Part shown: in pieces, positions 1 to 64,000 of the stretch | How the letters are laid out: each line of letters begins with the position of its first letter | Position numbering within the stretch: position 1 is the stretch's first letter | NCBI RefSeq assembly: GCF_024723255.1 | Contig: NZ_JANIAC010000005.1 | Location: forward strand, 186,001-250,000 | Length of the DNA stretch: 64,000 nucleotides | Reading direction: 5' to 3' | From: Aestuariibaculum sp. M13 | GTDB lineage: Bacteria; Bacteroidota; Bacteroidia; Flavobacteriales; Flavobacteriaceae | Notes under the pieces: generated by a model | What the model saw: only the letters and a program-made list of their open reading frames with translations | Databases searched by the model: none | What the model was told of the DNA's origin: nothing | Program-made: the position numbers and the translations under genes

Positions 1-351
1 ACAGTAACCGAAGCCGATGTTACAACGTGGTTTGAAGTGGGAACCGTTGCCGATTTTCCGGAGAATAGCGGAGCCTGTATAAAGTACAAAACCAAGCAGA
101 TAGCGGTTTATAATTTTGTTAGAAAAAATAAGTGGTATGCCGCACAAAATCTTTGTCCGCATAAAATGGAAATGGTGTTGTCTCTAGGAATGGTGGGAGA
201 TAAGGATGGGATCGCAAAAGTAGCCTGCCCGATGCATAAAAAGAATTTTTCGTTGGAAGACGGTTCTAATTTAAACGGTGATGATTTAAAAATTGCGACT
301 TATCCTGTTAAAATTAAAGATGGAAATGTGTATATTGGCTTTTCAGACTAA
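1..351 (+). CDS. nirD: Nitrite reductase [NAD(P)H] small subunit NirD, 5' end outside the window
   Basis: Frame 1 is open from the first base to the stop at 351, so the gene begins left of the window; the GTG at 37 is only an internal codon following in-frame TVTEADVTTWFEVG-like sequence. The product is a small Rieske-fold protein of the NirD family, the partner of the sirohaem/FAD subunit NirB in assimilatory reduction of nitrite to ammonium in the cytoplasm. It keeps a CPH motif and, about 21 residues later, CPMH, which are Rieske-type cluster ligands that many NirD proteins have lost; cluster binding is therefore possible but unproven. The gene for the large subunit would be expected immediately upstream. 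It is followed after 15 bp by the DUF4202 gene, probably in the same transcript. Confidence 0.88.
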   Translation, partial: TVTEADVTTWFEVGTVADFPENSGACIKYKTKQIAVYNFVRKNKWYAAQNLCPHKMEMVLSLGMVGDKDGIAKVACPMHKKNFSLEDGSNLNGDDLKIATYPVKIKDGNVYIGFSD

Positions 352-366
352 TATATACCAAACCAA

Positions 367-951
367 ATGGAACCAACAAGATTTGAAACGGCAATAGCCT
401 TAATAGATAAAAAGAATTCAGAAGATCCTAATGTGTATCACAGTCATGGTTTAGATTTTCCAAAAGAATTGTTATACTCGCAACGCATGTCTCAAAAACT
501 GTTACAGTTTAAGCCGAATGCATCAAGAGCCTTGCAATTGGCAGCCAGAGCGCAACATATATGCCGATGGAAAATTGCAAGAGACGAGTATCCTATGGAT
601 CGCGTAGGGTATTTAAAATGGCGAGAAACTCTAAAAAAAATGCATGCCGAATTAACTGCGGAAATTTTAAAGGAAGTAGGGTATGAAGATGAATTTATTG
701 ATCGCGTTTCGTTTTTAATTAATAAAAAATTAATCAAGAAAAATGAAGAAAGTCAGACTATTGAAGATGTCATTTGTCTGGTGTTCTTAGATTATTATTT
801 TGAAGAATTTGCTGCTAAGCATGAAGATGAAAAGGTTATTGATATTCTTCAAAAAACATGGGTTAAAATGTCTGATGAAGGACATGAGGAAGCCTTGAAA
901 ATTAAGTTTTCAGATAAAAGTTTAGCCTTGGTAAAACAAGCGATTTCTTAA
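367..951 (+). CDS. DUF4202 family protein
   Basis: A 194-residue soluble protein recognised as DUF4202 from its conserved central segment (AARAQHICRW, RDEYPMDRVGYLKWR) and the later DVICLVFLDYYFEEF block. The many conserved His, Arg, Asp and Glu residues in the helical core recall metal-dependent HD-like or hydrolase proteins, but no biochemical function is established. It lies 15 bp after nirD and 13 bp before the NarX-like kinase, so it is almost certainly co-transcribed with nitrite reduction genes; DUF4202 genes commonly sit beside assimilatory nitrite reductase genes in other bacteria, which suggests a regulatory or repair role in that pathway. No signal peptide or membrane segment is visible. 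Confidence 0.8.
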   Translation: MEPTRFETAIALIDKKNSEDPNVYHSHGLDFPKELLYSQRMSQKLLQFKPNASRALQLAARAQHICRWKIARDEYPMDRVGYLKWRETLKKMHAELTAEILKEVGYEDEFIDRVSFLINKKLIKKNEESQTIEDVICLVFLDYYFEEFAAKHEDEKVIDILQKTWVKMSDEGHEEALKIKFSDKSLALVKQAIS

Positions 952-964
952 ACAGTATTTAAAA

Positions 965-2782
965 ATGACAAATAACGGTAATTCATTAGATCAGCGTACG
1001 TTTGATAAGTTAAGCCGTTTGTATATTATTGCCCTAAGTACCATTGCGCTTTCGGTAATTGTTAGCCAGATTCTTATTCGCAAGCATTTAAATGCGCAAC
1101 AAAGTGACTCGACCGTTATTAACATTGCGGGAAGACAGCGTATGCTTAGTCAGAAGCTTACAAAGGACATTGTTGCACTTTCAGTCGAGCAGGAATTAAA
1201 AGAGCGTATTCTACTTAAAGATAAAATAAAGGCGACCTTAAAACTTTGGGAAACGTCGCATTATTCACTTCAGGAAGGAAGCGAAAGTTTAGGGCTTCCA
1301 GGGAATAATAGTACTGTTATTTCAGATAAGTTTCAAAAGTTAAATCCTATATTCAATACGATAAGTCGTTCGGCTCAAACAATCATAGAAGATATTGAGA
1401 ATGTCCCGCCGTTACCGAATTCGGCTTTTTCTGAAGATATTAAAAAGGTTAGGCAGAATGAAGGTGAGTTTTTGTCTGTGATGGACGAAATTGTAAATCA
1501 ATACGATTTAGAAGCTAATGAAAAAGTGAGCTGGTTACGTCGTTTGGAGATGTTGCTTACTATTTTAACGCTTATCATTTTACTGGCTGAATTTTTATTC
1601 ATTTTTTGGCCAACAGCAAAGTCGGTTAGAGCGACTTTGGCAGAATTATTATCGGCAGAACAACGTGCCAAGCAAATGGCTATTGATGCTGACGAACTGA
1701 GTGTAGCCAAAGAGAAATCGATGCGTGAATTACGTGCTTTAAATCACGCCATGGATGAAACTTTATTGTTTGCTCGTATTACTCAAAGTGGAAATGTGGT
1801 TCATATTGGAAAACGATTTTCACGATTGTTTAAGTTTTCAGGATTTAATGTGACTACAAGTTTTTCAGAAGTGATTTCTGTGCACGAAAAAGAGCAGTTG
1901 GTTTTAGAAAGTATCATTTCAAAAAGTAAGAAAACCGGTTGGCAAGGCGAGGTTAAAGCAACTACAAAAGATCATGAAGATATCTGGTTAGAGATGGCTA
2001 TCATTCCATTTAGTCCAAGCGATGATCGCCCAGAACTTTTAATTATTGCTTCCGATATTACTACCAGAAAAGCAGCACAGTTAGAAATAGAACGCCTAAC
2101 TAAAGCGAGTTTTGAGGAGAAGATGGATCAGCAGAAAATCATCTCCAGTAAGATTATTGAAAATCAGGAAAAGGAACAAAATCGCATAGCAAAGGATGTT
2201 CACGATGGTATTGGACAAATGCTTACCGGATTAAAGTATAATTTGGAAAGTATTGATATTTCAGATATTGATAAGACAGCTAAAAAAATTGAGCATTTAA
2301 AGGAGTTAACCACTAATATTATTAAGGGAGTAAGAACGGCAACCTTTAACTTAACGCCACCAGAATTAACCGATCATGGTATTGTTCCAGCGATAAATAA
2401 GTTAACGCACGAGTTGGCAAAATTAACAGGGAAAAATATTGTACTATTTAACAAAACCGACTTTAATAAGCGTCTGGATTCTCTGGTTGAAATTAATATT
2501 TACCGAATTGTTCAGGAGGCTATTAATAATGCGATTAAGTATGCCAATTCTACGCATATTTTAGTGTCGTTATCACATAGTGAAAATATACTTAGTATTG
2601 TTATAGATGACAACGGAAAGGGGTTTGATCCTTCGAAGGTTAAGAAAGTAAAAGAAGGTGATGGAGGTATGGGGATGACCTTTATGAAAGAACGTATAAA
2701 GTACATAGAAGGGCGCTTTTTTATTCATTCTGAAATAGATAAAGGCACGCGGGTAACTTTAAATATTCCTATTAAAGAGTAA
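965..2782 (+). CDS. NarX-like membrane sensor histidine kinase
   Basis: A 605-residue membrane sensor. Order of parts: first membrane helix about residues 18-38; a periplasmic helical domain containing NIAGRQRMLSQKLTKD, the hallmark of PilJ/NarX-type nitrate-sensing (type IV pili methyl-accepting-like) domains; second membrane helix about 193-215; a coiled linker; a PAS domain about 245-375; a HisKA_3 dimerisation domain with phospho-acceptor His413 in KDVHDGIGQ; and a HATPase domain with EAINNAIKYA and DDNGKGFDPS boxes. It is cognate with the LuxR-type regulator that follows. The position between nirD and the nitrate reductase gene makes nitrate or nitrite the probable ligand, as for NarX; this is inference from domain type plus context. 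Confidence 0.85.
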   Translation: MTNNGNSLDQRTFDKLSRLYIIALSTIALSVIVSQILIRKHLNAQQSDSTVINIAGRQRMLSQKLTKDIVALSVEQELKERILLKDKIKATLKLWETSHYSLQEGSESLGLPGNNSTVISDKFQKLNPIFNTISRSAQTIIEDIENVPPLPNSAFSEDIKKVRQNEGEFLSVMDEIVNQYDLEANEKVSWLRRLEMLLTILTLIILLAEFLFIFWPTAKSVRATLAELLSAEQRAKQMAIDADELSVAKEKSMRELRALNHAMDETLLFARITQSGNVVHIGKRFSRLFKFSGFNVTTSFSEVISVHEKEQLVLESIISKSKKTGWQGEVKATTKDHEDIWLEMAIIPFSPSDDRPELLIIASDITTRKAAQLEIERLTKASFEEKMDQQKIISSKIIENQEKEQNRIAKDVHDGIGQMLTGLKYNLESIDISDIDKTAKKIEHLKELTTNIIKGVRTATFNLTPPELTDHGIVPAINKLTHELAKLTGKNIVLFNKTDFNKRLDSLVEINIYRIVQEAINNAIKYANSTHILVSLSHSENILSIVIDDNGKGFDPSKVKKVKEGDGGMGMTFMKERIKYIEGRFFIHSEIDKGTRVTLNIPIKE

Positions 2783-2795
2783 GTATTTTCACTTA
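2780..2795. promoter_or_regulatory. Weak copy of the TAAGTA-type palindrome upstream of the NarL-like gene
   Basis: taagtattttcacttA matches the palindrome seen at 3728, 27016 and 31950 in 14 of 16 positions, with one mismatch in the right half-site. It overlaps the stop codon of the kinase gene and lies about 8 bp before a candidate -7 box. It is a weaker candidate than the others. Confidence 0.35.
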
Positions 2796-2802
2796 AATTT
2801 TA

Positions 2803-2810
2803 TATTTTTG
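2803..2810 (+). promoter_or_regulatory. Candidate -7 box for the NarL-like regulator gene
   Basis: TATTTTTG fits the Bacteroidota -7 consensus TAnnTTTG. It would give a leader of roughly 105 bases before the ATG at 2923, allowing the regulator to be transcribed separately from the kinase. Confidence 0.4.
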
Positions 2811-2922
2811 CTACGTAGGTTCTTTCTGTGTCATTTAAATATTGAGTAGCTTAGCTGAAATAATATTAATAAAGAACTTTCTAAATTTTAAATGTCGCTT
2901 TAGTGATTAAATTGATAGTATT

Positions 2923-3588
2923 ATGAGTGTTATAAATGTAGTTTTAGCCGATGACCATGTTTTAGTAAGAGATGGAATTAAGGCGCTTTTAGAAGATCAG
3001 GATGGTATTAAGGTCATTGATGAAGCTTCAAATGGGCTTGAGGCTCTTGAAGTAATTAAAAAGCAAAATCCACATTTGTTAATTGTCGATATCCGCATGC
3101 CAGAAATGAATGGTATTGAGGTTGTTCAAAAAATAAAAGAGCAGCAAATCGATGTTAAAACACTGGTGTTATCAATGCACGATTCTGAAGAATATGTAGT
3201 AAAAGCTATTCAGGCAGGTGCCGATGGCTATCTGTTAAAAGGAGCCAGTAAGGAAGAGTTTCTAAAAGCATTAAATAGTATTGCTGGTGGTGGTAAGTAT
3301 TTTACCGGAGATGTTTCAGCTATTATCATGAATAATTTTGTAAGCGGTAATGCGGTTAAGGAAACTCCAAAAATTAAGAAAAAAATTAACGATCCATTTA
3401 ATTTAACGAAACGCGAACGTCAGATTCTTGAACTTGTTTTACAGTTGAAAAATAATAAGGATATTGCTGAAGAACTTGAAATTAGTAAGCGTACTGCAGA
3501 AGTTCATCGTTTTAACTTGATGAAAAAATTAGAGGTTAAAAATCTAATGGAGTTAAGTAATAAAGCTAAAGAGTACGATTTAGTTTAA
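2923..3588 (+). CDS. NarL/FixJ-type response regulator
   Basis: A 221-residue two-domain regulator: CheY-like receiver (residues 1-120) with acidic pocket Asp10/Asp11, phosphorylation site Asp56 in LLIVDIRMPEMNG, and the conserved Lys in GYLLKGAS; then a LuxR-type helix-turn-helix (about 155-215; LTKRERQILELV, NNKDIAEELEISKRTAEVHR). It follows the NarX-like kinase by 140 bp and precedes the nitrate reductase gene by 358 bp, which is the arrangement expected of a nitrate-responsive NarX/NarL pair controlling nitrate assimilation. Its DNA targets cannot be read from the sequence. Confidence 0.88.
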   Translation: MSVINVVLADDHVLVRDGIKALLEDQDGIKVIDEASNGLEALEVIKKQNPHLLIVDIRMPEMNGIEVVQKIKEQQIDVKTLVLSMHDSEEYVVKAIQAGADGYLLKGASKEEFLKALNSIAGGGKYFTGDVSAIIMNNFVSGNAVKETPKIKKKINDPFNLTKRERQILELVLQLKNNKDIAEELEISKRTAEVHRFNLMKKLEVKNLMELSNKAKEYDLV

Positions 3589-3727
3589 CTGTTGTTCATC
3601 TTAAATTTGTTAATTGTTTCATATTGGTATTTAATTCTATTCAATTTTTAACATATTCTTAAAAAGTTATTTTATTCTTTAACGAAACTGTATTTATTGT
3701 TTTATACGTATTTTTAATTTTTAAAAT

Positions 3728-3743
3728 TAAGTATTTATACTTA
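3728..3743. promoter_or_regulatory. Palindromic operator at the nitrate reductase promoter
   Basis: taagtatttatactta, an inverted repeat with Fnr/Crp-like geometry (AAGTA-N4-TACTT). Its last two bases are the first two of the -7 box at 3742. The same arrangement occurs before the Fnr-like gene (27016-27031). Confidence 0.65.
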
Positions 3744-3749
3744 ATTTTG
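3742..3749 (+). promoter_or_regulatory. -7 promoter box of the nitrate reductase operon
   Basis: TAATTTTG matches TAnnTTTG. No TTG-type -33 element lies at the right distance, and the palindrome occupies that region instead, which suggests activator-dependent transcription. The start would fall near 3756, giving a long leader of about 190 bases. Confidence 0.55.
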
Positions 3750-3759
3750 TAAGTGTAAG

Positions 3760-3803
3760 GATGCTGTTTTCTCTTTTCAATTTTGAAAATTCAATAAAGC
3801 ATC
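3760..3803 (+). promoter_or_regulatory. Potential stem-loop at the 5' end of the nitrate reductase leader
   Basis: GATGCT (3760-3765) pairs with AGCATC (3798-3803), and inside it TTTTCAA/TTGAAAA (3774-3789) forms a second stem. The remaining leader up to 3946 is AT-rich and contains no ORF or other feature I recognise. A regulatory or mRNA-stabilising role is a guess. Confidence 0.35.
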
Positions 3804-3946
3804 ATCTTTTAGAAATGCAAGTTAGAGTTGCTTGAATTAGTAAATTGAAAAAAGAAAAGGGTTCTTTTTATCGTATTACTAATAATGATTGTATCCTGAC
3901 TTTGTGTTGCTAAAATGTTTTAAATTAGTGTAAAACGCAGTGGTTT

Positions 3947-6900
3947 ATGTTAAAAAATGAAGTAAAAACAACGTGCTCGTATTGCGGCGTAGGATGTGGT
4001 ATTATCGTTAAAAAGGACAGTAATAATAAAGTCATTGTAGAAGGCGATAAAGACCATCCGGTAAATAAAGGTATGCTGTGTTCAAAAGGAATGAACCTGC
4101 ATTATGTGGCAAACGACACTTCAGACCGAATTTTATATCCAGAAATGCGTTGGAGCCGTTCACATCCTCGTGAACGTGTAAGCTGGGATGATGCCTTAGA
4201 TCGCGCTGCGAGTGTTTTTAAATCTATAATAAAGAAACACGGTCCGGATAGTGTTGGTTTTTATGTTTCAGGACAAAGCTTAACCGAAGAATATTATATT
4301 GCCAATAAATTAACCAAAGGATTTTTAGGAACCAATAATATCGATACCAACTCCAGACTTTGTATGAGTTCGGCGGTGGTAGGCTATAAAAAAACCTTTG
4401 GTGAAGATAGTGTTCCAATTTCGTATGCCGATATTGAATTGGCTGATTGCTTTTTAATTACAGGAGCTAACCCAGCGTGGTGTCATCCTATATTATTCCG
4501 CCGCCTGGAAAAACATAAAGAGGAAAAACCGGATGTGAAAATTATTGTGGTAGATCCGCGTAAAACCGATACGGCTAATTTTGCCGATATTCATCTGCAA
4601 TTGATTCCTGGAACCGATATCATTTTATATAATGCCATTGCAAGAAGCATTTTCGAACGTGGATTAATAAATGAAGAATTCATAAATAATTATACCGAAG
4701 GTTTCGATAAATATAAAGAACAGCTAGGTGAAACTACGGTTAAAGAAGCTTCAAGATTATGTGGTGTTCCCGAAAAGGATATTAGAAAGGCGGCCGACGT
4801 TATTGGTTTGTCTAAAGGCTTTATTAGCATGTGGGCCATGGGGTTAAACCAAAGTGTCGTGGGGACCGATAAAAATCTCGCTTTATTAAATCTGTCTTTG
4901 ATTACTGGGCAGGTTGGGAAACCTGGCTCCGGACCATTTTCACTTACAGGTCAGCCCAATGCTATGGGTGGTCGTGAGGTTGGTGGTATGGCTAACTTAT
5001 TGGCGGTTCATAAAGATTTAATGAACGAAGAACATCGCCGGGAAGTGGCGCAATTCTGGGGAGTTGAAAAGATTTCACCAAACCCGGGATTAACCGCTAC
5101 ACAGATGTTTGATGCTTTAGAATCTGGAAAATTAAAAGCCATTTGGATTGCCTGTACCAACCCGTTAGTGAGTTTACCCAATACACATCGTATTGAAAAG
5201 GCCATGAAGAACGCCAAATTCGTTGTTGTTCAGGATATTTCTCATAAATCGGATACTGTAGCTTACGCCGATTTGGTATTGCCGGCTGCTGCATGGTTAG
5301 AAAAAGAAGGAACGATGACCAATTCAGAGCGTCGAATTTCGTATTTACCAAAGGAAATTAATGCGCCTGGTGAAGCCAGACCCGATGTTGAAATCTTTTG
5401 TGATTTTGCACAGCGCATGGGTTTCAGAGGGTTTAACTATAATAGTGCCGAGGAGATTTACGATGAGTACGCTGCAATGACAAAAGGTACTAATATAGAT
5501 GTATCCTTTTTAAATTACGACCGATTAAAAAATGAAGGAACCTTTCAATGGCCGGTTTCGGAATACAGACATCCAGGAACGCCAAGGTTATTTCAGGATA
5601 AAAAATTCTATACACCATCGCAAAAAGCAATATTTAATGTGCCGGCAGGTATTATAAATACATCGCTTCAACCCAATGATGAGTATCCGTTAATATTAAC
5701 AACAGGGCGTGTGCGAGATCAATGGCATACCATGACCAAAACGGGTAAGGTGGCACGTTTAAAAACGCATTATCCAACACCTGTATTAGAAATTAATCCG
5801 GTAGATGCTTATTTATCTAAAATTAAAGATGGCGATATTACCGAAATAAAAAGTGAAAACGGAACCGTACGTGTTAGAGCTAAGGTTACTGAAAATATAG
5901 GAAAGGGAGTGGTGTTTTTACCAATGCACTGGGGAAAACAATTGCAGAGTGACCTAAATAGGGCTAATAATTTAACCAACACCCATATCGATCCGCAATC
6001 GAAGGAGCCTGATTTTAAATTTACACGTGTATCAGTTTCAAAATATAAAAAACCGGTAGAGAAAATAATTATCGTAGGCGCAGGAGCAGCGGCATTCAGG
6101 TTTGTTCAAAATTATAGAGAAAATAACCAAGAAGATGAAATTCATGTGTTTTCAAAAGAACCTAATTTGTTTTATAATCGCGTACTTCTTCCTGAGTATA
6201 TCACTGAAGAGTTGACCTGGGAACAACTTTTGAAAATTAAAAAAACCGAATTAAACAAACTGGAAATTAAAATCCACCCAGAAACTTTAATTGATAAAAT
6301 AGATTCCGAAAATAAAATTGTGACTGATAGTCACGGTGTACAACATACGTTTGATAAATTGATATTGGCTACAGGAAGCCGTGCCTTTATCCCAAAGGAT
6401 GTTCAAATTAATCTTCCCGGCCGATTTACCATGCGTAATAAAAGTGATGCCGATAGTTTTAAAGCTTATTTAGACGCCACCGGATTGCCACCTGAGGAAC
6501 AGCATATTGTGATTGTTGGGGGTGGATTGTTAGGGTTGGAGCTGGCAGCTGCCATGAAGCATAAAAAAGTGAAAGTCACTATTATTCAACGTGCTTCAAG
6601 GTTAATGGAACGTCAGTTAGATGCGATTTCAAGTAAGTTACTATCGTTAGATGTTCAGGAGCGAGGTATTCAGATTTATTTTGATAATGAGGTGAGCACG
6701 GTGTTTGATGATGAGGATACCGGCGAATTAAATATCACTTTAAAAAGTGGTAAGTTTATTACTGCTAATGCCATTGTTTATGCTATAGGAACGATTCCAA
6801 ATGTTGAAATTGCTCGCGAAAATGGCATTGTTTGTGGACGAGGTGTTAAGGTGAATCAGCATTTACAATCGTCGCATCAAGATATTTTTGCTATTGGGGA

Positions 6901-7468
6901 AATTGCAGAATATAACAATCAGTTATTCGGAATTACATCGGCGGCAGAAGAACAAGCCAATATTCTTTCAAACTACATAGCAGGAGATGTTAGTTGTGCC
7001 TACAATGGTTCGGTTTTAATGAATATTCTAAAATTCAACGATTTGAATTTGTGTAGTATTGGTGAGATTAAAGTTCCTGAGAATGATGATTCTTATGAGG
7101 AAGTCATATTTACAGATATTTCGAAGCGGTACTATAAAAAATGCATTGTTAAGGACGATTTATTAATTGGCGCGGTTTTAATGGGCGATAAAAATGAGTT
7201 TGCCGAGTTTAAAACCATGGTAGAGAGTAAAATTGAAATGGCCGATAAACGGGATACTTTGCTTCGAGGTGCTTCAAACGATGTGCCTGTTCTAGGTAAA
7301 CTGGTATGTTCATGCAGTCAGGTAGGCGCCGGAAATATTGAAGAAGCTATTAGTAAAGGGTGTACAGACTTTACCGAACTTTGTAATAAAACGGGAGCTG
7401 GTTTAGGTTGCGGAAGTTGTAAAACTGAGGTTAGAGAACTATTATATGGAACGAAGGTTTTAGCATAA
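3947..7468 (+). CDS. nasA: Assimilatory nitrate reductase fused to a NirB-like FAD/[2Fe-2S] module
   Basis: A 1173-residue cytoplasmic molybdoenzyme reducing nitrate to nitrite. Residues 1-55 form the Fe4S4 domain (Cys10, Cys13, Cys17, Cys45); the molybdopterin oxidoreductase body follows, with the Nap/Nas-type Mo ligand Cys139 in SRLCMSSAV; the dinucleotide-binding domain starts near 575 (TTGRVRDQWHTMTKTGK). From about residue 705 a pyridine nucleotide-disulfide oxidoreductase domain begins (IIIVGAGAAAFRF; second Rossmann motif IVIVGGGLLGLELAAAM), and the C-terminus (about 1115-1165) is a BFD-type [2Fe-2S] domain (CSCSQ and GCGSC). The extra half resembles the NADH-oxidising half of NirB/NasB, so electron entry and catalysis are on one chain. 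It is 5 bp from the rubredoxin-like gene. The symbol refers to the catalytic half. Confidence 0.9.
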   Translation: MLKNEVKTTCSYCGVGCGIIVKKDSNNKVIVEGDKDHPVNKGMLCSKGMNLHYVANDTSDRILYPEMRWSRSHPRERVSWDDALDRAASVFKSIIKKHGPDSVGFYVSGQSLTEEYYIANKLTKGFLGTNNIDTNSRLCMSSAVVGYKKTFGEDSVPISYADIELADCFLITGANPAWCHPILFRRLEKHKEEKPDVKIIVVDPRKTDTANFADIHLQLIPGTDIILYNAIARSIFERGLINEEFINNYTEGFDKYKEQLGETTVKEASRLCGVPEKDIRKAADVIGLSKGFISMWAMGLNQSVVGTDKNLALLNLSLITGQVGKPGSGPFSLTGQPNAMGGREVGGMANLLAVHKDLMNEEHRREVAQFWGVEKISPNPGLTATQMFDALESGKLKAIWIACTNPLVSLPNTHRIEKAMKNAKFVVVQDISHKSDTVAYADLVLPAAAWLEKEGTMTNSERRISYLPKEINAPGEARPDVEIFCDFAQRMGFRGFNYNSAEEIYDEYAAMTKGTNIDVSFLNYDRLKNEGTFQWPVSEYRHPGTPRLFQDKKFYTPSQKAIFNVPAGIINTSLQPNDEYPLILTTGRVRDQWHTMTKTGKVARLKTHYPTPVLEINPVDAYLSKIKDGDITEIKSENGTVRVRAKVTENIGKGVVFLPMHWGKQLQSDLNRANNLTNTHIDPQSKEPDFKFTRVSVSKYKKPVEKIIIVGAGAAAFRFVQNYRENNQEDEIHVFSKEPNLFYNRVLLPEYITEELTWEQLLKIKKTELNKLEIKIHPETLIDKIDSENKIVTDSHGVQHTFDKLILATGSRAFIPKDVQINLPGRFTMRNKSDADSFKAYLDATGLPPEEQHIVIVGGGLLGLELAAAMKHKKVKVTIIQRASRLMERQLDAISSKLLSLDVQERGIQIYFDNEVSTVFDDEDTGELNITLKSGKFITANAIVYAIGTIPNVEIARENGIVCGRGVKVNQHLQSSHQDIFAIGEIAEYNNQLFGITSAAEEQANILSNYIAGDVSCAYNGSVLMNILKFNDLNLCSIGEIKVPENDDSYEEVIFTDISKRYYKKCIVKDDLLIGAVLMGDKNEFAEFKTMVESKIEMADKRDTLLRGASNDVPVLGKLVCSCSQVGAGNIEEAISKGCTDFTELCNKTGAGLGCGSCKTEVRELLYGTKVLA

Positions 7469-7473
7469 GAACT

Positions 7474-8913
7474 ATGAAAATCAAGACAAAAGAATCATAC
7501 AGATTAAGAATCAACGGAGGGGTGCTTTCTCCGGGCGAGTTAAAATATATTTGTGAAGCCGCAGAAGGTTTAGGTTTAGATGCTATTTCGTTTGGTTCAC
7601 GTCAGGATATTATTTTTCCGGAGGAAATAGATGAATCTAAGTTTAGTCAGTTTGATAAAATAAAGTTTATTAAACCCAAGCGTGATGGTATGGAAAATAT
7701 TGTATCGTCATATGTTTCTGCTGATATTTTGCCAAGTACCTCCTGGTTAACAAGTGATAGGTATTTATATGTTTTAGAGCAGTTTAAGCATAAATTAAAA
7801 CTTCGCGTCAATATTACAGACCCAAAGCAGCGACTAGTGCCTTTGTTTACAGGAAATGTAAACTTTATCGCCTCAGAACACGAAGATTACTGGTATTTGT
7901 ATGTAAGACTTCCGGAATGGAAAAAAACAGTGATGTATCCGGCTTTGATTTATAGTTGGGATATGGATAAAATAGAACACGCTATTGAAAAAGTCTTAAT
8001 TGAAGAGTCTGAAAATGTAGAAACCCTTTTTGAGCTGGTTAGTGATGCTGTAGATACCAATAACAGAACAGTAGACAGACCTTTGGAAGTGCCTTTTTAT
8101 CCGTTTCCTTATTATGAAGGTATGAATCGTTTTGGCGATAAATATTGGTTAGGATTGTACTGGAGGAATAACCGCTACGACATCAGGTTTTTAAAGGCGA
8201 TGTGCGATTTATGTGCCGAAAATAAAATTGGTAAAATTTCAATTACGCCGTGGAAATCCTTTATTGTAAAAGGTATTCCAATGAAATTTAAATTACAATG
8301 GGAACGCTTTTTAGGAAGTTATGGTATTAATGTACGTCACTCTATGCTCGAATTAAACTGGCATTTGCCGGTTTTTGATGCTGCTGCTTTAAATCTTAAA
8401 AAGTATCTGGTTACCAATTTCGATCAGAATGATATTAGTACCTATGGACTAACTTTTGGCATCTCTAATTACGAGAGTAAAACCTATCATTTTACCTCCA
8501 TAGTTATTGAAAAAAACAAGCAACCAGAGAATTTAGGTGATTTTATAATTAGAGATACCTATAATTTATTGTATGCCAAGAATTTCGATCCGAATACACG
8601 AGAATACATCATGCATGTTCAGGATGTCGATAAGGTTGAACTTCCCGGCTTACTTATGGAATTAAGTAAATTGTATTTTGAACAATTGGGAATGGAGCGT
8701 GAAGAGGAAGTGGAAACTAATGTCATTAAAGATATGAGTGAAGAAGAAGTATATCAGTGTAAAGATTGTTTAACCATATATAATGCAGCTTACGGAGACC
8801 TTACACAGGATATTGTTCCTAATACACCTTTTGAAAATTTACCGGAAATGTATGAATGTTCCATTTGCGAAGCACCTAAAAGCAGTTTTGAAAAAAAGGT
8901 ATTTGTGAAATAA
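7474..8913 (+). CDS. Sirohaem-reductase-like protein with C-terminal rubredoxin domain
   Basis: A 479-residue protein. The N-terminus (about 3-70; YRLRINGGVLSPGELKYIC) is a nitrite/sulfite reductase ferredoxin-like half-domain, and the middle (about 100-400) keeps the general length and Trp/aromatic-rich character of such reductases. The four cysteines that bind the [4Fe-4S]-sirohaem pair in true reductases are absent: the only other cysteines before the tail are in MCDLCAEN. Residues 426-479 form a rubredoxin domain with YQCKDC and YECSIC knuckles. It begins 5 bp after the nitrate reductase gene and is probably translated with it. The likely role is an electron carrier or assembly partner of the Mo enzyme; catalysis of nitrite reduction by this chain is unlikely. 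The function is inferred, not established. Confidence 0.75.
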   Translation: MKIKTKESYRLRINGGVLSPGELKYICEAAEGLGLDAISFGSRQDIIFPEEIDESKFSQFDKIKFIKPKRDGMENIVSSYVSADILPSTSWLTSDRYLYVLEQFKHKLKLRVNITDPKQRLVPLFTGNVNFIASEHEDYWYLYVRLPEWKKTVMYPALIYSWDMDKIEHAIEKVLIEESENVETLFELVSDAVDTNNRTVDRPLEVPFYPFPYYEGMNRFGDKYWLGLYWRNNRYDIRFLKAMCDLCAENKIGKISITPWKSFIVKGIPMKFKLQWERFLGSYGINVRHSMLELNWHLPVFDAAALNLKKYLVTNFDQNDISTYGLTFGISNYESKTYHFTSIVIEKNKQPENLGDFIIRDTYNLLYAKNFDPNTREYIMHVQDVDKVELPGLLMELSKLYFEQLGMEREEEVETNVIKDMSEEEVYQCKDCLTIYNAAYGDLTQDIVPNTPFENLPEMYECSICEAPKSSFEKKVFVK

Positions 8914-8927
8914 TAAAATTTAAAATC

Positions 8928-8962
8928 CATCCACCGACACTTTTCAGCTATTCGTCTACACT
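8928..8962 (+). promoter_or_regulatory. LytTR-type direct repeats upstream of the receiver gene
   Basis: Two related copies, CATCCACCGACACT (from 8928) and TATTCGTCTACACT (from 8949), are spaced 21 bp apart; the second lies 60 bp before the -7 box at 9009. The same pattern recurs at 12587 and 12891. Binding by the LytTR regulator encoded at 11851 is inferred. Confidence 0.5.
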
Positions 8963-9008
8963 AAAATTGAAATTAACGAAATCAAATGCTATTTGAGCGA
9001 ATTACTTA

Positions 9009-9016
9009 TACATTTG
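9009..9016 (+). promoter_or_regulatory. -7 promoter box of the receiver gene
   Basis: TACATTTG fits TAnnTTTG and lies 26 bases before the ATG at 9042, which supports that start over the in-frame TTG at 9030. Confidence 0.55.
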
Positions 9017-9041
9017 AAGTTCATTTTGATTGGATTTATTC

Positions 9042-9455
9042 ATGAACAACGTGTTAAACATATTACTTATTGAAGACGATGCCATCGAGGTGATGAAATT
9101 GAATAGGGCAATTTCGTCTTTAAATCTAAATCATAATATTATAGAAGCGCATAACGGAGAAGATGCGCTTATTTTTTTAGAACAAAAAAATAATCTTCCA
9201 GACATTATTTTGTTAGACTTAAATATGCCGAAAATAAACGGTATTGAGTTTTTAACAATACTTAAAAATAATGATGTTTTAAAGTATGTTCCTACTATTG
9301 TTCTAACCACGTCAAGTAATCAAAAAGATTTGTTAGAATGCTATAAAATTGGCATCGCAGGATATGTTTTAAAGCCGTTAAAGTACGACGAGTATGTTTT
9401 AAAAATTGAAAGCTTATTGAAATACTGGAGCATGAATGAGCTTATCAGGGTTTAA
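9042..9455 (+). CDS. CheY-like single-domain response regulator
   Basis: A 137-residue stand-alone receiver domain. The acidic pocket is Glu11/Asp12/Asp13, the phosphorylation site is Asp59 (IILLDLNMPKING), and Thr/Lys switch residues occur in VLTTSS and GYVLKPL. There is no output domain, so it can act only as a phosphate relay or protein-binding switch. I chose the ATG at 9042 because the longer reading uses a TTG placed only about 14 bases after the -7 box. It heads a set of four signalling genes (receiver, PAS kinase, Hpt, LytTR regulator), separated from the kinase by 147 bp in which I see no other feature. Confidence 0.85.
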   Translation: MNNVLNILLIEDDAIEVMKLNRAISSLNLNHNIIEAHNGEDALIFLEQKNNLPDIILLDLNMPKINGIEFLTILKNNDVLKYVPTIVLTTSSNQKDLLECYKIGIAGYVLKPLKYDEYVLKIESLLKYWSMNELIRV

Positions 9456-9602
9456 GGTAAATTCTTCATTTTTAGACCTTATTGTTATTCTGTACAAATT
9501 TATAAAGTAAATCTTACGTTTTATCTTTCAATTCTCGTGTAATAATCGTTACTTTACTAATAGAAATAAAACGTCATACCCTAATTTTTAATACCAATAT
9601 TA

Positions 9603-11537
9603 ATGCGTCAAGATGAGATTGACATATTAAAACAGCAATTAGCTGAAGAAAAGGCTGCGCGTATTTCTGCAGAAACCGAATTGTCTGAAGTTAAAAAACG
9701 ATTAGATAATACTGAAAATGGCCTGAAGGTTGGGTGTGAAAGTATTGTCGATGCATACCTTATAATGGACTTATCGGGAAACATTCTTAAAATGAATGAA
9801 AGCGCCCGAAATATACTAGACTTTAATGGAGACGGAATTGGTTATAACCTGATGTCTATGGTGAATCCGGAAGATCTGGAAAAGGTTAAAATTTCCTTTA
9901 AACAGCTTTTAAATGAGGGAATAATTACCAATTTCGAATTAAAGATTAAAACCCCGTTACAGCAATATAAAATTGTTCAGATTAATGGCAATATACTTTA
10001 TGAAAATGGTAGCCCTGTAGCAGCACAAGGTATTATTAGAGAAATTACTAAAAGCAAAGAAGCAGAAGAAAAACTAAGGGAATCTGAAGACCGACTGGCA
10101 ACGGTAATACTAAATCTTGACAAAGGTATTTTATTAGAAGATGAAAACAGAAGCATTATCGTTACCAATAATAAGTTCTGTGAATTTTTTAAAATTCCAT
10201 TACAACCAGAAGAACTTGTTGGTGTAGATTGCAGAAACGCTGCCGAAGAGGCAAAGTATTTGTTTAAAGAACCTGAAGCTTTTGTAAATAGAATCAATAC
10301 CATAATTAACCATAGAGAAGTAGTTACGGCGGAAGAACTTGAGATGGTTGATGGTCGTGTTTTTGAACGCGATTATGTTCCGGTTTTTAGAAATGGTGAG
10401 CTGAAGGGGCATTTATGGACGTATAAAGATTTTACGGTAAGGCGTCAGTACAGAGAAACTCTGGATCAGGAACGTTTAAAGTACAGAAACGTCATTACAA
10501 AAATGAATCTGGGTTTGGTAGAAGTCGATTTAAAAGATCATATTATTGTTGCCAATGAAAACTTCTTGCGAATGTCAGGGTATTCGGCCGAAGAACTTAT
10601 AGGTTCAGATGCTAAAAACTTATTTAGATTTGATCAGGAATTCTTTGAAGAAAAACGTGGAAATCGCGATCAGGGTTTAACCGATTCCTATGAAATAAAA
10701 ATGATTACCAAACGTGGTGAAGAACGCGATTGGTTAGTTAGTGTTGCGCCAAATTTTGATAGTAACGGCAACATGATAGGAACTATCGGTATTCATTTAG
10801 ATATAACTCATGTAAAAAGTTTAGAGCGCGAAAAGGTAGATCTTCTGGGGGCTTTAGAGCGAAGTAATAACGAATTACAGGAATATGCACATATTGTATC
10901 TCACGATTTAAAGTCGCCTTTGCGTAGTATAAATGCTTTGGTGAGTTGGATTAAAGATGATAACAAAGGGAAATTAGATGCGCCCACCATTCAGAATTTA
11001 GGTTTAATAGAAACTACTTTAGAGCGCATGGAGCAATTAATATCCGATGTGCTTGCCTATTCCAGTGTCGGATTTTATGAAAACGAAAAAGAGCCCGTTA
11101 ATGTTCAGGAAGTTGTTCAGGATTTAATTGAGATACTATTCATTCCAGAACACATAACAGTTTATATTTTAAAGCCTCTACCTGTAGTTTTCGGACATAA
11201 AACTAAAATACAGCAGTTATTTCAGAATTTAATAAGCAACGCTATTAAGTTTATAGATAAAGAAAAAGGGTTTATTTATATCTCTTTTGAAGAGTTAGAC
11301 GAGGCCTATCAATTTTCAGTTCAGGATAACGGAATGGGTATCGATAAAAAGTTTCATGAGAAAATTTTTAAGGTTTTTCATGCTTTAAAAAAGAGTCATG
11401 ATTCAACGGGTATTGGATTGTCTATTGTACAAAAAATTGTTGAACTGCACCATGGTAAAATTTGGTTAGAAAGTAAGCCTAATAAAGGCACTACATTTTT
11501 CTTTACATTAAAAAAAGGAACTAATGGAACAGCCTAA
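9603..11537 (+). CDS. Soluble multi-PAS sensor histidine kinase
   Basis: A 644-residue cytoplasmic kinase with no membrane segment. Residues 1-40 are a charged coiled coil; three PAS-like domains follow (about 45-160, 165-285 and 295-415); then a HisKA domain with phospho-acceptor His434 in IVSHDLKSPLRS; then a HATPase domain (NLISNAIKF, DNGMGIDKKF, TGIGLSIVQKIVE). No cofactor-binding residue for haem or flavin is obvious in the PAS domains, so the signal is unknown. The last 14 bases overlap the Hpt gene, indicating translational coupling. It probably starts the His-Asp-His-Asp relay formed with its neighbours. Confidence 0.87.
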   Translation: MRQDEIDILKQQLAEEKAARISAETELSEVKKRLDNTENGLKVGCESIVDAYLIMDLSGNILKMNESARNILDFNGDGIGYNLMSMVNPEDLEKVKISFKQLLNEGIITNFELKIKTPLQQYKIVQINGNILYENGSPVAAQGIIREITKSKEAEEKLRESEDRLATVILNLDKGILLEDENRSIIVTNNKFCEFFKIPLQPEELVGVDCRNAAEEAKYLFKEPEAFVNRINTIINHREVVTAEELEMVDGRVFERDYVPVFRNGELKGHLWTYKDFTVRRQYRETLDQERLKYRNVITKMNLGLVEVDLKDHIIVANENFLRMSGYSAEELIGSDAKNLFRFDQEFFEEKRGNRDQGLTDSYEIKMITKRGEERDWLVSVAPNFDSNGNMIGTIGIHLDITHVKSLEREKVDLLGALERSNNELQEYAHIVSHDLKSPLRSINALVSWIKDDNKGKLDAPTIQNLGLIETTLERMEQLISDVLAYSSVGFYENEKEPVNVQEVVQDLIEILFIPEHITVYILKPLPVVFGHKTKIQQLFQNLISNAIKFIDKEKGFIYISFEELDEAYQFSVQDNGMGIDKKFHEKIFKVFHALKKSHDSTGIGLSIVQKIVELHHGKIWLESKPNKGTTFFFTLKKGTNGTA

Positions 11538-11841
11538 TATGTCATACATTCAAAGTATGTCTGGAGGCGATAAGGCTTTCGAATACAAGATTATAAATAT
11601 CATTAAACGAGAATTTCCTGAAGAAATAGCAACGTTTCAATATAATTTAAAGTCGGAAGAATACCAGAAAGCAGCAGATAATGTCCATAAACTTAAACAT
11701 AAAATCCTTATTTTGGGCCTCGAAAAAAGTTATTACACAGCGGTTGCATTCGAGGATAATTTGAGAGAAGGTAATGCGAATTTGCATACTGAGTTTGAAG
11801 CTATTTTAATGAACCTAACCAATTACCTTAAAACATTATAA
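11524..11841 (+). CDS. Hpt-domain phosphotransfer protein
   Basis: A 105-residue all-helical protein with the Hpt signature: His55 in NVHKLKHKILILGL, followed by the amphipathic helix containing the YYTAVAFEDNLREG segment. Single-domain Hpt proteins shuttle phosphate between receiver domains. The ATG lies inside the end of the kinase gene (14 bp overlap), and the LytTR regulator starts 9 bp after its stop, so the three are one translational unit. It should take phosphate from a receiver (probably the one at 9042) and pass it to Asp53 of the LytTR protein. Confidence 0.8.
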   Translation: MEQPNMSYIQSMSGGDKAFEYKIINIIKREFPEEIATFQYNLKSEEYQKAADNVHKLKHKILILGLEKSYYTAVAFEDNLREGNANLHTEFEAILMNLTNYLKTL

Positions 11842-11850
11842 TCGAGTTTT

Positions 11851-12564
11851 ATGAATTGTATTATTATTGATGATGAAGAAACAGCAAGAGCTATAATTAG
11901 CCAATTATGTTCTAAAACAGAAGATTTAACTGTTCTGGAAGAGTTTCCGAATGCAATTCAGGCTATGAAATATTTAAACCAAAATAAGGTTGATTTGATT
12001 TTTCTTGATATCCACATGCCCGATTTTACAGGTTTCGATTTTATTCAAACATTGAAAAATCCACCTAAAATTATTTTAACCACATCGGATTCTAAGTTTG
12101 CCATTGATGCCTTTGAATACGATTGTATAGTTGATTATCTTGTAAAACCGGTATTACCTGTGCGTTTTGAAAAAGCTGTTTTAAAGGCAAAAAAAACAGA
12201 ATTAAAACAGGATGCTGTGGTAGAATCAGAATCCAAAGAGCAAACAGCTTCCGATAACGATCTTTATGTGAATATTGACAGACGCTTGATAAAGATTGAC
12301 ATTCCCAGTATTTACCTTATTGAAGCTAAAGGCGATTATATAAATATAAAGACCCAAACCAAAAACTATACGGTACATTCAACCTTAAAAAAGATTGAAG
12401 AAAAATTACCGACCGATTTATTTTTAAAAGTACACCGTTCGTATATTATTAATGTTGATGAAATTGTTGATATTGAGGATAATAGTGTGCTTATAAAGAA
12501 AGACGTGGTACCAGTAAGCCGTTCAAACCGTCCTGAATTGATGAATAGGTTAAATCTGCTATAA
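11851..12564 (+). CDS. LytTR-family response regulator
   Basis: A 237-residue DNA-binding regulator: receiver domain with Asp7/Asp8, phosphorylation site Asp53 (VDLIFLDIHMPDFTG) and Lys in VDYLVKPV, then a linker (about 118-140), then a LytTR domain (about 141-237; IYLIEAKGDYINIKT, FLKVHRSYIINVDEI, VPVSRSNR). LytTR domains bind short direct repeats about two helical turns apart. Exactly such repeats lie 23-45 bp beyond its stop codon, upstream of the receiver gene, and upstream of the 13026 gene, making these the probable targets. It is the end point of the phosphorelay. Confidence 0.87.
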   Translation: MNCIIIDDEETARAIISQLCSKTEDLTVLEEFPNAIQAMKYLNQNKVDLIFLDIHMPDFTGFDFIQTLKNPPKIILTTSDSKFAIDAFEYDCIVDYLVKPVLPVRFEKAVLKAKKTELKQDAVVESESKEQTASDNDLYVNIDRRLIKIDIPSIYLIEAKGDYINIKTQTKNYTVHSTLKKIEEKLPTDLFLKVHRSYIINVDEIVDIEDNSVLIKKDVVPVSRSNRPELMNRLNLL

Positions 12565-12586
12565 CGACTTAACATTCGATTACTTC

Positions 12587-12622
12587 CATTCATCTACACT
12601 TTTAATGGCATTCGGCGAAAAA
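12587..12622 (+). promoter_or_regulatory. LytTR-type direct repeats before the putative RNA gene
   Basis: CATTCATCTACACT (from 12587) and CATTCGGCGAAAA (from 12609) are spaced 22 bp, located 62 and 40 bp before the -7 box at 12649. This matches the spacing in the two neighbouring promoters. Confidence 0.5.
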
Positions 12623-12648
12623 GGTGCAGATATCCTTCTATTCGTATT

Positions 12649-12656
12649 TATATTTG
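12649..12656 (+). promoter_or_regulatory. -7 promoter box of the putative RNA gene
   Basis: TATATTTG is a perfect TAnnTTTG match in a region without an ORF. Transcription would start near 12662, exactly where the first RNA stem begins. No clear TTG -33 element is present, consistent with activation from the upstream repeats. Confidence 0.55.
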
Positions 12657-12661
12657 CTACA

Positions 12662-12858
12662 GGTAAATAACAATGTTAGGGTTATTTTTAAGTGTTTTAA
12701 CTTTTCATATTTTTTTAAGTTGTGTTATTTACCGAATAATGTGTTAGCGTATGGTTTGGTAGGCCATACGACAATAAAATAGAGGAACGTTTATGTTTGA
12801 ATGATTAATAGCAAAACTTCTATTTGAAAAGGCAGAAACTTTCGTTTTTGCCTTTTTT
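12662..12858 (+). ncRNA. Putative structured small RNA, about 195 nt
   Basis: The stretch has no ORF of note but is bounded by a good promoter (12649) and an intrinsic terminator (12831-12858). It contains two perfect complementary pairs: GGTAAATAACA (12662-12672) with TGTTATTTACC (12723-12733), 11 bp; and CGTATGG (12748-12754) with CCATACG (12764-12770), 7 bp with a 9-base loop. The third element is the terminator stem. This is the organisation of a trans-acting sRNA placed under LytTR control. I do not recognise the family; 6S-like RNA and an orphan leader were considered but nothing specific supports them. Confidence 0.5.
12831..12858 (+). terminator. Intrinsic terminator of the putative RNA gene
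   Basis: GGCAGAAAC pairs with GTTTTTGCC (one G-U pair), tetraloop TTTC, followed by six T residues. The A run before the stem could make it act in both directions. Confidence 0.75.
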
Positions 12859-12890
12859 AATTTAGGGGGTGTATTTTAAATATATATGTC

Positions 12891-12946
12891 TATTCTACAC
12901 TTATAGCTTTTTATTCAACTAAACAAAATTACCATTCGTCTATAGT
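12891..12946 (+). promoter_or_regulatory. Three LytTR-type direct repeats upstream of the 13026 gene
   Basis: TATTCTACAC (12891), TATTCAACTAAAC (12912) and CATTCGTCTATAG (12933) are exactly 21 bp apart. The third lies 61 bp before a -7-like CACATTTG at 12994-13001. A weak fourth copy (AATTCCGG) starts at 12953. Confidence 0.55.
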
Positions 12947-13025
12947 AACAGGAATTCCGGCTAAGATATCCTCGTTTTTAAGTAATAAAAAGACACATTT
13001 GTTATATACAAAATCCAGAAGTTTA

Positions 13026-13799
13026 ATGAGAATTGCAATAATAACAAATTACCCGATAGGCAAGGATGCTTTAGGTGATTATGCTTATCATTTAATTAAA
13101 CGTTTCAGGCAAAACGAATTGATTTCGGAAATTGTATTATTAACCAATAAACGATTTGGAAAGGAAGGGTTGTTTTTTACAGAATTGGGATGTAAAATAC
13201 AGGTGAAGGAGTGTTGGTTTTTAAATAGTTTGACTAATGTTTTTTCAATAAACAGGGCAATAAAAGAAACAAAACCAGACGCTGTATTGTTCGATTTTAA
13301 GAAGTCTATGTTTGGAGACAATAAAATAGCTAATGCTTTAGGAATGTTATTACCCTTTGTATGTAAGCTAAAGAAAATACCAAATGTTGTGGTTTGGCAT
13401 GAGATTTATAATGAAGATGCATTTAAATCTACCACAAAGTTTTTGGTTAGACAATTAAATAGATTCATGCAACTTGCTGATGGGGTGGTGGTCACAAAAC
13501 AATCTCATGAGAAATTATTAAACGAAAAGTACAGTGTTAAAAATATAATTTTTGTATCTCAAAATATTAATATCCCCGAAGAGCTTAAAGTCTCTCAACT
13601 AACTAAACTAAATCAAATTGCCAACTTCGGGGATATTATTGAGTACGATGTAACAGAAGAATTGAGTGGGAAAACAGAAGAATCGATTTGGATTAATAAA
13701 GTGGTTGATGTTTGTGTAAATATGTTTCATGAATTAGTAGAAAAGAAGGCATATTTATACCAGAAAAAGGTGAAGAAATTCATCATGGAAACAAGTTAG
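13026..13799 (+). CDS. Glycosyltransferase-4-like N-terminal domain protein
   Basis: A 257-residue protein beginning MRIAIITNYPIGKDALGDYAYHL, the first beta-strand and loop of a GT-B glycosyltransferase N-terminal domain, with a later VVVWHEIYNED and ADGVVVTKQSHEKLL typical of the same fold. The C-terminal nucleotide-sugar-binding domain expected of a full enzyme (another 150-200 residues) is absent; instead the chain ends in a Lys-rich helix. Activity as a transferase is therefore doubtful; it could be a partner subunit or a remnant. The ATG at 13026 is preferred because the TTG at 12999 overlaps the probable -7 box. Its promoter carries the LytTR-type repeats, so it is probably an output of the phosphorelay. 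Confidence 0.6.
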   Translation: MRIAIITNYPIGKDALGDYAYHLIKRFRQNELISEIVLLTNKRFGKEGLFFTELGCKIQVKECWFLNSLTNVFSINRAIKETKPDAVLFDFKKSMFGDNKIANALGMLLPFVCKLKKIPNVVVWHEIYNEDAFKSTTKFLVRQLNRFMQLADGVVVTKQSHEKLLNEKYSVKNIIFVSQNINIPEELKVSQLTKLNQIANFGDIIEYDVTEELSGKTEESIWINKVVDVCVNMFHELVEKKAYLYQKKVKKFIMETS

Positions 13800-13858
13800 T
13801 GTATTGGGGGTTACTCTCTCAACATTTGGTTTAGGTACCAAATTTTAACCCTTTTTCG

Positions 13859-13890
13859 AGGAAGTCATTTTTGGCTTCCTTGTTTCTTTT
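13859..13890 (+). terminator. Probable terminator between the 13026 gene and moaA
   Basis: AGGAAG and CTTCCT form a 6 bp stem around a T-rich loop, followed by TGTTTCTTTTT. It is moderate in quality and lies in the 105 bp between convergent genes. Confidence 0.45.
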
Positions 13891-13904
13891 TAAAGAGATC
13901 GTAA

Positions 13905-14915
13905 CTACCCGCCAATAGTTATCATACTTCGGTTTTTGTTGTGGCGTTCTGGTTCCTGGAGTTTTTCTAAAGTATTCATACCGCCACGCACTTTAAATTT
14001 TGCTTTTACAGCTTTCTCAATAATTGGCTCTATGGAGTTTCCGGCGCGAAGGTTTCCTAAAATATCAGATTCAGTAGCCGAAAACAAACAATTTTTTAAT
14101 TGTCCGTTAGCTGTTAAACGCAGTCGGTTGCAAGAATCACAAAACGGATTGGTAACCGAACTAATAATGGCAAAACTACCAGTATATCCTTTTATTCTAT
14201 AGTTTTTAGAGGTATCGTTAGGAGCGTCCTTTAAACGTTCTACTTGAGTTTCATCAAAAGAATCATAAACAATATTCATAATATCGCTGTAAGATACCAT
14301 TTTACTCATATCCCATTTATTACCATCAAAAGGCATAAATTCTATAAACCGAACAGTAATAGGTAAGGTCTTCGTGAAATTAATAAAATCGATAACTTCA
14401 TTGTCGTTAAAGTCTTTCATTAAAACGACATTCAGTTTAACTTTAAAACCTTCTTTAACCAAAAGTAAAATATTATTGTAGACTTTTTCAAAGTTATCTC
14501 GACGTGTAATTTCTTTGAATTTATCTCGATTTAAAGAGTCTAAACTAATATTTAAACTTTTTACATTATTAGTCTTTAAAACTTCAATAAACTTATCAAT
14601 AATAACAGCATTAGATGTTATGGAAAGTTCTACAGGTAACGACGCCAGTTTTTCTAATACTACTGGGAAATCTTTTCTAACCAAAGGTTCTCCACCTGTC
14701 AGTCTGATTTTAGAGACTCCATGCTTTACAAAGGTTTTAGCAATCTCGTAGATTTCCTCGTAAGTCATTAAATGGCTTTTAGGAGACAGAGGCACACCTT
14801 CTTCCGGCATACAATACGAACAACGTAAATTACAGCGCTCTATTAGTGAAATACGTAAATAGGCGTGGTCTCTACCAAAATTGTCCTGTAATATGTTTTT
14901 AGGTGTTGAACTCAT
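13905..14915 (-). CDS. moaA: GTP 3',8-cyclase MoaA
   Basis: A 336-residue radical SAM enzyme catalysing the first step of molybdenum cofactor synthesis, the conversion of GTP to 3',8-cyclo-GTP. The N-terminal SAM cluster motif is CNLRCSYC, the C-terminal second cluster motif is CDSCNRLRLTANGQLKNC, and the chain ends in the conserved Gly-Gly (MITIGG) needed for activity. Length matches the family. It is encoded alone, about 6.5 kb away from the rest of the cofactor genes (21380-26938), which contain the MoaC, MoaE and MoaD functions but no MoaA, so this gene completes the pathway serving the nitrate reductase. Confidence 0.95.
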   Translation of the reverse strand: MSSTPKNILQDNFGRDHAYLRISLIERCNLRCSYCMPEEGVPLSPKSHLMTYEEIYEIAKTFVKHGVSKIRLTGGEPLVRKDFPVVLEKLASLPVELSITSNAVIIDKFIEVLKTNNVKSLNISLDSLNRDKFKEITRRDNFEKVYNNILLLVKEGFKVKLNVVLMKDFNDNEVIDFINFTKTLPITVRFIEFMPFDGNKWDMSKMVSYSDIMNIVYDSFDETQVERLKDAPNDTSKNYRIKGYTGSFAIISSVTNPFCDSCNRLRLTANGQLKNCLFSATESDILGNLRAGNSIEPIIEKAVKAKFKVRGGMNTLEKLQEPERHNKNRSMITIGG

Positions 14916-15072
14916 TTTAAATCTCCTGCAAATTGGCTTTTAATAAAGTTACGAATAAGCCTTTCAATAGTCAATGCATATCAAATATATAATAGAATTT
15001 ATAAAGGATGCAGTAATTAAAAGGAAATATTTGATTTAAGCTGAATTTATTGTTTTACACTTAAAAACAACA

Positions 15073-15100
15073 AAAGCCACAATAAAAATTGTGGCTTTTT
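15073..15100 (-). terminator. Terminator of the TonB receptor/phosphatase operon
   Basis: AAGCCACAAT and ATTGTGGCTT form a perfect stem with an AAAA loop, flanked by A and T runs, so it works in either direction. It lies 85 bp beyond the stop of the 15185 gene. The remainder of the 14916-15184 gap shows nothing else. Confidence 0.8.
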
Positions 15101-15184
15101 AACAAAATGAAAATGACTAACTCAAATTGCTTTCGGTTGCGGAGATTCAATCTTTTCAAATCCCGATTCAACCTATAGTTAGTT

Positions 15185-16273
15185 TTATTCTAAGAACTTA
15201 TTTCTCAATTTAGAAATGGCGGTAGAATCCAGTCCTATTTCGGTTTCAAGATAGTTTTGTACAGAGCCATATTCGGCTTTTAAGATATCCATACCTGTTT
15301 GTAAATATGAACGTCTAACGCTCATCATTGGTCTTAAAATTCTCTGGTCGATACCGTAGAATTTTGCAGCCTTTTTAATGGTTTCTTCGTTGTTATCATA
15401 TCTAAAGTAGTTTGATAACGTGTACTCATTATAAATGGTTTCTTCATCAACACCTAAAGCCGTTAAAATTAAAGCTGAGGCATGTCCTGTTCGGTCTTTA
15501 CCTGCGGTACAGTGGAATAATAACGGTGTTCTGTCGTTATTTAGTAAATCACTGAAAAGGGTTTTAAAGGCGTCTTTACTTTTTAATAAATCTTCTGAAA
15601 TGTCTTCCATAAGTTTACCGCCGTCAAACGTTTCAGGATTGGCCTCTCTCAGTTTTCCAAACATTTCTTTCATATTGCCATTTCCCATATTTCCAACAGG
15701 CACATGAAACCATTGCACACCATTAGGATACATGTCTGGTTTTTCTTCGATTTCTTCGTTGGTTCTAAAATCCAAAATGGATTTAATATCGATAGTGCTC
15801 ATGTAGGCTAAATCTTCGTTTGTAAGATCTGATAATTCGCCAGAACGATAAATTAAGCCCCATTTTGTGTGTTTGCCATCTTGGGTTGGAATACCTCCTA
15901 AATCTCTAAAGTTTACACTGTTTTCTAAATCGATTTCACGTTCGGTTAAGTGTAAAGTATCTTTGCCGTTAACTGCAGCAAAAGCTAAACGTTGGTTAGG
16001 AGTGCTGTTTTTAATAGTTATGATTTTGTTTTCGTTAGAAAGTGTTACAGGAGCTTTCCAGTTTATAGTTTCAAAACTGTTACCCGAATATACATTCCAG
16101 TTACCTTTGCTTCTTAGAGTTAATTGGTAATCTTTTTCAGGTAATTTATCGACATAAATAACTTCGTTTAAAGTGTATTCTGGTCGTTCTGGTTTTGTAT
16201 ACTCTGCACAAGCCGCAAATACGGCTATACTGGCAACACTAAGCAGGCCTTTTATATGTTTTTTATTTATCAT
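15185..16273 (-). CDS. Exported lipoprotein tyrosine/inositol-phosphatase-like protein
   Basis: A 362-residue lipoprotein: signal peptide with lipobox ending at Cys22 (VFAACAEY), then an Ig/Fn-like beta region (about 30-110), then a Tyr_phosphatase_3 domain with the NFRDLGG motif (121-127) and the catalytic P-loop HCTAGKDRTG (Cys255, Arg261). Cys-based phosphatases of this type act on phosphotyrosine, phosphoinositides or inositol phosphates; the preferred substrate cannot be read from sequence. It is the last gene of a three-gene set with a second phosphatase and a TonB receptor, suggesting cell-surface removal of phosphate from an imported substrate. Confidence 0.82.
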   Translation of the reverse strand: MINKKHIKGLLSVASIAVFAACAEYTKPERPEYTLNEVIYVDKLPEKDYQLTLRSKGNWNVYSGNSFETINWKAPVTLSNENKIITIKNSTPNQRLAFAAVNGKDTLHLTEREIDLENSVNFRDLGGIPTQDGKHTKWGLIYRSGELSDLTNEDLAYMSTIDIKSILDFRTNEEIEEKPDMYPNGVQWFHVPVGNMGNGNMKEMFGKLREANPETFDGGKLMEDISEDLLKSKDAFKTLFSDLLNNDRTPLLFHCTAGKDRTGHASALILTALGVDEETIYNEYTLSNYFRYDNNEETIKKAAKFYGIDQRILRPMMSVRRSYLQTGMDILKAEYGSVQNYLETEIGLDSTAISKLRNKFLE

Positions 16274-16306
16274 TTGATTTGATACTTATTTTTTGAAAAT
16301 AGAGTT

Positions 16307-17149
16307 TTATGACTCTAAATAATTAGTTCTCATTTTATTGACGTCGACATGAATGGTTTCAAGAAAAGTATCAACATTTCCATATTCCTTTTCTATGTTA
16401 TCTAAAAAGGCATTTATGAAAGCTTCACTTGGACCAAAGTTTTTCTTTAGTTTTTCTAAAGCTTCTTTACCATATTTGGTTGAAATATAATTGTGATATT
16501 GTTCGTAAGATTTTGCAAGATAGGTTTTAGTTGCTAAATAATCTTTAACGATGTCGGCTCTATTTACTCCTAACGACCATAAAACTAAAGCGGCTGTCAT
16601 GCCAGCTCTGTCTTGACCTGCCTGGCAATGCCATAGTGTAGTTTTGCCTGTCTCTAATAAGTTAAATACAGTTTCAAAACCTTTTTTCTTTTGGGTGTCT
16701 ATTGTACCATAAAATTCAAGCATTTTTTCTTTTGCACTGTATTTTCCGGAAAGCACATCGACGATAAAAGATTCTGCATTAACTGTTTTTCCAGATGGGT
16801 CATTTGCCATTAGAGGATAGAAGTACATTTTAATGTCGGAAGGAATGCGATCTGGTTTTTCTTCAACTTCATGGGCTGTTCTCAAGTCAATGACTTGCTC
16901 TAAGCCTAATTGTTTAATGGTTTCCTGATCGGCATCGGTTAAAGCTGAAAGTTCTCCTGAACGAAATAGTTTTCGGTATAATACCCGTTTTCCGTCGGCT
17001 CCAATAAAACCTCCCATATCTCTAAAGTTGTCTTCACCTTCTAAATTTACGTGAGTTTCGTAGGATTTATTGTTTTCTGAAGTTTGTGCGGTTAAACTAA
17101 CCGCACAACTTGCTGAAATTAATAGATTGAATATTGTTTGTCTTAACAT
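16307..17149 (-). CDS. Secreted tyrosine/inositol-phosphatase-like protein
   Basis: A 280-residue paralogue of the neighbouring phosphatase, without its beta-sandwich region. It has a cleavable signal peptide (MLRQTIFNLL to about AQT at 21-23), the NFRDMGG motif (41-47) and the catalytic loop HCQAGQDRAG (Cys175, Arg181). The final Thr/Ser of the canonical HCxxGxxR[ST] loop is Ala here, a substitution that in related enzymes slows thioester or phosphoenzyme breakdown. It is separated by 33 bp from the lipoprotein phosphatase and by 5 bp from the TonB receptor, so all three are probably one operon. Periplasmic or secreted location is predicted. Confidence 0.8.
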   Translation of the reverse strand: MLRQTIFNLLISASCAVSLTAQTSENNKSYETHVNLEGEDNFRDMGGFIGADGKRVLYRKLFRSGELSALTDADQETIKQLGLEQVIDLRTAHEVEEKPDRIPSDIKMYFYPLMANDPSGKTVNAESFIVDVLSGKYSAKEKMLEFYGTIDTQKKKGFETVFNLLETGKTTLWHCQAGQDRAGMTAALVLWSLGVNRADIVKDYLATKTYLAKSYEQYHNYISTKYGKEALEKLKKNFGPSEAFINAFLDNIEKEYGNVDTFLETIHVDVNKMRTNYLES

Positions 17150-17154
17150 AAGTA

Positions 17155-20028
17155 CTAAAATATTTGATAGTTGATTCCGAATAAACCTCTGATAGAGTAG
17201 TATTCTGTTTGTTCTGGTCTTTCTGAAACCCCTTGGTAGTATCTTAACGGCTCGTTTGTTAAGTTGTTAAGCTCTACATAGATCTTCATGTTTTTAGTCA
17301 GGTTGGCCGAAGCAGTAAAGTCTACCGTCAAGTTTTTACCGTACCAACGGTAGTTTTCAGGGTTTCCTTGTACCATAGCTAACGAGGCGTCTTTGTAGTT
17401 TCCAGCTAAACGGAATGATAAAGGTCCTTTTTCGTAAAATAATGATGCGTTAAAGATGTGTTTCGACTGACTTGGGATTTTCTCTGTCGTTGTTGAAACT
17501 TCAACTTCTCCTGTAGACGCATTGGTTGTATACATTGGTACTTCCATTTCAGAATCAGCAAACGTATAATTCGCTTCAACACCTAATCCTCCTAAGATAC
17601 CTGGTAAGAATGTTAAACGTTTAGATAATCCTAATTCGAAACCTGCTAACCATCCTGTTTCAGAGTTTTGTGGTTGTGTAACCTGAAATAAATTGCCATT
17701 GATAGTCTGGAAACTTCTTCCTGTATAGATTACATTTTCTAAGGCTTTATAGAAAGCACCTCCACTTAAAATCCCTACATTTTCAAAGAAGTATTCTCCA
17801 ATTAAATCGAAGTTATTCGAGTAAGTAGGTTCTAATTTAATGTTACCACGACTAATAGTGTTTGGAGTTGTTAGTAAACTAATGGTTTCTGTAGGATTAA
17901 GTTCAGAGAAGTTAGCACGTGCCATCGTTCTTGTGTAGGCAAACTTCACGTTTAAATTGTCCTGAGCCTGGTATTTTAAGTGAACCATTGGTAAAAGAGA
18001 ACCAAAATCGTTGTTGTTCTTTACTTTTTCAATAGTTGTATTATCATCAGCATCGGTTACAACAGAGTGACCTTTATACTCTAAGTTTGTGTGTTCGTAA
18101 CGAACTCCTCCGATAACTTTTAACTTACTTGTTAAATCGTAATCAGCCATAGCATAACCAGCCATTACTTGCTCGTAACCTGAGTAGAATGAACCTGCTG
18201 AAGATGGGTTGTTTTCGTCAAATTTGATGTTGTAGAATAACGGGTTCGCATCATATTCATCGGTAAATAAATTATCGATTTGATCTAAGCGGATTGTGTT
18301 TTCAACTAATACGTTGTTGTACGGACTTCCAATTTCCGATAAATAACCGCCTCTTGAAGGGAATGTTCTGGTTTCAAAATCACTCATCGCAATTGGAGCA
18401 CCGTAGTAATTTCCTAAATATAAGCTGTAAGTGTAAGGGGTACCACGTTCTAAGTCCATTCTTTTAAACTTACCACCAACTTTAATTCTTAATTTGTCGT
18501 TAGCGTTGTATGTTAAATCTAATTTAGCGGTGTAATCGTCTTCTAAACTGAAGGCAGGATAAGCCATTTTGTTGTTTAGTAGTAGTTGATCTGCTGTAAC
18601 AGGAGCGTCTAAATACGGTTGAATATTATCGTAGTGATCGCCGTTGTATCCAGCCGGTGAATCTATATCTAAGAATTTGTATCCGTCGCTTGTTAAGTTG
18701 TTATAAGTAACAGGAGTAGAGAATGTCGCCATTAAATACGCTTCGGTATTGGCATCAGAACCTTTTACTTTTTTGTTACCCATTTCGGCTGAGTAGGTCG
18801 ATAATTTCCAGTCTAAATCGAACTTTCCGTTATTGAATTTATGGTCACCCCCAAACTCGATACCGTGCATGTTAATATCTACAATACCGTGTCTTACACG
18901 AACATCCATATCGCTATCATCAAAGTTAAAGATATGCTCTACTGCAGACTCTTCATCTTTGAAGTTGGTGTAAAGACTTCTTAAGTATAAGGTGTTGTTA
19001 TCGTTTGGTTTAAACTCTAACCCTGTGTTTAAACCTGTTGTGGTTCTTGCTCCCAAATAGTCGCGTAACTGTAGGTTGTTAATCGCTTGGTTATCCTGGT
19101 CGTAAACTAACTCGTAGTTATCTGTACCCCAGTTCCTGTTCCAGTAGGTTCCAGATACTAAGAATCCTATTTTTCCATTTGCTACGCGGTCACCATAAAC
19201 TAAAGATCCACTCTGGATTGGTTTTTGAGCCTGGTTGTTGTAGCCGTAACCTAAGTTTACGTTTAAGGTTTTCTTAGAAGGCGCTGTTTTGGTAATGAAG
19301 TTAACCGAACCTCCAATCGCATCACCTTCCATATCAGGGGTAATCGCTTTAGAAAGTTGTACATATTTAATCATTTCTGAAGGGAAAATATCTAAAGGCG
19401 CCGTACGTGTTCCACCGGTATTATCAGATGTTCCTTCAGTCGATGGCATACGGTCACCATTCATTAACGTTGAGTTCCAAGCGATTGGTGTACCACGTAC
19501 AATAACGTAACGGCCTTCACCGTGATCACGTTCAATAGAAACTCCAGAAACACGTTGTACGGCTTCAGCGGCATTTCTGTCTGGTAATTTACCAATAGCG
19601 TCAGAAGCTAAAACCTCCATAATAGCAATAGAGTTTTTCTTGATGTTTAAGGCTTTTTGTTGATTTGGTAAGTTGTTACCCTGAATAACAATCTGGTCTA
19701 ATTCATTTCCACTGCTTAATGCAATGTCTCCAATATTTACAGGTTCGTTTTTTCTGGCAACGACTTCAACTTCCTGAGTTTTGTATCCTATATATGATAC
19801 AACAAGTGTTAATTCTCCAGGGTTTACATTGGTAATGTTAAAATGCCCGTCGAAATCTGTGTTGGTACCATTAGTAGTTCCTTTAACAATAATGTTTGCA
19901 CCAGGAAGAGCTCCCAGTTCATCTTTTACAGAACCTATAATTTCTGCATTTTGTGCCATAGCACGTCCACTTAAACAAAAGACTAATAGTAGTCCGAAAT
20001 AGTTTAAAAGTGTTTGTTTTGTTTTCAT
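17155..20028 (-). CDS. TonB-dependent outer-membrane receptor with CarboxypepD-like N-domain
   Basis: A 957-residue outer-membrane transporter. Signal peptide (residues 1-25), a carboxypeptidase-regulatory-like beta domain (about 27-110; GSVKDELGALPGANIIVKG, DFDGHFNITNVNPGELTLVVSYIGYKT), a plug domain (about 125-250, with LPDRNAAEAVQRVSGVSIERDHGEGRY) and a large beta-barrel ending in the terminal aromatic (NYQIF). No SusD-like partner is present next door, so it is not a classical polysaccharide system. The two exported phosphatases downstream point to a phosphorylated organic molecule as substrate. Regulation by the AraC-type gene upstream is likely. The 189 bp gap before that gene holds no other feature. 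Confidence 0.85.
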   Translation of the reverse strand: MKTKQTLLNYFGLLLVFCLSGRAMAQNAEIIGSVKDELGALPGANIIVKGTTNGTNTDFDGHFNITNVNPGELTLVVSYIGYKTQEVEVVARKNEPVNIGDIALSSGNELDQIVIQGNNLPNQQKALNIKKNSIAIMEVLASDAIGKLPDRNAAEAVQRVSGVSIERDHGEGRYVIVRGTPIAWNSTLMNGDRMPSTEGTSDNTGGTRTAPLDIFPSEMIKYVQLSKAITPDMEGDAIGGSVNFITKTAPSKKTLNVNLGYGYNNQAQKPIQSGSLVYGDRVANGKIGFLVSGTYWNRNWGTDNYELVYDQDNQAINNLQLRDYLGARTTTGLNTGLEFKPNDNNTLYLRSLYTNFKDEESAVEHIFNFDDSDMDVRVRHGIVDINMHGIEFGGDHKFNNGKFDLDWKLSTYSAEMGNKKVKGSDANTEAYLMATFSTPVTYNNLTSDGYKFLDIDSPAGYNGDHYDNIQPYLDAPVTADQLLLNNKMAYPAFSLEDDYTAKLDLTYNANDKLRIKVGGKFKRMDLERGTPYTYSLYLGNYYGAPIAMSDFETRTFPSRGGYLSEIGSPYNNVLVENTIRLDQIDNLFTDEYDANPLFYNIKFDENNPSSAGSFYSGYEQVMAGYAMADYDLTSKLKVIGGVRYEHTNLEYKGHSVVTDADDNTTIEKVKNNNDFGSLLPMVHLKYQAQDNLNVKFAYTRTMARANFSELNPTETISLLTTPNTISRGNIKLEPTYSNNFDLIGEYFFENVGILSGGAFYKALENVIYTGRSFQTINGNLFQVTQPQNSETGWLAGFELGLSKRLTFLPGILGGLGVEANYTFADSEMEVPMYTTNASTGEVEVSTTTEKIPSQSKHIFNASLFYEKGPLSFRLAGNYKDASLAMVQGNPENYRWYGKNLTVDFTASANLTKNMKIYVELNNLTNEPLRYYQGVSERPEQTEYYSIRGLFGINYQIF

Positions 20029-20217
20029 TTAAAAATTGGTTTTGATTAATTTTTGATGCAAATATTATATCGATACCAATGAAAAAGGTTTGTTGTACTT
20101 GAGAAGGACGTTTTAAACGTATGTCTTAAATAATTCGAACTTATTTTCGTTATAACTAAATGATTTGTAGGTATTTGTGTTTTGTTAAGAAATTTAATGT
20201 TCTTCATTAACAAAAAG

Positions 20218-21282
20218 TTAACTAGCAAAAAAAAGGGTTTGTTTGAACGATTTTGGTGTTTGTCCGGTTACTTTTTTGAAGTAGGTATTGAAGGTAGATT
20301 TTGAATTAAACCCACAACTGAAAGCAATATCTATAATATTTTCGTTTTGTTTAGAATTTGACAGTTTTTGAACCACCGCATTCACACGATATTCATTAAT
20401 AAACTGGTAGAAATTCTTATTGAAGCCTGTATTTAATACCTGAGTAACGTGATGTTTTGGAATGTCTAATCGTTTTGATAATTGCAGAAGTGTGAGTTCA
20501 GGATCTAAATAAGGCTTGTTAGATTTGAAATAAGATTCAATTTTGGTTTTATAGTTATTTAAATCAGAATCGCTTAAATTGGAAGTCGAGTATTTCTGTT
20601 CTTCTGTTTCATTTGTTATCGCTGTAGTAGAAACGTATTCCGGGTTTTGATAGGTTTTAATTTTAAAAAGAACAACAGTTATAGAGGTTGCTAGGAAAAA
20701 TACATAGGTTAATCTGGCGTTGATGTATAATCCGAATTGCGATAAAATTATAATGATGAAAAATAAGGAAACCAGTGCTACAAAAATGTAAGATAGTATC
20801 TTTAAGAACTTAACACGTTCCTTTTTGATAGTTTCATTATAGCTATTTAGTTTTTTTAGACTTAAAATTGGATAAATCCCTAAAGAGGCAATTTCTGAAA
20901 GTATAAAGACTTCGTAGATGTCTAAAAATCCGTGGTTATCATAGAAGCTGATTTGAAATAAAATAACAATGAAACTGATTGTTGAAACAACAAACGGACT
21001 AAAATGTAATAAAATAGATTTTAGAGTTATTTTTTCTTTTAAAGATGTTGTCGCCAGATAGAGTATAGGGCCGTAGGCAAAACTAAAACTTGTAGGGACA
21101 TTATAGTATACCGGGTTGTTTTTAAGAAATACTAAAAAAGTAAGTTTTGTTGATAAATGCAACGAAATAAAAAACATGAAAAGAGAAATAAGTTTCTCGA
21201 AAGTGTCTTTGTTTCTTTGTGATGCTAAAAGGATAAATGAAAATATAGCCTGAAAAACTATAATGCTAATTAGGTAATTCAT
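20218..21282 (-). CDS. Membrane-bound AraC-family transcriptional regulator
   Basis: A protein of about 354 residues with an N-terminal half of roughly seven hydrophobic helices and a C-terminal AraC helix-turn-helix pair (LLQLSKRLDIPKHHVTQVLN; IIDIAFSCGFNSKSTFNTYFKKVTGQTPKSFK). Such 7TM-AraC regulators are common in Bacteroidota and usually control an adjacent TonB receptor operon. I prefer the ATG at 21282 (MNYLISIIVFQ), which begins directly with the first membrane helix; the upstream ATG at 21330 would add 16 residues and overlaps an inverted repeat. The signal is unknown. Confidence 0.78.
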   Translation of the reverse strand: MNYLISIIVFQAIFSFILLASQRNKDTFEKLISLFMFFISLHLSTKLTFLVFLKNNPVYYNVPTSFSFAYGPILYLATTSLKEKITLKSILLHFSPFVVSTISFIVILFQISFYDNHGFLDIYEVFILSEIASLGIYPILSLKKLNSYNETIKKERVKFLKILSYIFVALVSLFFIIIILSQFGLYINARLTYVFFLATSITVVLFKIKTYQNPEYVSTTAITNETEEQKYSTSNLSDSDLNNYKTKIESYFKSNKPYLDPELTLLQLSKRLDIPKHHVTQVLNTGFNKNFYQFINEYRVNAVVQKLSNSKQNENIIDIAFSCGFNSKSTFNTYFKKVTGQTPKSFKQTLFFAS

Positions 21283-21329
21283 TAGGAAAAATTTAATCCG
21301 TAAAACTACCTCTAAAGAAACCAAAGGCA

Positions 21330-21368
21330 TTTAACCTGAAGTTAATTTTAGTTTACCTTCAGGTTAAA
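21330..21368. repeat. 12 bp perfect inverted repeat between the AraC-type gene and the moa operon
   Basis: TTTAACCTGAAG (21330-21341) and CTTCAGGTTAAA (21357-21368), with a 15-base spacer. On the minus strand it follows the last gene of the cofactor operon but lacks a T run, so it is either a weak terminator or an operator for the AraC-type gene. Confidence 0.5.
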
Positions 21369-21379
21369 TGTAGTTGTGT

Positions 21380-22333
21380 TTAATCGTGTCTGGCACCTCT
21401 TAATACCCCGAAGATGTGTAAAACCGAAGGGAAGACAGCGTCCATCGATTCTTTGGCACCATTGGTTGATCCAGGTAAAGCTAGAACTAAGGTGTTTTTT
21501 ATTGTTCCAGCAATGCTTCTGGAAAGCATAGAATAGGGCGTTCTTTCCTGTCCATAATTGCGTATAGCTTCTTCAATGCCAGGAATACGTCGGTCTAAAA
21601 TTGGGATTAAGGCTTCAGGAGTTACATCGCGATTTGAAAGTCCTGTACCACCTGTGTAAATCACTAAATCAATTCCGGCTTCCTGATAAGTTTTTGCTTT
21701 ATTTTGAATGATTTCCAGTTCATCGGGAATCACGATATAATCTTCAATTTTTACATTACTCGCTTCCAGTTTTTCAATAATAGCTTTTCCTGCTCTGTCT
21801 TCTTTTTCTCCGGCCGAAATGGTGTCGGAGCACACAATAACAGCGGCTTTGATATCTGTTCTGAAACGGTTTTTAAAATCAGACTTGCCACCTTTTTTGT
21901 TTAGTAATTTAATCGCGTGAATTTCGATGCCTTTATCAATTGGCTTCAGCATATCGTACATATTTAAAGCGACCACGCTGGCGCCATGCATGGCTTCAAC
22001 TTCAACGCCGGTTTTGTAAATGGTTTTTACAGTGAATAACACGGTAATTTCTAATCCGTTTATCTCGTATTCCACGCCTGTGTATTCAATAGGTAATGGG
22101 TGGCAATCTGGTAATATGTCTGGTGTACGCTTTACGCCAAGTAATCCGGCGGCTTTGCTCATCGCTAAAACGTTTCCTTTTGGAACCGTATCATTTTTTA
22201 TAGCTTCAATGGTTTCAGGTTTACTTACTTTTACAATAGCTTGAGCTGAAGCAATACGTAGTGTGGTGTTTTTATTTGTGATATCGACCATGGTATGTTG
22301 AATCGTTAATGGGTTTAATTGTTTTTCTTCCAC
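21380..22333 (-). CDS. Bifunctional MoaC-MogA/MoaB molybdenum cofactor protein
   Basis: A 317-residue fusion. The N-terminal domain (about 1-155) is MoaC, cyclic pyranopterin monophosphate synthase, shown by DCHPLPIEY, the conserved EAMHGASVVALNMYDMLKP and KKGGKSDF. The C-terminal domain (about 160-317) is a MogA/MoaB molybdopterin adenylyltransferase (VIVCSDTISAGEKEDRAG, VIYTGGTGLSNRDVTPEAL, ALPGSTNGAKESM). It thus supplies the second and adenylylation steps of cofactor synthesis on one chain. The start overlaps the end of moaE by 19 bp. MoaC-MoaB fusions are known in other bacteria. Confidence 0.92.
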   Translation of the reverse strand: MEEKQLNPLTIQHTMVDITNKNTTLRIASAQAIVKVSKPETIEAIKNDTVPKGNVLAMSKAAGLLGVKRTPDILPDCHPLPIEYTGVEYEINGLEITVLFTVKTIYKTGVEVEAMHGASVVALNMYDMLKPIDKGIEIHAIKLLNKKGGKSDFKNRFRTDIKAAVIVCSDTISAGEKEDRAGKAIIEKLEASNVKIEDYIVIPDELEIIQNKAKTYQEAGIDLVIYTGGTGLSNRDVTPEALIPILDRRIPGIEEAIRNYGQERTPYSMLSRSIAGTIKNTLVLALPGSTNGAKESMDAVFPSVLHIFGVLRGARHD

Positions 22334-22758
22334 TGATGCGTGTTGTCTTCAAAAATTTCCTTTCCAAAAACAGGAACCTGGGCTTTTATTTCTTCTACGA
22401 TATATTCCAAAGCCTCAAAAACGACTTTTCTTCTTGGTGAAGAGACAAAAACGAATAAACATATTTCGCCTGCTTTCACTGTGCCTAAACTATGGTAAAT
22501 GTGCATGCAGGTTAAATCGAATTTTTCAAAGGCAGATTCGCGAATCTCATGGAATTTTTCGTTAGCCATATCTTCGTAGGCCGTGTATTCAATAGCAGAA
22601 ACAGTTTTACCATCGATAACATCGGCACGTACCTGCCCTAAAAATATGTTGTGAGCGCCAATGCTTGTTTTCGTTTGGTGTTTAGCAATAGAATTGCCAA
22701 TGAATTCAGATGAAATGGCCCCTTGCTGAAATACGTTTTTTATTTTTTTGTCGGTCAT
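22315..22758 (-). CDS. moaE: Molybdopterin synthase catalytic subunit MoaE
   Basis: A 147-residue protein of the MoaE family, which transfers sulfur from the thiocarboxylated MoaD domain to precursor Z to form molybdopterin. Family features visible: GAHNIFLGQVRAD near the N-terminus, the EYTAYEDMA segment, MHIYHSLGTVKAGEICLFVFVSSPRRK and the basic KAQVPVFGKEIFED tail carrying the catalytic Lys region. It overlaps the moaC-mogA gene and starts 2 bp after moeB, so it is tightly coupled. Its partner MoaD is not a separate gene here but the C-terminal domain of the 23846 protein. Confidence 0.93.
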   Translation of the reverse strand: MTDKKIKNVFQQGAISSEFIGNSIAKHQTKTSIGAHNIFLGQVRADVIDGKTVSAIEYTAYEDMANEKFHEIRESAFEKFDLTCMHIYHSLGTVKAGEICLFVFVSSPRRKVVFEALEYIVEEIKAQVPVFGKEIFEDNTHQWKKNN

Positions 22759-22760
22759 TA

Positions 22761-23840
22761 TTATTGATTTTGTTGTGTTAGGTATTCAATGATGTCCGGA
22801 GCACCTTCTTTTAGGCTGAAACAGTTTTTAATATTTAAATCCTGGAATATGGAAACAGCCTTTTTGCTTCGGATACCAGACTGACAAAAAATATATTTGT
22901 CTTTATCTGGTTGAATTTGGTTTAAATGTTGGTTTAGTTCACTTAAAGGGATTAACGTAACAGCTAAACCTTCAACTTTTGGAGTTTCGTGGACTTCCCT
23001 AATATCGATAAGCTGAATGTTGTTTTGATCTAAAATATCTTCAATAGAAACTGTTTTTGGTTCTATTTCGCAAAAAACTTCGGTCGTTTTTGTTGTGAAA
23101 CTATCTTTGGTTTTCAGTATCTTTTCAATTTCATTTTCGTTCTTCGAAATACCTAAAACGGTTGTCTGACTATTAAGAGCATTATAGCAAAGCAGTTTTC
23201 CGGAAAGTGTATTACCAATACCTAAAATGATTTTTAACACTTCGTTTGCTTGCATCGTGCCAATAATTCCTGGTAAAACCCCTAAAACACCAATCTCTGA
23301 GCAATTTGGAACTGAGTTTTTTTCGGGAGCTTCAGGGAACAGACATCGGTAAGTTGGTCCGTTTTGGTAATTAAATACCGAAACCTGTCCTTCGAACTTA
23401 TAAATCGCTCCAAAAACCAGTGGTTTGTTGGTGATAACACAAGCGTCGTTTATTAAATAACGAGTTTCAAAGTTGTCGGTACCATCAACAATAATGTCAT
23501 ATAGTTTAAAAAGTTTTAAGGCATTTTTATGATTTAATCTTTCCTGATAAGCGATAATGGAAATACTATCGTTTAAATCTTCCAGACGTTGTTTAGCTGC
23601 TAATGCTTTGTTTGTTCCAACTGTTGCTGTGCCAAATAATATTTGACGTTGAAGATTAGTAATATCAACTACATCGAAATCAACGATACCAAGTGTGCCA
23701 ACACCTGCAGCAGCTAAATATTGAAGGATTGGGCAGCCTAAACCACCGGCACCAATAACTAAAACTTTAGCGTTTAGTAGTTTGTTTTGACCGCTTTCAC
23801 CAATTTCGGAAAGTATAATATGTCTACTGTATCTATTCAT
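22761..23840 (-). CDS. moeB: MoeB-type molybdopterin-synthase adenylyltransferase with rhodanese domain
   Basis: A 359-residue E1-like enzyme activating the C-terminal Gly of MoaD. The ThiF fold (about 1-245) has the nucleotide loop GAGGLGCPILQYLAAAGVG, DxxNLQRQ and the PNCSEIGVLGVLPG region with the putative catalytic Cys. The first zinc-type cysteine (YRC) is kept, but the second CxxC pair expected near residue 240 is missing. A rhodanese domain (about 262-355) ends the chain, with active-site Cys in FCQSGIRSKKA, which could supply the sulfur for the thiocarboxylate. It is 5 bp downstream of the MobA-MoaD fusion gene. Confidence 0.9.
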   Translation of the reverse strand: MNRYSRHIILSEIGESGQNKLLNAKVLVIGAGGLGCPILQYLAAAGVGTLGIVDFDVVDITNLQRQILFGTATVGTNKALAAKQRLEDLNDSISIIAYQERLNHKNALKLFKLYDIIVDGTDNFETRYLINDACVITNKPLVFGAIYKFEGQVSVFNYQNGPTYRCLFPEAPEKNSVPNCSEIGVLGVLPGIIGTMQANEVLKIILGIGNTLSGKLLCYNALNSQTTVLGISKNENEIEKILKTKDSFTTKTTEVFCEIEPKTVSIEDILDQNNIQLIDIREVHETPKVEGLAVTLIPLSELNQHLNQIQPDKDKYIFCQSGIRSKKAVSIFQDLNIKNCFSLKEGAPDIIEYLTQQNQ

Positions 23841-23845
23841 AATAT

Positions 23846-24646
23846 CTATCCTCCGGCAAATGGAGGTAATATGGCGATGTCTTCACCGGTTAATAGGGTT
23901 TCGTTAGAAACTAATGCTTTATTTTGAGCGACTTTAAAGTCTTTTAATTTTAATTTAGGATATTTTAAAGTGAGTGATTCTATTAATTCGGTAACCGTTG
24001 TTTTGGTATGCTCAATAGTTTCTTCATCGATTTGAGTTACTTCAGCGATTTGTCCGAAATACTTGATGTTAATAGTCATTTTTAATTGTTTTAATTCCTC
24101 AGGTGTGTTCACGTTCATGACGCTATCGGCTAGTTCAGAAGGTAATGTTATGGTTTTTACTTTAAACTGATTTACGGCATGTCGCAATCGGCGTTCATCA
24201 TTGTTTAAAAGATTAATAAACGTTTCGGCACAGGTTGATTTGTAAATGGCAACCAAAGGCATCGTTTTTCCGTGGCTTTCTACTTGAATAATGTCGACGT
24301 TATCAGAAATATGATTAATAAGTACTTGCAGGACTTCGGGCTTTATTAAAGGAATATCGCAACTTAAAACCACATTGTAGGGTGTTTTCGATGCTTTTAA
24401 TCCAGAAGCAATGCCTGCAACAGGACCGGAATCTGTGATAATATCTTCAATTCTACGTTTATTAAAAATATCATAATCTGAATGGTTAGACACTATAATA
24501 ATTTCAGAAACCAAAGGTTCTAGAGCATCGATAACATGTTGGGTAAAAAGCTTGCCGTTAAGCGCAAGAAAGCCTTTGTCTGTTCCCATTCGACTACTTT
24601 TTCCGCCGGAAAGAATAATCCCTGTTATGTTGTTTTTTGTTATCAT
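23846..24646 (-). CDS. MobA-MoaD fusion protein
   Basis: A 266-residue protein combining two cofactor functions. Residues about 5-185 are a MobA-type nucleotidyltransferase (IILSGGKSSRMGTDKGFL; SNHSDYDIF; VVLSCDIPLIKPEV), which adds GMP to molybdopterin. From about residue 190 it is a ubiquitin-like MoaD sulfur carrier (MTINIKYFGQIAEVTQ) ending in the obligatory Gly-Gly (PPFAGG). An internal ATG at the junction could also yield free MoaD. The start at 24646 is the first ATG; the longer reading begins with TTG inside the upstream TauE/SafE gene. It is one base from that gene's stop. Confidence 0.85.
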   Translation of the reverse strand: MITKNNITGIILSGGKSSRMGTDKGFLALNGKLFTQHVIDALEPLVSEIIIVSNHSDYDIFNKRRIEDIITDSGPVAGIASGLKASKTPYNVVLSCDIPLIKPEVLQVLINHISDNVDIIQVESHGKTMPLVAIYKSTCAETFINLLNNDERRLRHAVNQFKVKTITLPSELADSVMNVNTPEELKQLKMTINIKYFGQIAEVTQIDEETIEHTKTTVTELIESLTLKYPKLKLKDFKVAQNKALVSNETLLTGEDIAILPPFAGG

Positions 24647-24647
24647 G

Positions 24648-25391
24648 TTAAGTAAAGAATAATTTAATACAAGCAATAACTAAAACAAAAGCTAAAATAT
24701 AACGAAGTGCTTTATTGTTGATTTTTTTGCTTCCTAAGTAGCCTCCAAGAACCCCTCCAATTAGCGCGATAGCTACTAAAATAAACGATTCCTTTTCTAA
24801 GGTAATACCGCTACTTAGTTGTCCGATAAGGCCAGATGCAGAATTAACCCAAATAAACAGGGCTGAAACCGCAGCGGCTTCTTTCATTTTGCCCCAATGC
24901 AGCAGCAAAATAATTGGTGTTAATATGATACCGCCACCAATACCAATGAGTCCGGAAAAAAATCCAATTATACCGCCAACAACTAAGCCTTGCCAAAGTT
25001 TAACGTCTTTTATAGTGTCATTTTCTTTTCCAAATAAATTCAGCATTTTTAAAATGGCAAATACTAACAAAACAGCTAATATTTTTTTGTAAATAGAGGC
25101 GTCAATTTCAATGGTACCTCCCAGAAAGGCCAGAGGTATTGAGGTAATGGCAAAGGAAATGAATAGTTTTTTATTAAAAAATCCGCCACGATAGTAATAG
25201 TAAAACGATATGCCGGCAACAAACAAATTTAACAATAAGGCAGTGGGTTTCATTGTTTCTGGAGCAAACGAAAACAAAGCCATTAAGGCCAGATAGCCGC
25301 TGGCTCCTCCGTGTCCGACACTAGCATATAGGAAGGATACAACGGGTAATAGAAATAGAAAAACATATATATTTTGGTTGTCCAATAGCAT
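24648..25391 (-). CDS. TauE/SafE-family sulfite exporter-like membrane protein
   Basis: A 247-residue integral membrane protein with about eight hydrophobic segments and the duplicated glycine-rich motifs of the family (SVGHGGASGYLAL near the start; LIGIGGGIILTPIILLLHWGKMKEA in the middle). Members export or import small anions such as sulfite or organosulfur compounds. It is embedded in the molybdenum cofactor operon, 17 bp after the ModE-like gene and directly before mobA-moaD. A role with sulfur for molybdopterin, or in molybdate, nitrite or sulfite movement, is plausible but not shown. Confidence 0.8.
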   Translation of the reverse strand: MLLDNQNIYVFLFLLPVVSFLYASVGHGGASGYLALMALFSFAPETMKPTALLLNLFVAGISFYYYYRGGFFNKKLFISFAITSIPLAFLGGTIEIDASIYKKILAVLLVFAILKMLNLFGKENDTIKDVKLWQGLVVGGIIGFFSGLIGIGGGIILTPIILLLHWGKMKEAAAVSALFIWVNSASGLIGQLSSGITLEKESFILVAIALIGGVLGGYLGSKKINNKALRYILAFVLVIACIKLFFT

Positions 25392-25407
25392 ATGGTCGAG
25401 GTAGTGG

Positions 25408-25746
25408 TTAAAGAGATTTGATTTTTTCTAGCTGCAGATCTAAAAACTCCCAGCAGTTTTTGTTAATATCATCAAAAACTTGAATTAATGATTTACCATA
25501 TTCGGTTAATTCAGCACCGCCACCACCTTTGCCACCAATACTGTTTATGGTAACGGGTTGCTTTGCTGATTTGTTTACAGAATCGACTAAATCCCAGGCT
25601 TTTTTATAAGATATGTTTAATGATTTTGCTGCTTTAGAAAGCGAACCAGTGTCATTAATAGCTTTAAGTAGTTGTACGCGACCTTCACCCAACAATACAT
25701 TATCTTCATGCTCAATCCAGATGCGACTTTTTATCTTGTAACTCAT
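25408..25746 (-). CDS. ModE-like winged-helix molybdenum-responsive regulator, DNA-binding domain only
   Basis: A 112-residue protein corresponding to the N-terminal LysR-like winged helix of ModE: GRVQLLKAINDTGSLSKAAKSLNISYKKAWDLVDSVN, then the GGKGGGGAELTEYG wing. The C-terminal molybdate-binding (MOP/TOBE) domains of full ModE are missing, so the molybdate signal would have to come from elsewhere or be sensed differently. Stand-alone ModE N-domains occur in other bacteria. It is the second gene of the operon, 14 bp after moeA, and probably regulates it. Confidence 0.82.
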   Translation of the reverse strand: MSYKIKSRIWIEHEDNVLLGEGRVQLLKAINDTGSLSKAAKSLNISYKKAWDLVDSVNKSAKQPVTINSIGGKGGGGAELTEYGKSLIQVFDDINKNCWEFLDLQLEKIKSL

Positions 25747-25759
25747 GATAAATTAGATT

Positions 25760-26938
25760 TTAGACGGGAAGCAGAATGACTTCAACTAAATCATCTACTT
25801 TTATTTTAGATTGTTCACCTGGCATAAAAACCAAAGCGTTACAAATGGCATAGGTTTGCAGCATGGACGAGCTTTGTCCTTCTAATATGGTAACTACATT
25901 ACCATTGTAAATAGCTTTTAAAAATTGCGGGCGATCGCCGTGTTTTTTGAATAACGATTCTGACTTTACCTGAATTCGTGGTAATTTATAGAATTCATTA
26001 TTCATAAGTCGTTGTAAAGCCGTGAAAACATACATGTAAAAACAGGTTAACGATGCGGCGGGGTTGCCAGGCAAAGCAAATATATAAGTGTCTTCTTTGG
26101 TTCCAAAAAACAAAGGTTTTCCTGGTTTTTGGTTTACTTTATAAAAATGTTCTTCCACATGTAAAGCTTTTAATGCTTCTCCAACAAAATCATAATCACC
26201 AACCGATATTCCTCCTGAAATAATAACTAAATCATGCCCTTTAATAACTTTGTCAAGTGTATTTAGAGTTTCGTTATAATCGTCCTTTACTTTGTGAAGT
26301 GTTACATCATAGAATTTTAAGCTGTATAATGTACTTAGAAGCATTTTTGAATTGCTTTCGTAAATCTGGCCGTATTCCAAATGTAAACCTGGTTCTATTA
26401 ATTCATTTCCTGTTGCGATAATAGCAATGGTAGGTTTTTGGTATACATTAACTTCTTTAATACCCAAAGAACTTAAGTATCCTATGGCAGCAGGTGTAAG
26501 TTTGGTGTCTTTAGCTAGCGCTAACTGACTTTTTTTTACCTGTTCGCCAACGGTTCTTATGTTTAGGTTTATGGTAATGGGATCGTCAAGTTTAATTGTG
26601 TTTTCGTTTCTGGATATTTTTTCTTGCATAATAACGGTATTTGCAGAATCCGGAACCGGTGCGCCTGTAAAAATTCTAACGGCTTCTCCTTTTTTTAAGA
26701 TAGGTTGATGATTGTCTCCTGCCTTTATTTCTCCAATAACGGTATAGGTTAATTTATCATGCCAGTTTAAAGCATAGCCGTCCATTGCCGATTGCCTAAA
26801 AGGCGGCATGTTAATAGGAGCGTAAATGTTGCTGCTTAATTTGTATCCTCCTGCTTTCTCCAGAGGCTTAGTCGTCTCTTTTAGTAATGGTAAGCACTTG
26901 TTTTTTACTATGTCTATGGCTTCGGAAATTGATATCAT
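25760..26938 (-). CDS. moeA: Molybdopterin molybdenumtransferase MoeA
   Basis: A 392-residue protein that inserts molybdate into adenylylated molybdopterin, the final common step of cofactor synthesis. Recognisable blocks: PPFRQSAMDGYAL near residue 45, RIFTGAPVP, the IIATGNEL motif, the ISGGISVGDYDFV motif and the FALPGNPAASLTCFYMYV motif. Length is normal for the family. It is the first gene of the minus-strand cofactor operon and is divergent from the Fnr-like regulator gene; the 195 bp between their starts contains the regulator's palindrome and a minus-strand -7 box. Confidence 0.94.
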   Translation of the reverse strand: MISISEAIDIVKNKCLPLLKETTKPLEKAGGYKLSSNIYAPINMPPFRQSAMDGYALNWHDKLTYTVIGEIKAGDNHQPILKKGEAVRIFTGAPVPDSANTVIMQEKISRNENTIKLDDPITINLNIRTVGEQVKKSQLALAKDTKLTPAAIGYLSSLGIKEVNVYQKPTIAIIATGNELIEPGLHLEYGQIYESNSKMLLSTLYSLKFYDVTLHKVKDDYNETLNTLDKVIKGHDLVIISGGISVGDYDFVGEALKALHVEEHFYKVNQKPGKPLFFGTKEDTYIFALPGNPAASLTCFYMYVFTALQRLMNNEFYKLPRIQVKSESLFKKHGDRPQFLKAIYNGNVVTILEGQSSSMLQTYAICNALVFMPGEQSKIKVDDLVEVILLPV

Positions 26939-26958
26939 AATAAGTCGTTATATACTAA

Positions 26959-26966
26959 CAAATATA
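26959..26966 (-). promoter_or_regulatory. -7 promoter box of the molybdenum cofactor operon
   Basis: On the minus strand this reads TATATTTG, a perfect TAnnTTTG, about 20 bases before the moeA start. No clear -33 element is seen. Confidence 0.5.
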
Positions 26967-27015
26967 ACGATAATTTTATAATGATTATAAAAAATACGTA
27001 ATTTTAATAGTTTAT

Positions 27016-27031
27016 TAAGTATTAATACTTA
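27016..27031. promoter_or_regulatory. Palindromic operator before the Fnr-like regulator gene
   Basis: taagtattaatactta is a perfect 16 bp palindrome (AAGTA-N4-TACTT). It overlaps the -7 box at 27030 by two bases, as at the nitrate reductase promoter, suggesting autoregulation. It could also act on divergent moeA. Confidence 0.7.
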
Positions 27032-27037
27032 TATTTG
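27030..27037 (+). promoter_or_regulatory. -7 promoter box of the Fnr-like regulator gene
   Basis: TATATTTG, a perfect match to TAnnTTTG, with no TTG element at -33 and the palindrome lying immediately upstream. Confidence 0.6.
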
Positions 27038-27133
27038 TTTCAGGTAGAAATTATTATTTAAGTTTAATTATTAGTTTTTTTGTTGGAAACCACTATTCTG
27101 AGACATAAAGTTTCAACCACAACCCGTAAAAAT

Positions 27134-27844
27134 ATGCCGTATAATACATCGTGTCATACCTGTGAAAATGTTAATTGCTTAATAAAAAGTAATATGGTGG
27201 CTTTGGATGGTGTTGAATTGACAGTCAAAAAGAATAATTTACGATGTAAAAAAGGTCAGCAGTTTATTATAGAAGGTGCGCCTGTTAATGGCTTGTTTTT
27301 TGTATTAAAAGGAAAGGTTAAAGTTTTTAGGACAGGTATAAATGGAAGAGAGCAAATTGTTCGTTTTGCTCGTGAAGGTGAAATTATTGGACATCGTGGG
27401 TTTGGGACTGAAGAGTATTATTCCATTGGAGCTATTGCATTAGAAGATACCGTACTGTGTTATTTTTCTAAATATATGTTGCAAGAGGCTTTATTGAATA
27501 GTCCTAAGTTTGCTTACGATTTTATGCTGTTTTACGCTAACGAGCTAAATAAAAGTGAATCTAAAGTGAAATCTATTTCGCAAATGACTGTTCGTGAACG
27601 TGTTATAGATACCTTATTATATATAAATAGAAAATTTGGAGTTAATAAAGGGTTTCTTGATGTTACTTTAAGTAGAAAGGAATATGCCGATTACGCCGGA
27701 ACTACAGAAGAACAGGTAATCAGAGTGTTTTCTGCTTTAAAAAAGGAAAAATTGATTACCGCCAAAGGAAAAAAAATAGGAATTAATGATATAGATATAT
27801 TGAAAAAGGAGATTAGTGAACATAATTTCTTTTTAGATAGTTAG
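27134..27844 (+). CDS. Crp/Fnr-family regulator with N-terminal cysteine cluster
   Basis: A 236-residue regulator. The N-terminus has Cys7, Cys10 and Cys15 (CHTCENVNC) and a further Cys38, resembling the [4Fe-4S] ligand set of Fnr. Residues about 40-150 form the cyclic-nucleotide-binding-like beta-barrel (FIIEGAPVNGLFFVLKGKVKVF), followed by the long dimer helix and a Crp-type helix-turn-helix (LSRKEYADYAGTTEEQVIRVFSALKKE). The ATG at 27134 is preferred to the TTG at 27080. Its promoter carries the palindrome also found at the nitrate reductase, globin and importer promoters, so it is the best candidate for their regulator. The signal could be oxygen, NO or redox state. Confidence 0.83.
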   Translation: MPYNTSCHTCENVNCLIKSNMVALDGVELTVKKNNLRCKKGQQFIIEGAPVNGLFFVLKGKVKVFRTGINGREQIVRFAREGEIIGHRGFGTEEYYSIGAIALEDTVLCYFSKYMLQEALLNSPKFAYDFMLFYANELNKSESKVKSISQMTVRERVIDTLLYINRKFGVNKGFLDVTLSRKEYADYAGTTEEQVIRVFSALKKEKLITAKGKKIGINDIDILKKEISEHNFFLDS

Positions 27845-27885
27845 AAGAGTTTGTTTTAAGTGCTTTACCAGCTTTATTAGTTATT

Positions 27886-27914
27886 GCCATACGTATTACG
27901 TGTGGCTTTTTTTT
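27886..27914 (+). terminator. Terminator of the Fnr-like regulator gene
   Basis: GCCATACGT pairs with ACGTGTGGC (one G-U pair) around a three-base loop, followed by eight T residues. The stem contains a TACGTA sequence, which is probably coincidental. Confidence 0.75.
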
Positions 27915-28009
27915 GTTCTTTACTTAAGCTTAATGGGGGATTTGAAGTAATTATGATTTTTTGCAGGTTTTATTCTGACTAAAAACTGTTGTTGTTGTGT
28001 GATATGTCA

Positions 28010-28040
28010 TTGAATAGTAAAGGCACTACGTATATATTTG
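28010..28040 (+). promoter_or_regulatory. Promoter of the globin operon
   Basis: TTG at 28010-28012 and TATATTTG at 28033-28040, spacing 20, form a good Bacteroidota -33/-7 pair. From GCAGGTTT at 27963 to the downstream palindrome the region aligns without gaps to the importer promoter. Confidence 0.65.
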
Positions 28041-28049
28041 AAATGTCTT

Positions 28050-28065
28050 TACGTATTAGTACGTA
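28050..28065. promoter_or_regulatory. Palindromic operator downstream of the globin promoter
   Basis: tacgtattagtacgta, a variant of the 16 bp palindrome (13 of 16 positions shared with the importer copy). It begins exactly 17 bp after the start of the -7 box, the same offset as at 31950. Confidence 0.6.
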
Positions 28066-28100
28066 TCTATTTTTAAGTAAATTATACTAACCAAATAATA

Positions 28101-28523
28101 ATGAAAATTATGGAGCAGAAAACAATCACTTTAGTTCAGGAGTCTTTTGAAAAGGTAAAGCCTATAGCTGCGACAGCGGCTGAAATATTTTATTCTAAGT
28201 TGTTCGAGTTAGATCCGGCTTTAAAACCTTTGTTTCCAAGCGGTGAAGAAGCGATGAAAGTTCAAGGCAATAAATTAATGACTATGCTGGCTGCGGCAGT
28301 TGTTGGGTTAAGTAATCTGGAGGCTTTAATTCCCGTTTTGCAGGATTTAGGTAAGCGTCATGTAGGTTATAATGTAACGCCTGAGCACTACAGTACCGTT
28401 GGGGCAGCTTTATTAGATACGCTTGCAACTGGTTTGGGTGATGATTTTACACCTGAAGTAAAAGAGGCTTGGGCTTCGGTATATGGAACCATGTCTACGG
28501 TCATGATTGAGGCTTCTTATTAA
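28101..28523 (+). CDS. Single-domain globin of the flavohaemoglobin type
   Basis: A 140-residue haem protein related to the globin domain of Hmp and to Vitreoscilla haemoglobin. The key residues of NO-detoxifying globins are present: Tyr31 at B10 (IFYSKLF), Gln55 at E7 (KVQGNK) and the proximal His87 (KRHVGYN). It has no reductase domain, but a flavin/2Fe-2S reductase is encoded three genes downstream, so the pair could act as a split flavohaemoglobin converting NO to nitrate. An ATG nine bases later is an alternative start. It is the first gene of the five-gene module, 18 bp before the next gene. Confidence 0.88.
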   Translation: MKIMEQKTITLVQESFEKVKPIAATAAEIFYSKLFELDPALKPLFPSGEEAMKVQGNKLMTMLAAAVVGLSNLEALIPVLQDLGKRHVGYNVTPEHYSTVGAALLDTLATGLGDDFTPEVKEAWASVYGTMSTVMIEASY

Positions 28524-28541
28524 TTTAATTAAAAGGGAATT

Positions 28542-29369
28542 ATGAAAACAAAATTATTATATAGTGTTTTAAAAGTATTAACAATTCAGTTAGTAGTATT
28601 GAATTTAGTGTCTTGTGGTGGTGTGGCTGAAGAATCAACTGTCGATGCTGGAGAAGAAAACGTGTTTTCTGTAGATGAGGTATTGGAAATGGTTGCGAAA
28701 GAAAATGACGTAACCAGAACTTTATATACAAAAGCAATTGTAGGTAAAGGAAAGTTGCAGGGTATGAAGTTCGATGAAGACTGGAGAAAGGATGATGTGG
28801 AAGCAGGGCCATTACCAGCTTTGTTTTTGAGAGGTGTAGCAACGAGTATTAGAAAAAGTCCTGTGCCGCTAGGGCTTTACTTAGGGTCGGATCACCCGGT
28901 TAACAAGGCTAATAAATTTGAAGGTAAGCAAGCTGCACTATTTGAAGAAATTAAGAAAGATCAAAAGCCTCAATATTTTTTTGATGAAGAGCAAAAGCTG
29001 CATACCGCAATGTTTGCTGATTTAGCCAGTGCGGGTGCCTGTGTAAGTTGTCATAACGCTCATCCTCAAACCACAAAAAGTGATTGGAAGTTAGGCGATG
29101 TTATGGGGGCTACCACCTGGCAGTATCCAAAAGATTCATTGTCATATAAGGAAACAGTGGCAGTCTTAAATTCTTACTCAAAAGGTACAATTGATATTTA
29201 TATGGAGTATCTCGATGAAATCGCGGCGTTTAAAGCTAGTGAAAAACCGGTAATTGGAGATAAGTGGCCGGCAGAAGGTAATTATTTGCCAACAGCTGAA
29301 GTCTTTCTTGACAGTGTGAGAAAGTTGGCTTCATATGAAACCATGAATAAGCTGTTAGCAATGAAATAA
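28542..29369 (+). CDS. Tll0287-like (DUF3365) monohaem lipoprotein
   Basis: A 275-residue predicted lipoprotein: signal peptide with lipobox LNLVSCGG (Cys25), then a DUF3365/Tll0287-like domain containing one c-type haem motif, CVSCH (167-171, followed by NAHP). Proteins of this family are periplasmic haem proteins with a PAS-like fold and have been proposed as redox sensors or carriers. In this operon it would face the periplasm, next to a pentahaem cytochrome and a membrane cytochrome b, and is a likely terminal acceptor or sensor for the chain. The exact role is unknown. Confidence 0.78.
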   Translation: MKTKLLYSVLKVLTIQLVVLNLVSCGGVAEESTVDAGEENVFSVDEVLEMVAKENDVTRTLYTKAIVGKGKLQGMKFDEDWRKDDVEAGPLPALFLRGVATSIRKSPVPLGLYLGSDHPVNKANKFEGKQAALFEEIKKDQKPQYFFDEEQKLHTAMFADLASAGACVSCHNAHPQTTKSDWKLGDVMGATTWQYPKDSLSYKETVAVLNSYSKGTIDIYMEYLDEIAAFKASEKPVIGDKWPAEGNYLPTAEVFLDSVRKLASYETMNKLLAMK

Positions 29370-29423
29370 AAAGCAGGCTTATTTGTAAATTAATAAATAC
29401 TTCTTGTTGATAATCTGTTTGTA

Positions 29424-29903
29424 ATGAATCTGAAACAAAAACCTACCCTTCTCGGGCTTGTACTTCTCATACTTTTCTTTATTCAGTTTGTTTTTAAACT
29501 TGAATGGAAATGGTTACTGGAGCTGCAGACGGGAGAAATGTATAAACGCTGGACAGGTTTGGTTTTGGCTCTGTTTATCACTTTTCAGTGGGTGTTAACT
29601 TTAACCAGGGTTATCAAGCGGTTTAGGAAATATTCAGTTAAAATGACTCAAATCCATAAATGGGTTGGGGCGCTAAGTCCGTTGTTTTTCTACACCCATA
29701 GTATTGCAGCGGGGTATGGGTATTTAGCTTTGTTAACCTATTTGTTTTTTGCAAATGCCTTGTTGGGATATCTTAATTTAGATGTTGTTAAAAACAATAG
29801 TGATTGGCTGTTTAAATGTTGGATGATTTTGCATGTGTTGTTTTCAGTAATTATTACTGTACTTATGGTGTTTCATATAGGAGTTGTTTTTTACTATAAA
29901 TAA
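29424..29903 (+). CDS. Small dihaem cytochrome b-like membrane protein
   Basis: A 159-residue protein with four hydrophobic helices (about 8-25, 43-62, 80-110 and 132-156). Two helices carry histidine pairs at identical spacing: His78 and His92, and His137 and His151, each 14 residues apart. That H-x13-H pattern on two facing helices is how ferric reductases and NADPH oxidases stack two b haems across the membrane. I do not recognise the family by name. Directly followed (6 bp) by the FAD/2Fe-2S reductase, which could feed electrons from NAD(P)H into it, and then by a periplasmic pentahaem cytochrome. Confidence 0.7.
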   Translation: MNLKQKPTLLGLVLLILFFIQFVFKLEWKWLLELQTGEMYKRWTGLVLALFITFQWVLTLTRVIKRFRKYSVKMTQIHKWVGALSPLFFYTHSIAAGYGYLALLTYLFFANALLGYLNLDVVKNNSDWLFKCWMILHVLFSVIITVLMVFHIGVVFYYK

Positions 29904-29909
29904 TAAAAC

Positions 29910-30938
29910 ATGAAATTATTAGTAACGGATATCGTAAAAGAAACAGATGATGCATTAAGTGTCTGTTTTAAAAATGGTAACATATTTAATAAGTTAAAAT
30001 ATAAACCCGGACAATTTTTAACAATACACGTACCTATAAAAGGTCAAATATATAAACGTGCTTATTCTTTTAGTAGTAGTCCATATATAGATAGAGATTT
30101 GAAAATTACTATTAAAAGGGTTGATAAAGGACTTGTGTCTAATTTTGTTCATGATAATTTAAAGGTAGGAGACAAGTTGGAGGTTGATAAGCCTATGGGG
30201 TCTTTTTTTGTTGAGCCTAAAAAGGGTGAGGCAAAAACCTATGTGTTTTTTGCCGGAGGAAGCGGGATAACTCCGATTTTCTCTATTATTCAGTCGATTC
30301 TTGTTAAAGAGGTAGATTCAAAAGTGTTGCTTTTTTACGCGAATCAAACGCTATCGTCTATAATCTTTGCGGAAGATATAAGGCAATTATCTAATATATA
30401 TCCAGATCAATTTAAGGTAGAACATATTGTTTCTGATTTAAATTTAAGGGCGGAAAATTATCACCAAGGTTTTCTTTCCGATGCTATTTTAACCAGTGTT
30501 TTTTCAAAGCACAAACTTGAGTTTGATAATCATGTTTATATGGTATGCGGGCCGTTTGGTTATATGGAGAAGGTAAAAGAGCTTCTGAATTTGAACGGAA
30601 TTACCAGGGAGAAAATTAAGGTAGAGGTGTTTAAGTTGCCAATGGTGAAAGTTACGGGTAAAGATTTGCTAAGTAATGTTACTATTAAAATAAAAGATCA
30701 ATCATATGGTATAAAGGTAAGAGGTGATAAATCTATTCTTCAGCAGGCAATGTCTGAGAATATTGCTATACCATATTCATGCAGGTCTGGTATGTGTTCT
30801 ACCTGTAAAGCGACTTGTGTATCCGGTGATATTAAAATGGTTGAAGGGCATATTCTAGAGCAAAGTGAAGTTGATCAAGGGAAAATATTAACCTGCGTGA
30901 GTTATCCGGAAAGTGAGTCGGTTGTTATTGAATTTTAA
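29910..30938 (+). CDS. FAD/NAD(P)H and [2Fe-2S] oxidoreductase (PaaE/Hmp-reductase-like)
   Basis: A 342-residue cytoplasmic electron-transfer protein. The FAD-binding barrel (about 1-100) has the RAYSFSSSP motif, the NAD(P)-binding domain (about 105-230) has FFAGGSGITPIFSI and MVCGPFGYME, and the C-terminal domain (about 250-342) is a plant-type [2Fe-2S] ferredoxin with SCRSGMCSTCK and a final Cys in LTCVSYP. This is the layout of PaaE-type reductases. It could reduce the globin, the dihaem cytochrome b, or both. It lies 6 bp after the cytochrome b gene and 10 bp before the pentahaem gene. Confidence 0.87.
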   Translation: MKLLVTDIVKETDDALSVCFKNGNIFNKLKYKPGQFLTIHVPIKGQIYKRAYSFSSSPYIDRDLKITIKRVDKGLVSNFVHDNLKVGDKLEVDKPMGSFFVEPKKGEAKTYVFFAGGSGITPIFSIIQSILVKEVDSKVLLFYANQTLSSIIFAEDIRQLSNIYPDQFKVEHIVSDLNLRAENYHQGFLSDAILTSVFSKHKLEFDNHVYMVCGPFGYMEKVKELLNLNGITREKIKVEVFKLPMVKVTGKDLLSNVTIKIKDQSYGIKVRGDKSILQQAMSENIAIPYSCRSGMCSTCKATCVSGDIKMVEGHILEQSEVDQGKILTCVSYPESESVVIEF

Positions 30939-30948
30939 TATTTAAAAT

Positions 30949-31668
30949 ATGTTTAAAGTAAATCCATTAAGAAAAAGACAAATAATAGGCGGGGTGTTCG
31001 GACTTGTGCTGGGTGGATTTATTTTCTTTGTGTTAACTCTTGATGCTTCAGAAAAGTATGTATCTATAGGTCCTATGAATACCGGGCATAACAATATGTC
31101 TTGCGTGGTTTGTCACGCTGATGCTAAAGGGAATCTTTGGCAGCAAGTACAGTCTAATATTTCACATAGTTTTGGTTTTAGAAAAACAGGTGTCGATTTC
31201 GGAACAAAGGATGTAACTGTTGATAATTGTTTACAATGTCATGACCGACCTAATGACAGGCATCCATCATATCGTTTTTCAGAACCTCGATTTAGTGATG
31301 CTATAAAGGTTATTGATGCAACAACTTGTATTACGTGTCATTCGGAGCATCACGAAGAAAGGGTTTCAGTTCCAACAGCAGATTATTGTATGAATTGCCA
31401 CCAGGATCTTGAAGTTGAGAACGATCCGTTGGATATTAGTCATGCCATGTTAATTACTAAAAAAGAATGGACGACCTGTATACAATGTCATGATTTTCAT
31501 GGTAATCATAAATATGAAGTGGCTACCAGATTAAAAGATACTATACCTATGCTAACTATTGAGAAGTATTTTCAAGGAGGGGTCGATCCGTATAGCAATG
31601 ATAAGAAATATATTGGTTTATCGGAGTTGGAATGGTTGGAGCAATTTAAAAATAAAATCAACAAATAA
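30949..31668 (+). CDS. Membrane-anchored pentahaem cytochrome c
   Basis: A 239-residue protein with an N-terminal membrane anchor (about 11-30) and five CxxCH haem c motifs: CVVCH 52-56, CLQCH 94-98, CITCH 127-131, CMNCH 147-151 and CIQCH 177-181. Additional histidines (for example HSEHHEE and HDFHGNH) could be distal ligands, giving bis-His haems as in NrfH/NapC or cytochrome c3-like carriers. It is the last gene of the globin module and would accept electrons at the outer face of the membrane from the cytochrome b. The final acceptor is unknown. Confidence 0.85.
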   Translation: MFKVNPLRKRQIIGGVFGLVLGGFIFFVLTLDASEKYVSIGPMNTGHNNMSCVVCHADAKGNLWQQVQSNISHSFGFRKTGVDFGTKDVTVDNCLQCHDRPNDRHPSYRFSEPRFSDAIKVIDATTCITCHSEHHEERVSVPTADYCMNCHQDLEVENDPLDISHAMLITKKEWTTCIQCHDFHGNHKYEVATRLKDTIPMLTIEKYFQGGVDPYSNDKKYIGLSELEWLEQFKNKINK

Positions 31669-31728
31669 AAGTGATGTTTTAATAAGTGTTTTAGGTCTTA
31701 ATTTTTCTTTAATCAACACTTTTATATT

Positions 31729-31771
31729 AAATCCGCTGATTTTCTAAGTAAAATTAAGCGGATTTTTATTT
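31729..31771 (+). terminator. Terminator of the globin/cytochrome operon
   Basis: AAATCCGCT and AGCGGATTT (31757-31765) form a long stem, extended by ATTTT/AAAAT, and are followed by a T-rich run. Just beyond it are three TACGTA hexamers (31775, 31784 and 31798). The rest of the 31669-31987 gap is the importer promoter region. Confidence 0.65.
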
Positions 31772-31909
31772 TTTTACGTATGGTACGTATGTGTAATTAC
31801 GTATTATGTTTTATTTTTATTTATTTGAAAATAAGGTATTTATGTTGATTTTATGGTTTTTAGCAGGTTTGTTTATGTTTAAAAAGATAATATTACATGT
31901 GCTATGCCA

Positions 31910-31940
31910 TTGAAGGGTTGAGTAACTACGTATATATTTG
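31910..31940 (+). promoter_or_regulatory. Promoter of the nitrate importer operon
   Basis: TTG at 31910-31912 and TATATTTG at 31933-31940, spacing 20. The 16 bp up to and including the -7 box (actacgtatatatttg) are identical to those of the globin promoter. Confidence 0.65.
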
Positions 31941-31949
31941 CTAAGTAAA

Positions 31950-31965
31950 TAAGTATTAATACTTA
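31950..31965. promoter_or_regulatory. Palindromic operator downstream of the importer promoter
   Basis: taagtattaatactta, identical over all 16 bp to the copy before the Fnr-like gene. It starts 17 bp after the start of the -7 box, in or near the start of the transcript, a position more usual for repression. Confidence 0.7.
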
Positions 31966-31987
31966 GTTAAACTAAAAATCCTTCAAT

Positions 31988-33376
31988 ATGAAATCAGTAT
32001 TAAAAAAATCAGCATGGGCATTATCAGTTTCATTACTGCTATTTTCTTGTGGTGGAAAAGATTCTAAAAAGAAAGCGGTTACAGAAGATATCGCAGCGAA
32101 TGTATCTAAAACAAAAACTTTAGATATAGAAAAACCTCAGTTAACCTTTGGTTTTATAAAATTAACAGATATGGCACCTTTAGCCATTGCTAAAGAAAAA
32201 GGCTTCTTTGAAGATGAAGGTTTATTTGTGTCTGTAGAAGCACAGTCAAACTGGAAAAATGTATTAGATAGAGTAATCGATGGTCAGTTAGACGGATCGC
32301 ATATGTTGGCTGGGCAGCCAATTGCAGCAGGAGCTGGTTTTGGTAGACAAGCAGAATTAGTAACGGCTTTTTCAATGGACTTAAATGGTAACGGTATTAC
32401 AGTGTCTAACGATGTGTGGTCTAAAATGAAAGCTAATGTACCAATGGGAGAAGATGGTAAGCCAGTTCATCCTATTAAGGCAGATGCCTTAAAACCTGTA
32501 ATTGCGGACTATAAAAATAGTGGGAAAGCCTTTAAAATGGGAATGGTGTTTCCGGTATCTACACACAACTACGAAATTAGATATTGGTTAGCAGCAGCGG
32601 GAATTCACCCTGGAATGTATACAGCAGAAAATGTACAAGGACAAATTGATGCAGAAGTATTATTATCTGTAACACCTCCGCCACAAATGCCAGCAACCTT
32701 AGAAGCTGGAACAATTTATGGGTATTGTGTAGGTGAGCCATGGAATCAGCAAGCGGTTTTTAAAGGTATTGGCGTGCCAGTGGTAACAAACTATGATATC
32801 TGGAAAAACAATCCTGAGAAAGTATTTGTAATGACTAAAAAGTTTGTTGAAGAAAACCCAAATACAGCAATCGCAGTAACAAAAGCATTAATTCGTGCAG
32901 GAAAATGGTTAGACGAACCAGGAAACAGAGCGGAAGCAGTAAAAATCTTATCAATGCCTCAATACGTTGGAGCTGACGAAGTAGTGTTAGCAAATTCAAT
33001 GACCGGAACGTTTGAATTTGAAAAAGGAGATAAACGTGAAATGCCAGACTTTAATGTATTCTACAAGTATAATGCAACCTATCCTTTCTATTCAGATGGT
33101 ATCTGGTTCTTAACTCAAATGCGTCGTTGGGGACAAATTCCTGAAGCGAAACCAGCCGATTGGTATGCTGAAACGATTAAAGATATCTACAGACCTGATA
33201 TCTGGAAAAAAGCAGCTTCACTTTTAGTTGAAGAAGGATATATTCCAGCTTCAGATATTCCTCAAACCGATGGATATAAACCAGCAACTACAGACTTTAT
33301 TGACGGAACATCGTACGATGCAAAAGATCCGATTGGGTATATAAATAGTTTCAAAATAGGAAACAAAGACAAATAA
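31988..33376 (+). CDS. NrtA-like nitrate ABC transporter substrate-binding lipoprotein
   Basis: A 462-residue lipoprotein with lipobox LLFSCGG, followed by a NrtA/CmpA-type binding protein ([56 protein letters not shown]). NrtA-family proteins capture nitrate or nitrite for import; CmpA relatives bind bicarbonate, but the nitrate reductase context and the order of downstream genes favour nitrate. It is anchored in the membrane rather than free in the periplasm. It is the first gene of a five-gene operon ending with an outer-membrane porin. Confidence 0.88.
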
Positions 33377-33489
33377 GATATTCAATATTGAATTTAGTAA
33401 TCATGAGGTTGGTCAGAATAGAGAAGGTATTAACCAAAACGATTCTGGCGAATTCCATAAGACTACTTTAAATAAATAAAAATAAACAG
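33377..33489. other. 113 bp spacer in the importer operon
   Basis: It contains a perfect 14 bp palindrome, ATTCAATATTGAAT (33380-33393), and further complementary pairs (CAGAAT 33414-33419 with ATTCTG 33442-33447). Such structures often adjust the ratio of abundant binding protein to permease by protecting the upstream mRNA. Confidence 0.35.
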
Positions 33490-34596
33490 ATGAAACAGAG
33501 CATAACATTAGATAGAGTGACCAAATTTATGGGGCTTGGATTTTTAATCACTTTAAAATCCTTGTTCACCGGAGATTTAGATAAAGAAGGGTTTAGAAAC
33601 TTCTTAAGAAAAGTTGTCGTGCCAATCGCTTCCATATTCTTATTTATCGGCTTATGGCACATGGGCGCTAAATCTTTATACAATATAGAAGCAGATTATA
33701 AGATTGAGAAAGCTTTAACTGAACAAGGGCAGGAGGCAGCAGATGCTATGAAAGCATGTATAGCTTCTGGAGATATAAGTTGCCAACCTAACACATTACC
33801 GTCTCCTGCGCAAGTTTGGGAATCGTATAAATCGTTATTAAGAGATCATCAAATAATTAGTGCAGATAAAGCAGCTTTTGCAGAGAAAACAGCAGTAATA
33901 AATGCAAAACGTATTGCTGAAGGGAAAGATTCAATCGTGTATACAGGGCGTCCGTCGTTTGTAGATCAGATTTTAACCAGCTTAAAAACAGTGTTTGCAG
34001 GATTTTTATTAGCCTTGGTTATTGCAGTGCCAATTGGGGTTATCATAGGGTTGAGCAAAACGCTAAGAAGTTCTGTTAACTGGTTAATCCAGATTTTTAA
34101 ACCGGTATCTCCTGTAGTGTGGTTGTTATTAGTGTTCATGATTGTGAAAACGATGACTAAAGATTCAAATTCCGATAGTGCATTCATCATCTCATTTATA
34201 AGTGTTGGTTTGTGTTCTATGTGGGCGACTTTAGTAAATACTGCAATGGGGGTGGCATCGGTAGATAAAGATTATATCAATGTGGCTAAGGTTTTGAAAT
34301 TAGGACCGGTACAGAAAGTGTTTAAAGTGATTTTACCTTCTTCATTACCATTAATATTTACAGGTTTGAGAATCACATTATCTGTGGCTTGGATGGTTCT
34401 TATTGCTATCGAATTATTAGCGCAGAGTCCAGGTTTAGGGTCGTTTGTATGGGAGGAATTTCAGAATGGAGCTATTGATTCGAATTCAAAAATTATTGTA
34501 GCCATGTTTGTAATCGGTGGTATCGGTTTCTTATTAGATCGAATCATGCTAACCATTCAAAATACAGTATCATTCAATAAGACCAGTGGAATTTAA
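33490..34596 (+). CDS. NrtB-like nitrate ABC transporter permease
   Basis: A 368-residue inner-membrane permease of the BPD_transp_1 type. The first helix (about 43-60) is followed by a long segment, about residues 60-160, which is larger than in cyanobacterial NrtB and carries two cysteines (Cys90 and Cys98) that could form a disulfide. The remaining helices follow, with the EAA loop region (VAKVLKLGPVQKVFKVILPSSLPLIFTGL), which contacts the ATPases. It is followed after 33 bp by two ATPase genes. Confidence 0.88.
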   Translation: MKQSITLDRVTKFMGLGFLITLKSLFTGDLDKEGFRNFLRKVVVPIASIFLFIGLWHMGAKSLYNIEADYKIEKALTEQGQEAADAMKACIASGDISCQPNTLPSPAQVWESYKSLLRDHQIISADKAAFAEKTAVINAKRIAEGKDSIVYTGRPSFVDQILTSLKTVFAGFLLALVIAVPIGVIIGLSKTLRSSVNWLIQIFKPVSPVVWLLLVFMIVKTMTKDSNSDSAFIISFISVGLCSMWATLVNTAMGVASVDKDYINVAKVLKLGPVQKVFKVILPSSLPLIFTGLRITLSVAWMVLIAIELLAQSPGLGSFVWEEFQNGAIDSNSKIIVAMFVIGGIGFLLDRIMLTIQNTVSFNKTSGI

Positions 34597-34629
34597 TAAG
34601 TAGCAATTCATATTTAAAAAATTAAGAAA

Positions 34630-35475
34630 ATGGCATACTTAGAACTAAATAGCGTATACAAAACCTACGGACAAGGCGATCATGCAACCGAGGTGCTTTC
34701 AAATATCAATTTATCGATTGAAGAAGGTGAATTTGTAGCTATCGTTGGGTTTACCGGGAGTGGTAAAACAACTTTAGTAAACTTGATAAATGGCTTATTA
34801 CAACCAACAAGAGGTGAGGTGCTTTTTAAAGGCTTACCAGTTTTAGGAACAAGTCATGAGCGTGGTGTAATTTTTCAAAATTACTCACTGTTGCCATGGT
34901 TGACTGTTGGTCAAAATATATACATGGCTGTAAAAGAGGCTTTTCCGAAGAAAAGTAAAAAAGAACTTCATGAGATTGTTGCAGAGTATGTAGCGATGGT
35001 GAATTTAACGCCAGCGATAAATAAAAGACCTAAAGAATTGTCTGGGGGGATGCGTCAGCGTGTGGCGGTTGCAAGAGCGTTAGCCATGAAACCCGAAATG
35101 ATTATTATGGATGAGCCACTTGGGGCTTTAGATGCCTTAACTCGAGGAAATCTTCAGGATGAAATTTTAAACATCTGGGGTAAAGAAAAGCGAACCGCTT
35201 TATTAATCACCAATGATGTGGATGAAGGGATTTATATGGCAGACCGCATTATTCCATTGCGTCCGGGGCCAAAGGCGACTTTAGGACCAGAGTTTAAAAT
35301 TGATATTGAACGTCCGCGTGATAAAACCGAGCTTAATGATAATGCAAATTTTAAGGAAACAAGAAATGCTATTATCGAATACTTAATGGATATAGGAAAT
35401 GAGCGTAAATCTGTAGATCAGGAAGTTTACGAATTACCAGATTTAACACCGAAAAGTTTTGTCGGACACTTTTAA
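34630..35475 (+). CDS. Nitrate ABC transporter ATPase, first subunit
   Basis: A 281-residue ABC ATPase of the NrtC/NrtD/SsuB group. Walker A GFTGSGKT (40-47), Q-loop FQNYSLLPWL, intact signature LSGGM (137-141), Walker B MIIMDEP. The switch (H-loop) histidine is replaced by Asn195 (LITNDVDEG), so its own ATP site is likely non-catalytic or slow. It lacks the NrtA-like C-terminal regulatory domain of cyanobacterial NrtC. Its C-terminal tail (about 240-281) is longer than in minimal ATPases. It pairs with the ATPase encoded 12 bp downstream. Confidence 0.88.
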   Translation: MAYLELNSVYKTYGQGDHATEVLSNINLSIEEGEFVAIVGFTGSGKTTLVNLINGLLQPTRGEVLFKGLPVLGTSHERGVIFQNYSLLPWLTVGQNIYMAVKEAFPKKSKKELHEIVAEYVAMVNLTPAINKRPKELSGGMRQRVAVARALAMKPEMIIMDEPLGALDALTRGNLQDEILNIWGKEKRTALLITNDVDEGIYMADRIIPLRPGPKATLGPEFKIDIERPRDKTELNDNANFKETRNAIIEYLMDIGNERKSVDQEVYELPDLTPKSFVGHF

Positions 35476-35487
35476 AACTTGGAAAAT

Positions 35488-36312
35488 ATGACTATAAATA
35501 CAGCACATACAGATATAGTAACCGAAAACGGTATTACATTTCATGAAGATGTGATGTTGGATTTAAAACACTTGAAAAAAGTTTATCCAACTCCAAAAGG
35601 AGATTATGTGGTTCTTGAAGATTTAAATCTTCAGATTATGAAAGAAGAATTCGTAACCATTATCGGGCATTCAGGATGTGGTAAAACTACCATGTTGTCG
35701 ATGATTGCAGGCTTAAATGAAATCTCAGGAGGTAATATTTCGGTATTAGGACATCATATAAAAGGGCCGGGACCGGACCGAGGCGTCATTTTTCAGGCAC
35801 CAAGTTTAATGCCTTGGATGACCTCATTGCAAAATGTGATGTTGGGTGTGAATCAGGTATTTCCACATGCTACAAAATCACAACGCACCGATATCGCTAA
35901 ATACTATTTACAAAAAGTAGGTTTGGAAGATGCCTTTCATAAAAAAGCATCAGATTTATCTCAGGGTATGCAGCAACGTGTAGGTATTGCTAGAGCTTTC
36001 GCGATAAAACCCAAAGTGTTGCTTTTGGATGAGCCTTTCGGGATGTTAGATTCTTTAACACGTGGCGAACTTCAGGATATTCTTATTGAAATCTGGAATA
36101 AAGAAAAAATTACAGCGGTGATGATTACGCATGATGTGGACGAAGCAATCTTTTTAGCAGATCGTGTGGTGATGATGACCAGTGGTCCTAAAGCAAAAAT
36201 CGGGGATATTTTAAATATAGATTTTGAACGTCCAAGAACCCGAAAAGCAGTTTTAGAGCACGACGATTATTATAAATACAGAAAACATCTTATTGATTTC
36301 TTAGAGCATTAA
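35488..36312 (+). CDS. Nitrate ABC transporter ATPase, second subunit
   Basis: A 274-residue ABC ATPase. Walker A GHSGCGKT (60-67), Q-loop FQAPSLMPWM, Walker B VLLLDEP, intact H-loop His215 (MITHDVDEA), but a changed signature LSQGM (157-161). Together with the preceding subunit this predicts one consensus and one degenerate ATP site in the heterodimer. The ATG at 35488 is preferred over the TTG nine bases upstream. The 62 bp to the porin gene is A-rich without a terminator, so the operon continues. Confidence 0.88.
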   Translation: MTINTAHTDIVTENGITFHEDVMLDLKHLKKVYPTPKGDYVVLEDLNLQIMKEEFVTIIGHSGCGKTTMLSMIAGLNEISGGNISVLGHHIKGPGPDRGVIFQAPSLMPWMTSLQNVMLGVNQVFPHATKSQRTDIAKYYLQKVGLEDAFHKKASDLSQGMQQRVGIARAFAIKPKVLLLDEPFGMLDSLTRGELQDILIEIWNKEKITAVMITHDVDEAIFLADRVVMMTSGPKAKIGDILNIDFERPRTRKAVLEHDDYYKYRKHLIDFLEH

Positions 36313-36374
36313 AAACATAAAAAAACAAACCAAATAAAAACAAACTAACCAATTTTTAACTTAAAAACGAACAC

Positions 36375-37643
36375 ATGAAAAAACAATATGTAATTCTAGG
36401 GCTAATATTAGGATGCTTGCAATTCGTACATGCGCAATTTACTTTAGATGGCGAATTCCGACCAAGGGCAGAATATCGACATGGTTTTGGGAGTTTAATT
36501 GCAGATGATGCCGATGCTGGTTTTGGAATTTCTACCAGAGCACGCTTAAATGCAGGATTCTCTTCTGAAGCTTACACATTTTATCTGAGTCTGCAAGATG
36601 TTATGGTGTGGGGTGAAAACAGACAAATTTTACCTTACGATCAAAATAACTCGTTTGCTGTATTTCAGGCTTGGGCAGAATTTAAATTAGGTTCTGGATG
36701 GTCAACAAAATTAGGACGTCAGGTATTGTCTTACGACGACCAAAGGATTTTAGGAGGTCTGGATTGGGCACAGCAGGGACGTAATCACGATGCTGCTTTG
36801 TTGAAATATAAAAAGGAAAAATTTGCATTGGATGTAGCTTTTGCTTTCAATCAGGATTATTCAAATCCAGCTGGGTTTGTGAATACCAGTACAGCTTATA
36901 ATACTACAGGTTTCTTTTCTTATAAGACCATGCAGATGGCGCATTTAAGTCAGGCTTGGGAAAAACTATCAGGAAGCTTATTATTTATGAATAATGGTTT
37001 TCAGGAATTTGATGATACCGATGCACCAGACGGAACAAGTAATTTACAAACCTTTGGAGCACATTTAGATTATAAAGCCGGAGGTTTTGGAGTGGCTGCG
37101 AATGCATTTCTTCAAACTGGACAAAGACAAGGAGAGGTTGATGTAAAAGGAGCTTATTTAGTAGGACTTGATTTAAGTTTTAAAGCTTCTTCTAAAGTTG
37201 GTTTAGGCGCGGGTCTTGAAATCATCAGTGGAAATGATGGAGATGCTGGAGAAACCGGAGCGTTCTTCCCGTTATACGGAACCAATCATAAATTCAATGG
37301 ATTTATGGATTATTTCTACGTAGGAAATCATGCGAATTCAGTAGGGTTATTCGATGTGCATGTTAGTGCGAACTTCACCTTAAGTGAAACTTCAAGTTTA
37401 TTGGTTAAAGCTTTAAACTTTAGTGGAGAGCAGGATTTACCAAGCGGAGATAAAGCCTTAGGAACAGAAATAGATTTGGTATTTACTAAGAAATTTAAAG
37501 GTTATGCCTTAGTTATGGGGTATTCACAAATGTTTGCAGCAGATGGTATGTATGAGTTGAAAGGTGTGTCTGAGGATGCGGCTGCCGATGGACAAAACTG
37601 GGCTTGGGCTATGTTAGTGCTTAAACCTAAATTTTTAAACTAA
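36375..37643 (+). CDS. Alginate_exp-type outer-membrane porin
   Basis: A 422-residue protein with a signal peptide (MKKQYVILGLILGCLQFVHAQ) and a beta-barrel with alternating aromatic/polar strands from the N-terminus (FTLDGEFRPRAEYRHGF; ISTRARLNAGF; TKLGRQVLSYDDQRILGGLDW). The family is named for alginate export, but many members are general or anion-selective outer-membrane channels. Placement as the last gene of the nitrate importer operon makes passage of nitrate across the outer membrane the best inference. Confidence 0.8.
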   Translation: MKKQYVILGLILGCLQFVHAQFTLDGEFRPRAEYRHGFGSLIADDADAGFGISTRARLNAGFSSEAYTFYLSLQDVMVWGENRQILPYDQNNSFAVFQAWAEFKLGSGWSTKLGRQVLSYDDQRILGGLDWAQQGRNHDAALLKYKKEKFALDVAFAFNQDYSNPAGFVNTSTAYNTTGFFSYKTMQMAHLSQAWEKLSGSLLFMNNGFQEFDDTDAPDGTSNLQTFGAHLDYKAGGFGVAANAFLQTGQRQGEVDVKGAYLVGLDLSFKASSKVGLGAGLEIISGNDGDAGETGAFFPLYGTNHKFNGFMDYFYVGNHANSVGLFDVHVSANFTLSETSSLLVKALNFSGEQDLPSGDKALGTEIDLVFTKKFKGYALVMGYSQMFAADGMYELKGVSEDAAADGQNWAWAMLVLKPKFLN

Positions 37644-37692
37644 TTAAAAAGTGTCTATATAAATTGAGAGAATAATTTTTATTGACTCTAAC

Positions 37693-37722
37693 GGAATCCC
37701 GCTTTTATGCGGGATTTTTTTT
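37693..37722 (+). terminator. Terminator of the nitrate importer operon
   Basis: AATCCCGC (37695-37702) and GCGGGATT (37709-37716) form a perfect 8 bp stem, followed by a run of T. It also separates the operon from the convergent gene at 37726. Confidence 0.85.
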
Positions 37723-37725
37723 GTT

Positions 37726-38745
37726 TTAAAGATTGGAAATGTATTTTAACCAAGAATCACTATTTGCTATCACGAATTTCAATATTTCTTTTGCGGATTC
37801 TGAAACAGATGTTTCTAAGAATTTTCTTACCAATCTACCATGTTTTCTTCTTTTTTCTTCAGGTAAGGAATCATCTTTTGTAATTTTAATTGAATTTAGA
37901 AGTTCTGTTTGGTTTGAAATACCAATGGATGATTCTTTTATTAAGTTCATTATTTCTTCATCAATATTTGAAATAGTAAAATAATCTGTATTAATGGTAG
38001 AGCCAATAAATTGACTTTGATTTGAGTAGTTGTTTTGTTTGTGAATTTGATTATTTGGTGATGAAATAAAAATCTGATTACTTTTTGAACTTAATAATTT
38101 AACTATATCTTTAATGAATTCTGAATTATCTTGTAAATAGCTATTTTCAATTTTTAATATGTCAAGTTGTCTCTTGTAATGATTAATTTGACTTTTTAAT
38201 TTTAATATTAAAATATCAGTTTCTTCTGTTGTGACACCTGCGGCTGTTTTTACATTAATTTCATTTTTATTTGAGTACAGATACTTTAAGTAATCGTCAA
38301 ACCATTCTTGTAATGTGTTTTTATCTAATTGTTCAGGTATATCAAATGATATTTGAAGACCATCTTCGCTATCCATTGTATGCATTTTTATAGATACTTT
38401 TTTACTTTCTTCTACAAAAGTTGAGAAAAATGAAAGATATTGGTTGATAGCAGTTTTTAGGTGTTTGTCTATTTTTATTAGTGTATATTTTTTTAACTGT
38501 TTATTTGCTTCGGTAGCTTCTAATTCAGCTTTTTCTTTAGCAATAATTAATTCACCATTTTTTTGATGCAACCTATTGTTTGTTTCAAGTCTAATATTGT
38601 TGTTTTTGTATAAGCTTAATGTTAATAGGGATAGTATTGTTATCAAAATAATAGAAAGAAATGATATTAAAACGGATAAGTCTATTTTTTCTGAATTTAA
38701 TAATAAAAGTATATTAATAGATAAGTTTAAATAAGATTGAAGCAT
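37726..38745 (-). CDS. Hypothetical membrane-anchored coiled-coil protein
   Basis: I do not recognise this 339-residue protein. A hydrophobic helix spans about residues 23-47, followed by a charged coiled coil (about 50-90, rich in Lys, Glu and Ala), a mixed region (about 100-165) and a second coiled coil (about 175-215). The C-terminal part has a low-complexity Asn/Gln/Ser/Ile stretch (about 225-255) and ends in a basic helix with KRRKHGRLVRKFLE. The gene is markedly more AT-rich than its neighbours, which fits recent acquisition or weak selection. It converges on the importer operon terminator and is divergent from the ComM-like gene. Confidence 0.6.
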   Translation of the reverse strand: MLQSYLNLSINILLLLNSEKIDLSVLISFLSIILITILSLLTLSLYKNNNIRLETNNRLHQKNGELIIAKEKAELEATEANKQLKKYTLIKIDKHLKTAINQYLSFFSTFVEESKKVSIKMHTMDSEDGLQISFDIPEQLDKNTLQEWFDDYLKYLYSNKNEINVKTAAGVTTEETDILILKLKSQINHYKRQLDILKIENSYLQDNSEFIKDIVKLLSSKSNQIFISSPNNQIHKQNNYSNQSQFIGSTINTDYFTISNIDEEIMNLIKESSIGISNQTELLNSIKITKDDSLPEEKRRKHGRLVRKFLETSVSESAKEILKFVIANSDSWLKYISNL

Positions 38746-38926
38746 TAATTATGTCTTGGTTTTAAAGGTTATATTAAACTAAAATAGTTATAATCTTACA
38801 ATATTTGTAAAGAATTGAAATGTTTAATTTGTATATCGGTTACTGTATTCTTTTGTTAAGAAATTAAAAAGCTGTTAAATAGTTTTTATAATATTTTCTT
38901 ACATTTGTAAGAGAAAATTGTCATAG

Positions 38927-40462
38927 ATGCTGAAAAAAGTATTTGGAAGTGCCGTTTTTGGTGTCGAAGCCACAACAATCACTGTAGAGGTTAATGTTGA
39001 TTCAGGTATTGGCTATCATTTGGTAGGGTTGCCGGATAATGCAATAAAAGAAAGTAATTATCGCATTGCGGCTGCATTGCAGAATAACGGCTATAAAATT
39101 CCCGGAAAGAAAATCACCATCAACATGGCGCCTGCCGATTTGCGTAAAGAAGGTAGTGCCTACGATTTAACTTTGGCTATTGGTATTTTAGCAGCATCCA
39201 AACAAATTAAAGCAGAAAATTTAGAAAAGTATTTAATTATGGGAGAACTTTCATTAGATGGAAGTTTGCAGCCGATAAAAGGAGCTTTGCCTATTGCGGT
39301 TAAAGCGCGCGAAGAAGGTTTTAAAGGTTTTATTCTGCCTAGCCAAAATGCTAAAGAAGCTGCCATAGTTGATAATTTGGAAGTGTATGGGGTAGATAAT
39401 ATCAAACAGGTCATTGATTATTTTGATAAAGGTGAGCCCCTTGAGCAAACCATAATCAATACTCGAGATGAGTTTTATAAAAACTTAGAATTCCCGGAAT
39501 TCGATTTTAGCGATGTTAAAGGACAGGAAGGGATTAAGCGCTGTATGGAAATTGCAGCTGCCGGAGGGCATAATATTATTTTAATTGGTCCGCCGGGAGC
39601 AGGAAAAACCATGTTAGCGAAACGTTTACCAAGTATTTTGCCACCTATGACATTGCATGAGGCTTTAGAAACTACAAAAATACATTCGGTTGTTGGTCGT
39701 GTAAAAGATAGTGGATTGATGGCGCAGCGTCCGTTTCGAAGTCCTCATCACACAATTAGCGATGTTGCGCTGGTTGGAGGTGGAGCTTTTCCGCAACCGG
39801 GAGAAATATCGCTGTCGCATAATGGTGTGTTGTTTTTAGATGAATTACCTGAATTTAAACGCAGTGTTTTAGAGGTGTTACGTCAGCCTCTGGAAGATCG
39901 GGAAGTTACAATTTCAAGAGCGAAATTTACGGTAACCTATCCGTCATCGTTTATGTTGGTAGCCAGTATGAATCCAAGTCCGGGCGGATATTTTAACGAT
40001 CCGGATGCGCCGGTAATGTCAAGTCCGGCTGAAATGCAACGGTATTTAAGTAAAATTTCAGGGCCATTGTTAGATCGTATCGATATTCATATAGAAGTCA
40101 CTCCGGTACCATTTGAAAAGCTTTCAGAAGATCGAAAAAGTGAATCTTCGGTAGATATCAGGAAACGGGTAACCGAGGCCAGAGCGATTCAAACCAGACG
40201 ATTTTTAGAATTAGATTCGGTTCATTATAATGCTCAGATGAATACGAAACAAATTCGAAAATATTGTGTGTTGGATGAAGCTTCAAAGATGTTACTCAAA
40301 ACAGCGATGGAGCGATTAAATTTATCGGCCAGAGCTTATGACAGAATTTTAAAGGTGGCTAGAACAATTGCCGATTTGGAAGCTTCTGAAGAGGTGAACG
40401 GATCTCATATAAGTGAAGCTATTCAGTATCGTAGTTTGGACCGGGAAGGTTGGTTAGGGTAA
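38927..40462 (+). CDS. YifB/ComM-family AAA+ ATPase
   Basis: A 511-residue protein with an N-terminal LonC-like domain (about 1-170), a Mg-chelatase-type AAA+ domain (Walker A GPPGAGKT; Walker [43 protein letters not shown] region) and the C-terminal Mg_chelatase_C domain. ComM is a helicase promoting branch migration during natural transformation; family members are widespread, so the name does not prove competence here. It is transcribed alone. Confidence 0.92.
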
Positions 40463-40516
40463 TTTTTATCTGAAATTTTATTGGTTTTCTCTAGTGTCGT
40501 TGAAATGAATATTCAA

Positions 40517-40524
40517 TAGATTTG
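40517..40524 (+). promoter_or_regulatory. Candidate -7 box of the pxpABC operon
   Basis: TAGATTTG matches TAnnTTTG 43 bases before the pxpA start; the nearest TTG (40500) is spaced only 14 bp, so the -33 assignment is uncertain. Confidence 0.4.
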
Positions 40525-40566
40525 CTTAGTTTTAATCTTCTTTCTTTATAAAATAAAACTAAGGCT

Positions 40567-41307
40567 ATGGAATTATTTCATGTGGATATTAATGCCGATG
40601 TGGGTGAGGGCATAGATAATGAGGCGCAGTTAATGCCATTTTTGTCTTCCTGTAACATTGCTTGTGGCGGACATGCAGGAGATGAAGTAACAATGAGCAA
40701 GGTCGTGAAATTAGCAAAAGAGCATCAGGTGAAAGTTGGGGCTCATCCTTCATTTCCCGATAAGGAAAATTTTGGCAGGCAAGCTATGGATATGTCATGT
40801 GCGGCATTGTTTGCGTCCATAAAGCATCAAATTGATAGTTTGCTTGTTGTTTTAAAAGAAGAGCAGGTAGACTTGCATCACATAAAACCCCATGGAGCAC
40901 TTTATAACATGGCTGCAGCCGATAAAAAGTTAGCAGAGGTAATTATTGAGGTTGTGAAAACTTATGCTATGCCAGTTCAGTTGTATGTCCCGTACGGTTC
41001 GGTAATAGCAGATTTAGCGGTTCAGAATAATATCCCGATTGTTTATGAAGTGTTCGCAGATAGAAATTATAATGATGATTTGTCTTTAGTTTCCAGGACG
41101 AAAAAGGAAGCTTTAATTCATGATATAGATGAGATGTTTGAGCATGTTTACAGGATGATTTCTATGCGAGAAGTTAAAACTTTAGATGGTATTAAAGTGC
41201 CGATTCGGGTAGATACCATTTGTGTACATGGAGATAATGTTGAAGCCATAAAACTGGTTGAAAATCTTTGGAAAAAGTTGGGAGAAAAAGGAGTGAAAGT
41301 TTATTAG
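40567..41307 (+). CDS. pxpA: 5-oxoprolinase subunit PxpA
   Basis: A 246-residue LamB/YcsF-family protein, one of three subunits of the ATP-dependent 5-oxoprolinase that opens 5-oxoproline to glutamate. It shows the family blocks DINADVGEG near the N-terminus, NIACGGHAGD, VGAHPSFPD, HHIKPHGALYN and the C-terminal ICVHGDN. Length is normal. It starts a tightly spaced operon with pxpB (4 bp gap) and pxpC, which together recycle the spontaneously formed cyclic glutamate product. Confidence 0.93.
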   Translation: MELFHVDINADVGEGIDNEAQLMPFLSSCNIACGGHAGDEVTMSKVVKLAKEHQVKVGAHPSFPDKENFGRQAMDMSCAALFASIKHQIDSLLVVLKEEQVDLHHIKPHGALYNMAAADKKLAEVIIEVVKTYAMPVQLYVPYGSVIADLAVQNNIPIVYEVFADRNYNDDLSLVSRTKKEALIHDIDEMFEHVYRMISMREVKTLDGIKVPIRVDTICVHGDNVEAIKLVENLWKKLGEKGVKVY

Positions 41308-41311
41308 GTTT

Positions 41312-42043
41312 ATGAAGTATAATCTATCGTATAAACTCTATGGTGAACGTGCTGTTCTGATAGAATGGCCACAGGAAATAAGCGAGAATATTTTAAAAGA
41401 TGTGCTTAGTTTTAAGTTGAAAATTGAAAAATTTAATCTTAAACAAATACTTGAGATTAAGCAATCATATTGCTCATTATTAGTTATTTATGATTTTTGT
41501 ATTGAAAATTTAAAACCTGAAATATCAACTATAAAGAAAATCTATGATAAGAAAGGTGAGGCTGAAGAATTAAGTTTTAGGCAATGGGTAATTCCTGTGT
41601 GTTACGATGATGTTTTAGGGCTGGATTTAGAGGAGTTGGCTGAGCAAAAAAAGATGTCTAAATCCGAAATTATTCAGCTGCATTCCGAATCGATTTATAC
41701 AACTTATTTTATCGGTTTTTTACCTGGATTTTTATATTTAGGAGGCCTGAATGAAAGGCTGAATACGCCTCGAAAATCAACCCCACGATTACAAGTTGAA
41801 AAAGGAGCCGTGGCTATTGGAGGGAATCAAACTGGAATTTATCCAATGGCAAGTCCTGGTGGCTGGAATATTATCGGGAACACGCCTGTATCTTTGTTTG
41901 ATATAGATAAGAAATTACCGTGTTTTGTTAAGCCAGGAGATAAAATAAAATTCAAACCGGTATCTCTTGAAGAGTATAATGGCATAAAGGCATTGGTTGA
42001 AGCCGGGTTGTATCAAGTAGAAAGTAAGGAGGTTTATGGTTAA
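41312..42043 (+). CDS. pxpB: 5-oxoprolinase subunit PxpB (KipI-like)
   Basis: A 243-residue protein of the KipI/CT_C_D family, with cyclophilin-like C-domain features HSESIYTTYFIGFLPGFLYLGGL, LNTPRKSTPRLQVEKGAVAIGGNQTGIYP and SPGGWNIIGNTP. It forms the catalytic complex with PxpA and PxpC. The older annotation as a sporulation kinase inhibitor (KipI) is not relevant in this non-sporulating lineage. The last eight bases overlap pxpC. Confidence 0.92.
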   Translation: MKYNLSYKLYGERAVLIEWPQEISENILKDVLSFKLKIEKFNLKQILEIKQSYCSLLVIYDFCIENLKPEISTIKKIYDKKGEAEELSFRQWVIPVCYDDVLGLDLEELAEQKKMSKSEIIQLHSESIYTTYFIGFLPGFLYLGGLNERLNTPRKSTPRLQVEKGAVAIGGNQTGIYPMASPGGWNIIGNTPVSLFDIDKKLPCFVKPGDKIKFKPVSLEEYNGIKALVEAGLYQVESKEVYG

Positions 42044-42884
42044 AGTTTTAAAACCTGGTTTTTATACTAGTATTCAGGACTTTGGAAGATTCAATTGTCA
42101 GCAATATGGTGTGCCGTATTCAGGAGTCATGGATCGCTATTCGGCAGGTTTGGCAAATGTGGTTTTAGGAAATGCACCTGATTTAGCGGTTATTGAAATG
42201 ACGATGACGGGGCCAACGCTTCAGTTTGAATGTAATACGTTTATTTGCGTTGCAGGAGCACATATGAATCCTAAGGTTAATGATAGGCTGGTTGAACAAA
42301 ATAAACCTATTGAAATACACGAGGGGGATGTGCTCTCTTTTGGGAAATTCGAAAAAGGCATTCGGGGTTATCTTGGTGTTTTAGGTGGATTTCTTTCTAA
42401 GGAGGTGCTGGGAAGCCGAAGTATGTATAAAGGGATTACAAAGCAAAATGTTTTATTGAAAAATGATATTATTGAAATTAATGTAAAAACTTTGTTTTCA
42501 ATGAATAAACACTCCTTAATTAAAGTTAAAGATGATGTTTTTAAAAGTCATTTCATAGAGGTGCTTAAGGGGCCGGAATTTGATTTATTAACCCAGGAAC
42601 AGCAAGAGTTTTTGACTTCAAATATATTTTCAGTTTCAAAAAATAATAGTCGCATGGCGTATCAGTTAGAAGAGCGCTTAGAGAATGCTTTAAAACCGAT
42701 TATAACATCTCCTGTATTGCCAGGCACCGTGCAATTAACACCTTCGGGGCAGTTGATTGTTTTAATGCGAGATTGTCAGACTACAGGAGGATATCCAAGA
42801 GTGTTTCAACTAAAAGAATCGTCGATCAATATTTTAGCGCAAAAGTTTACAGGAGATATGATTCAGTTTCGATTATTGGAATAA
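42036..42884 (+). CDS. pxpC: 5-oxoprolinase subunit PxpC (KipA-like)
   Basis: A 282-residue biotin-dependent-carboxyltransferase-like (CT_A_B) protein. Visible blocks: GFYTSIQDFGRFNCQQYGVPYSG at the start, ANVVLGNAPDLAVIEMTMTGP, RGYLGVLGGF, and near the end LPGTVQLTPSGQLIVLMRDCQTTGGYPR. Slightly shorter than typical PxpC (about 300-330). It overlaps pxpB and ends 9 bp before the convergent deoC gene. Confidence 0.9.
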   Translation: MVKVLKPGFYTSIQDFGRFNCQQYGVPYSGVMDRYSAGLANVVLGNAPDLAVIEMTMTGPTLQFECNTFICVAGAHMNPKVNDRLVEQNKPIEIHEGDVLSFGKFEKGIRGYLGVLGGFLSKEVLGSRSMYKGITKQNVLLKNDIIEINVKTLFSMNKHSLIKVKDDVFKSHFIEVLKGPEFDLLTQEQQEFLTSNIFSVSKNNSRMAYQLEERLENALKPIITSPVLPGTVQLTPSGQLIVLMRDCQTTGGYPRVFQLKESSINILAQKFTGDMIQFRLLE

Positions 42885-42893
42885 TAAAAATAA

Positions 42894-43541
42894 TTACTTT
42901 CCAGTAACAATAGTAATGCCTGCCGATGTTCCTATGCGATCGACTCCAAGTTTAATATATTCTATGGCGGTTTTAAAATCTTTTATGCCACCTGAAGCTT
43001 TAATTTTTGCACGACCGTTTGCTGTAGATTTCATAAGTTTTACATGTTCAAGTGTTGCGCCATGCGGACCAAATCCTGTAGAGGTTTTTATAAAATCGGC
43101 ACCTGCTTGAATGGTTAGCTCGCACGCTTTTATGATTTCATCATCAGTTAAGTAGCAGGTTTCAATAATAACTTTTAAAACCTGATTTGGTAGTCGGTTT
43201 TTAACCGAAGCAATATCTCTAACCACACCTGTATAATCTTTGGCTTTTAGTAAACCTAAATTAATGACCATGTCAATTTCATCGGTACCATCTTTTAGGG
43301 CTTGTATGGTTTCGTAAATTTTGGCTTCGGTACTCATGGCACCTAATGGAAATCCAACGACAGTACAAACCTTTACATTGCTGTTTTTGGTGTGTTCTTT
43401 GGCTAATGAAGTAAAGTAACTATTGGTGCACACCGAGAAAAATCTGAATTTCTTTGCTTCTTCACATAACTTTATAATCTCAGCTTCGGTAGCTGTAGGC
43501 TTTAAAAGAGTGTGGTCTATATAACTGCTTAGGTGTGTCAT
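42894..43541 (-). CDS. deoC: Deoxyribose-phosphate aldolase
   Basis: A 215-residue TIM-barrel class I aldolase splitting 2-deoxyribose 5-phosphate into glyceraldehyde 3-phosphate and acetaldehyde in deoxynucleoside breakdown. All catalytic residues are present: Schiff-base Lys152 in DFIKTSTGF, proton-relay Lys181 in IKASGGI, and Asp90 in EIDMVIN; YIDHTLLKP is at the N-terminus. Its promoter, at 43626-43633 on the minus strand, is flanked by the two arms of a long inverted repeat, indicating specific regulation. A divergent paralogue lies directly upstream. Confidence 0.93.
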   Translation of the reverse strand: MTHLSSYIDHTLLKPTATEAEIIKLCEEAKKFRFFSVCTNSYFTSLAKEHTKNSNVKVCTVVGFPLGAMSTEAKIYETIQALKDGTDEIDMVINLGLLKAKDYTGVVRDIASVKNRLPNQVLKVIIETCYLTDDEIIKACELTIQAGADFIKTSTGFGPHGATLEHVKLMKSTANGRAKIKASGGIKDFKTAIEYIKLGVDRIGTSAGITIVTGK

Positions 43542-43577
43542 AATAATTGCGGTTATACTTAAAGAGGTGTAAGTAAA

Positions 43578-43652
43578 TAAGTTTAGTAAATATAATACAA
43601 TTTACGTGTAAAAAAATTAACGCAACAAAGGTATTAATATTTACTAAACTTA
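43578..43652. promoter_or_regulatory. Twin operator flanking the deoC promoter (16 bp inverted repeat)
   Basis: TAAGTTTAGTAAATAT (43578-43593) and its perfect reverse complement ATATTTACTAAACTTA (43637-43652) are 43 bp apart; one arm lies just upstream of the -7 box, the other in the leader. Each arm contains the small palindrome TTTAGTAAA/TTTACTAAA. The arrangement suits a repressor bound at both sites. Confidence 0.6.
43626..43633 (-). promoter_or_regulatory. -7 promoter box of deoC
   Basis: The minus strand reads TACCTTTG, fitting TAnnTTTG, about 85 bases before the deoC start. Confidence 0.5.
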
Positions 43653-43680
43653 AAGGTGATTTTTTATAAGCTAACTTAGA

Positions 43681-44340
43681 CTATAAGATAGGTCTTGCTT
43701 TTTTGTTTTTTTTATTAAGAAGTGCGTTAAAGCCAATACGGTGCACACCTACTTCCAGATATTTCATGCTGGTCTCAAGATCTTCAATATCGCCGGACGC
43801 CGTTATTTTTGCAGCATCTTTTATGGTTTTCTTAATAATTTTTGTTGCGGTTAATGTGGCGCCACCTTTTGAAAACCCACTGGATGTTTTAATGAAATCG
43901 ACATTGGCATCTAAACAGATTTCACAAGCCTTAATAATTTCATTTTTATTTAATTCTGAAATCTCTAAAATAACCTTAAGTGTTGTATTTCCAATTGCCA
44001 TTTTAACGTCGCTGATGTCTTTTAAAACAGAAACGTAATTTTTGCTTTTTAAGAAGCCTAAATTAATAACCATTTCAATTTCTTCAGCACCGTCCTCAAT
44101 AGCTTTTTTTGCTTCAAAAACTTTAGCTTCGGTAGACATAGCGCCAAATGGGAATCCGACAACCGAACAGACTTTGGTAGGAGAGTTTTCAAGTAGTTGA
44201 CTTGCTAAAGCTACGTAAGAGCTGTTAATGCAAACGCCGTAAAAATCATTTTGAATAGCCTCGTAACAAAGGTCGATAATTTCGCGTTCTGTTGTTGTAG
44301 GTTTTAAAAGAGTATATTCTATATGCTTAGATATATTCAT
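43681..44340 (-). CDS. Degenerate DeoC paralogue, probably without normal aldolase activity
   Basis: A 219-residue TIM-barrel protein clearly homologous to the deoC product next to it but altered at conserved positions. The Schiff-base Lys151 is kept (DFIKTSSGF), whereas the proton-relay Lys is Thr180 (KITASGDI, also Gly to Asp), the catalytic Asp is Glu89 (EIEMVIN) and the N-terminal YIDHTLL is HIEYTLL. It ends in a basic tail (KKNKKARPIL). Such changes should cripple the deoxyribose-phosphate reaction; a different substrate or a regulatory role is possible. It is intact and not frameshifted. Confidence 0.82.
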   Translation of the reverse strand: MNISKHIEYTLLKPTTTEREIIDLCYEAIQNDFYGVCINSSYVALASQLLENSPTKVCSVVGFPFGAMSTEAKVFEAKKAIEDGAEEIEMVINLGFLKSKNYVSVLKDISDVKMAIGNTTLKVILEISELNKNEIIKACEICLDANVDFIKTSSGFSKGGATLTATKIIKKTIKDAAKITASGDIEDLETSMKYLEVGVHRIGFNALLNKKNKKARPIL

Positions 44341-44695
44341 AGGGATGAGTAGGTTTTAAATGCTATTAATTCTCGTTTTATATACGAGTAGTGTAGTTTT
44401 GGGGACTACGTTTGGGGGCAAATTTAACTAATTTTAACTAACGTTTTTTTATTGTTTTAGGCTCATTTTATTAACAGTATAGTTTTTAGATTATTGTAAT
44501 TGGTGCTATGTTAAATTATAAAATTTAAATTTATAATGAAAGAAAAAACAACTGATTTATTTGTATTTTGTCTTTATTTTGTTTGTAATTATTTGATTTA
44601 GTGATATTTGGTGTTTATTTGTGGAGTTGTGGTTTATGTATAAAACAAAAGGTTACCTTTTGGTAACCTTTTGTTTTTAATTAATAAGTTTGGAG
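44341..44695. other. 355 bp intergenic stretch between the DeoC paralogue and clpB
   Basis: Very AT-rich with no credible ORF. It should contain the promoter of the minus-strand DeoC paralogue at its left end and holds the clpB terminator at its right end. I see a short inverted pair CTCGT/ACGAG near 44373-44389 and nothing else. Confidence 0.6.
44650..44674 (-). terminator. Terminator of clpB
   Basis: AAAAGGTTACC and GGTAACCTTTT form a perfect stem with a short T-rich loop, flanked by A and T runs, 22 bp beyond the clpB stop. Confidence 0.85.
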
Positions 44696-47302
44696 TTAGA
44701 CTTCTTGTGAAACCAAATCACTTTGATTTCTAAATACAAGTTTGTCATCAAAAGCATCCAATAAAATAATACTGTCGGTATTTACCGTTCCTGCGAGTAT
44801 TTCTTTACTTAAAGCATTTAAAACTTCTTTTTGAATAACACGTTTTACAGGTCTAGCGCCATATTCAGGATTGTATCCTTTTTCGGCTAAATAATCAATC
44901 GCTTCCAGAGTGGCATCAAAAGTGATGCCTTGTTTGTTAATCATTTTAGTGATGCTCTTTAGTTGTAAGCCTACAATATCCTTAATGTTTTCCTTAGATA
45001 GAGGTGTAAACATAATGGTGTCGTCTATACGGTTTAAAAACTCTGGTCTCACACTTTGTTTTAATAAAGCAAGCACGTCAACTTTAGCTGATTCAATTGC
45101 AGAATCAAGGTCTTTAGTAGCTTCAAAACGGTCTTGGATTATTTGACTACCAATATTTGATGTCATAATAATAATAGTGTTTTTAAAGTCAGCTACACGT
45201 CCTTTGTTATCTGTTAAGTGACCTTCATCCAATACCTGTAATAAGATGTTGAAGGTGTCCGGATGCGCTTTTTCGATTTCATCTAATAACACAACAGAAT
45301 ACGGTTTGCGTCTTACGGCTTCGGTTAACTGACCACCTTCGTCGTAACCAACATATCCTGGAGGCGCACCAACTAAACGACTTACTGCGTGGCGTTCCTG
45401 ATATTCGCTCATATCGATACGGGTCATGGCGTTTTCGTCATCAAACAGATATTCAGCCAAAGCTTTTGCTAATTCGGTTTTACCAACTCCTGTTGTTCCT
45501 AAGAATAAGAAGGTTCCAATTGGCTTTTTAGGATTTTGCAACCCTGCACGACTTCTGCGAACGGCATCACTCACAGCTTCAATGGCTTCTTCTTGACCAA
45601 CTACGCGTTTATGTAATTCGTCTTCAAGTTTTAAGAGCTTTTCGCGTTCGCTTTGAAGCATTTTAGTAACAGGGATACCTGTCCATTTCGCAACAACTTC
45701 GGCAATATCATCATAAGTAACTTCTTCTTTAATTAAAGAGTTTTCAGACTGTGCTTTCAATTGTTTTTGGTAGTCTTCTAATTGCTCCTGAGCTTCTTTT
45801 ATTTTACCATAACGCAATTCGGCTACTTTGCCATAGTCACCATCACGCTCAGCACGTTCGGCTTCCAGTTTATAGTTTTCAATATCCTGTTTTGTGTTTT
45901 GAATATTATCTACAACTTCTTTTTCACTTTTCCACTTCGCGTTAATCTCGTTACGTTGTTCTTTAATATTTGCTAAATCGGCCTGTAAGGCTTTTAATTT
46001 AGCTTCGTCTTTTTCGCGTTTAATAGCTTCAATCTCGATTTCCAATTGCATAATCTTTCTGTCTAAAACATCAAGTTCTTCTGGTTTCGAGTTAATTTCC
46101 ATACGTAATTTTGAAGCCGCCTCATCCATTAAGTCTATAGCTTTGTCTGGTAAGAATCGATTAGTGATGTAGCGTTGAGATAATTCTACAGCACCAATAA
46201 TGGCTTCGTCTTTAATACGAACTTTATGGTGAGTTTCATATTTTTCTTTAATACCGCGTAAAATCGAGATGGCGCTTTCAGTATCGGGTTCATCAACCAT
46301 TACTTTTTGGAAACGTCGCTCTAAGGCTTTATCTTTTTCAAAGTATTTTTGATACTCGTCTAAAGTAGTGGCACCTATGGCGCGCAGTTCACCACGTGCT
46401 AAGGCTGGTTTTAAGATGTTTGCGGCATCCATAGCGCCTTGACCACCACCAGCACCAACAAGAGTGTGAATCTCATCGATAAATAATACAATATCACCTT
46501 CGCTGGTTGTTACTTCTTTAACAACGGCTTTTAAGCGTTCTTCAAATTCGCCTTTGTATTTGGCGCCTGCTATTAAAGCACCCATATCCAGAGCGAAAAT
46601 TTGTTTGTCTTTTAGGTTTTCAGGAATGTCGCCGTCCACAATTCTGTGTGCTAAACCTTCGGCAATGGCTGTTTTACCAGTTCCGGGTTCACCAACCAGA
46701 ATCGGGTTGTTTTTGGTTCGGCGTGACAGAATTTGAAGTATTCTACGAATTTCTTCATCACGACCAATAACCGGATCTAGTTTGCCGTCTTTAACTAACT
46801 GATTTAGATTTTTTGCATATTTATTCAAGACGTTATAGGTTTCCTCTTGGCTTTGAGAAGTTACATTTTCGCCTTTACGTAATTCCTGAATACTTGCAGT
46901 CAAGGCTTTTTCGGTAACGCCTTGGTCTTTTAGCATTTGGGCTATTTTACTATTCGATTTAAAAATAGCGATGATTAAATGTTCTATTGAAACATATTCA
47001 TCTTTCATCTTTTTAGCAATAATAGAGGCTTCATTGAGTGTTTTTCCCGCTTCACGAGATAGCATTAATTCACTGCCAGTAACTTTAGAGAAACTTTCAA
47101 TTTGTTTGTCTAATGCCTGTTCTAAGATGCTAATATTTACATTCAGTTTTTTTAAAATGAATGGGAGTACATTTTCATCAACTTCAAGAATGCCTTTAAA
47201 CAGGTGTTCGTTTTCTATTTGTTGATTACCGAAGCCTTGCGCTATTTGCTGCGCCTGTTGTATGGCTTCTTGCGATTTAATGGTATAATTATTTAAGTTC
47301 AT
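44696..47302 (-). CDS. clpB: ATP-dependent chaperone ClpB
   Basis: An 868-residue hexameric disaggregase that works with DnaK to rescue aggregated proteins. N-terminal Clp repeat domain (1-145); first AAA+ domain with Walker [10 protein letters not shown]; a middle coiled-coil domain of normal length (about 410-525); second AAA+ domain with Walker [10 protein letters not shown] and [31 protein letters not shown]-terminal D2-small domain. It lacks the IGF/L loop of protease-linked ClpA/ClpX. Monocistronic, divergent from the YtxJ-like gene. The 193 bp upstream holds no recognisable CIRCE element. Confidence 0.96.
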
Positions 47303-47495
47303 AAGTGTTCTTTTATTTGTGTTTCGCCGGAACGATTCATTAAAATTTAGTTTCTTTACACCTTCAATAAGTCAATAATCTTACCATCTCAAACAGAGAG
47401 ACAAAATGTCTTATTTGTTTGGTTTTTAGATGACGATTAGTCAGTTGTAAGGTTTGAAAATAGATTCGACTTATGCTAAAGAATAGAATAAATGT

Positions 47496-47885
47496 ATGGG
47501 AATATTTAATAAATTTTTAAAAAGTTCGTCGGAACAAAAAGAGGTTAAGACTTTACCCTGGATTGATTTAAATTCGTTGGGGCAGCTTGATGATATTGAA
47601 AATAAATCATCGGAAAAACCTCAAATTATTTTTAAACACTCTACGCGATGTGGTATCAGTCGTATGGTTAAAAATCAGTTTGAATCGGATTATCGCGTTT
47701 CAGAAGATCAGGCCGATTTATATTATCTCGATTTATTGAATTACAGAGAAATATCAAACCAAATCGCTCAAAAATTTGGTGTTTATCACGAATCTCCTCA
47801 ATTATTAGTTATTAAAAATGGCGAGGTTAAAATACATAATAGCCATGGAGGAATTAACGACTTAGATTTAGAGAAATATATTTAA
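47496..47885 (+). CDS. ytxJ: YtxJ-family bacillithiol-linked thioredoxin-like protein
   Basis: A 129-residue cytoplasmic protein of the DUF2847/YtxJ family, recognised by FKHSTRCGISRMVKNQFE with a single reactive Cys, and by the thioredoxin-like YYLDLLNYREISNQIAQKFGVYHESPQLLVI. YtxJ proteins are monothiol bacilliredoxins proposed to remove bacillithiol from modified proteins; bacillithiol is made by many Flavobacteriaceae. It begins close to the divergent clpB promoter and precedes a gamma-glutamylcyclotransferase-like gene by 18 bp. Confidence 0.87.
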   Translation: MGIFNKFLKSSSEQKEVKTLPWIDLNSLGQLDDIENKSSEKPQIIFKHSTRCGISRMVKNQFESDYRVSEDQADLYYLDLLNYREISNQIAQKFGVYHESPQLLVIKNGEVKIHNSHGGINDLDLEKYI

Positions 47886-47903
47886 AAATACGATTTATAA
47901 AAC

Positions 47904-48311
47904 ATGTATAATACGCGTACAACGTACTTATTTGTTTACGGAACTTTATTGGAAGATAGTAAAAACGACATGTCTGAGTTTTTAAGCAAACATTCAGAAT
48001 TTGTAGGGAGAGGTTTTTTTTGTGGTAAATTATACGACGTCGAGGAATTTCCGGGAGCTGTTTTAAGCGATACACTGCAGGATAAGGTTTATGGAAAGAT
48101 TTATGAGATTTCGGAAGCCGAAAAGGTGTTCAGCATATTAGATGATTACGAAGGTATAGAATCTCTTGAAACCGAAAAAGGGCTGTTTAAACGTGTGGTT
48201 GTCGAAGCGTTTCTGGAAGCAGGTCATACCGTAAAAACCTGGGTGTATTTGTATAATAAGTCTGTTTTAAACTTGCGATTAATTTCTTCTGGAAATTATT
48301 TAGACTCTTAA
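47904..48311 (+). CDS. Gamma-glutamylcyclotransferase (AIG2-like) family protein
   Basis: A 135-residue protein with the GGCT-like fold: the nucleotide-like loop YLFVYGTLL at the N-terminus, the middle FPGAVLSD and the DDYEGIE segment carrying the catalytic Glu. Members release 5-oxoproline from gamma-glutamyl compounds. The pxpABC operon some 7 kb away would convert 5-oxoproline onward to glutamate, but no direct link is implied. It lies 18 bp after ytxJ and is probably co-transcribed. Confidence 0.87.
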   Translation: MYNTRTTYLFVYGTLLEDSKNDMSEFLSKHSEFVGRGFFCGKLYDVEEFPGAVLSDTLQDKVYGKIYEISEAEKVFSILDDYEGIESLETEKGLFKRVVVEAFLEAGHTVKTWVYLYNKSVLNLRLISSGNYLDS

Positions 48312-48349
48312 AAGCTTCTTACCATTAAAATTGAAGTGTTTAATCTTTA

Positions 48350-48357
48350 TATCTTTG
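48350..48357 (+). promoter_or_regulatory. -7 promoter box of the RluA-type gene
   Basis: TATCTTTG fits TAnnTTTG. It lies inside the longer reading that begins with TTG at 48331, so it supports the ATG at 48379 as the true start. Confidence 0.5.
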
Positions 48358-48378
48358 CAGCGATTTTTACAAGCCGAT

Positions 48379-50064
48379 ATGACTCATTTTTCCGATTCCC
48401 GATTTCATACTTTAAACTTAAGTAAAACAGTAGCGTTACCTGAAAAATTTACGTTTCCATTTTACTATGAGCCGCATCCGTTATGTATTGAGGCAGCAAA
48501 AGATTTACAAACTTATCTGGAGTCGCAAACGGACTTTCTTCATAATTTCGGACTTGATCCAGAAATGGAAGGTTTGGTTATAGGCAAAATGTTTGGTGTT
48601 ATGGTGGTTAAAAATGAAAAGGGAGATTTAGGTTATCTCGCTGCTTTTTCAGGGAAATTATCAGATAATAATTACCTCGCCGGGTTTGTGCCGCCTATTT
48701 ATAACACTCTTAATACTGATGGTTTTTATAAGAAAGGCGAAGCTGAATTAAATGCTTTTAATCGGCAAATAGAAACCTTGGAAGCAGCTCCAGAACTTAA
48801 AGATGCTCAAGATGCTTTAAGTGAAAATAAGAAATTAGCTGAAGCTGAAATTGAAGCGTTTAAAACGCTGATGAAAGCAGAAAAAAAGAAACGCAATAAA
48901 AGGCGCGATGAAGCTAAACCTGTTTTAAGTGATGACGCTTTTCAGGAACTTTTTAATGAGTTAAAGGAGCAGAGTATAGGTTACCAGTTACGATTGAAAT
49001 ATTTGAAATTTGAATGGGAACAAAAAATAAAGGAAGCCGAAGAAGCGCTTAACTGTCTTTTAAAGCCGATAACTGATTTAAAAAATAAAAGAGCTTCACA
49101 ATCTTCAGACTTACAGAAACGTATTCATGAGCAATATCAGTTTTTAAATGCTGAAGGAGCAACTAAAGATTTACTGGATATTTTTAAAGATACGAACTCA
49201 CCAATTCCACCGGCAGGTTCTGGAGAGTGTGCAGCGCCAAAATTATTTCAATATGCCTACGAAAATGATTTTAAGCCTATTGTAATGGCTGAATTTTGGT
49301 GGGGTGCTTCACCAAAATCGGAAGTACGTAAGCATAAACAGTTTTATCCGTCTTGCCGAAGTAAATGTGAACCTATTTTAGGACACATGATGCAAGGTTT
49401 GCAGGTTGATGAAAATCCAATAGAGCAGGGTATAAGCTTTGAGGCGGATTTAGAAATAGTTTACGAAGATGATTACTTGTTATTAGTTAATAAACCACAT
49501 GAGTTTTTATCGGTGCCAGGGAAAACCTTTAGTGAGTCTGTATTAACTAAAATGAAAGCCTATTTACCAAAGGCCAAAGGTCCGCTATTGGTACATCGTT
49601 TAGATATGTCGACTTCCGGGTTGTTATTGGTGGCTAAAAACGAACGTATACATAAGCATTTGCAGAAGCAATTTATTGAGCGCACAGTTAAGAAGCGTTA
49701 TGTGGCTTTGTTAGATGGCGAGCTTAAAACAAAATCAGGTCAGGTAGATTTGCCTTTACGTGTCGATTTAGATAACCGTCCGCAGCAATTAGTGTGTTAC
49801 GAGTATGGTAAACCTGCTGTAACCAATTTTGAGGTTCAGGCTATTGAAAATGGTAAGACCAGAATTCATTTTTATCCGATAACCGGTCGTACACATCAGT
49901 TACGTGTTCATGCTGCGCATAGTAAAGGGTTGAAAACGCCTATAGTTGGAGATGATTTGTACGGTGTTAAAACAAACCGCTTGCATTTACATGCCGAGCA
50001 ATTAACTTTTGTTCATCCAATAACCAAAGAGGAGTTAACTATTATTTGTGAAGCCCCTTTTTAG
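48379..50064 (+). CDS. RluA-family RNA pseudouridine synthase with long N-terminal extension
   Basis: A 561-residue enzyme. The C-terminal third (about 365-561) is a typical RluA catalytic domain with the active-site motif HRLDMSTSGLLLVAKN, then VKKRYVALLDG and HQLRVHAAH. The preceding approximately 350 residues include a Lys/Glu-rich coiled coil (about 140-260) and a conserved EFWWGASPKSEVRKHKQFYPSCRSKCEPILGHMM block; this extended architecture is found in a Bacteroidota/gammaproteobacterial subgroup. The RNA target is unknown. It ends 7 bp from the convergent NmrA-like gene. Confidence 0.87.
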   Translation: MTHFSDSRFHTLNLSKTVALPEKFTFPFYYEPHPLCIEAAKDLQTYLESQTDFLHNFGLDPEMEGLVIGKMFGVMVVKNEKGDLGYLAAFSGKLSDNNYLAGFVPPIYNTLNTDGFYKKGEAELNAFNRQIETLEAAPELKDAQDALSENKKLAEAEIEAFKTLMKAEKKKRNKRRDEAKPVLSDDAFQELFNELKEQSIGYQLRLKYLKFEWEQKIKEAEEALNCLLKPITDLKNKRASQSSDLQKRIHEQYQFLNAEGATKDLLDIFKDTNSPIPPAGSGECAAPKLFQYAYENDFKPIVMAEFWWGASPKSEVRKHKQFYPSCRSKCEPILGHMMQGLQVDENPIEQGISFEADLEIVYEDDYLLLVNKPHEFLSVPGKTFSESVLTKMKAYLPKAKGPLLVHRLDMSTSGLLLVAKNERIHKHLQKQFIERTVKKRYVALLDGELKTKSGQVDLPLRVDLDNRPQQLVCYEYGKPAVTNFEVQAIENGKTRIHFYPITGRTHQLRVHAAHSKGLKTPIVGDDLYGVKTNRLHLHAEQLTFVHPITKEELTIICEAPF

Positions 50065-50070
50065 TATTAA

Positions 50071-51021
50071 TTAATCAATTGGTATTCGAGAGCTATTAAG
50101 AGATAGCCACTTATCGAAGTTTTGTAATTCGGGATTAAGTTCTAATGAAAAGGCTTCGTCTCGAACTTTATTGAAGTCGTCGTTAAAATCTCTTTTAAAC
50201 TGAAACATATTACCTAAATCGTCGGCTCCAGGAAAACCAAAACTTCTATAGGTCTCAGGGCTTACGTTGTTGTAAATAACATTTATGTTTAAAGCTTTTG
50301 AAAGTTTTTCAGCCATGTCGGTTCCGCTTAATTTTTCGCCAACAATACCAACGGTTTTATGGAGTAATTCTTTTCCTTTTTTGAAGATGCCATAGGCGCA
50401 TTTTCCAATATCTTGGGCGGCTATTCCGGCAAGGGTTTTATCATTCATAGGGAATGCAATGTAATAATTGCCATCTTCTCCTTTTTGCGGCCCCATGCCA
50501 AAATAGATAAAATTATCCCAGTAAAAGGATGTTCTTAAAAAGGTAACAGGTAAGCCTGCTTCAGAAAAAAGTTTGTCAGCTTCACCTTTGCCATCGAAAT
50601 GAGGAACTTTGTATTTGCCTTGCAACGTAGGCATGCGATCATCATTTAAAGGCACCCAGTTTCTCGTGTCTTCTAGGGTAGACCAAACAATGTGTTGAAG
50701 ACTACTATCTTTAGCGGCTTTTATAAAATTCTCTACTTCCTCAATTTCTTTTTCGGCTGAAAAATGTTCCCAGAAGAAGGTTACAAAGTATGCACCATAA
50801 GCTCCTTCGATGGATTTTTCTATACTTTTTATGTCATCAATATCCGCTTCAATGATTTCAGCTCCTAAAGCTTCCAGGGCTTTTGCTTTTTCAGAATTCA
50901 CATTTCTGGTCACTGTGCGCACCGAGAATTCAGAATTAGAATCTGCAAGTATAGCTTTAACAAGCCCGCCACCTTGAGCACCTGTGGCGCCAAATACAGT
51001 TATAATTTTTTTCTTTTCCAT
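50071..51021 (-). CDS. NmrA-like NAD(P)-binding protein
   Basis: A 316-residue atypical short-chain dehydrogenase of the NmrA/HSCARG group: the dinucleotide loop GATGAQGGGLVKA, then an ARTVTRN-like basic strand (RTVTRNVNSEKAK) and FLRTSFYWDNFIYFGM. Such proteins often sense the NADP(H)/NAD(H) ratio and lack a canonical catalytic Tyr-Lys pair, so a regulatory role is as likely as catalysis. Monocistronic. Confidence 0.85.
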   Translation of the reverse strand: MEKKKIITVFGATGAQGGGLVKAILADSNSEFSVRTVTRNVNSEKAKALEALGAEIIEADIDDIKSIEKSIEGAYGAYFVTFFWEHFSAEKEIEEVENFIKAAKDSSLQHIVWSTLEDTRNWVPLNDDRMPTLQGKYKVPHFDGKGEADKLFSEAGLPVTFLRTSFYWDNFIYFGMGPQKGEDGNYYIAFPMNDKTLAGIAAQDIGKCAYGIFKKGKELLHKTVGIVGEKLSGTDMAEKLSKALNINVIYNNVSPETYRSFGFPGADDLGNMFQFKRDFNDDFNKVRDEAFSLELNPELQNFDKWLSLNSSRIPID

Positions 51022-51141
51022 GATTTACTTTTTAATTTATGATGTTTAAATAAGCAGAAGAAATGGAAAATGGTGTCTTTGGAGTAAGTTCTCTAAAGAT
51101 AAGAAAAAATCATTTTAAAATTAAGAATGAGAATTTGTGAA

Positions 51142-52431
51142 TTATAAACTTGCGATGTCTTTTGAGTGGTCTGTGTTGTGTTGATTATACACCTGTTTAA
51201 TAATTTCTTTTAATTCAGGTATAACGTTTGCAGCAATTTTTGAGTGACTATTTAAAAGCACGCAAATGCCTAAATCGTCTTCTGGAAATAATGCAATTTC
51301 GTTTCTAAAATCATTCACGCTACCACCATGATGAAGGATTGTTTTTTCTTCGTGAGTGTCTTCATCTGCATATTTATGAATACGCCATCCAAAACCGTAA
51401 TAAGATTTTAAATGTCCCGGCCAGCGTTGGTAGTATTTACTACGTCCACCAATTTCAACAAAAGGATTAAAGGCGTCTAGTAAAGCTGATTTATCCATGA
51501 TTTCAGGATTGTGGCCTAATAGAAAACGCATCCATTTCGCCATATCAAGAGCACTGGCATTAATTCCTCCAGCCGCAATTGCGTTATAATATTTATTGGT
51601 AAGTTTTATGGGTTTCCAGCCGTGTGTTCTTTTTATATGCGGCGAGGCTACATTTTCTGCATGAGTTAATGTTTCGTGATCCATACAGGTGGAATGCATG
51701 TCAAGTGGCTTGAAAAATCGATTCATTAATGCCGACGCTAAATCCTGCCCGGTTTCTCTGCGGATAACTTCACCGCAAAGCGCGAACATGGCGTTTTGAT
51801 AACTGTACATAGAACCCGGAACGCTCACCGGTGTAATTTCTTTAAAGTGTCCTACAATATCAGTTAATGGTAAACCAGCTTCAACCAAATCAGTAAAGCT
51901 ATGGTAAGGTGTACCTGCTGTATGTGATAGCAGATTTGCTAAGGTTATTTTTTCAGTATTACTTTTGTCTCCTAATTGAAAACCTGGAATATAGTCACTT
52001 ACTTTATCTTCCCAATGAATAAGTCCTTCGTTTTCAAAACTTGCCGCTAATATGCCGGCGAAGCCTTTAGAAATTGACCCTAATCGAAATATGGTTTCAT
52101 TGTTTATATTGTCCTCTAATTTAGCATTTCGTTTACCAAACCCTTCGGAAACCACAATGGAATCGCCTTTTACAATACTTACTCCAGCTCCTATAATATC
52201 ACCTTTTGCTATGGCGCTCTCGAAATAGGATTCAACCGCAGTTTTTAAATCTTCTTGCTGGGCTTTATATTGTTTTAAAACTTCAGGATCTATGGTCGGT
52301 TTTTGAGGTAATTCAGGACTTTCAACAACTACGGTCTCAGGAGTTGTTGAGTATTTAAATATAGTTAGCGCTAGGGCAAAAATAGCCAGAACGATAAACG
52401 CAGACTTTACTAAGACTTTAGATCTTCGCAT
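51142..52431 (-). CDS. Membrane-anchored serine beta-lactamase-like hydrolase
   Basis: A 429-residue protein with an N-terminal membrane anchor (about 8-28) and a class C beta-lactamase/penicillin-binding-protein-like domain (about 50-420). The nucleophile motif SxxK is in RLGSISKG, the second motif YxN in YSYQNAMF, and the third-motif region is LHHGGSVNDF. Members act as esterases, D-aminopeptidases or low-activity lactamases on the periplasmic side; the substrate is not predictable. No AmpR-like regulator is nearby, so resistance is not suggested. Confidence 0.85.
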   Translation of the reverse strand: MRRSKVLVKSAFIVLAIFALALTIFKYSTTPETVVVESPELPQKPTIDPEVLKQYKAQQEDLKTAVESYFESAIAKGDIIGAGVSIVKGDSIVVSEGFGKRNAKLEDNINNETIFRLGSISKGFAGILAASFENEGLIHWEDKVSDYIPGFQLGDKSNTEKITLANLLSHTAGTPYHSFTDLVEAGLPLTDIVGHFKEITPVSVPGSMYSYQNAMFALCGEVIRRETGQDLASALMNRFFKPLDMHSTCMDHETLTHAENVASPHIKRTHGWKPIKLTNKYYNAIAAGGINASALDMAKWMRFLLGHNPEIMDKSALLDAFNPFVEIGGRSKYYQRWPGHLKSYYGFGWRIHKYADEDTHEEKTILHHGGSVNDFRNEIALFPEDDLGICVLLNSHSKIAANVIPELKEIIKQVYNQHNTDHSKDIASL

Positions 52432-52641
52432 TAGGGTTAAGTTATGGGTTACTAACAGTTGGTTTTCGCAAATATAGGATAAAATGTATTGATAATCCGA
52501 TTAAAAGCGTAAAATTTAATATTTTTTAACGATTTAAGATGTTGGTTTGTAGGTGTTTGGGCGGTGAATTTTATTGAAGAAATTAATAACTATATCTGTT
52601 TAGTAAGAATTTTCTATATTAGTTTTTTATTAAATGTATTT

Positions 52642-53354
52642 ATGCGGCTCGTTATTGTAATTGTATTTTTTGGATTTTCTTTAATTTCAAATTCTCAAAA
52701 TTCTAAAGAATTTGAGAAATTAATTGTGGAAGGGAACATTGCATTGAAAAATGGTGAATTGAAGAAAGCAGAAGAAATCTATTTAAAAGTTCTTCAAAAA
52801 GATTCTAAAAACACAGACGTTTTATATAATCTGGCATTAGTTGAATTCCATTTAGAGAATAGAGCAGTTCTTGCGGGTTATTACAAAAATCGTATAAATT
52901 AAAGGATAAAGGTGCAGGTAAGCTCATTAAGGAATACTGTGGTGATATTTTTTATAATGATTTTATGTTTTATGAGGATGTTGAAGTTGGGTTAAAGTTT
53001 AGAACAAGAGGTAGAGAATATGATTTAATAAAAGAAGGTAGTATTCATCCTATTTTGGTTAACCAACTATCTCAAAAGATATATGGTTCCGAAGAGTTTG
53101 TTGACTTTGATGGTGGTAAAGTTCGAGTTTCCCTTTTAGTGGATAAATATGGAGCTGTAAAGAGTAGGGTAACGGGTGGTTTTGAGGACGTATTAACTAA
53201 GACTGGCAAAGAAGCAAGAATGGAAGTTATTAATAAGGTATTTCAAGAAGAAATTGATTTCATCCCTTGTCAATACCAAGGTAAGCCAGTAGGGATGTGG
53301 AGCCCCGTTGTTTTTGTTTTTAATTTGAGAGAAAGTGGCTATCCTTTCAATTAA
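52642..53354 (+). pseudogene. Frameshifted TPR-TonB C-terminal domain protein
   Basis: Two reading frames look like one gene. The first (ATG at 52642, signal peptide, then a TPR helix pair EGNIALKNGELKKAEEIYLKVLQ and TDVLYNLALVEFHLENR) stops at 52902; the second, open from 52863 and ending at 53354, continues with TPR-like residues GLLQKSYKLKDKGAGKLIKEY and then a TonB C-terminal-like domain (VRVSLLVDKYGAVKSRVTGG; EEIDFIPCQYQGKPVG). The frames overlap around 52863-52880 and joining them needs one added base, so a single-base deletion is the simplest explanation. It could also be a sequencing error. Confidence 0.65.
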
Positions 53355-53376
53355 TTATTTTGAAGGAGATTAAAAA

Positions 53377-53406
53377 AAAACGCCCAAACTCAGTTTGGGC
53401 GTTTTT
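53377..53406 (+). terminator. Bidirectional terminator after the TPR-TonB gene
   Basis: ACGCCCAAACT and AGTTTGGGCGT form a perfect 11 bp stem, flanked by A and T runs, between two convergent genes. Confidence 0.88.
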
Positions 53407-53410
53407 CATT

Positions 53411-54589
53411 CTATCTTATGGAATAGGAATTTATAATCTGTTTGAGCTGTGCTTTAAGATCTTCACCTGTATCGTAAATCATTTGCGATTCACTAGGGAA
53501 GGGCACACGCTGGTTGTTTAAATATTGTAACAAATCGGTTTCCAAAGCACGACGATCTCCTCTTGACGTAGCAAAAATATGCTGAAATACAAATTCACTG
53601 GTAATAGGGAAAGCATCTTCCAGTTGTTTGGTGTTTAAATTTATGTATTCAACATTACCGGTAACCTGTACTGATTTAAATTGTGTCGATTCGTAATACT
53701 CGCAACGTACAGTTTTTAAATTATCTACCTGAATGGTATTGCCTAAGCTGTCTTTTACCTGATTGCCATTTGCGTCCAGTAAATTCTTTTTGCCATCAGC
53801 AATTTGTTTTTCTTTAATAATTTGTCGCTCTTTAATTTGTTCGGGAGAAATGCTGATGCCTCTCAAATTCACACGCATACTGTAATCGTAATTTACATCG
53901 TTTACAGCATTGTTGTGGTAAACCGTCCATAAGTTGTTTAATCCGTAGGTGCTGAAATTAAGTAAATCGTCTTCCAGGCGCTGTGGAATTACCTTTTCGG
54001 TATCGTTAACCATGTCTACTAAAACAAAATCGGTTCCTTTAGCATGCGCAACATCCATAAGTTGACGTACGTCTTTGAAATTCGGATTTATAGTTTCAAT
54101 TTCTTTGAAATCGTTATAAGCCTGACGGTAATCTAACTTGTTTTTTGAATTTAGTAACGACGATGCTGTTTTATACATTTGTTGAGATGCATCATTTTTA
54201 AAAGAAATAATGTGGCTTGAGTAATTGTTAAAATCAAATTTTACTTCTTTGCCGTTAATATATAATGGTAAAACAGGTTTAATGCGTTCCTGACGATTAT
54301 CTAAATTCACATAGGTATCGTAGATGCGAATGTAGTTCTCGGGGTTATTATCTTTCTTTAAAAAGTCAACAGAGCTTAGGTCGCGTTCGGTGGCTTTATT
54401 GTAAGCCTCGTGAAGCATTACAATATATTCAGCTTTTCCTTTTTTATCTTTGTTGGTACGTAATTTATTTAACGCATCATAAATTGCCTGGTCATAATTA
54501 CCTGAGCTTAATGATTTTTCAATTTGCTTGCTGCTACTACAAGCACAAAGTATAAACAAAGAAAGAATAGAGAGTAGTTGTTTTTTCAT
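53411..54589 (-). CDS. Conserved hypothetical lipoprotein
   Basis: A 392-residue lipoprotein (signal peptide; lipobox near FILCACSSS). The N-terminal part (about 25-180) is helical and TPR-like (SSGNYDQAIYDALNKL; RQAYNDFKEIETINPNF), suggesting a protein-interaction surface; the C-terminal part has mixed strands and an EQIKERQIIKEKQIADGKKN charged helix. I do not recognise a named family, and no enzyme motif is seen. It is probably attached to the inner leaflet of the outer membrane. Monocistronic. Confidence 0.75.
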   Translation of the reverse strand: MKKQLLSILSLFILCACSSSKQIEKSLSSGNYDQAIYDALNKLRTNKDKKGKAEYIVMLHEAYNKATERDLSSVDFLKKDNNPENYIRIYDTYVNLDNRQERIKPVLPLYINGKEVKFDFNNYSSHIISFKNDASQQMYKTASSLLNSKNKLDYRQAYNDFKEIETINPNFKDVRQLMDVAHAKGTDFVLVDMVNDTEKVIPQRLEDDLLNFSTYGLNNLWTVYHNNAVNDVNYDYSMRVNLRGISISPEQIKERQIIKEKQIADGKKNLLDANGNQVKDSLGNTIQVDNLKTVRCEYYESTQFKSVQVTGNVEYINLNTKQLEDAFPITSEFVFQHIFATSRGDRRALETDLLQYLNNQRVPFPSESQMIYDTGEDLKAQLKQIINSYSIR

Positions 54590-54644
54590 GCTTTAAAATT
54601 TTGAGTTTTGATAAGGGGTAAACAATAGTAATGCCATTTTATAA

Positions 54645-54674
54645 TAAAGAACCCTCAAATGTAATATTTGAGGG
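54645..54674 (-). terminator. Terminator of fahA
   Basis: CCCTCAAAT (54652-54660) pairs with ATTTGAGGG (54666-54674) around a 5-base loop; on the minus strand it is followed by TTCTTTATT. Confidence 0.7.
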
Positions 54675-54699
54675 CTAATATTAAGGGGTTAAAATAAAT

Positions 54700-55986
54700 T
54701 TATTTCTTTTTAAATACGGGTAATAATTTGGTTGACACTTCGCCGAAACCAATTCGTGTTCCGTCTTTTTCGCAATAGCCTCGCATGATTACGGTATCGT
54801 TATCATTAATGAATTTACGTTCTGTGCCATCTTTTAGTTTGATTGGTTTTTCGCCTTTCCAGGTTAATTCAAGCATCGAACCATAAGATTCTGGAGAAGG
54901 CCCCGAAATGGTTCCGCTTCCCATTAAATCACCAGAATTTACAGGGCAACCATTAATAGTATGGTGAGCCAGTTGCTGCGAAATATTCCAGTACATATAT
55001 TTAAAGTTAGACTTCGATACAATATTTTCTTTAGCACCTTCCGGCTGTATCGATACCTCTAAATTAATATCGAAACTTTTCTTTTTACCAGAATATTTAA
55101 GATAATCTAACTGTGGTTTTACAGGTTTTGGGCCTTCAACACGGTAAGGGTCTAGCGCATCAAGAGTTACAATCCACGGAGAAATAGAGGTTGCAAAGTT
55201 CTTAGCCAGGAAAGGTCCAAGTGGTACATATTCCCATTTTTGAATATCGCGTGCACTCCAGTCGTTTAATAATACTAAACCAAAAATGTATTCTTCGGCT
55301 TCGTCAACAGGAATAGGTTCTCCTAAATCGTTGGCGGCTGTAGTTATAAAAGCCATTTCTAATTCGAAATCTACCAATTTACTTGGTCCGAAAACTGGTT
55401 CGGTTGCGCCTTCCGGTAAGGTTTGACCTTGCGGACGATGTACCGGAATGCCTGAAGGAATAACCGAAGAACTTCTTCCGTGGTAACCTACAGGAATATG
55501 AAGCCAGTTTGGTAACAAGGCATTCTCAGGATCTCGAAACATAGTCCCTACATTTGTAGCGTGTTCCATGCTTGAGTAAAAATCGGTGTAATCACCAACT
55601 TCAACAGGAAGTTGCATTTCAATTTCGTCTAAACGAAACAGGACAATTTCTTTATGACTTTTATTATTTTTTAGTGTGGTGTTTTTGCTGTCGAAAACTT
55701 CGGCAATACGGTCTCTTACGGCACGCCAGGTTTTTCTACCATCAGCAATAAAATCGTTTAACGAATCCTGAAGAAAGATATCATCGGTTAAAGGAATGCC
55801 ATCAAAATACCCTAACTGGTGTAAAGCCCCTAAATCTATAGCGGTATCACCAATACGGGTTCCGATAGTAATGATGTCATCACGCGTTAAAAAAACACCA
55901 AACGGAATGTTCTGAATTGGGAAATCTGAATTTTTATCGACGTGTAACCACGATGTTCTATCTGGATTGTTAGCTGCTAATCGCAT
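54700..55986 (-). CDS. fahA: Fumarylacetoacetase
   Basis: A 428-residue hydrolase for the last step of tyrosine and phenylalanine degradation, converting fumarylacetoacetate to fumarate and acetoacetate. N-terminal SH3-like domain (about 1-115), then the FAH catalytic domain with the conserved PVGYHGRSSSVIPSG loop containing the catalytic His, FELEMAF (metal ligands Glu), VLLNDWSARDIQKWEYVPLGPFLAKNF and GTISGP. Full length. The upstream genes of the pathway are not in this window. Confidence 0.95.
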   Translation of the reverse strand: MRLAANNPDRTSWLHVDKNSDFPIQNIPFGVFLTRDDIITIGTRIGDTAIDLGALHQLGYFDGIPLTDDIFLQDSLNDFIADGRKTWRAVRDRIAEVFDSKNTTLKNNKSHKEIVLFRLDEIEMQLPVEVGDYTDFYSSMEHATNVGTMFRDPENALLPNWLHIPVGYHGRSSSVIPSGIPVHRPQGQTLPEGATEPVFGPSKLVDFELEMAFITTAANDLGEPIPVDEAEEYIFGLVLLNDWSARDIQKWEYVPLGPFLAKNFATSISPWIVTLDALDPYRVEGPKPVKPQLDYLKYSGKKKSFDINLEVSIQPEGAKENIVSKSNFKYMYWNISQQLAHHTINGCPVNSGDLMGSGTISGPSPESYGSMLELTWKGEKPIKLKDGTERKFINDNDTVIMRGYCEKDGTRIGFGEVSTKLLPVFKKK

Positions 55987-56151
55987 AACGTTTACTTTTA
56001 TTTAATAGTTGATAATATTCAAACCTACATAAATTTTTCATTTTTAAGGAAAAAAATAAATAAAAATTGGGTTTAAATACCGGGTTATCAAAAAGGTTAA
56101 AAACTTAATAGTAAATATATGTTTTTTGATGCTTTTAACTAATCTATTTGT

Positions 56152-56159
56152 TACTTTTG
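56152..56159 (+). promoter_or_regulatory. -7 promoter box of glyA
   Basis: TACTTTTG matches TAnnTTTG, with TTG at 56126-56128 about 23 bp upstream as a candidate -33 element. Confidence 0.6.
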
Positions 56160-56188
56160 CACAATATTTAACTAGAATTTAATTTTAT

Positions 56189-57463
56189 ATGCAACGCGAC
56201 GAACAAATTTTTGAATTAATTCAAGCTGAAAATGAGCGCCAATTACATGGTTTAGAGCTTATTGCGTCTGAAAACTTTGTAAGTAAACAAGTTATGGAGG
56301 CTGCTGGTTCAGTATTAACTAATAAATACGCAGAAGGATATCCAGGGAAACGTTATTACGGTGGATGTGAAGTAGTTGATGAAGTAGAGCAAATAGCTAT
56401 TGATAGAGCAAAAGCTTTGTTTGGAGCCGAGTATGTAAACGTACAGCCGCACTCAGGAAGTCAGGCAAATACAGCTGTTTACCATGCATGTTTAACACCT
56501 GGTGACAAAATTTTAGGATTCGATTTATCTCACGGAGGTCACTTAACACACGGATCGCCAGTAAACTTCTCAGGAAAATTATATAACCCTGTATTTTACG
56601 GTGTTGAAGAAGAAACAGGCGTATTAAACTACGATAAAATTCAAGAGATTGCGACTAAAGAGCAACCAAAATTAATCATTGCCGGAGCATCTGCTTACTC
56701 TCGTGATATTGATTTTGCTCGTTTTAGAGTTATTGCTGATAGCGTTGGTGCTATTTTAATGGCTGATATTTCTCATCCAGCAGGTATGATTGCAAAAGGT
56801 ATCTTAAACGATCCAATGCCACACTGTCACATTGTAACAACAACAACTCACAAGACGTTAAGAGGTCCAAGAGGAGGTATGATTATGATGGGTAAAGATT
56901 TCGATAACCCATTCGGAATCACTTTAAAAGACGGAAGCTTACGTAAAATGTCTTCTTTATTAGATTCAGCGGTATTCCCAGGAAACCAGGGAGGTCCATT
57001 AGAGCACATTATTGCTGCTAAAGCAATCGCTTTTGGTGAAGCTTTAACCGATGAGTTCTTACACTACCAGTTACAAGTAAAAGCTAATGCAGCAGCTTTA
57101 GCTAAAGCATTAGTGGCAAAAGGATACAACATTATTTCAGGAGGTACAGATAACCACTGTATGTTAATCGATTTACGTAATAAAGATATTTCAGGTAAAG
57201 ATGCAGAGCAGGCTTTAGTAAAAGCAGATATCACCGTAAACAAAAACATGGTGCCTTTTGATACCCGTTCTCCGTTTGTAACTTCAGGTATCCGTATTGG
57301 TGCTGCTGCTGTTACAACAAGAGGTTTAAAAGAAGCTGAAATGGAGCAAATCGTTGAGTTAATTGATGAAGTGATCATGAATTACCAAGATGAAGCTGTT
57401 TTAGAAGCTGTAGCTGATAAAGTAAACGCATTAATGGCAGACAGACCATTATTCGTAGCGTAA
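56189..57463 (+). CDS. glyA: Serine hydroxymethyltransferase
   Basis: A 424-residue PLP enzyme interconverting serine and glycine with tetrahydrofolate. Start region [35 protein letters not shown]-binding Lys in [15 protein letters not shown]-terminal [14 protein letters not shown]. Length and motifs are those of a standard bacterial enzyme. It uses mostly preferred, A/T-ending codons, as expected of a highly expressed gene. Monocistronic, bounded by its own promoter and terminator. Confidence 0.97.
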
Positions 57464-57510
57464 TTGACTTGTCATGCTGGACTGGTTTCAGCATCTATAC
57501 ATATTCAGAA

Positions 57511-57537
57511 AATCCCGCTCATGTAGCGGGATTTTTT
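57511..57537 (+). terminator. Terminator of glyA
   Basis: AATCCCGC and GCGGGATT form a perfect stem followed by a T run; the stem arms are the same as in the importer operon terminator at 37693. Confidence 0.85.
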
Positions 57538-57675
57538 GGTTTTGGGCGTTACCCTTCGTTGTTACTTCGGGTCGGGCTTTTCGCGCTACATGGTAGCTTG
57601 CTACAATCCCTAACGCAATTAGATTTAGAATCTTAAATTCAATATAAAATTTGGTATAAACTAAATCAATATTGG

Positions 57676-57683
57676 TAGTTTTG
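57676..57683 (+). promoter_or_regulatory. -7 promoter box of the PatB-like gene
   Basis: TAGTTTTG fits TAnnTTTG, with TTG at 57651-57653 (spacing 22) as the -33 element; the ATG at 57712 follows. Confidence 0.55.
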
Positions 57684-57711
57684 AGATACGACTAATAAAA
57701 CGAATCATCCT

Positions 57712-58881
57712 ATGAGTATCTTCGATATAGAACACAACGTTGAAAACCATTTTGTAAAGAACAATCCTAAATATTTAAAAATGGTTTTAGGCACAGACGA
57801 TGTGATGCCATTATGGATAGCAGATATGGATTTTAAAGTCGCTCCGCCAATTACTGAAGCTTTAAAAGATATTGTTGAGCGTGGGGTTTATGCTTACGAA
57901 GATATTAGTCCGCAGGTTAAAGAAGCCATTGCTAACTGGAATTTAAAGCGTCATGGTTTAGAATTGAACCCGAATAATTTTATTCAGGTCAATGGGGTGC
58001 TTACCGCCATTGCTGTTATTTTAAGAGCCTTGACAGAAGAAGGAGATGGTATCATGATTCAAACGCCAGTGTATCATCAGTTTTATACGGCTATAAAAAC
58101 ATCAAACCGCACAGTTGTTGAGAATCCGTTAAAAATTGAAAACGGACACTATGCGTTCGATTTCGAAAATATCGAAGAGCAGCTTAAAACCGGAAACACA
58201 AAAGTGATTTTACTGTGTAATCCGCATAATCCGGTGGGGCGGGTTTGGAATAGAGAAGAATTACAAAAGCTGGTGGATTTAGCAAATATTTATAACGTAA
58301 TTATTGTAAGCGACGAGGTACACTCCGAAATTGTGTTTTCAAACTCTAAATTCCACAGCATACTATCGTTTGAAAATACTCAAAATCATATTGCTGTTCT
58401 AGGGTCTCCGGCAAAAACGTTTGGTATGCAAAGTATAGCTAATGGTTATATTTACACCGAAAACAAAGCGCAGTTTGAAACGATAAACAGTCTGGTAACC
58501 TCAATGTATTTAAATCAGGGAGGCGCGTTGTCGGCGTATGCGATTTTAGCAGCCTACACTCATGGTCATGATTGGGTAGATGCGTTAGTTGTGTATTTAG
58601 AAAAAACAGTTGACTGGATTGAAATGTTTTTAAAAACAGAATTACCACAGGTGAGAATGATTCGACCTGAAGGTACCTATCAAATCTGGTTAGATTTTTC
58701 AGCGTTGAATATCTCCGAAAGGGAATTAAAAGATTTAGTATTCAATAAAGCAAAAGTAGGTTTGGCTTTGGGCTTAACATTCGGAGCCGATTATCAATTA
58801 TTTATGCGTATGAATATCGCATCGCCACTTTCAAAAATTCAACGTGCATTTCAGCAATTAAAAGCAGCGATGGATTCCTAA
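57712..58881 (+). CDS. MalY/PatB-type PLP-dependent C-S lyase/aminotransferase
   Basis: A 389-residue fold-type I PLP enzyme. MPLWIADMDF near the N-terminus is diagnostic of the MalY/PatB branch; NPHNPVGRVW, IVSDEVHSEIVF and the PLP Lys in SPAKTFGMQSIANG follow. Members cleave cystathionine to homocysteine or act as cysteine-S-conjugate lyases, and some also regulate other proteins; which applies here is unknown. Monocistronic, with a good promoter, and 7 bp from the convergent FemAB-like gene. Confidence 0.88.
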   Translation: MSIFDIEHNVENHFVKNNPKYLKMVLGTDDVMPLWIADMDFKVAPPITEALKDIVERGVYAYEDISPQVKEAIANWNLKRHGLELNPNNFIQVNGVLTAIAVILRALTEEGDGIMIQTPVYHQFYTAIKTSNRTVVENPLKIENGHYAFDFENIEEQLKTGNTKVILLCNPHNPVGRVWNREELQKLVDLANIYNVIIVSDEVHSEIVFSNSKFHSILSFENTQNHIAVLGSPAKTFGMQSIANGYIYTENKAQFETINSLVTSMYLNQGGALSAYAILAAYTHGHDWVDALVVYLEKTVDWIEMFLKTELPQVRMIRPEGTYQIWLDFSALNISERELKDLVFNKAKVGLALGLTFGADYQLFMRMNIASPLSKIQRAFQQLKAAMDS

Positions 58882-58887
58882 ATCAGT

Positions 58888-59991
58888 TTAATTCTGCATT
58901 TCCTGCAGTTTATATAAATCGTATAGTTTTTGATTAAACGGATAATCCCAGCAGCCCATACGGTGATATAAATCGCCACCAAATCCTTTTTTGTAAACAT
59001 GCACACCGTGTAACGGGTGGCTACGATTTAAATTAGGTGCCGAGCCAAACATATCATATTCGGTGCAGCCCCAGGCTTTCGATACTTTCATCGATTCCCA
59101 TTGCAGAGCATAGCTAGCGGTTAAATTGTTTTTGTCGTTTGCCGAAGCACCATATAAATAAGTGCCTCGTTTTTTTGATAACACTAAAAACATAGACGAT
59201 AAAAATTCGCCATCTTTTTCAGCCATTAACATTTTAACCGTAACCCCTTTTTTACTGTTGTCCTGATTATTGAAAATAGTTGAAAAGAATTCCTCGTTTT
59301 GGGCAGGCATACCATGGCGATTAGCTGTTTCCAGATACAACTTATACCAGTCGTTCATGTGTTCTATACCATATTCCTTAACGTTAATTCCTTTCTTAGT
59401 AGCTCTTCTTATGTTATATCGCGTGTTATAGCGCATATTGTACAAAAGGTCCTCTTCATCTAAAGATAAATCGATAAAAAAGGTGTTTTTGGGAAGATTA
59501 TCGCCTACACTTTTTTGTAAGTTCCAGTTGGCGGTATTGAAATTCACACGAAATTCCTGTGTTTTGTTGGGTGGCGGACCAATCCAGTTGCCGTCGTTAT
59601 CAAAATATTCCTCTTCGGTAGCCCATTGGTTTTCCCAGATTAAATCGTAACGGATAAAAATACAGTTAGGTGGGAGGAACGGACGTATAGATTCTGAAAG
59701 TTGCTCTAAAAACAACCCTTGATTTTCAAAGTCGGGCTCTAATTTAGGGCCGTAAGGTACGTAAGCAAAGCAGTGATTCTGATCCACGTACTTAATAAGT
59801 ATTAATAAATCTTCGCCCTTTTTTTCAATAGAACTGGCATCGCTAACCAATAAGTCTTTTGAAATGGTAAGTTCAAAACCTTTAGGAATGAACCCTTGGT
59901 TTTCTTTTACGCGGCCCCAGAACGGCGTTTGCGGTAGTATGTTTGTTGCATCAAATTCTTGTATATCCTTTTCGCGTAGCTCACAAATCAT
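58888..59991 (-). CDS. FemAB/FemX-like peptidoglycan-bridge or GNAT-type aminoacyltransferase
   Basis: A 367-residue protein with the duplicated GNAT fold of FemABX proteins: TPFWGRVKENQGF near the N-terminus, LLYNMRYNTRYNIRRATKKGI in the middle and YLYGASANDKNNLTASYALQWESMKVSKAWGCTEYDMFG near the end. Family members add amino acids to lipid II from aminoacyl-tRNA, but Bacteroidota usually have directly cross-linked peptidoglycan, so the acceptor is uncertain. The gene next to it on the same strand (60091) is 100 bp away. Confidence 0.82.
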   Translation of the reverse strand: MICELREKDIQEFDATNILPQTPFWGRVKENQGFIPKGFELTISKDLLVSDASSIEKKGEDLLILIKYVDQNHCFAYVPYGPKLEPDFENQGLFLEQLSESIRPFLPPNCIFIRYDLIWENQWATEEEYFDNDGNWIGPPPNKTQEFRVNFNTANWNLQKSVGDNLPKNTFFIDLSLDEEDLLYNMRYNTRYNIRRATKKGINVKEYGIEHMNDWYKLYLETANRHGMPAQNEEFFSTIFNNQDNSKKGVTVKMLMAEKDGEFLSSMFLVLSKKRGTYLYGASANDKNNLTASYALQWESMKVSKAWGCTEYDMFGSAPNLNRSHPLHGVHVYKKGFGGDLYHRMGCWDYPFNQKLYDLYKLQEMQN

Positions 59992-60090
59992 GTTTTTGGC
60001 TGCAAAACTACAGAATCATATATATAATATGAAATTATTAAGGAGTTTATGTTCGAATTGGGTCTTATTTACAAAACCAACTCATGTATT

Positions 60091-61653
60091 TTAATTCTCC
60101 TCCTCTGGAAATGTAATATGTTGGTAAGCACCTAAATCGGGAGTAGTCGTTCGGTTTACATTTAATATATCGGTTGGAACCTGTGATGCAAAACCAGGTA
60201 ATCCTTGATTGATTGCAGCCGAGTTCTCTCCAATAATCAACTTATTTTCTTCAGGATTAAAGAAGTCGGGTGTTTGATTAAAGATATTCCCTTCGTAATG
60301 TATAGTATCTTCAAAATCGTAATTGGGCCCTGAGTAATAATTGGTGTAATCCTGAAAACGAATTAAACAGTTGGTAAATTTAAAATTAAAGTTTACGGTT
60401 TCTTCTTCAACTTCATCGAACAAGAGCTCTGGGTTGTCGTTTCCGTATATAATGCAGTTGTTAAAATTAGCTTCGGTTAAATCGGTAACCACTATGTTTT
60501 CATCGGCATCAACAATATAATTATTTAAAAGCAGGGCGGGGAACTGTCTGGCATTATTCCAGTAATTGGCAATCGTACAATGCGTAAAATTATAACGGCC
60601 ACCAAAAGTACCAGCAAACGATGATTGTCCGGCGTTATTCAACACCACGTTTTCAGCAGTAATCGAGGTATTTCTTCCTAAAATGCCAAAACCTGTGTTG
60701 TTGTAAATCTGCGAATTGGTGATTTTTAAAGCGTCTTCTGAAGCTTCCGCACCGCCATCGCATAAAATACCGATAGAGCCATTTTTAATGGTAGCGTAGT
60801 TAATAATATTGTTCGTGCTGCCTTCAAAAAGCCATATGCTGCCCCATTGACCAGGAATGTCAGAGAAGTCAGGTTCTAAGCGGTCTCCTTCAAAAATGAC
60901 TTCGTTTTCCAGTAAGTCCTGATCTGAACTGAATTCACCATTTACGTGAAGTGAAGCGCCTTCAGAAACCAACAGCCCTGAACTTTCATGGAAATGAATA
61001 CGTGCCCCGGCATCGATGGTTAGCGTGTAGCCATTAGGTACGGCAGCATATCCGTAAATGACATAAGGTTTTTCGTTTGTAAAATGTAATTCATTGGGTT
61101 GTAAAGTGCGTCCTTGAATATCGGTTTCGTATTCCTCACCACCAATATTTAAGCTTAAGGTTTCAATAATTTTAGTGTCGTAATCGCGATTCGGATAAAT
61201 AAATACGGCATCCTGAACCAAAGTTACCAGTTCTACATTTTGCTGGTTAGTTCCGTCATCAAACTGAATTTGGTCTGTATATAAAAAGGTACCGTCATTG
61301 GCGAAATCGTTAATATTGATAGTTGATTCTACAAAAATATAAATACTGTCTTTGGCTTGAATTTGCACATTGCTAAATACTTTCCCCGCCATGCCATCAA
61401 TATTTAAGCGGTAGTTTGAACCGTTGCCTAAACCTAATTGCACAGACGGAATATTGATGTCGGTATTACTACGATTATATACTTTTAGTGTGTAGGTGCT
61501 GGACCCAATATTTGTAAACGTGGTGTCCAAATACACAGTATCTTTTGAAAATTCCAGATTTCCGGTACTTGGTGAAAACTCAAAATCTTTGCGACAAGAA
61601 CTCCAAAACATTAAAAATAAAAAAGTAAGTAAAAAGTATATGTAGCGTTTCAT
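60091..61653 (-). CDS. Right-handed beta-helix surface lipoprotein
   Basis: A 520-residue lipoprotein (signal peptide; lipobox MFWSSCRKD) with an N-terminal beta-sandwich (about 25-190; TTFTNIGSSTYTLKVYNRS) followed by a parallel beta-helix (about 200-480), recognisable from repeated short strands ending in Asn or Gly turns (TITNS-like, YNNTGFGILGRN, VVLNNAGQS, NCIIYGNDN). The chain ends in a VNRTTTPDLGAYQ motif. Such proteins often bind or cut polysaccharides, but no catalytic triad is recognised. I chose the second Met (61653), as lipoprotein signals usually begin MKR. Confidence 0.8.
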   Translation of the reverse strand: MKRYIYFLLTFLFLMFWSSCRKDFEFSPSTGNLEFSKDTVYLDTTFTNIGSSTYTLKVYNRSNTDINIPSVQLGLGNGSNYRLNIDGMAGKVFSNVQIQAKDSIYIFVESTININDFANDGTFLYTDQIQFDDGTNQQNVELVTLVQDAVFIYPNRDYDTKIIETLSLNIGGEEYETDIQGRTLQPNELHFTNEKPYVIYGYAAVPNGYTLTIDAGARIHFHESSGLLVSEGASLHVNGEFSSDQDLLENEVIFEGDRLEPDFSDIPGQWGSIWLFEGSTNNIINYATIKNGSIGILCDGGAEASEDALKITNSQIYNNTGFGILGRNTSITAENVVLNNAGQSSFAGTFGGRYNFTHCTIANYWNNARQFPALLLNNYIVDADENIVVTDLTEANFNNCIIYGNDNPELLFDEVEEETVNFNFKFTNCLIRFQDYTNYYSGPNYDFEDTIHYEGNIFNQTPDFFNPEENKLIIGENSAAINQGLPGFASQVPTDILNVNRTTTPDLGAYQHITFPEEEN

Positions 61654-61724
61654 TAAAGGCATTTGTTTTGTAGGCTAAAAATATAACTTTTGAAGTTATG
61701 ATTTAGTGTATTGTTTTAAAAATT

Positions 61725-61752
61725 AAAAACCTGATGGAGTGCATCAGGTTTT
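61725..61752 (-). terminator. Terminator of the galK-galT operon
   Basis: CCTGATG and CATCAGG form a perfect stem with an A run before and a T run after, 25 bp beyond the galT stop. Confidence 0.85.
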
Positions 61753-61776
61753 ATTGTTCATCTATTTTTTTAGAGG

Positions 61777-62796
61777 CTATAGTAAATTACGAAGCATTTT
61801 TACAGCGCTTTCTGCTGTAATATCGCGTTGGGGCGAACCAAACATTTCGTAACCTACCATAAATTTCTTAACCGTTGCACTACGTAATAATGGTGGGTAA
61901 AAACTCATGTGCCAGTGCCAGTGGCTGTTGTCTTCCCCATTGGTTGGTGACTGATGAATACCACTTGAATATGGGAATGAAGTGTTGAACAACTTATCAT
62001 AAGCCTTGGTGATTACCGAAATGGCTTCAGCAAACAATAAGGTTTCGTTGTCTTTCATTTCAGAAATATTTGTCTGATGTTTTTTAGGGACAATCATGGT
62101 TTCAAAAGGCCATACTGCCCAGAATGGAATTAACACCACAAAAGCATCATTTTCAAAAATAATGCGCTCTTGTTTCTCTAATTCCTGAGCAAGATACGTT
62201 CCTAAAATACTTTTTTTATGCTCGTTATAGTAATTACGTTGCTGTGTATCTTTCTTTTCAACTTCGTTAGGTAGTGTTGTCTGGCTCCAGATTTGTCCGT
62301 GAGGGTGCGGATTACTACACCCCATAACAGCACCTTTGTTTTCAAAAATCTGAACGTAATTTATTAAGTCGTTATCACCAAGTTCCTTGTATTGTTTTTG
62401 CCATTCTAAAACGACCTGCTCAATTTCTGCAGGAGCCATGTCCGCTAAACTTTTAGAGTGGTCCGGACTAAAACAAATCACTTTGCAAATACCTTGTTCG
62501 CTTTGCGCTTTTAATAAACCGTCGTCTACTGTAAAGGTTTTTGAATCGGTTTGAAGTGCTGCGAAATCGTTGGTAAATACAAATACGTTTTCGTATTTCG
62601 GGTTTACTTCTCCATTAATACGAGTGTTGCCTGCGCATAAATAGCAGCTTTCGTCGTAAGATGGTCGTACTTCGTTTGAAACCGCTTCGTTTTGTCCTTG
62701 CCATGGGCGCTTTGCACGGTGTGGAGATACTAAAACCCATTCACCTGTAAGTATGTTGAATCGTTTGTGTGAGTAATCTTGTAAATCGGTATTCAT
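61777..62796 (-). CDS. galT: Galactose-1-phosphate uridylyltransferase
   Basis: A 339-residue enzyme of the Leloir pathway, exchanging UMP between UDP-glucose and galactose 1-phosphate. The catalytic NPHPHGQIWSQ motif with the His-Pro-His active site is intact, as are GEWVLVSPHRAKRPWQGQ and the C-terminal SPTNGEDNSHWHWHMSFYPPLLR. It is 13 bp downstream of galK in the same operon. Confidence 0.95.
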   Translation of the reverse strand: MNTDLQDYSHKRFNILTGEWVLVSPHRAKRPWQGQNEAVSNEVRPSYDESCYLCAGNTRINGEVNPKYENVFVFTNDFAALQTDSKTFTVDDGLLKAQSEQGICKVICFSPDHSKSLADMAPAEIEQVVLEWQKQYKELGDNDLINYVQIFENKGAVMGCSNPHPHGQIWSQTTLPNEVEKKDTQQRNYYNEHKKSILGTYLAQELEKQERIIFENDAFVVLIPFWAVWPFETMIVPKKHQTNISEMKDNETLLFAEAISVITKAYDKLFNTSFPYSSGIHQSPTNGEDNSHWHWHMSFYPPLLRSATVKKFMVGYEMFGSPQRDITAESAVKMLRNLL

Positions 62797-62809
62797 TGTT
62801 TTTTTAGCT

Positions 62810-63961
62810 TTAATCAGTTACTAATCCGGTTCCATCCGCCAGTTCTACAGAATAGATGGAGCAGTCTTTACCAAATTCGTTTTTATAAAGTTCTGAAATT
62901 TTTGTTTTAAAATCGTTAACGGCAGATTTGGCAATCAGGTTAATGGTGCAGCCGCCAAAACCACCTCCCATCATTCGGGCACCAAGTATCTGGTCGTTTT
63001 CTTTAGTTTGATCTACTAAATAATCAAGCTCTTCACAGCTTACTTTGTATTGGTGTTGCAGTCCGTGGTGAGAGCCGTAAATGAGTTCTCCTAAAGTTTT
63101 TAAATCACCATCGGTCATGGCTTTAGAAGCTAATTCGGCACGTTTATTTTCCTGAATAACGAACAACGCTTTTTGGTAGTTTTCTTCTGTAACTTTGTCT
63201 TTTACGGTTTCTAAATCGGCTTCAGTAGCATCTCTTAAAGCTTTAATGTTTAGCATTTCAGAAATTGATTCACAAACCGAACGACGATCGTTATAAGCAC
63301 TATCGGACAGGCTGTGCTTTACATTGGTGTTGATTAACATTAATTCGTAACCTTCAAAATCTATATGGAAAGGTTTTGCTTCAATCGATCTGCAATCTAA
63401 AAGTAAGGCGTGGTCTTTAATACCAAACATGCTCGCATATTGGTCCATAATGCCGCAGTTGACACCCACATAGTTGTGTTCTGCTTTTTGGGAAATAAAA
63501 ATCATTTCTTGACGGGTTAATCCTAATTCGAATAATTCATTTAACCCAAAAACCACGCTGTTTTCAAGTGCTGCTGAAGAGGACATTCCTGATCCCGCAG
63601 GAATATTTCCACTGAAAACCACGTTGAAGTTTCCAACCGTAAGTCCTTTTTTCTGGATTTCAGCTATAACACCTAAAACGTAATTTCCCCAGCTTTCTTT
63701 AGCTAAAGGTTGAATGCTGTCTACTGAAAATTCTAAGGTATCTTCAACATCAATCGCATAAGCTACAGAAGTGTCAGAATCGTTTTTTTGAAATGCCGCA
63801 ACAATACCTTTGTTTACGGCAGCCGGAAATACAAACCCGTCGTTATAATCGGTGTGTTCTCCAATAATATTGATACGCCCTGGAGAAAATACCACGAGCG
63901 GTTGCGCGTTAAATTTATCTACAAAGGTTTCTATTACCTTGTTCACTAATGCTTTATTCAT
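62810..63961 (-). CDS. galK: Galactokinase
   Basis: A 383-residue GHMP kinase phosphorylating galactose at O1. Signature motifs GRINIIGEHTDYNDGFVFP near residue 30, the ATP-binding GNIPAGSGMSSSAALE and the C-terminal MMGGGFGGCTINL are intact, giving a full-length enzyme. It is the first gene of the galK-galT operon; its promoter would lie in the last 39 bp or beyond the right end of the window. An aldose epimerase or transporter could follow upstream but is not visible. Confidence 0.95.
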   Translation of the reverse strand: MNKALVNKVIETFVDKFNAQPLVVFSPGRINIIGEHTDYNDGFVFPAAVNKGIVAAFQKNDSDTSVAYAIDVEDTLEFSVDSIQPLAKESWGNYVLGVIAEIQKKGLTVGNFNVVFSGNIPAGSGMSSSAALENSVVFGLNELFELGLTRQEMIFISQKAEHNYVGVNCGIMDQYASMFGIKDHALLLDCRSIEAKPFHIDFEGYELMLINTNVKHSLSDSAYNDRRSVCESISEMLNIKALRDATEADLETVKDKVTEENYQKALFVIQENKRAELASKAMTDGDLKTLGELIYGSHHGLQHQYKVSCEELDYLVDQTKENDQILGARMMGGGFGGCTINLIAKSAVNDFKTKISELYKNEFGKDCSIYSVELADGTGLVTD

Positions 63962-64000
63962 CTGTAAATATTTATTTTTTAAGTCAGATGGAATACCCTA

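Follow-up and report, generated by a model that had tools for sequence, protein, structure and literature searches.

The window, that is the whole stretch of DNA analysed here, comprised 64,000 nt of Aestuariibaculum sp. M13 (GCF_024723255.1, contig NZ_JANIAC010000005.1, positions 186,001 to 250,000, forward strand). Five real genes forming one conserved unit were located between a CRP/FNR regulator gene on one side and nrtA on the other. Their intergenic gaps of 18, 54, 6 and 10 bp agreed with the single operon with gaps of 6-54 bp proposed in a preliminary description of the locus. The relevant features are:

3728..3743, palindrome TAAGTATTTATACTTA, 5' of the fused nitrate reductase gene
3947-7468, fused nitrate reductase, with the palindrome upstream
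27016..27031, palindrome TAAGTATTAATACTTA, lying between the moeA and regulator genes
27134..27844, + strand, regulator of the CRP/FNR family with C-x2-C-x4-C at the N terminus (cNMP_binding and HTH_Crp_2 both above their cut-offs)
28050..28065, palindrome TACGTATTAGTACGTA, 5' of the globin gene
28101..28523, + strand, single-domain globin of the flavohaemoglobin/Vitreoscilla type (PF00042, conserved residues, relative 3s1i)
28542..29369, + strand, Tll0287-like (sCache_heme) monohaem protein, probable lipoprotein (PF11845, CxxCH, invariant C25)
29424..29903, + strand, small membrane cytochrome b with two predicted haems (four invariant His, structure model)
29910..30938, + strand, NAD(P)H/FAD/[2Fe-2S] reductase of PaaE/Hcr-like architecture (Pfam and NCBIfam profile scores)
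30949..31668, + strand, pentahaem cytochrome c with N-terminal membrane anchor (five CxxCH, six further invariant His)
31950..31965, palindrome TAAGTATTAATACTTA, upstream of nrtA
31988..36312, + strand, 3' of the cassette, nrtA, nrtB and two ATPase genes (NrtC and NrtD here), which we take to be an ABC nitrate transporter

The globin scored 67.9 bits against PF00042 (cut-off 22) and its closest solved relative was 3s1i (111.7 bits). Residues Y31, Q55, H87 and Y97 were invariant in 22 of 22 rows; we take them to be Tyr B10, Gln E7, His F8 and Tyr G5. The domain and the Tyr/Gln/His/Tyr set of flavohaemoglobin-type single-domain globins were thus present while E137, presumably at the place of Glu H23 in the Hmp proximal triad, was not conserved and appeared as K, D, N or other residues in relatives. 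The reductase displayed FAD_binding_6, NAD_binding_1 and Fer2, all above Pfam cut-offs, and remained below the cut-offs of the PaaE profile (243.1 versus 420.8 bits) and of the PRK10684 NADH oxidoreductase, which we take to be Hcr (169 versus 383 bits). Globin and reductase resemble the two halves of flavohaemoglobin Hmp, but they are separate proteins, the reductase has Fer2, and both fell far under the Hmp equivalog cut-off (NF009805, 432 bits; globin 86.2, reductase 126.9). The pentahaem protein carried five CxxCH motifs in the window as in all 81 sequences considered, and H47, H105, H134, H165, H184 and H187 were also invariant (58/58 rows). Judged from this pattern, the six extra histidines could ligate all five haems and leave no open site. 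Its best profiles were MtrC/MtrF-like and DmsE-type multihaem cytochromes, and the NrfH quinol dehydrogenase profile TIGR03153 was missed (14.4 bits, cut-off 134.2). Its structure model was of low confidence (mean pLDDT 50.3) and unusable for fold searches. The preliminary designations of these three proteins, as flavohaemoglobin-type globin, FAD/[2Fe-2S] reductase and membrane-anchored pentahaem cytochrome c, were all borne out.

The cytochrome b displayed H78-x13-H92 and H137-x13-H151 in 61 of 61 rows, and two haems are predicted, at H78/H137 on the inner and H92/H151 on the outer side. The preliminary description had made a single module depend on the conservation of these histidines, which held; its designation as a four-helix dihaem cytochrome b was nearly right, the model adding an N-terminal helix to the four-helix core, five long helices in all. 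No Pfam family passed its cut-off. The best one was PF01794 (ferric reductase), with E<=0.01 in 36 of the 61 rows and 20.4 versus 28 bits for the window protein; because this cut-off was missed, the protein may be said to work like a member of the FRD superfamily rather than to be one. Members of that superfamily (NOX, MsrQ, ferric reductases) have in common four haem-ligating histidines on two helices. In the portions of the sources available, these are 101/115 and 209/222 in NOX2 (PMC3591440), and H69/H129 and H83/H142 in SpNOX (PMC11564096; H82 in PMC11031084), the latter paired in two helices as in the cassette cytochrome. Superposition of the model on SpNOX 8qt6 (VIA-align Z 8.4, 114 residues, 3.5 A), NOX5 5o0t (VIA-align Z 7.4, 115 residues, 3.1 A), cytochrome b561 4o6y (Z 7.9) and Dcytb 5zle (Z 7.7) gave scores to be read against the 9.6 reached by unrelated helical bundles. 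Foldseek returned no match for this model at E<=0.001, and PDB sequence profile searches with the pentahaem and cytochrome b alignments returned none (thresholds E<=0.01 and E<=1).

The Tll0287-like protein exceeded the PF11845 cut-off (32.6 versus 24.1 bits) and contained one CxxCH in 80 of 80 sequences, in common with other Tll0287/sCache_heme proteins, from which it differs as a probable lipoprotein in an electron-transfer operon. All 26 rows examined had C25, which besides the CxxCH cysteines was the only invariant Cys in them; 17 of the 80 sequences had at least one extra Cys. A rough lipobox pattern appeared in 62 of the 80, start codons being uncertain. The monohaem Tll0287-like part of the earlier designation was therefore upheld and the lipoprotein part, likely on these sequence features, is less firm. 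A PDB sequence search with this protein alone gave weak matches only (best E 0.11), and the known Tll0287 structure was not among them. According to the available part of a preprint (PMC12889525), stand-alone Tll0287 domains look redox-like and have a role given only as broadly redox-related, and a family protein without axial Cys binds NO tightly. In contrast to the redox-type stand-alone members, the cassette protein has no invariant axial Cys. Such a missing residue is by itself insufficient for an NO binder, because in the same source the C59A variant of a stand-alone domain, which has lost its axial Cys, still releases NO fast.

The order globin, Tll0287-like protein, cytochrome b, reductase and pentahaem cytochrome recurred in 22 of the 23 other loci compared. 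A genome scan of relatives, in which 80 of 135 were kept, gave the same order in 75 of 80 named loci, a set overlapping with the former, and the four-gene core without the globin was present in all 80. Scattering of these genes, which the preliminary description had set against a single module, was thus not encountered. Among 299 genomes of the family sample, 24 had the module; this number resulted from 31 match rows minus seven weak partial matches (E 2e-5 to 7e-4), six of which (loci L026-L031) had no other module gene there. Among 395 genomes of the phylum sample, the only full cytochrome b match was the Aestuariibaculum sp. M13 genome itself, and four further matches were short (E 1e-4 to 7e-4). 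A congener genome displayed an empty cassette site flanked by the regulator and nrtA, so that presence and absence inside one genus offer a natural test pair.

In L054 (genome G229) the reductase and the pentahaem cytochrome were fused into one protein of 571 aa and the genome was without any globin; L103 also had the core, in a MAG that shows no globin. The core can therefore do without the globin. L118, L120 and L128 had no adjacent globin, and each of their genomes had a tandem two-domain globin elsewhere. Locus L108 ended at a contig end, with a globin fragment at the edge of another contig. Faster divergence of the reductase at such loci was confined to a single clade (44% versus 53% mean identity; F54 and K223 changed, of 62 invariant columns), an observation on which no conclusion is built.

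A fused assimilatory nitrate reductase (NasA) was found in 67 of the 299 family genomes, and the 24 module genomes were all among them, in line with the co-occurrence with nitrate reductase suggested beforehand. Likewise, 79 of the 80 named loci were accompanied by this enzyme (28 within the locus, 49 of 50 by genome, and two via family-sample genomes). The remaining 43 of the 67 NasA-containing genomes were without module. A globin of at least 45% identity occurred in 23 of the 24 module genomes versus two of these 43, a count that left out weaker matches (26-41% identity, frames of 405-455 aa) in three module-less genomes with NasA (G051, G262, G075). Flavohaemoglobin Hmp was considered as a substitute where the module is missing and rejected: it passed its cut-off in at least two of the 67 genomes, and among the matches listed one was from a genome with the module and one from a genome without it.

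The palindrome occurred in the window at four exact sites (3728, 27016, 28050 and 31950). Allowing one mismatch gave six matches versus a shuffle mean of 0.93, and six were reached in none of 100 shuffles. Among relatives, an exact site lay within 300 bp upstream of 63 of 77 globin genes and upstream of 57 of 63 nrtA genes. The same exact-site scan found it upstream of none of the 80 genes each for cytochrome b, reductase and pentahaem cytochrome. Further genes preceded by the palindrome encode NasA, a NirB-like protein and an MFS transporter. The earlier proposal that cassette and nitrate genes share this palindrome was thereby confirmed in the window and beyond. In 19 of the other 23 loci the regulator gene was the immediate 5' neighbour of the cassette, and 51 of the 52 regulator rows had the Cys motif; the gene in the window starts with the ATG at 27134, while the Pfam scan and the motif count used a start two codons earlier. 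From its family and position it is probably the factor controlling the palindrome regulon. The five genes are thus an optional, exactly placed cassette of the nitrate-assimilation locus in some flavobacteria.

No named system with these five genes was found in the open-licence PMC literature, as covered by titles and abstract openings, and the cassette is so far unnamed. A close parallel is narK-bjgb-flp-nasC of Bradyrhizobium japonicum, in which, according to the available part of PMC4724949, a single-domain globin and a flavoprotein protect against the NO that nitrate assimilation produces. The cassette likewise encodes a single-domain globin and an NAD(P)H flavoprotein together with nitrate transport and assimilatory reductase genes; the operon as named in that source includes no cytochrome b, pentahaem or Tll0287-like gene, and it is under NasS-NasT whereas the cassette has a CRP/FNR-type palindrome. 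The membrane part recalls MsrQ-Fre-MsrP and NADPH oxidases, in which a separate cytosolic flavin reductase serves a haem b membrane protein and then a periplasmic partner (PMC11031084, in part). The cassette differs in the extra [2Fe-2S] domain of its reductase, in its cytochrome b below the Pfam cut-off, and in its partner, a pentahaem cytochrome c instead of the molybdoenzyme of the MsrQ system.

The explanation preferred here, tentatively and at somewhat less than an even chance, is an accessory cassette of the nitrate-assimilation regulon, in which a shared NAD(P)H reductase would serve both the globin and a transmembrane haem branch for NO handling. Electrons would enter at the cytoplasmic NAD(P)H-FAD-[2Fe-2S] reductase and pass to the cytoplasmic globin, which would convert the NO generated on the side when nitrate and nitrite are reduced. 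They would also pass to the inner haem of the minimal NOX/MsrQ-like dihaem cytochrome b, across the membrane to the anchored periplasmic pentahaem cytochrome c, and on to the monohaem Tll0287-like lipoprotein, which might hold or reduce NO or a similar nitrogen oxide, or else pass electrons on to whatever does. The purpose of the cassette is probably to cope with toxic NO from nitrate use. The preliminary description had likewise proposed electrons passing from NAD(P)H across the inner membrane to periplasmic haems, a reductase shared with the globin, and a role in NO or nitrogen-oxide handling, and it is partly supported: conservation and order of the genes, their insertion site, the palindrome in common, the invariant haem ligands and the fusion of reductase and pentahaem cytochrome are established, and membrane topology, the direction of the electrons, the common reductase, regulator binding at the palindrome and NO as substrate are inferred. 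This explanation is favoured by the conserved order and core, the L054 fusion, the co-occurrence with NasA and globin, the palindrome before nitrate genes, the four conserved globin residues, the Bradyrhizobium precedent and, as far as the preprint goes, the Tll0287-family protein without axial Cys that binds NO tightly, the cassette protein having no invariant Cys for that place either. Against it stand the fast NO release of C59A in the same source, loci with the core only (L054, L103) or the globin only (G213, G180), pentahaem haems that are perhaps all ligated, the 43 of 67 NasA-containing genomes without module, and an enrichment of Nap and NrfA that fits a donor role too.

Among the alternatives, an unlikely one takes the membrane branch for a ferric reductase acting in the periplasm, which would pass NAD(P)H electrons via cytochrome b and c-type haems to Fe(III) and so meet the iron demand of nitrate and nitrite reductases rich in Fe-S clusters and sirohaem, with the globin as separate NO protection. 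PF01794 as best cytochrome b family, the NOX-like helix arrangement of the model and the MtrC/MtrF-like and DmsE-type profiles argue for it, while the identifiable recurring neighbours, which were nitrate, nitrite and molybdenum-cofactor genes, speak weakly against it, other neighbours being mostly unannotated.

Two unrelated units under one promoter, with the globin serving NasA and the core doing something else, seem quite improbable. They would suit genome G213, with regulator, globin and nrtA and no core, genome G180, with the globin beside NasA and no core, and the globin-free L054. Globin distances fitted cytochrome b least (r 0.56), but they fitted the reductase best (r 0.71), a comparison giving weak support since all genes have one species tree in common; the globin frequencies with and without the core argue against two units.

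A core donating electrons to the periplasmic nitrogen-oxide reductases Nap and NrfA appears slightly less probable again. A number of relatives have NapAB-type genes or an NrfA gene beside the cassette, and among NasA-containing genomes both were enriched with the module, NrfA in 14 of 24 versus seven of 43 (Fisher p = 0.0007) and Nap in 14 of 24 versus 11 of 43 (p = 0.017), kinship being ignored; NrfA was scored in 45 genomes at E<1e-100, the Pfam cut-off being passed by 51. However, seven of the 24 module genomes, Aestuariibaculum sp. M13 included, had neither, and L038, the one Nap locus looked at, includes NrfD and Fe-S genes of its own. Least probable is a NOX-like or redox-poising valve, through which NAD(P)H electrons would reach O2 or acceptors in the periplasm as nitrate use shifts the redox state, a reading that suits the NOX-like cytochrome b and reductase and an exposed SpNOX haem that may permit direct cytochrome c reduction (PMC11031084, in part) but leaves the pentahaem protein, the haem lipoprotein and the globin unexplained.

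Within the preferred accessory NO-handling cassette, a more specific and rather doubtful version is a two-sided defence, in which one reductase would power the cytoplasmic globin and, via the NOX-like cytochrome b and the pentahaem relay, a periplasmic NO-binding or NO-reducing Tll0287-like lipoprotein. If true, this would be a transmembrane flavocytochrome giving NAD(P)H electrons to a multihaem cytochrome c, in the service of nitrogen-oxide detoxification in nitrate-assimilating bacteria. MsrQ is described in the available part of PMC11031084 as the only prokaryotic FRD-like cytochrome with a clearly identified function; the cassette would then add a physiological role for such cytochromes, and stand-alone Tll0287 proteins would gain testable partners.

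The preliminary description of one five-gene operon with gaps of 6-54 bp was borne out: five ORFs were confirmed on the forward strand at window positions 28101-31668, with intergenic gaps of 18, 54, 6 and 10 bp. Pfam searches assigned PF00042 to the globin, PF11845 to the Tll0287-like protein and FAD_binding_6, NAD_binding_1 and Fer2 to the reductase, while the last gene encoded a cytochrome with five CxxCH motifs. The cytochrome b (159 aa) matched only the ferric-reductase family, below threshold. A CRP/FNR-family regulator gene preceded the cassette, and genes that we take to be nrtA and its transporter partners followed it. Elsewhere in the window (15185-17149), two adjacent genes unrelated to the cassette encoded proteins with presumably phosphatase-like loops (HCTAGKDR and HCQAGQDR), next to what we take to be a TonB-receptor-like gene.

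The five genes almost certainly form one conserved nitrate-linked unit. A pentahaem ortholog (E<1e-60; seven weaker rows dropped) was present in 24 of 299 genomes sampled from the window's family, Flavobacteriaceae, and the order globin, Tll0287-like protein, cytochrome b, reductase, pentahaem cytochrome was kept in 22 of the 23 loci other than the window's own. The exception, locus L054 of genome G229, displayed neither globin nor nrt match, although its genome does carry the fused nitrate reductase, and encoded the following protein:

L054, 9214-10929, reverse strand: reductase-pentahaem fusion of 571 aa, next to the cytochrome b and Tll0287-like genes, with N-terminal reductase domains and a C-terminal pentahaem part

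A scan of named genomes found 135 relatives. We kept 80, titled as MAGs (one just Bacteroidia) or with genera such as Zobellia, Maribacter, Aquimarina, Tamlana and Algibacter. All 80 had the complete four-gene core and 75 had the five genes in full order; this set overlaps the family loci. Conservation of gene order among relatives, which had been proposed as a check, was thus found in both. Adjacent globin was missing in five named loci: L108 was interrupted by a contig end, no globin was found in the MAG of L103, and the genomes of L118, L120 and L128 encoded a tandem two-domain globin elsewhere. Each half of this Aquimarina tandem (L120 14408-15292, reverse strand, and the L118 and L128 genomes) was ~60% identical to the window globin. 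The L120 module was flanked by genes resembling parts of what is presumably a SUF iron-sulphur operon. Many Aquimarina loci (L124 10736-14275; L114, L119, L127 and others) displayed a small monohaem cytochrome after the cassette, then two CcsB/CcsA-like cytochrome c maturation genes. Among 395 genomes sampled across the phylum, a full-length cytochrome b match was found in the own genome only.

The cassette accompanies nitrate assimilation and can do without periplasmic enzymes for nitrate or nitrite reduction. Of the 299 family genomes, 67 encoded an ortholog of the fused assimilatory nitrate reductase NasA (window 3947-7468) with at least 63% identity and full or nearly full length, apart from G271, which had it as two fragments. 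All 24 module genomes were among these (Fisher p = 6e-18, kinship ignored), so that the suggested co-occurrence with nitrate reductase genes held for every module genome. Since seven of the 24, the own genome among them, displayed neither Nap nor NrfA, the cassette goes with the assimilatory pathway and the periplasmic enzymes are dispensable. Both were nonetheless more frequent with the module than among NasA-bearing genomes lacking it (NapA ortholog, 14/24 versus 11/43; NrfA, 14/24 versus 7/43). The fused reductase was found for 79 of the 80 named loci: 28 in the fetched locus, 49 in the 50 genomes searched (the miss being the MAG of L094) and two (L055, L126) via matching family-sample genomes; the genome of L090 displayed a fragment only. 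A best match to NrtA lay inside the fetched stretch in 70 of the 80. Directly after the 1173-aa nitrate reductase with its NirB-like FAD part, the window encoded a NirA-like nitrite reductase (7474-8913), presumably with a rubredoxin-like C-terminus.

The palindrome TAmGTA-n4-TACkTA, earlier claimed to be common to cassette and nitrate genes, proved to be so in the named loci. In a span starting 300 bp before each gene and reaching 30 bp into it, exact copies were found at 63/77 globin, 57/63 nrtA, 33/56 regulator and 3/79 Tll0287-like genes, and at none of 80 each for cytochrome b, reductase and pentahaem genes; single-base shuffles gave 0 to 2 matches per gene set at up to one mismatch. The own genome displayed nine exact palindromes versus one for the reversed pattern. 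They preceded NasA, the regulator/moeA pair, globin, nrtA, a dehydrogenase-like gene and two genes outside the window:

G000 (own genome), contig C7, 137784: exact palindrome before an MFS transporter gene
G000, contig C7, 183387: exact palindrome before a NirB-like gene, named from a 27% match to the FAD part of NasA

The latter two genes are likely further members of the same regulon. Gene neighbours of two palindromes on contig C1 had no evident nitrate link. CRP/FNR sites have five-base arms and a four-base spacer; the regulator, which displayed C-x2-C-x4-C in 51 of 52 rows, may bind the palindrome.

Among the 43 NasA-bearing genomes lacking the module, nrtA was found (E<=1e-60) in 30. The regulator directly preceded it, with no intervening ORF of at least 90 aa, in 21; the remaining nine displayed other neighbours, in G213 a lone globin (53%). 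In the congener G115 (NasA 96% and NrtA 98% identical to the window's), regulator and nrtA were 254 bp apart with no cassette between. Two window regions aligned with this stretch, one before globin with 185 identities in 263 columns and one before nrtA with 193 in 284, and the two also resembled each other:

Window 27873-28081: promoter region upstream of globin
Window 31770-31976: similar promoter region upstream of nrtA

Copies of one promoter region therefore flank the cassette on both sides; recombination between them would let it be lost cleanly, and the pair may serve for clean gain as well as loss.

Globin (at least 45% identity) was found in 23 of the 24 module genomes versus two of the 43 without module, both times solitary and without the core:

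L152 (G213), 10622-11041: globin at the cassette's site
G180, contig C32, 34353-34769: globin directly before NasA

Flavohaemoglobin Hmp exceeded the cut-off in at least two of the 67 NasA-bearing genomes, among the matches listed. The solved structure nearest to the globin was 3s1i, and Y31, Q55, H87 and Y97 were kept in 22/22 rows.

The cytochrome b model (pLDDT 87.1, pTM 0.78) displayed a short helix (29-35) and five long ones (6-24, 38-63, 65-92, 100-125 and 127-157, short breaks ignored) rather than the four first described; the four histidines, whose lack of conservation would have made a single module unlikely, were invariant (H78, H92, H137 and H151; 61/61 rows). VIA-align fits to SpNOX (8qt6; Z 8.4, 114 residues, model 36-159 on chain 27-150) and NOX5 (5o0t; Z 7.4) were tied or exceeded by cytochrome b561 (7.9), Dcytb (7.7) and unrelated helical bundles (up to 9.6), and Foldseek gave no match to the model at E<=0.001. 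SpNOX ligands are H69/H129 and H83/H142 in an excerpt of PMC11564096, with H82 in place of H83 in one of PMC11031084; the overall alignment offset of 9, rather than residue pairs, would place our histidines at 69, 83, 128 and 142. Their pattern, and the basic loop that in the sequence joins the second long helix to the third, suggest a cytoplasmic side for H78/H137.

The pentahaem protein displayed its five CxxCH in 81/81 and six further invariant histidines in 58/58 rows; as these would suffice for bis-His ligation of all haems, we interpret the protein as an electron relay and not as a catalyst. The Tll0287-like protein displayed a single CxxCH in 80/80, a rough lipobox pattern in 62/80, and C25 and the CxxCH cysteines as sole invariant ones (26 rows). 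According to excerpts of a preprint (PMC12889525), one signalling Tll0287 member without axial Cys holds NO tightly, whereas stand-alone members, and likewise a C59A variant without axial Cys, let it go fast. The cassette's protein is stand-alone like the fast releasers but, like the signalling member, has no invariant Cys at the axial place; it may thus bind NO, and a pure relay role appears as likely.

Electrons from NAD(P)H would enter at the reductase and could leave by two exits. One would lead to the globin, on the model of Bjgb-Flp, two genes that each guard against NO arising in nitrate assimilation, with Flp as the proposed electron feeder of Bjgb (excerpt of PMC4724949). The other would pass through cytochrome b and the pentahaem cytochrome to the haem lipoprotein, as suggested by the L054 fusion and the MsrQ-Fre precedent (excerpt of PMC11031084). 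The pieces belong to known superfamilies; their combination, placement and regulon were not found in the open-licence PMC papers listed by our searches, judged by titles and abstract openings. A transmembrane electron route from NAD(P)H is probable, and the five-gene unit as a whole may, more tentatively and at slightly less than even odds, serve NO handling.
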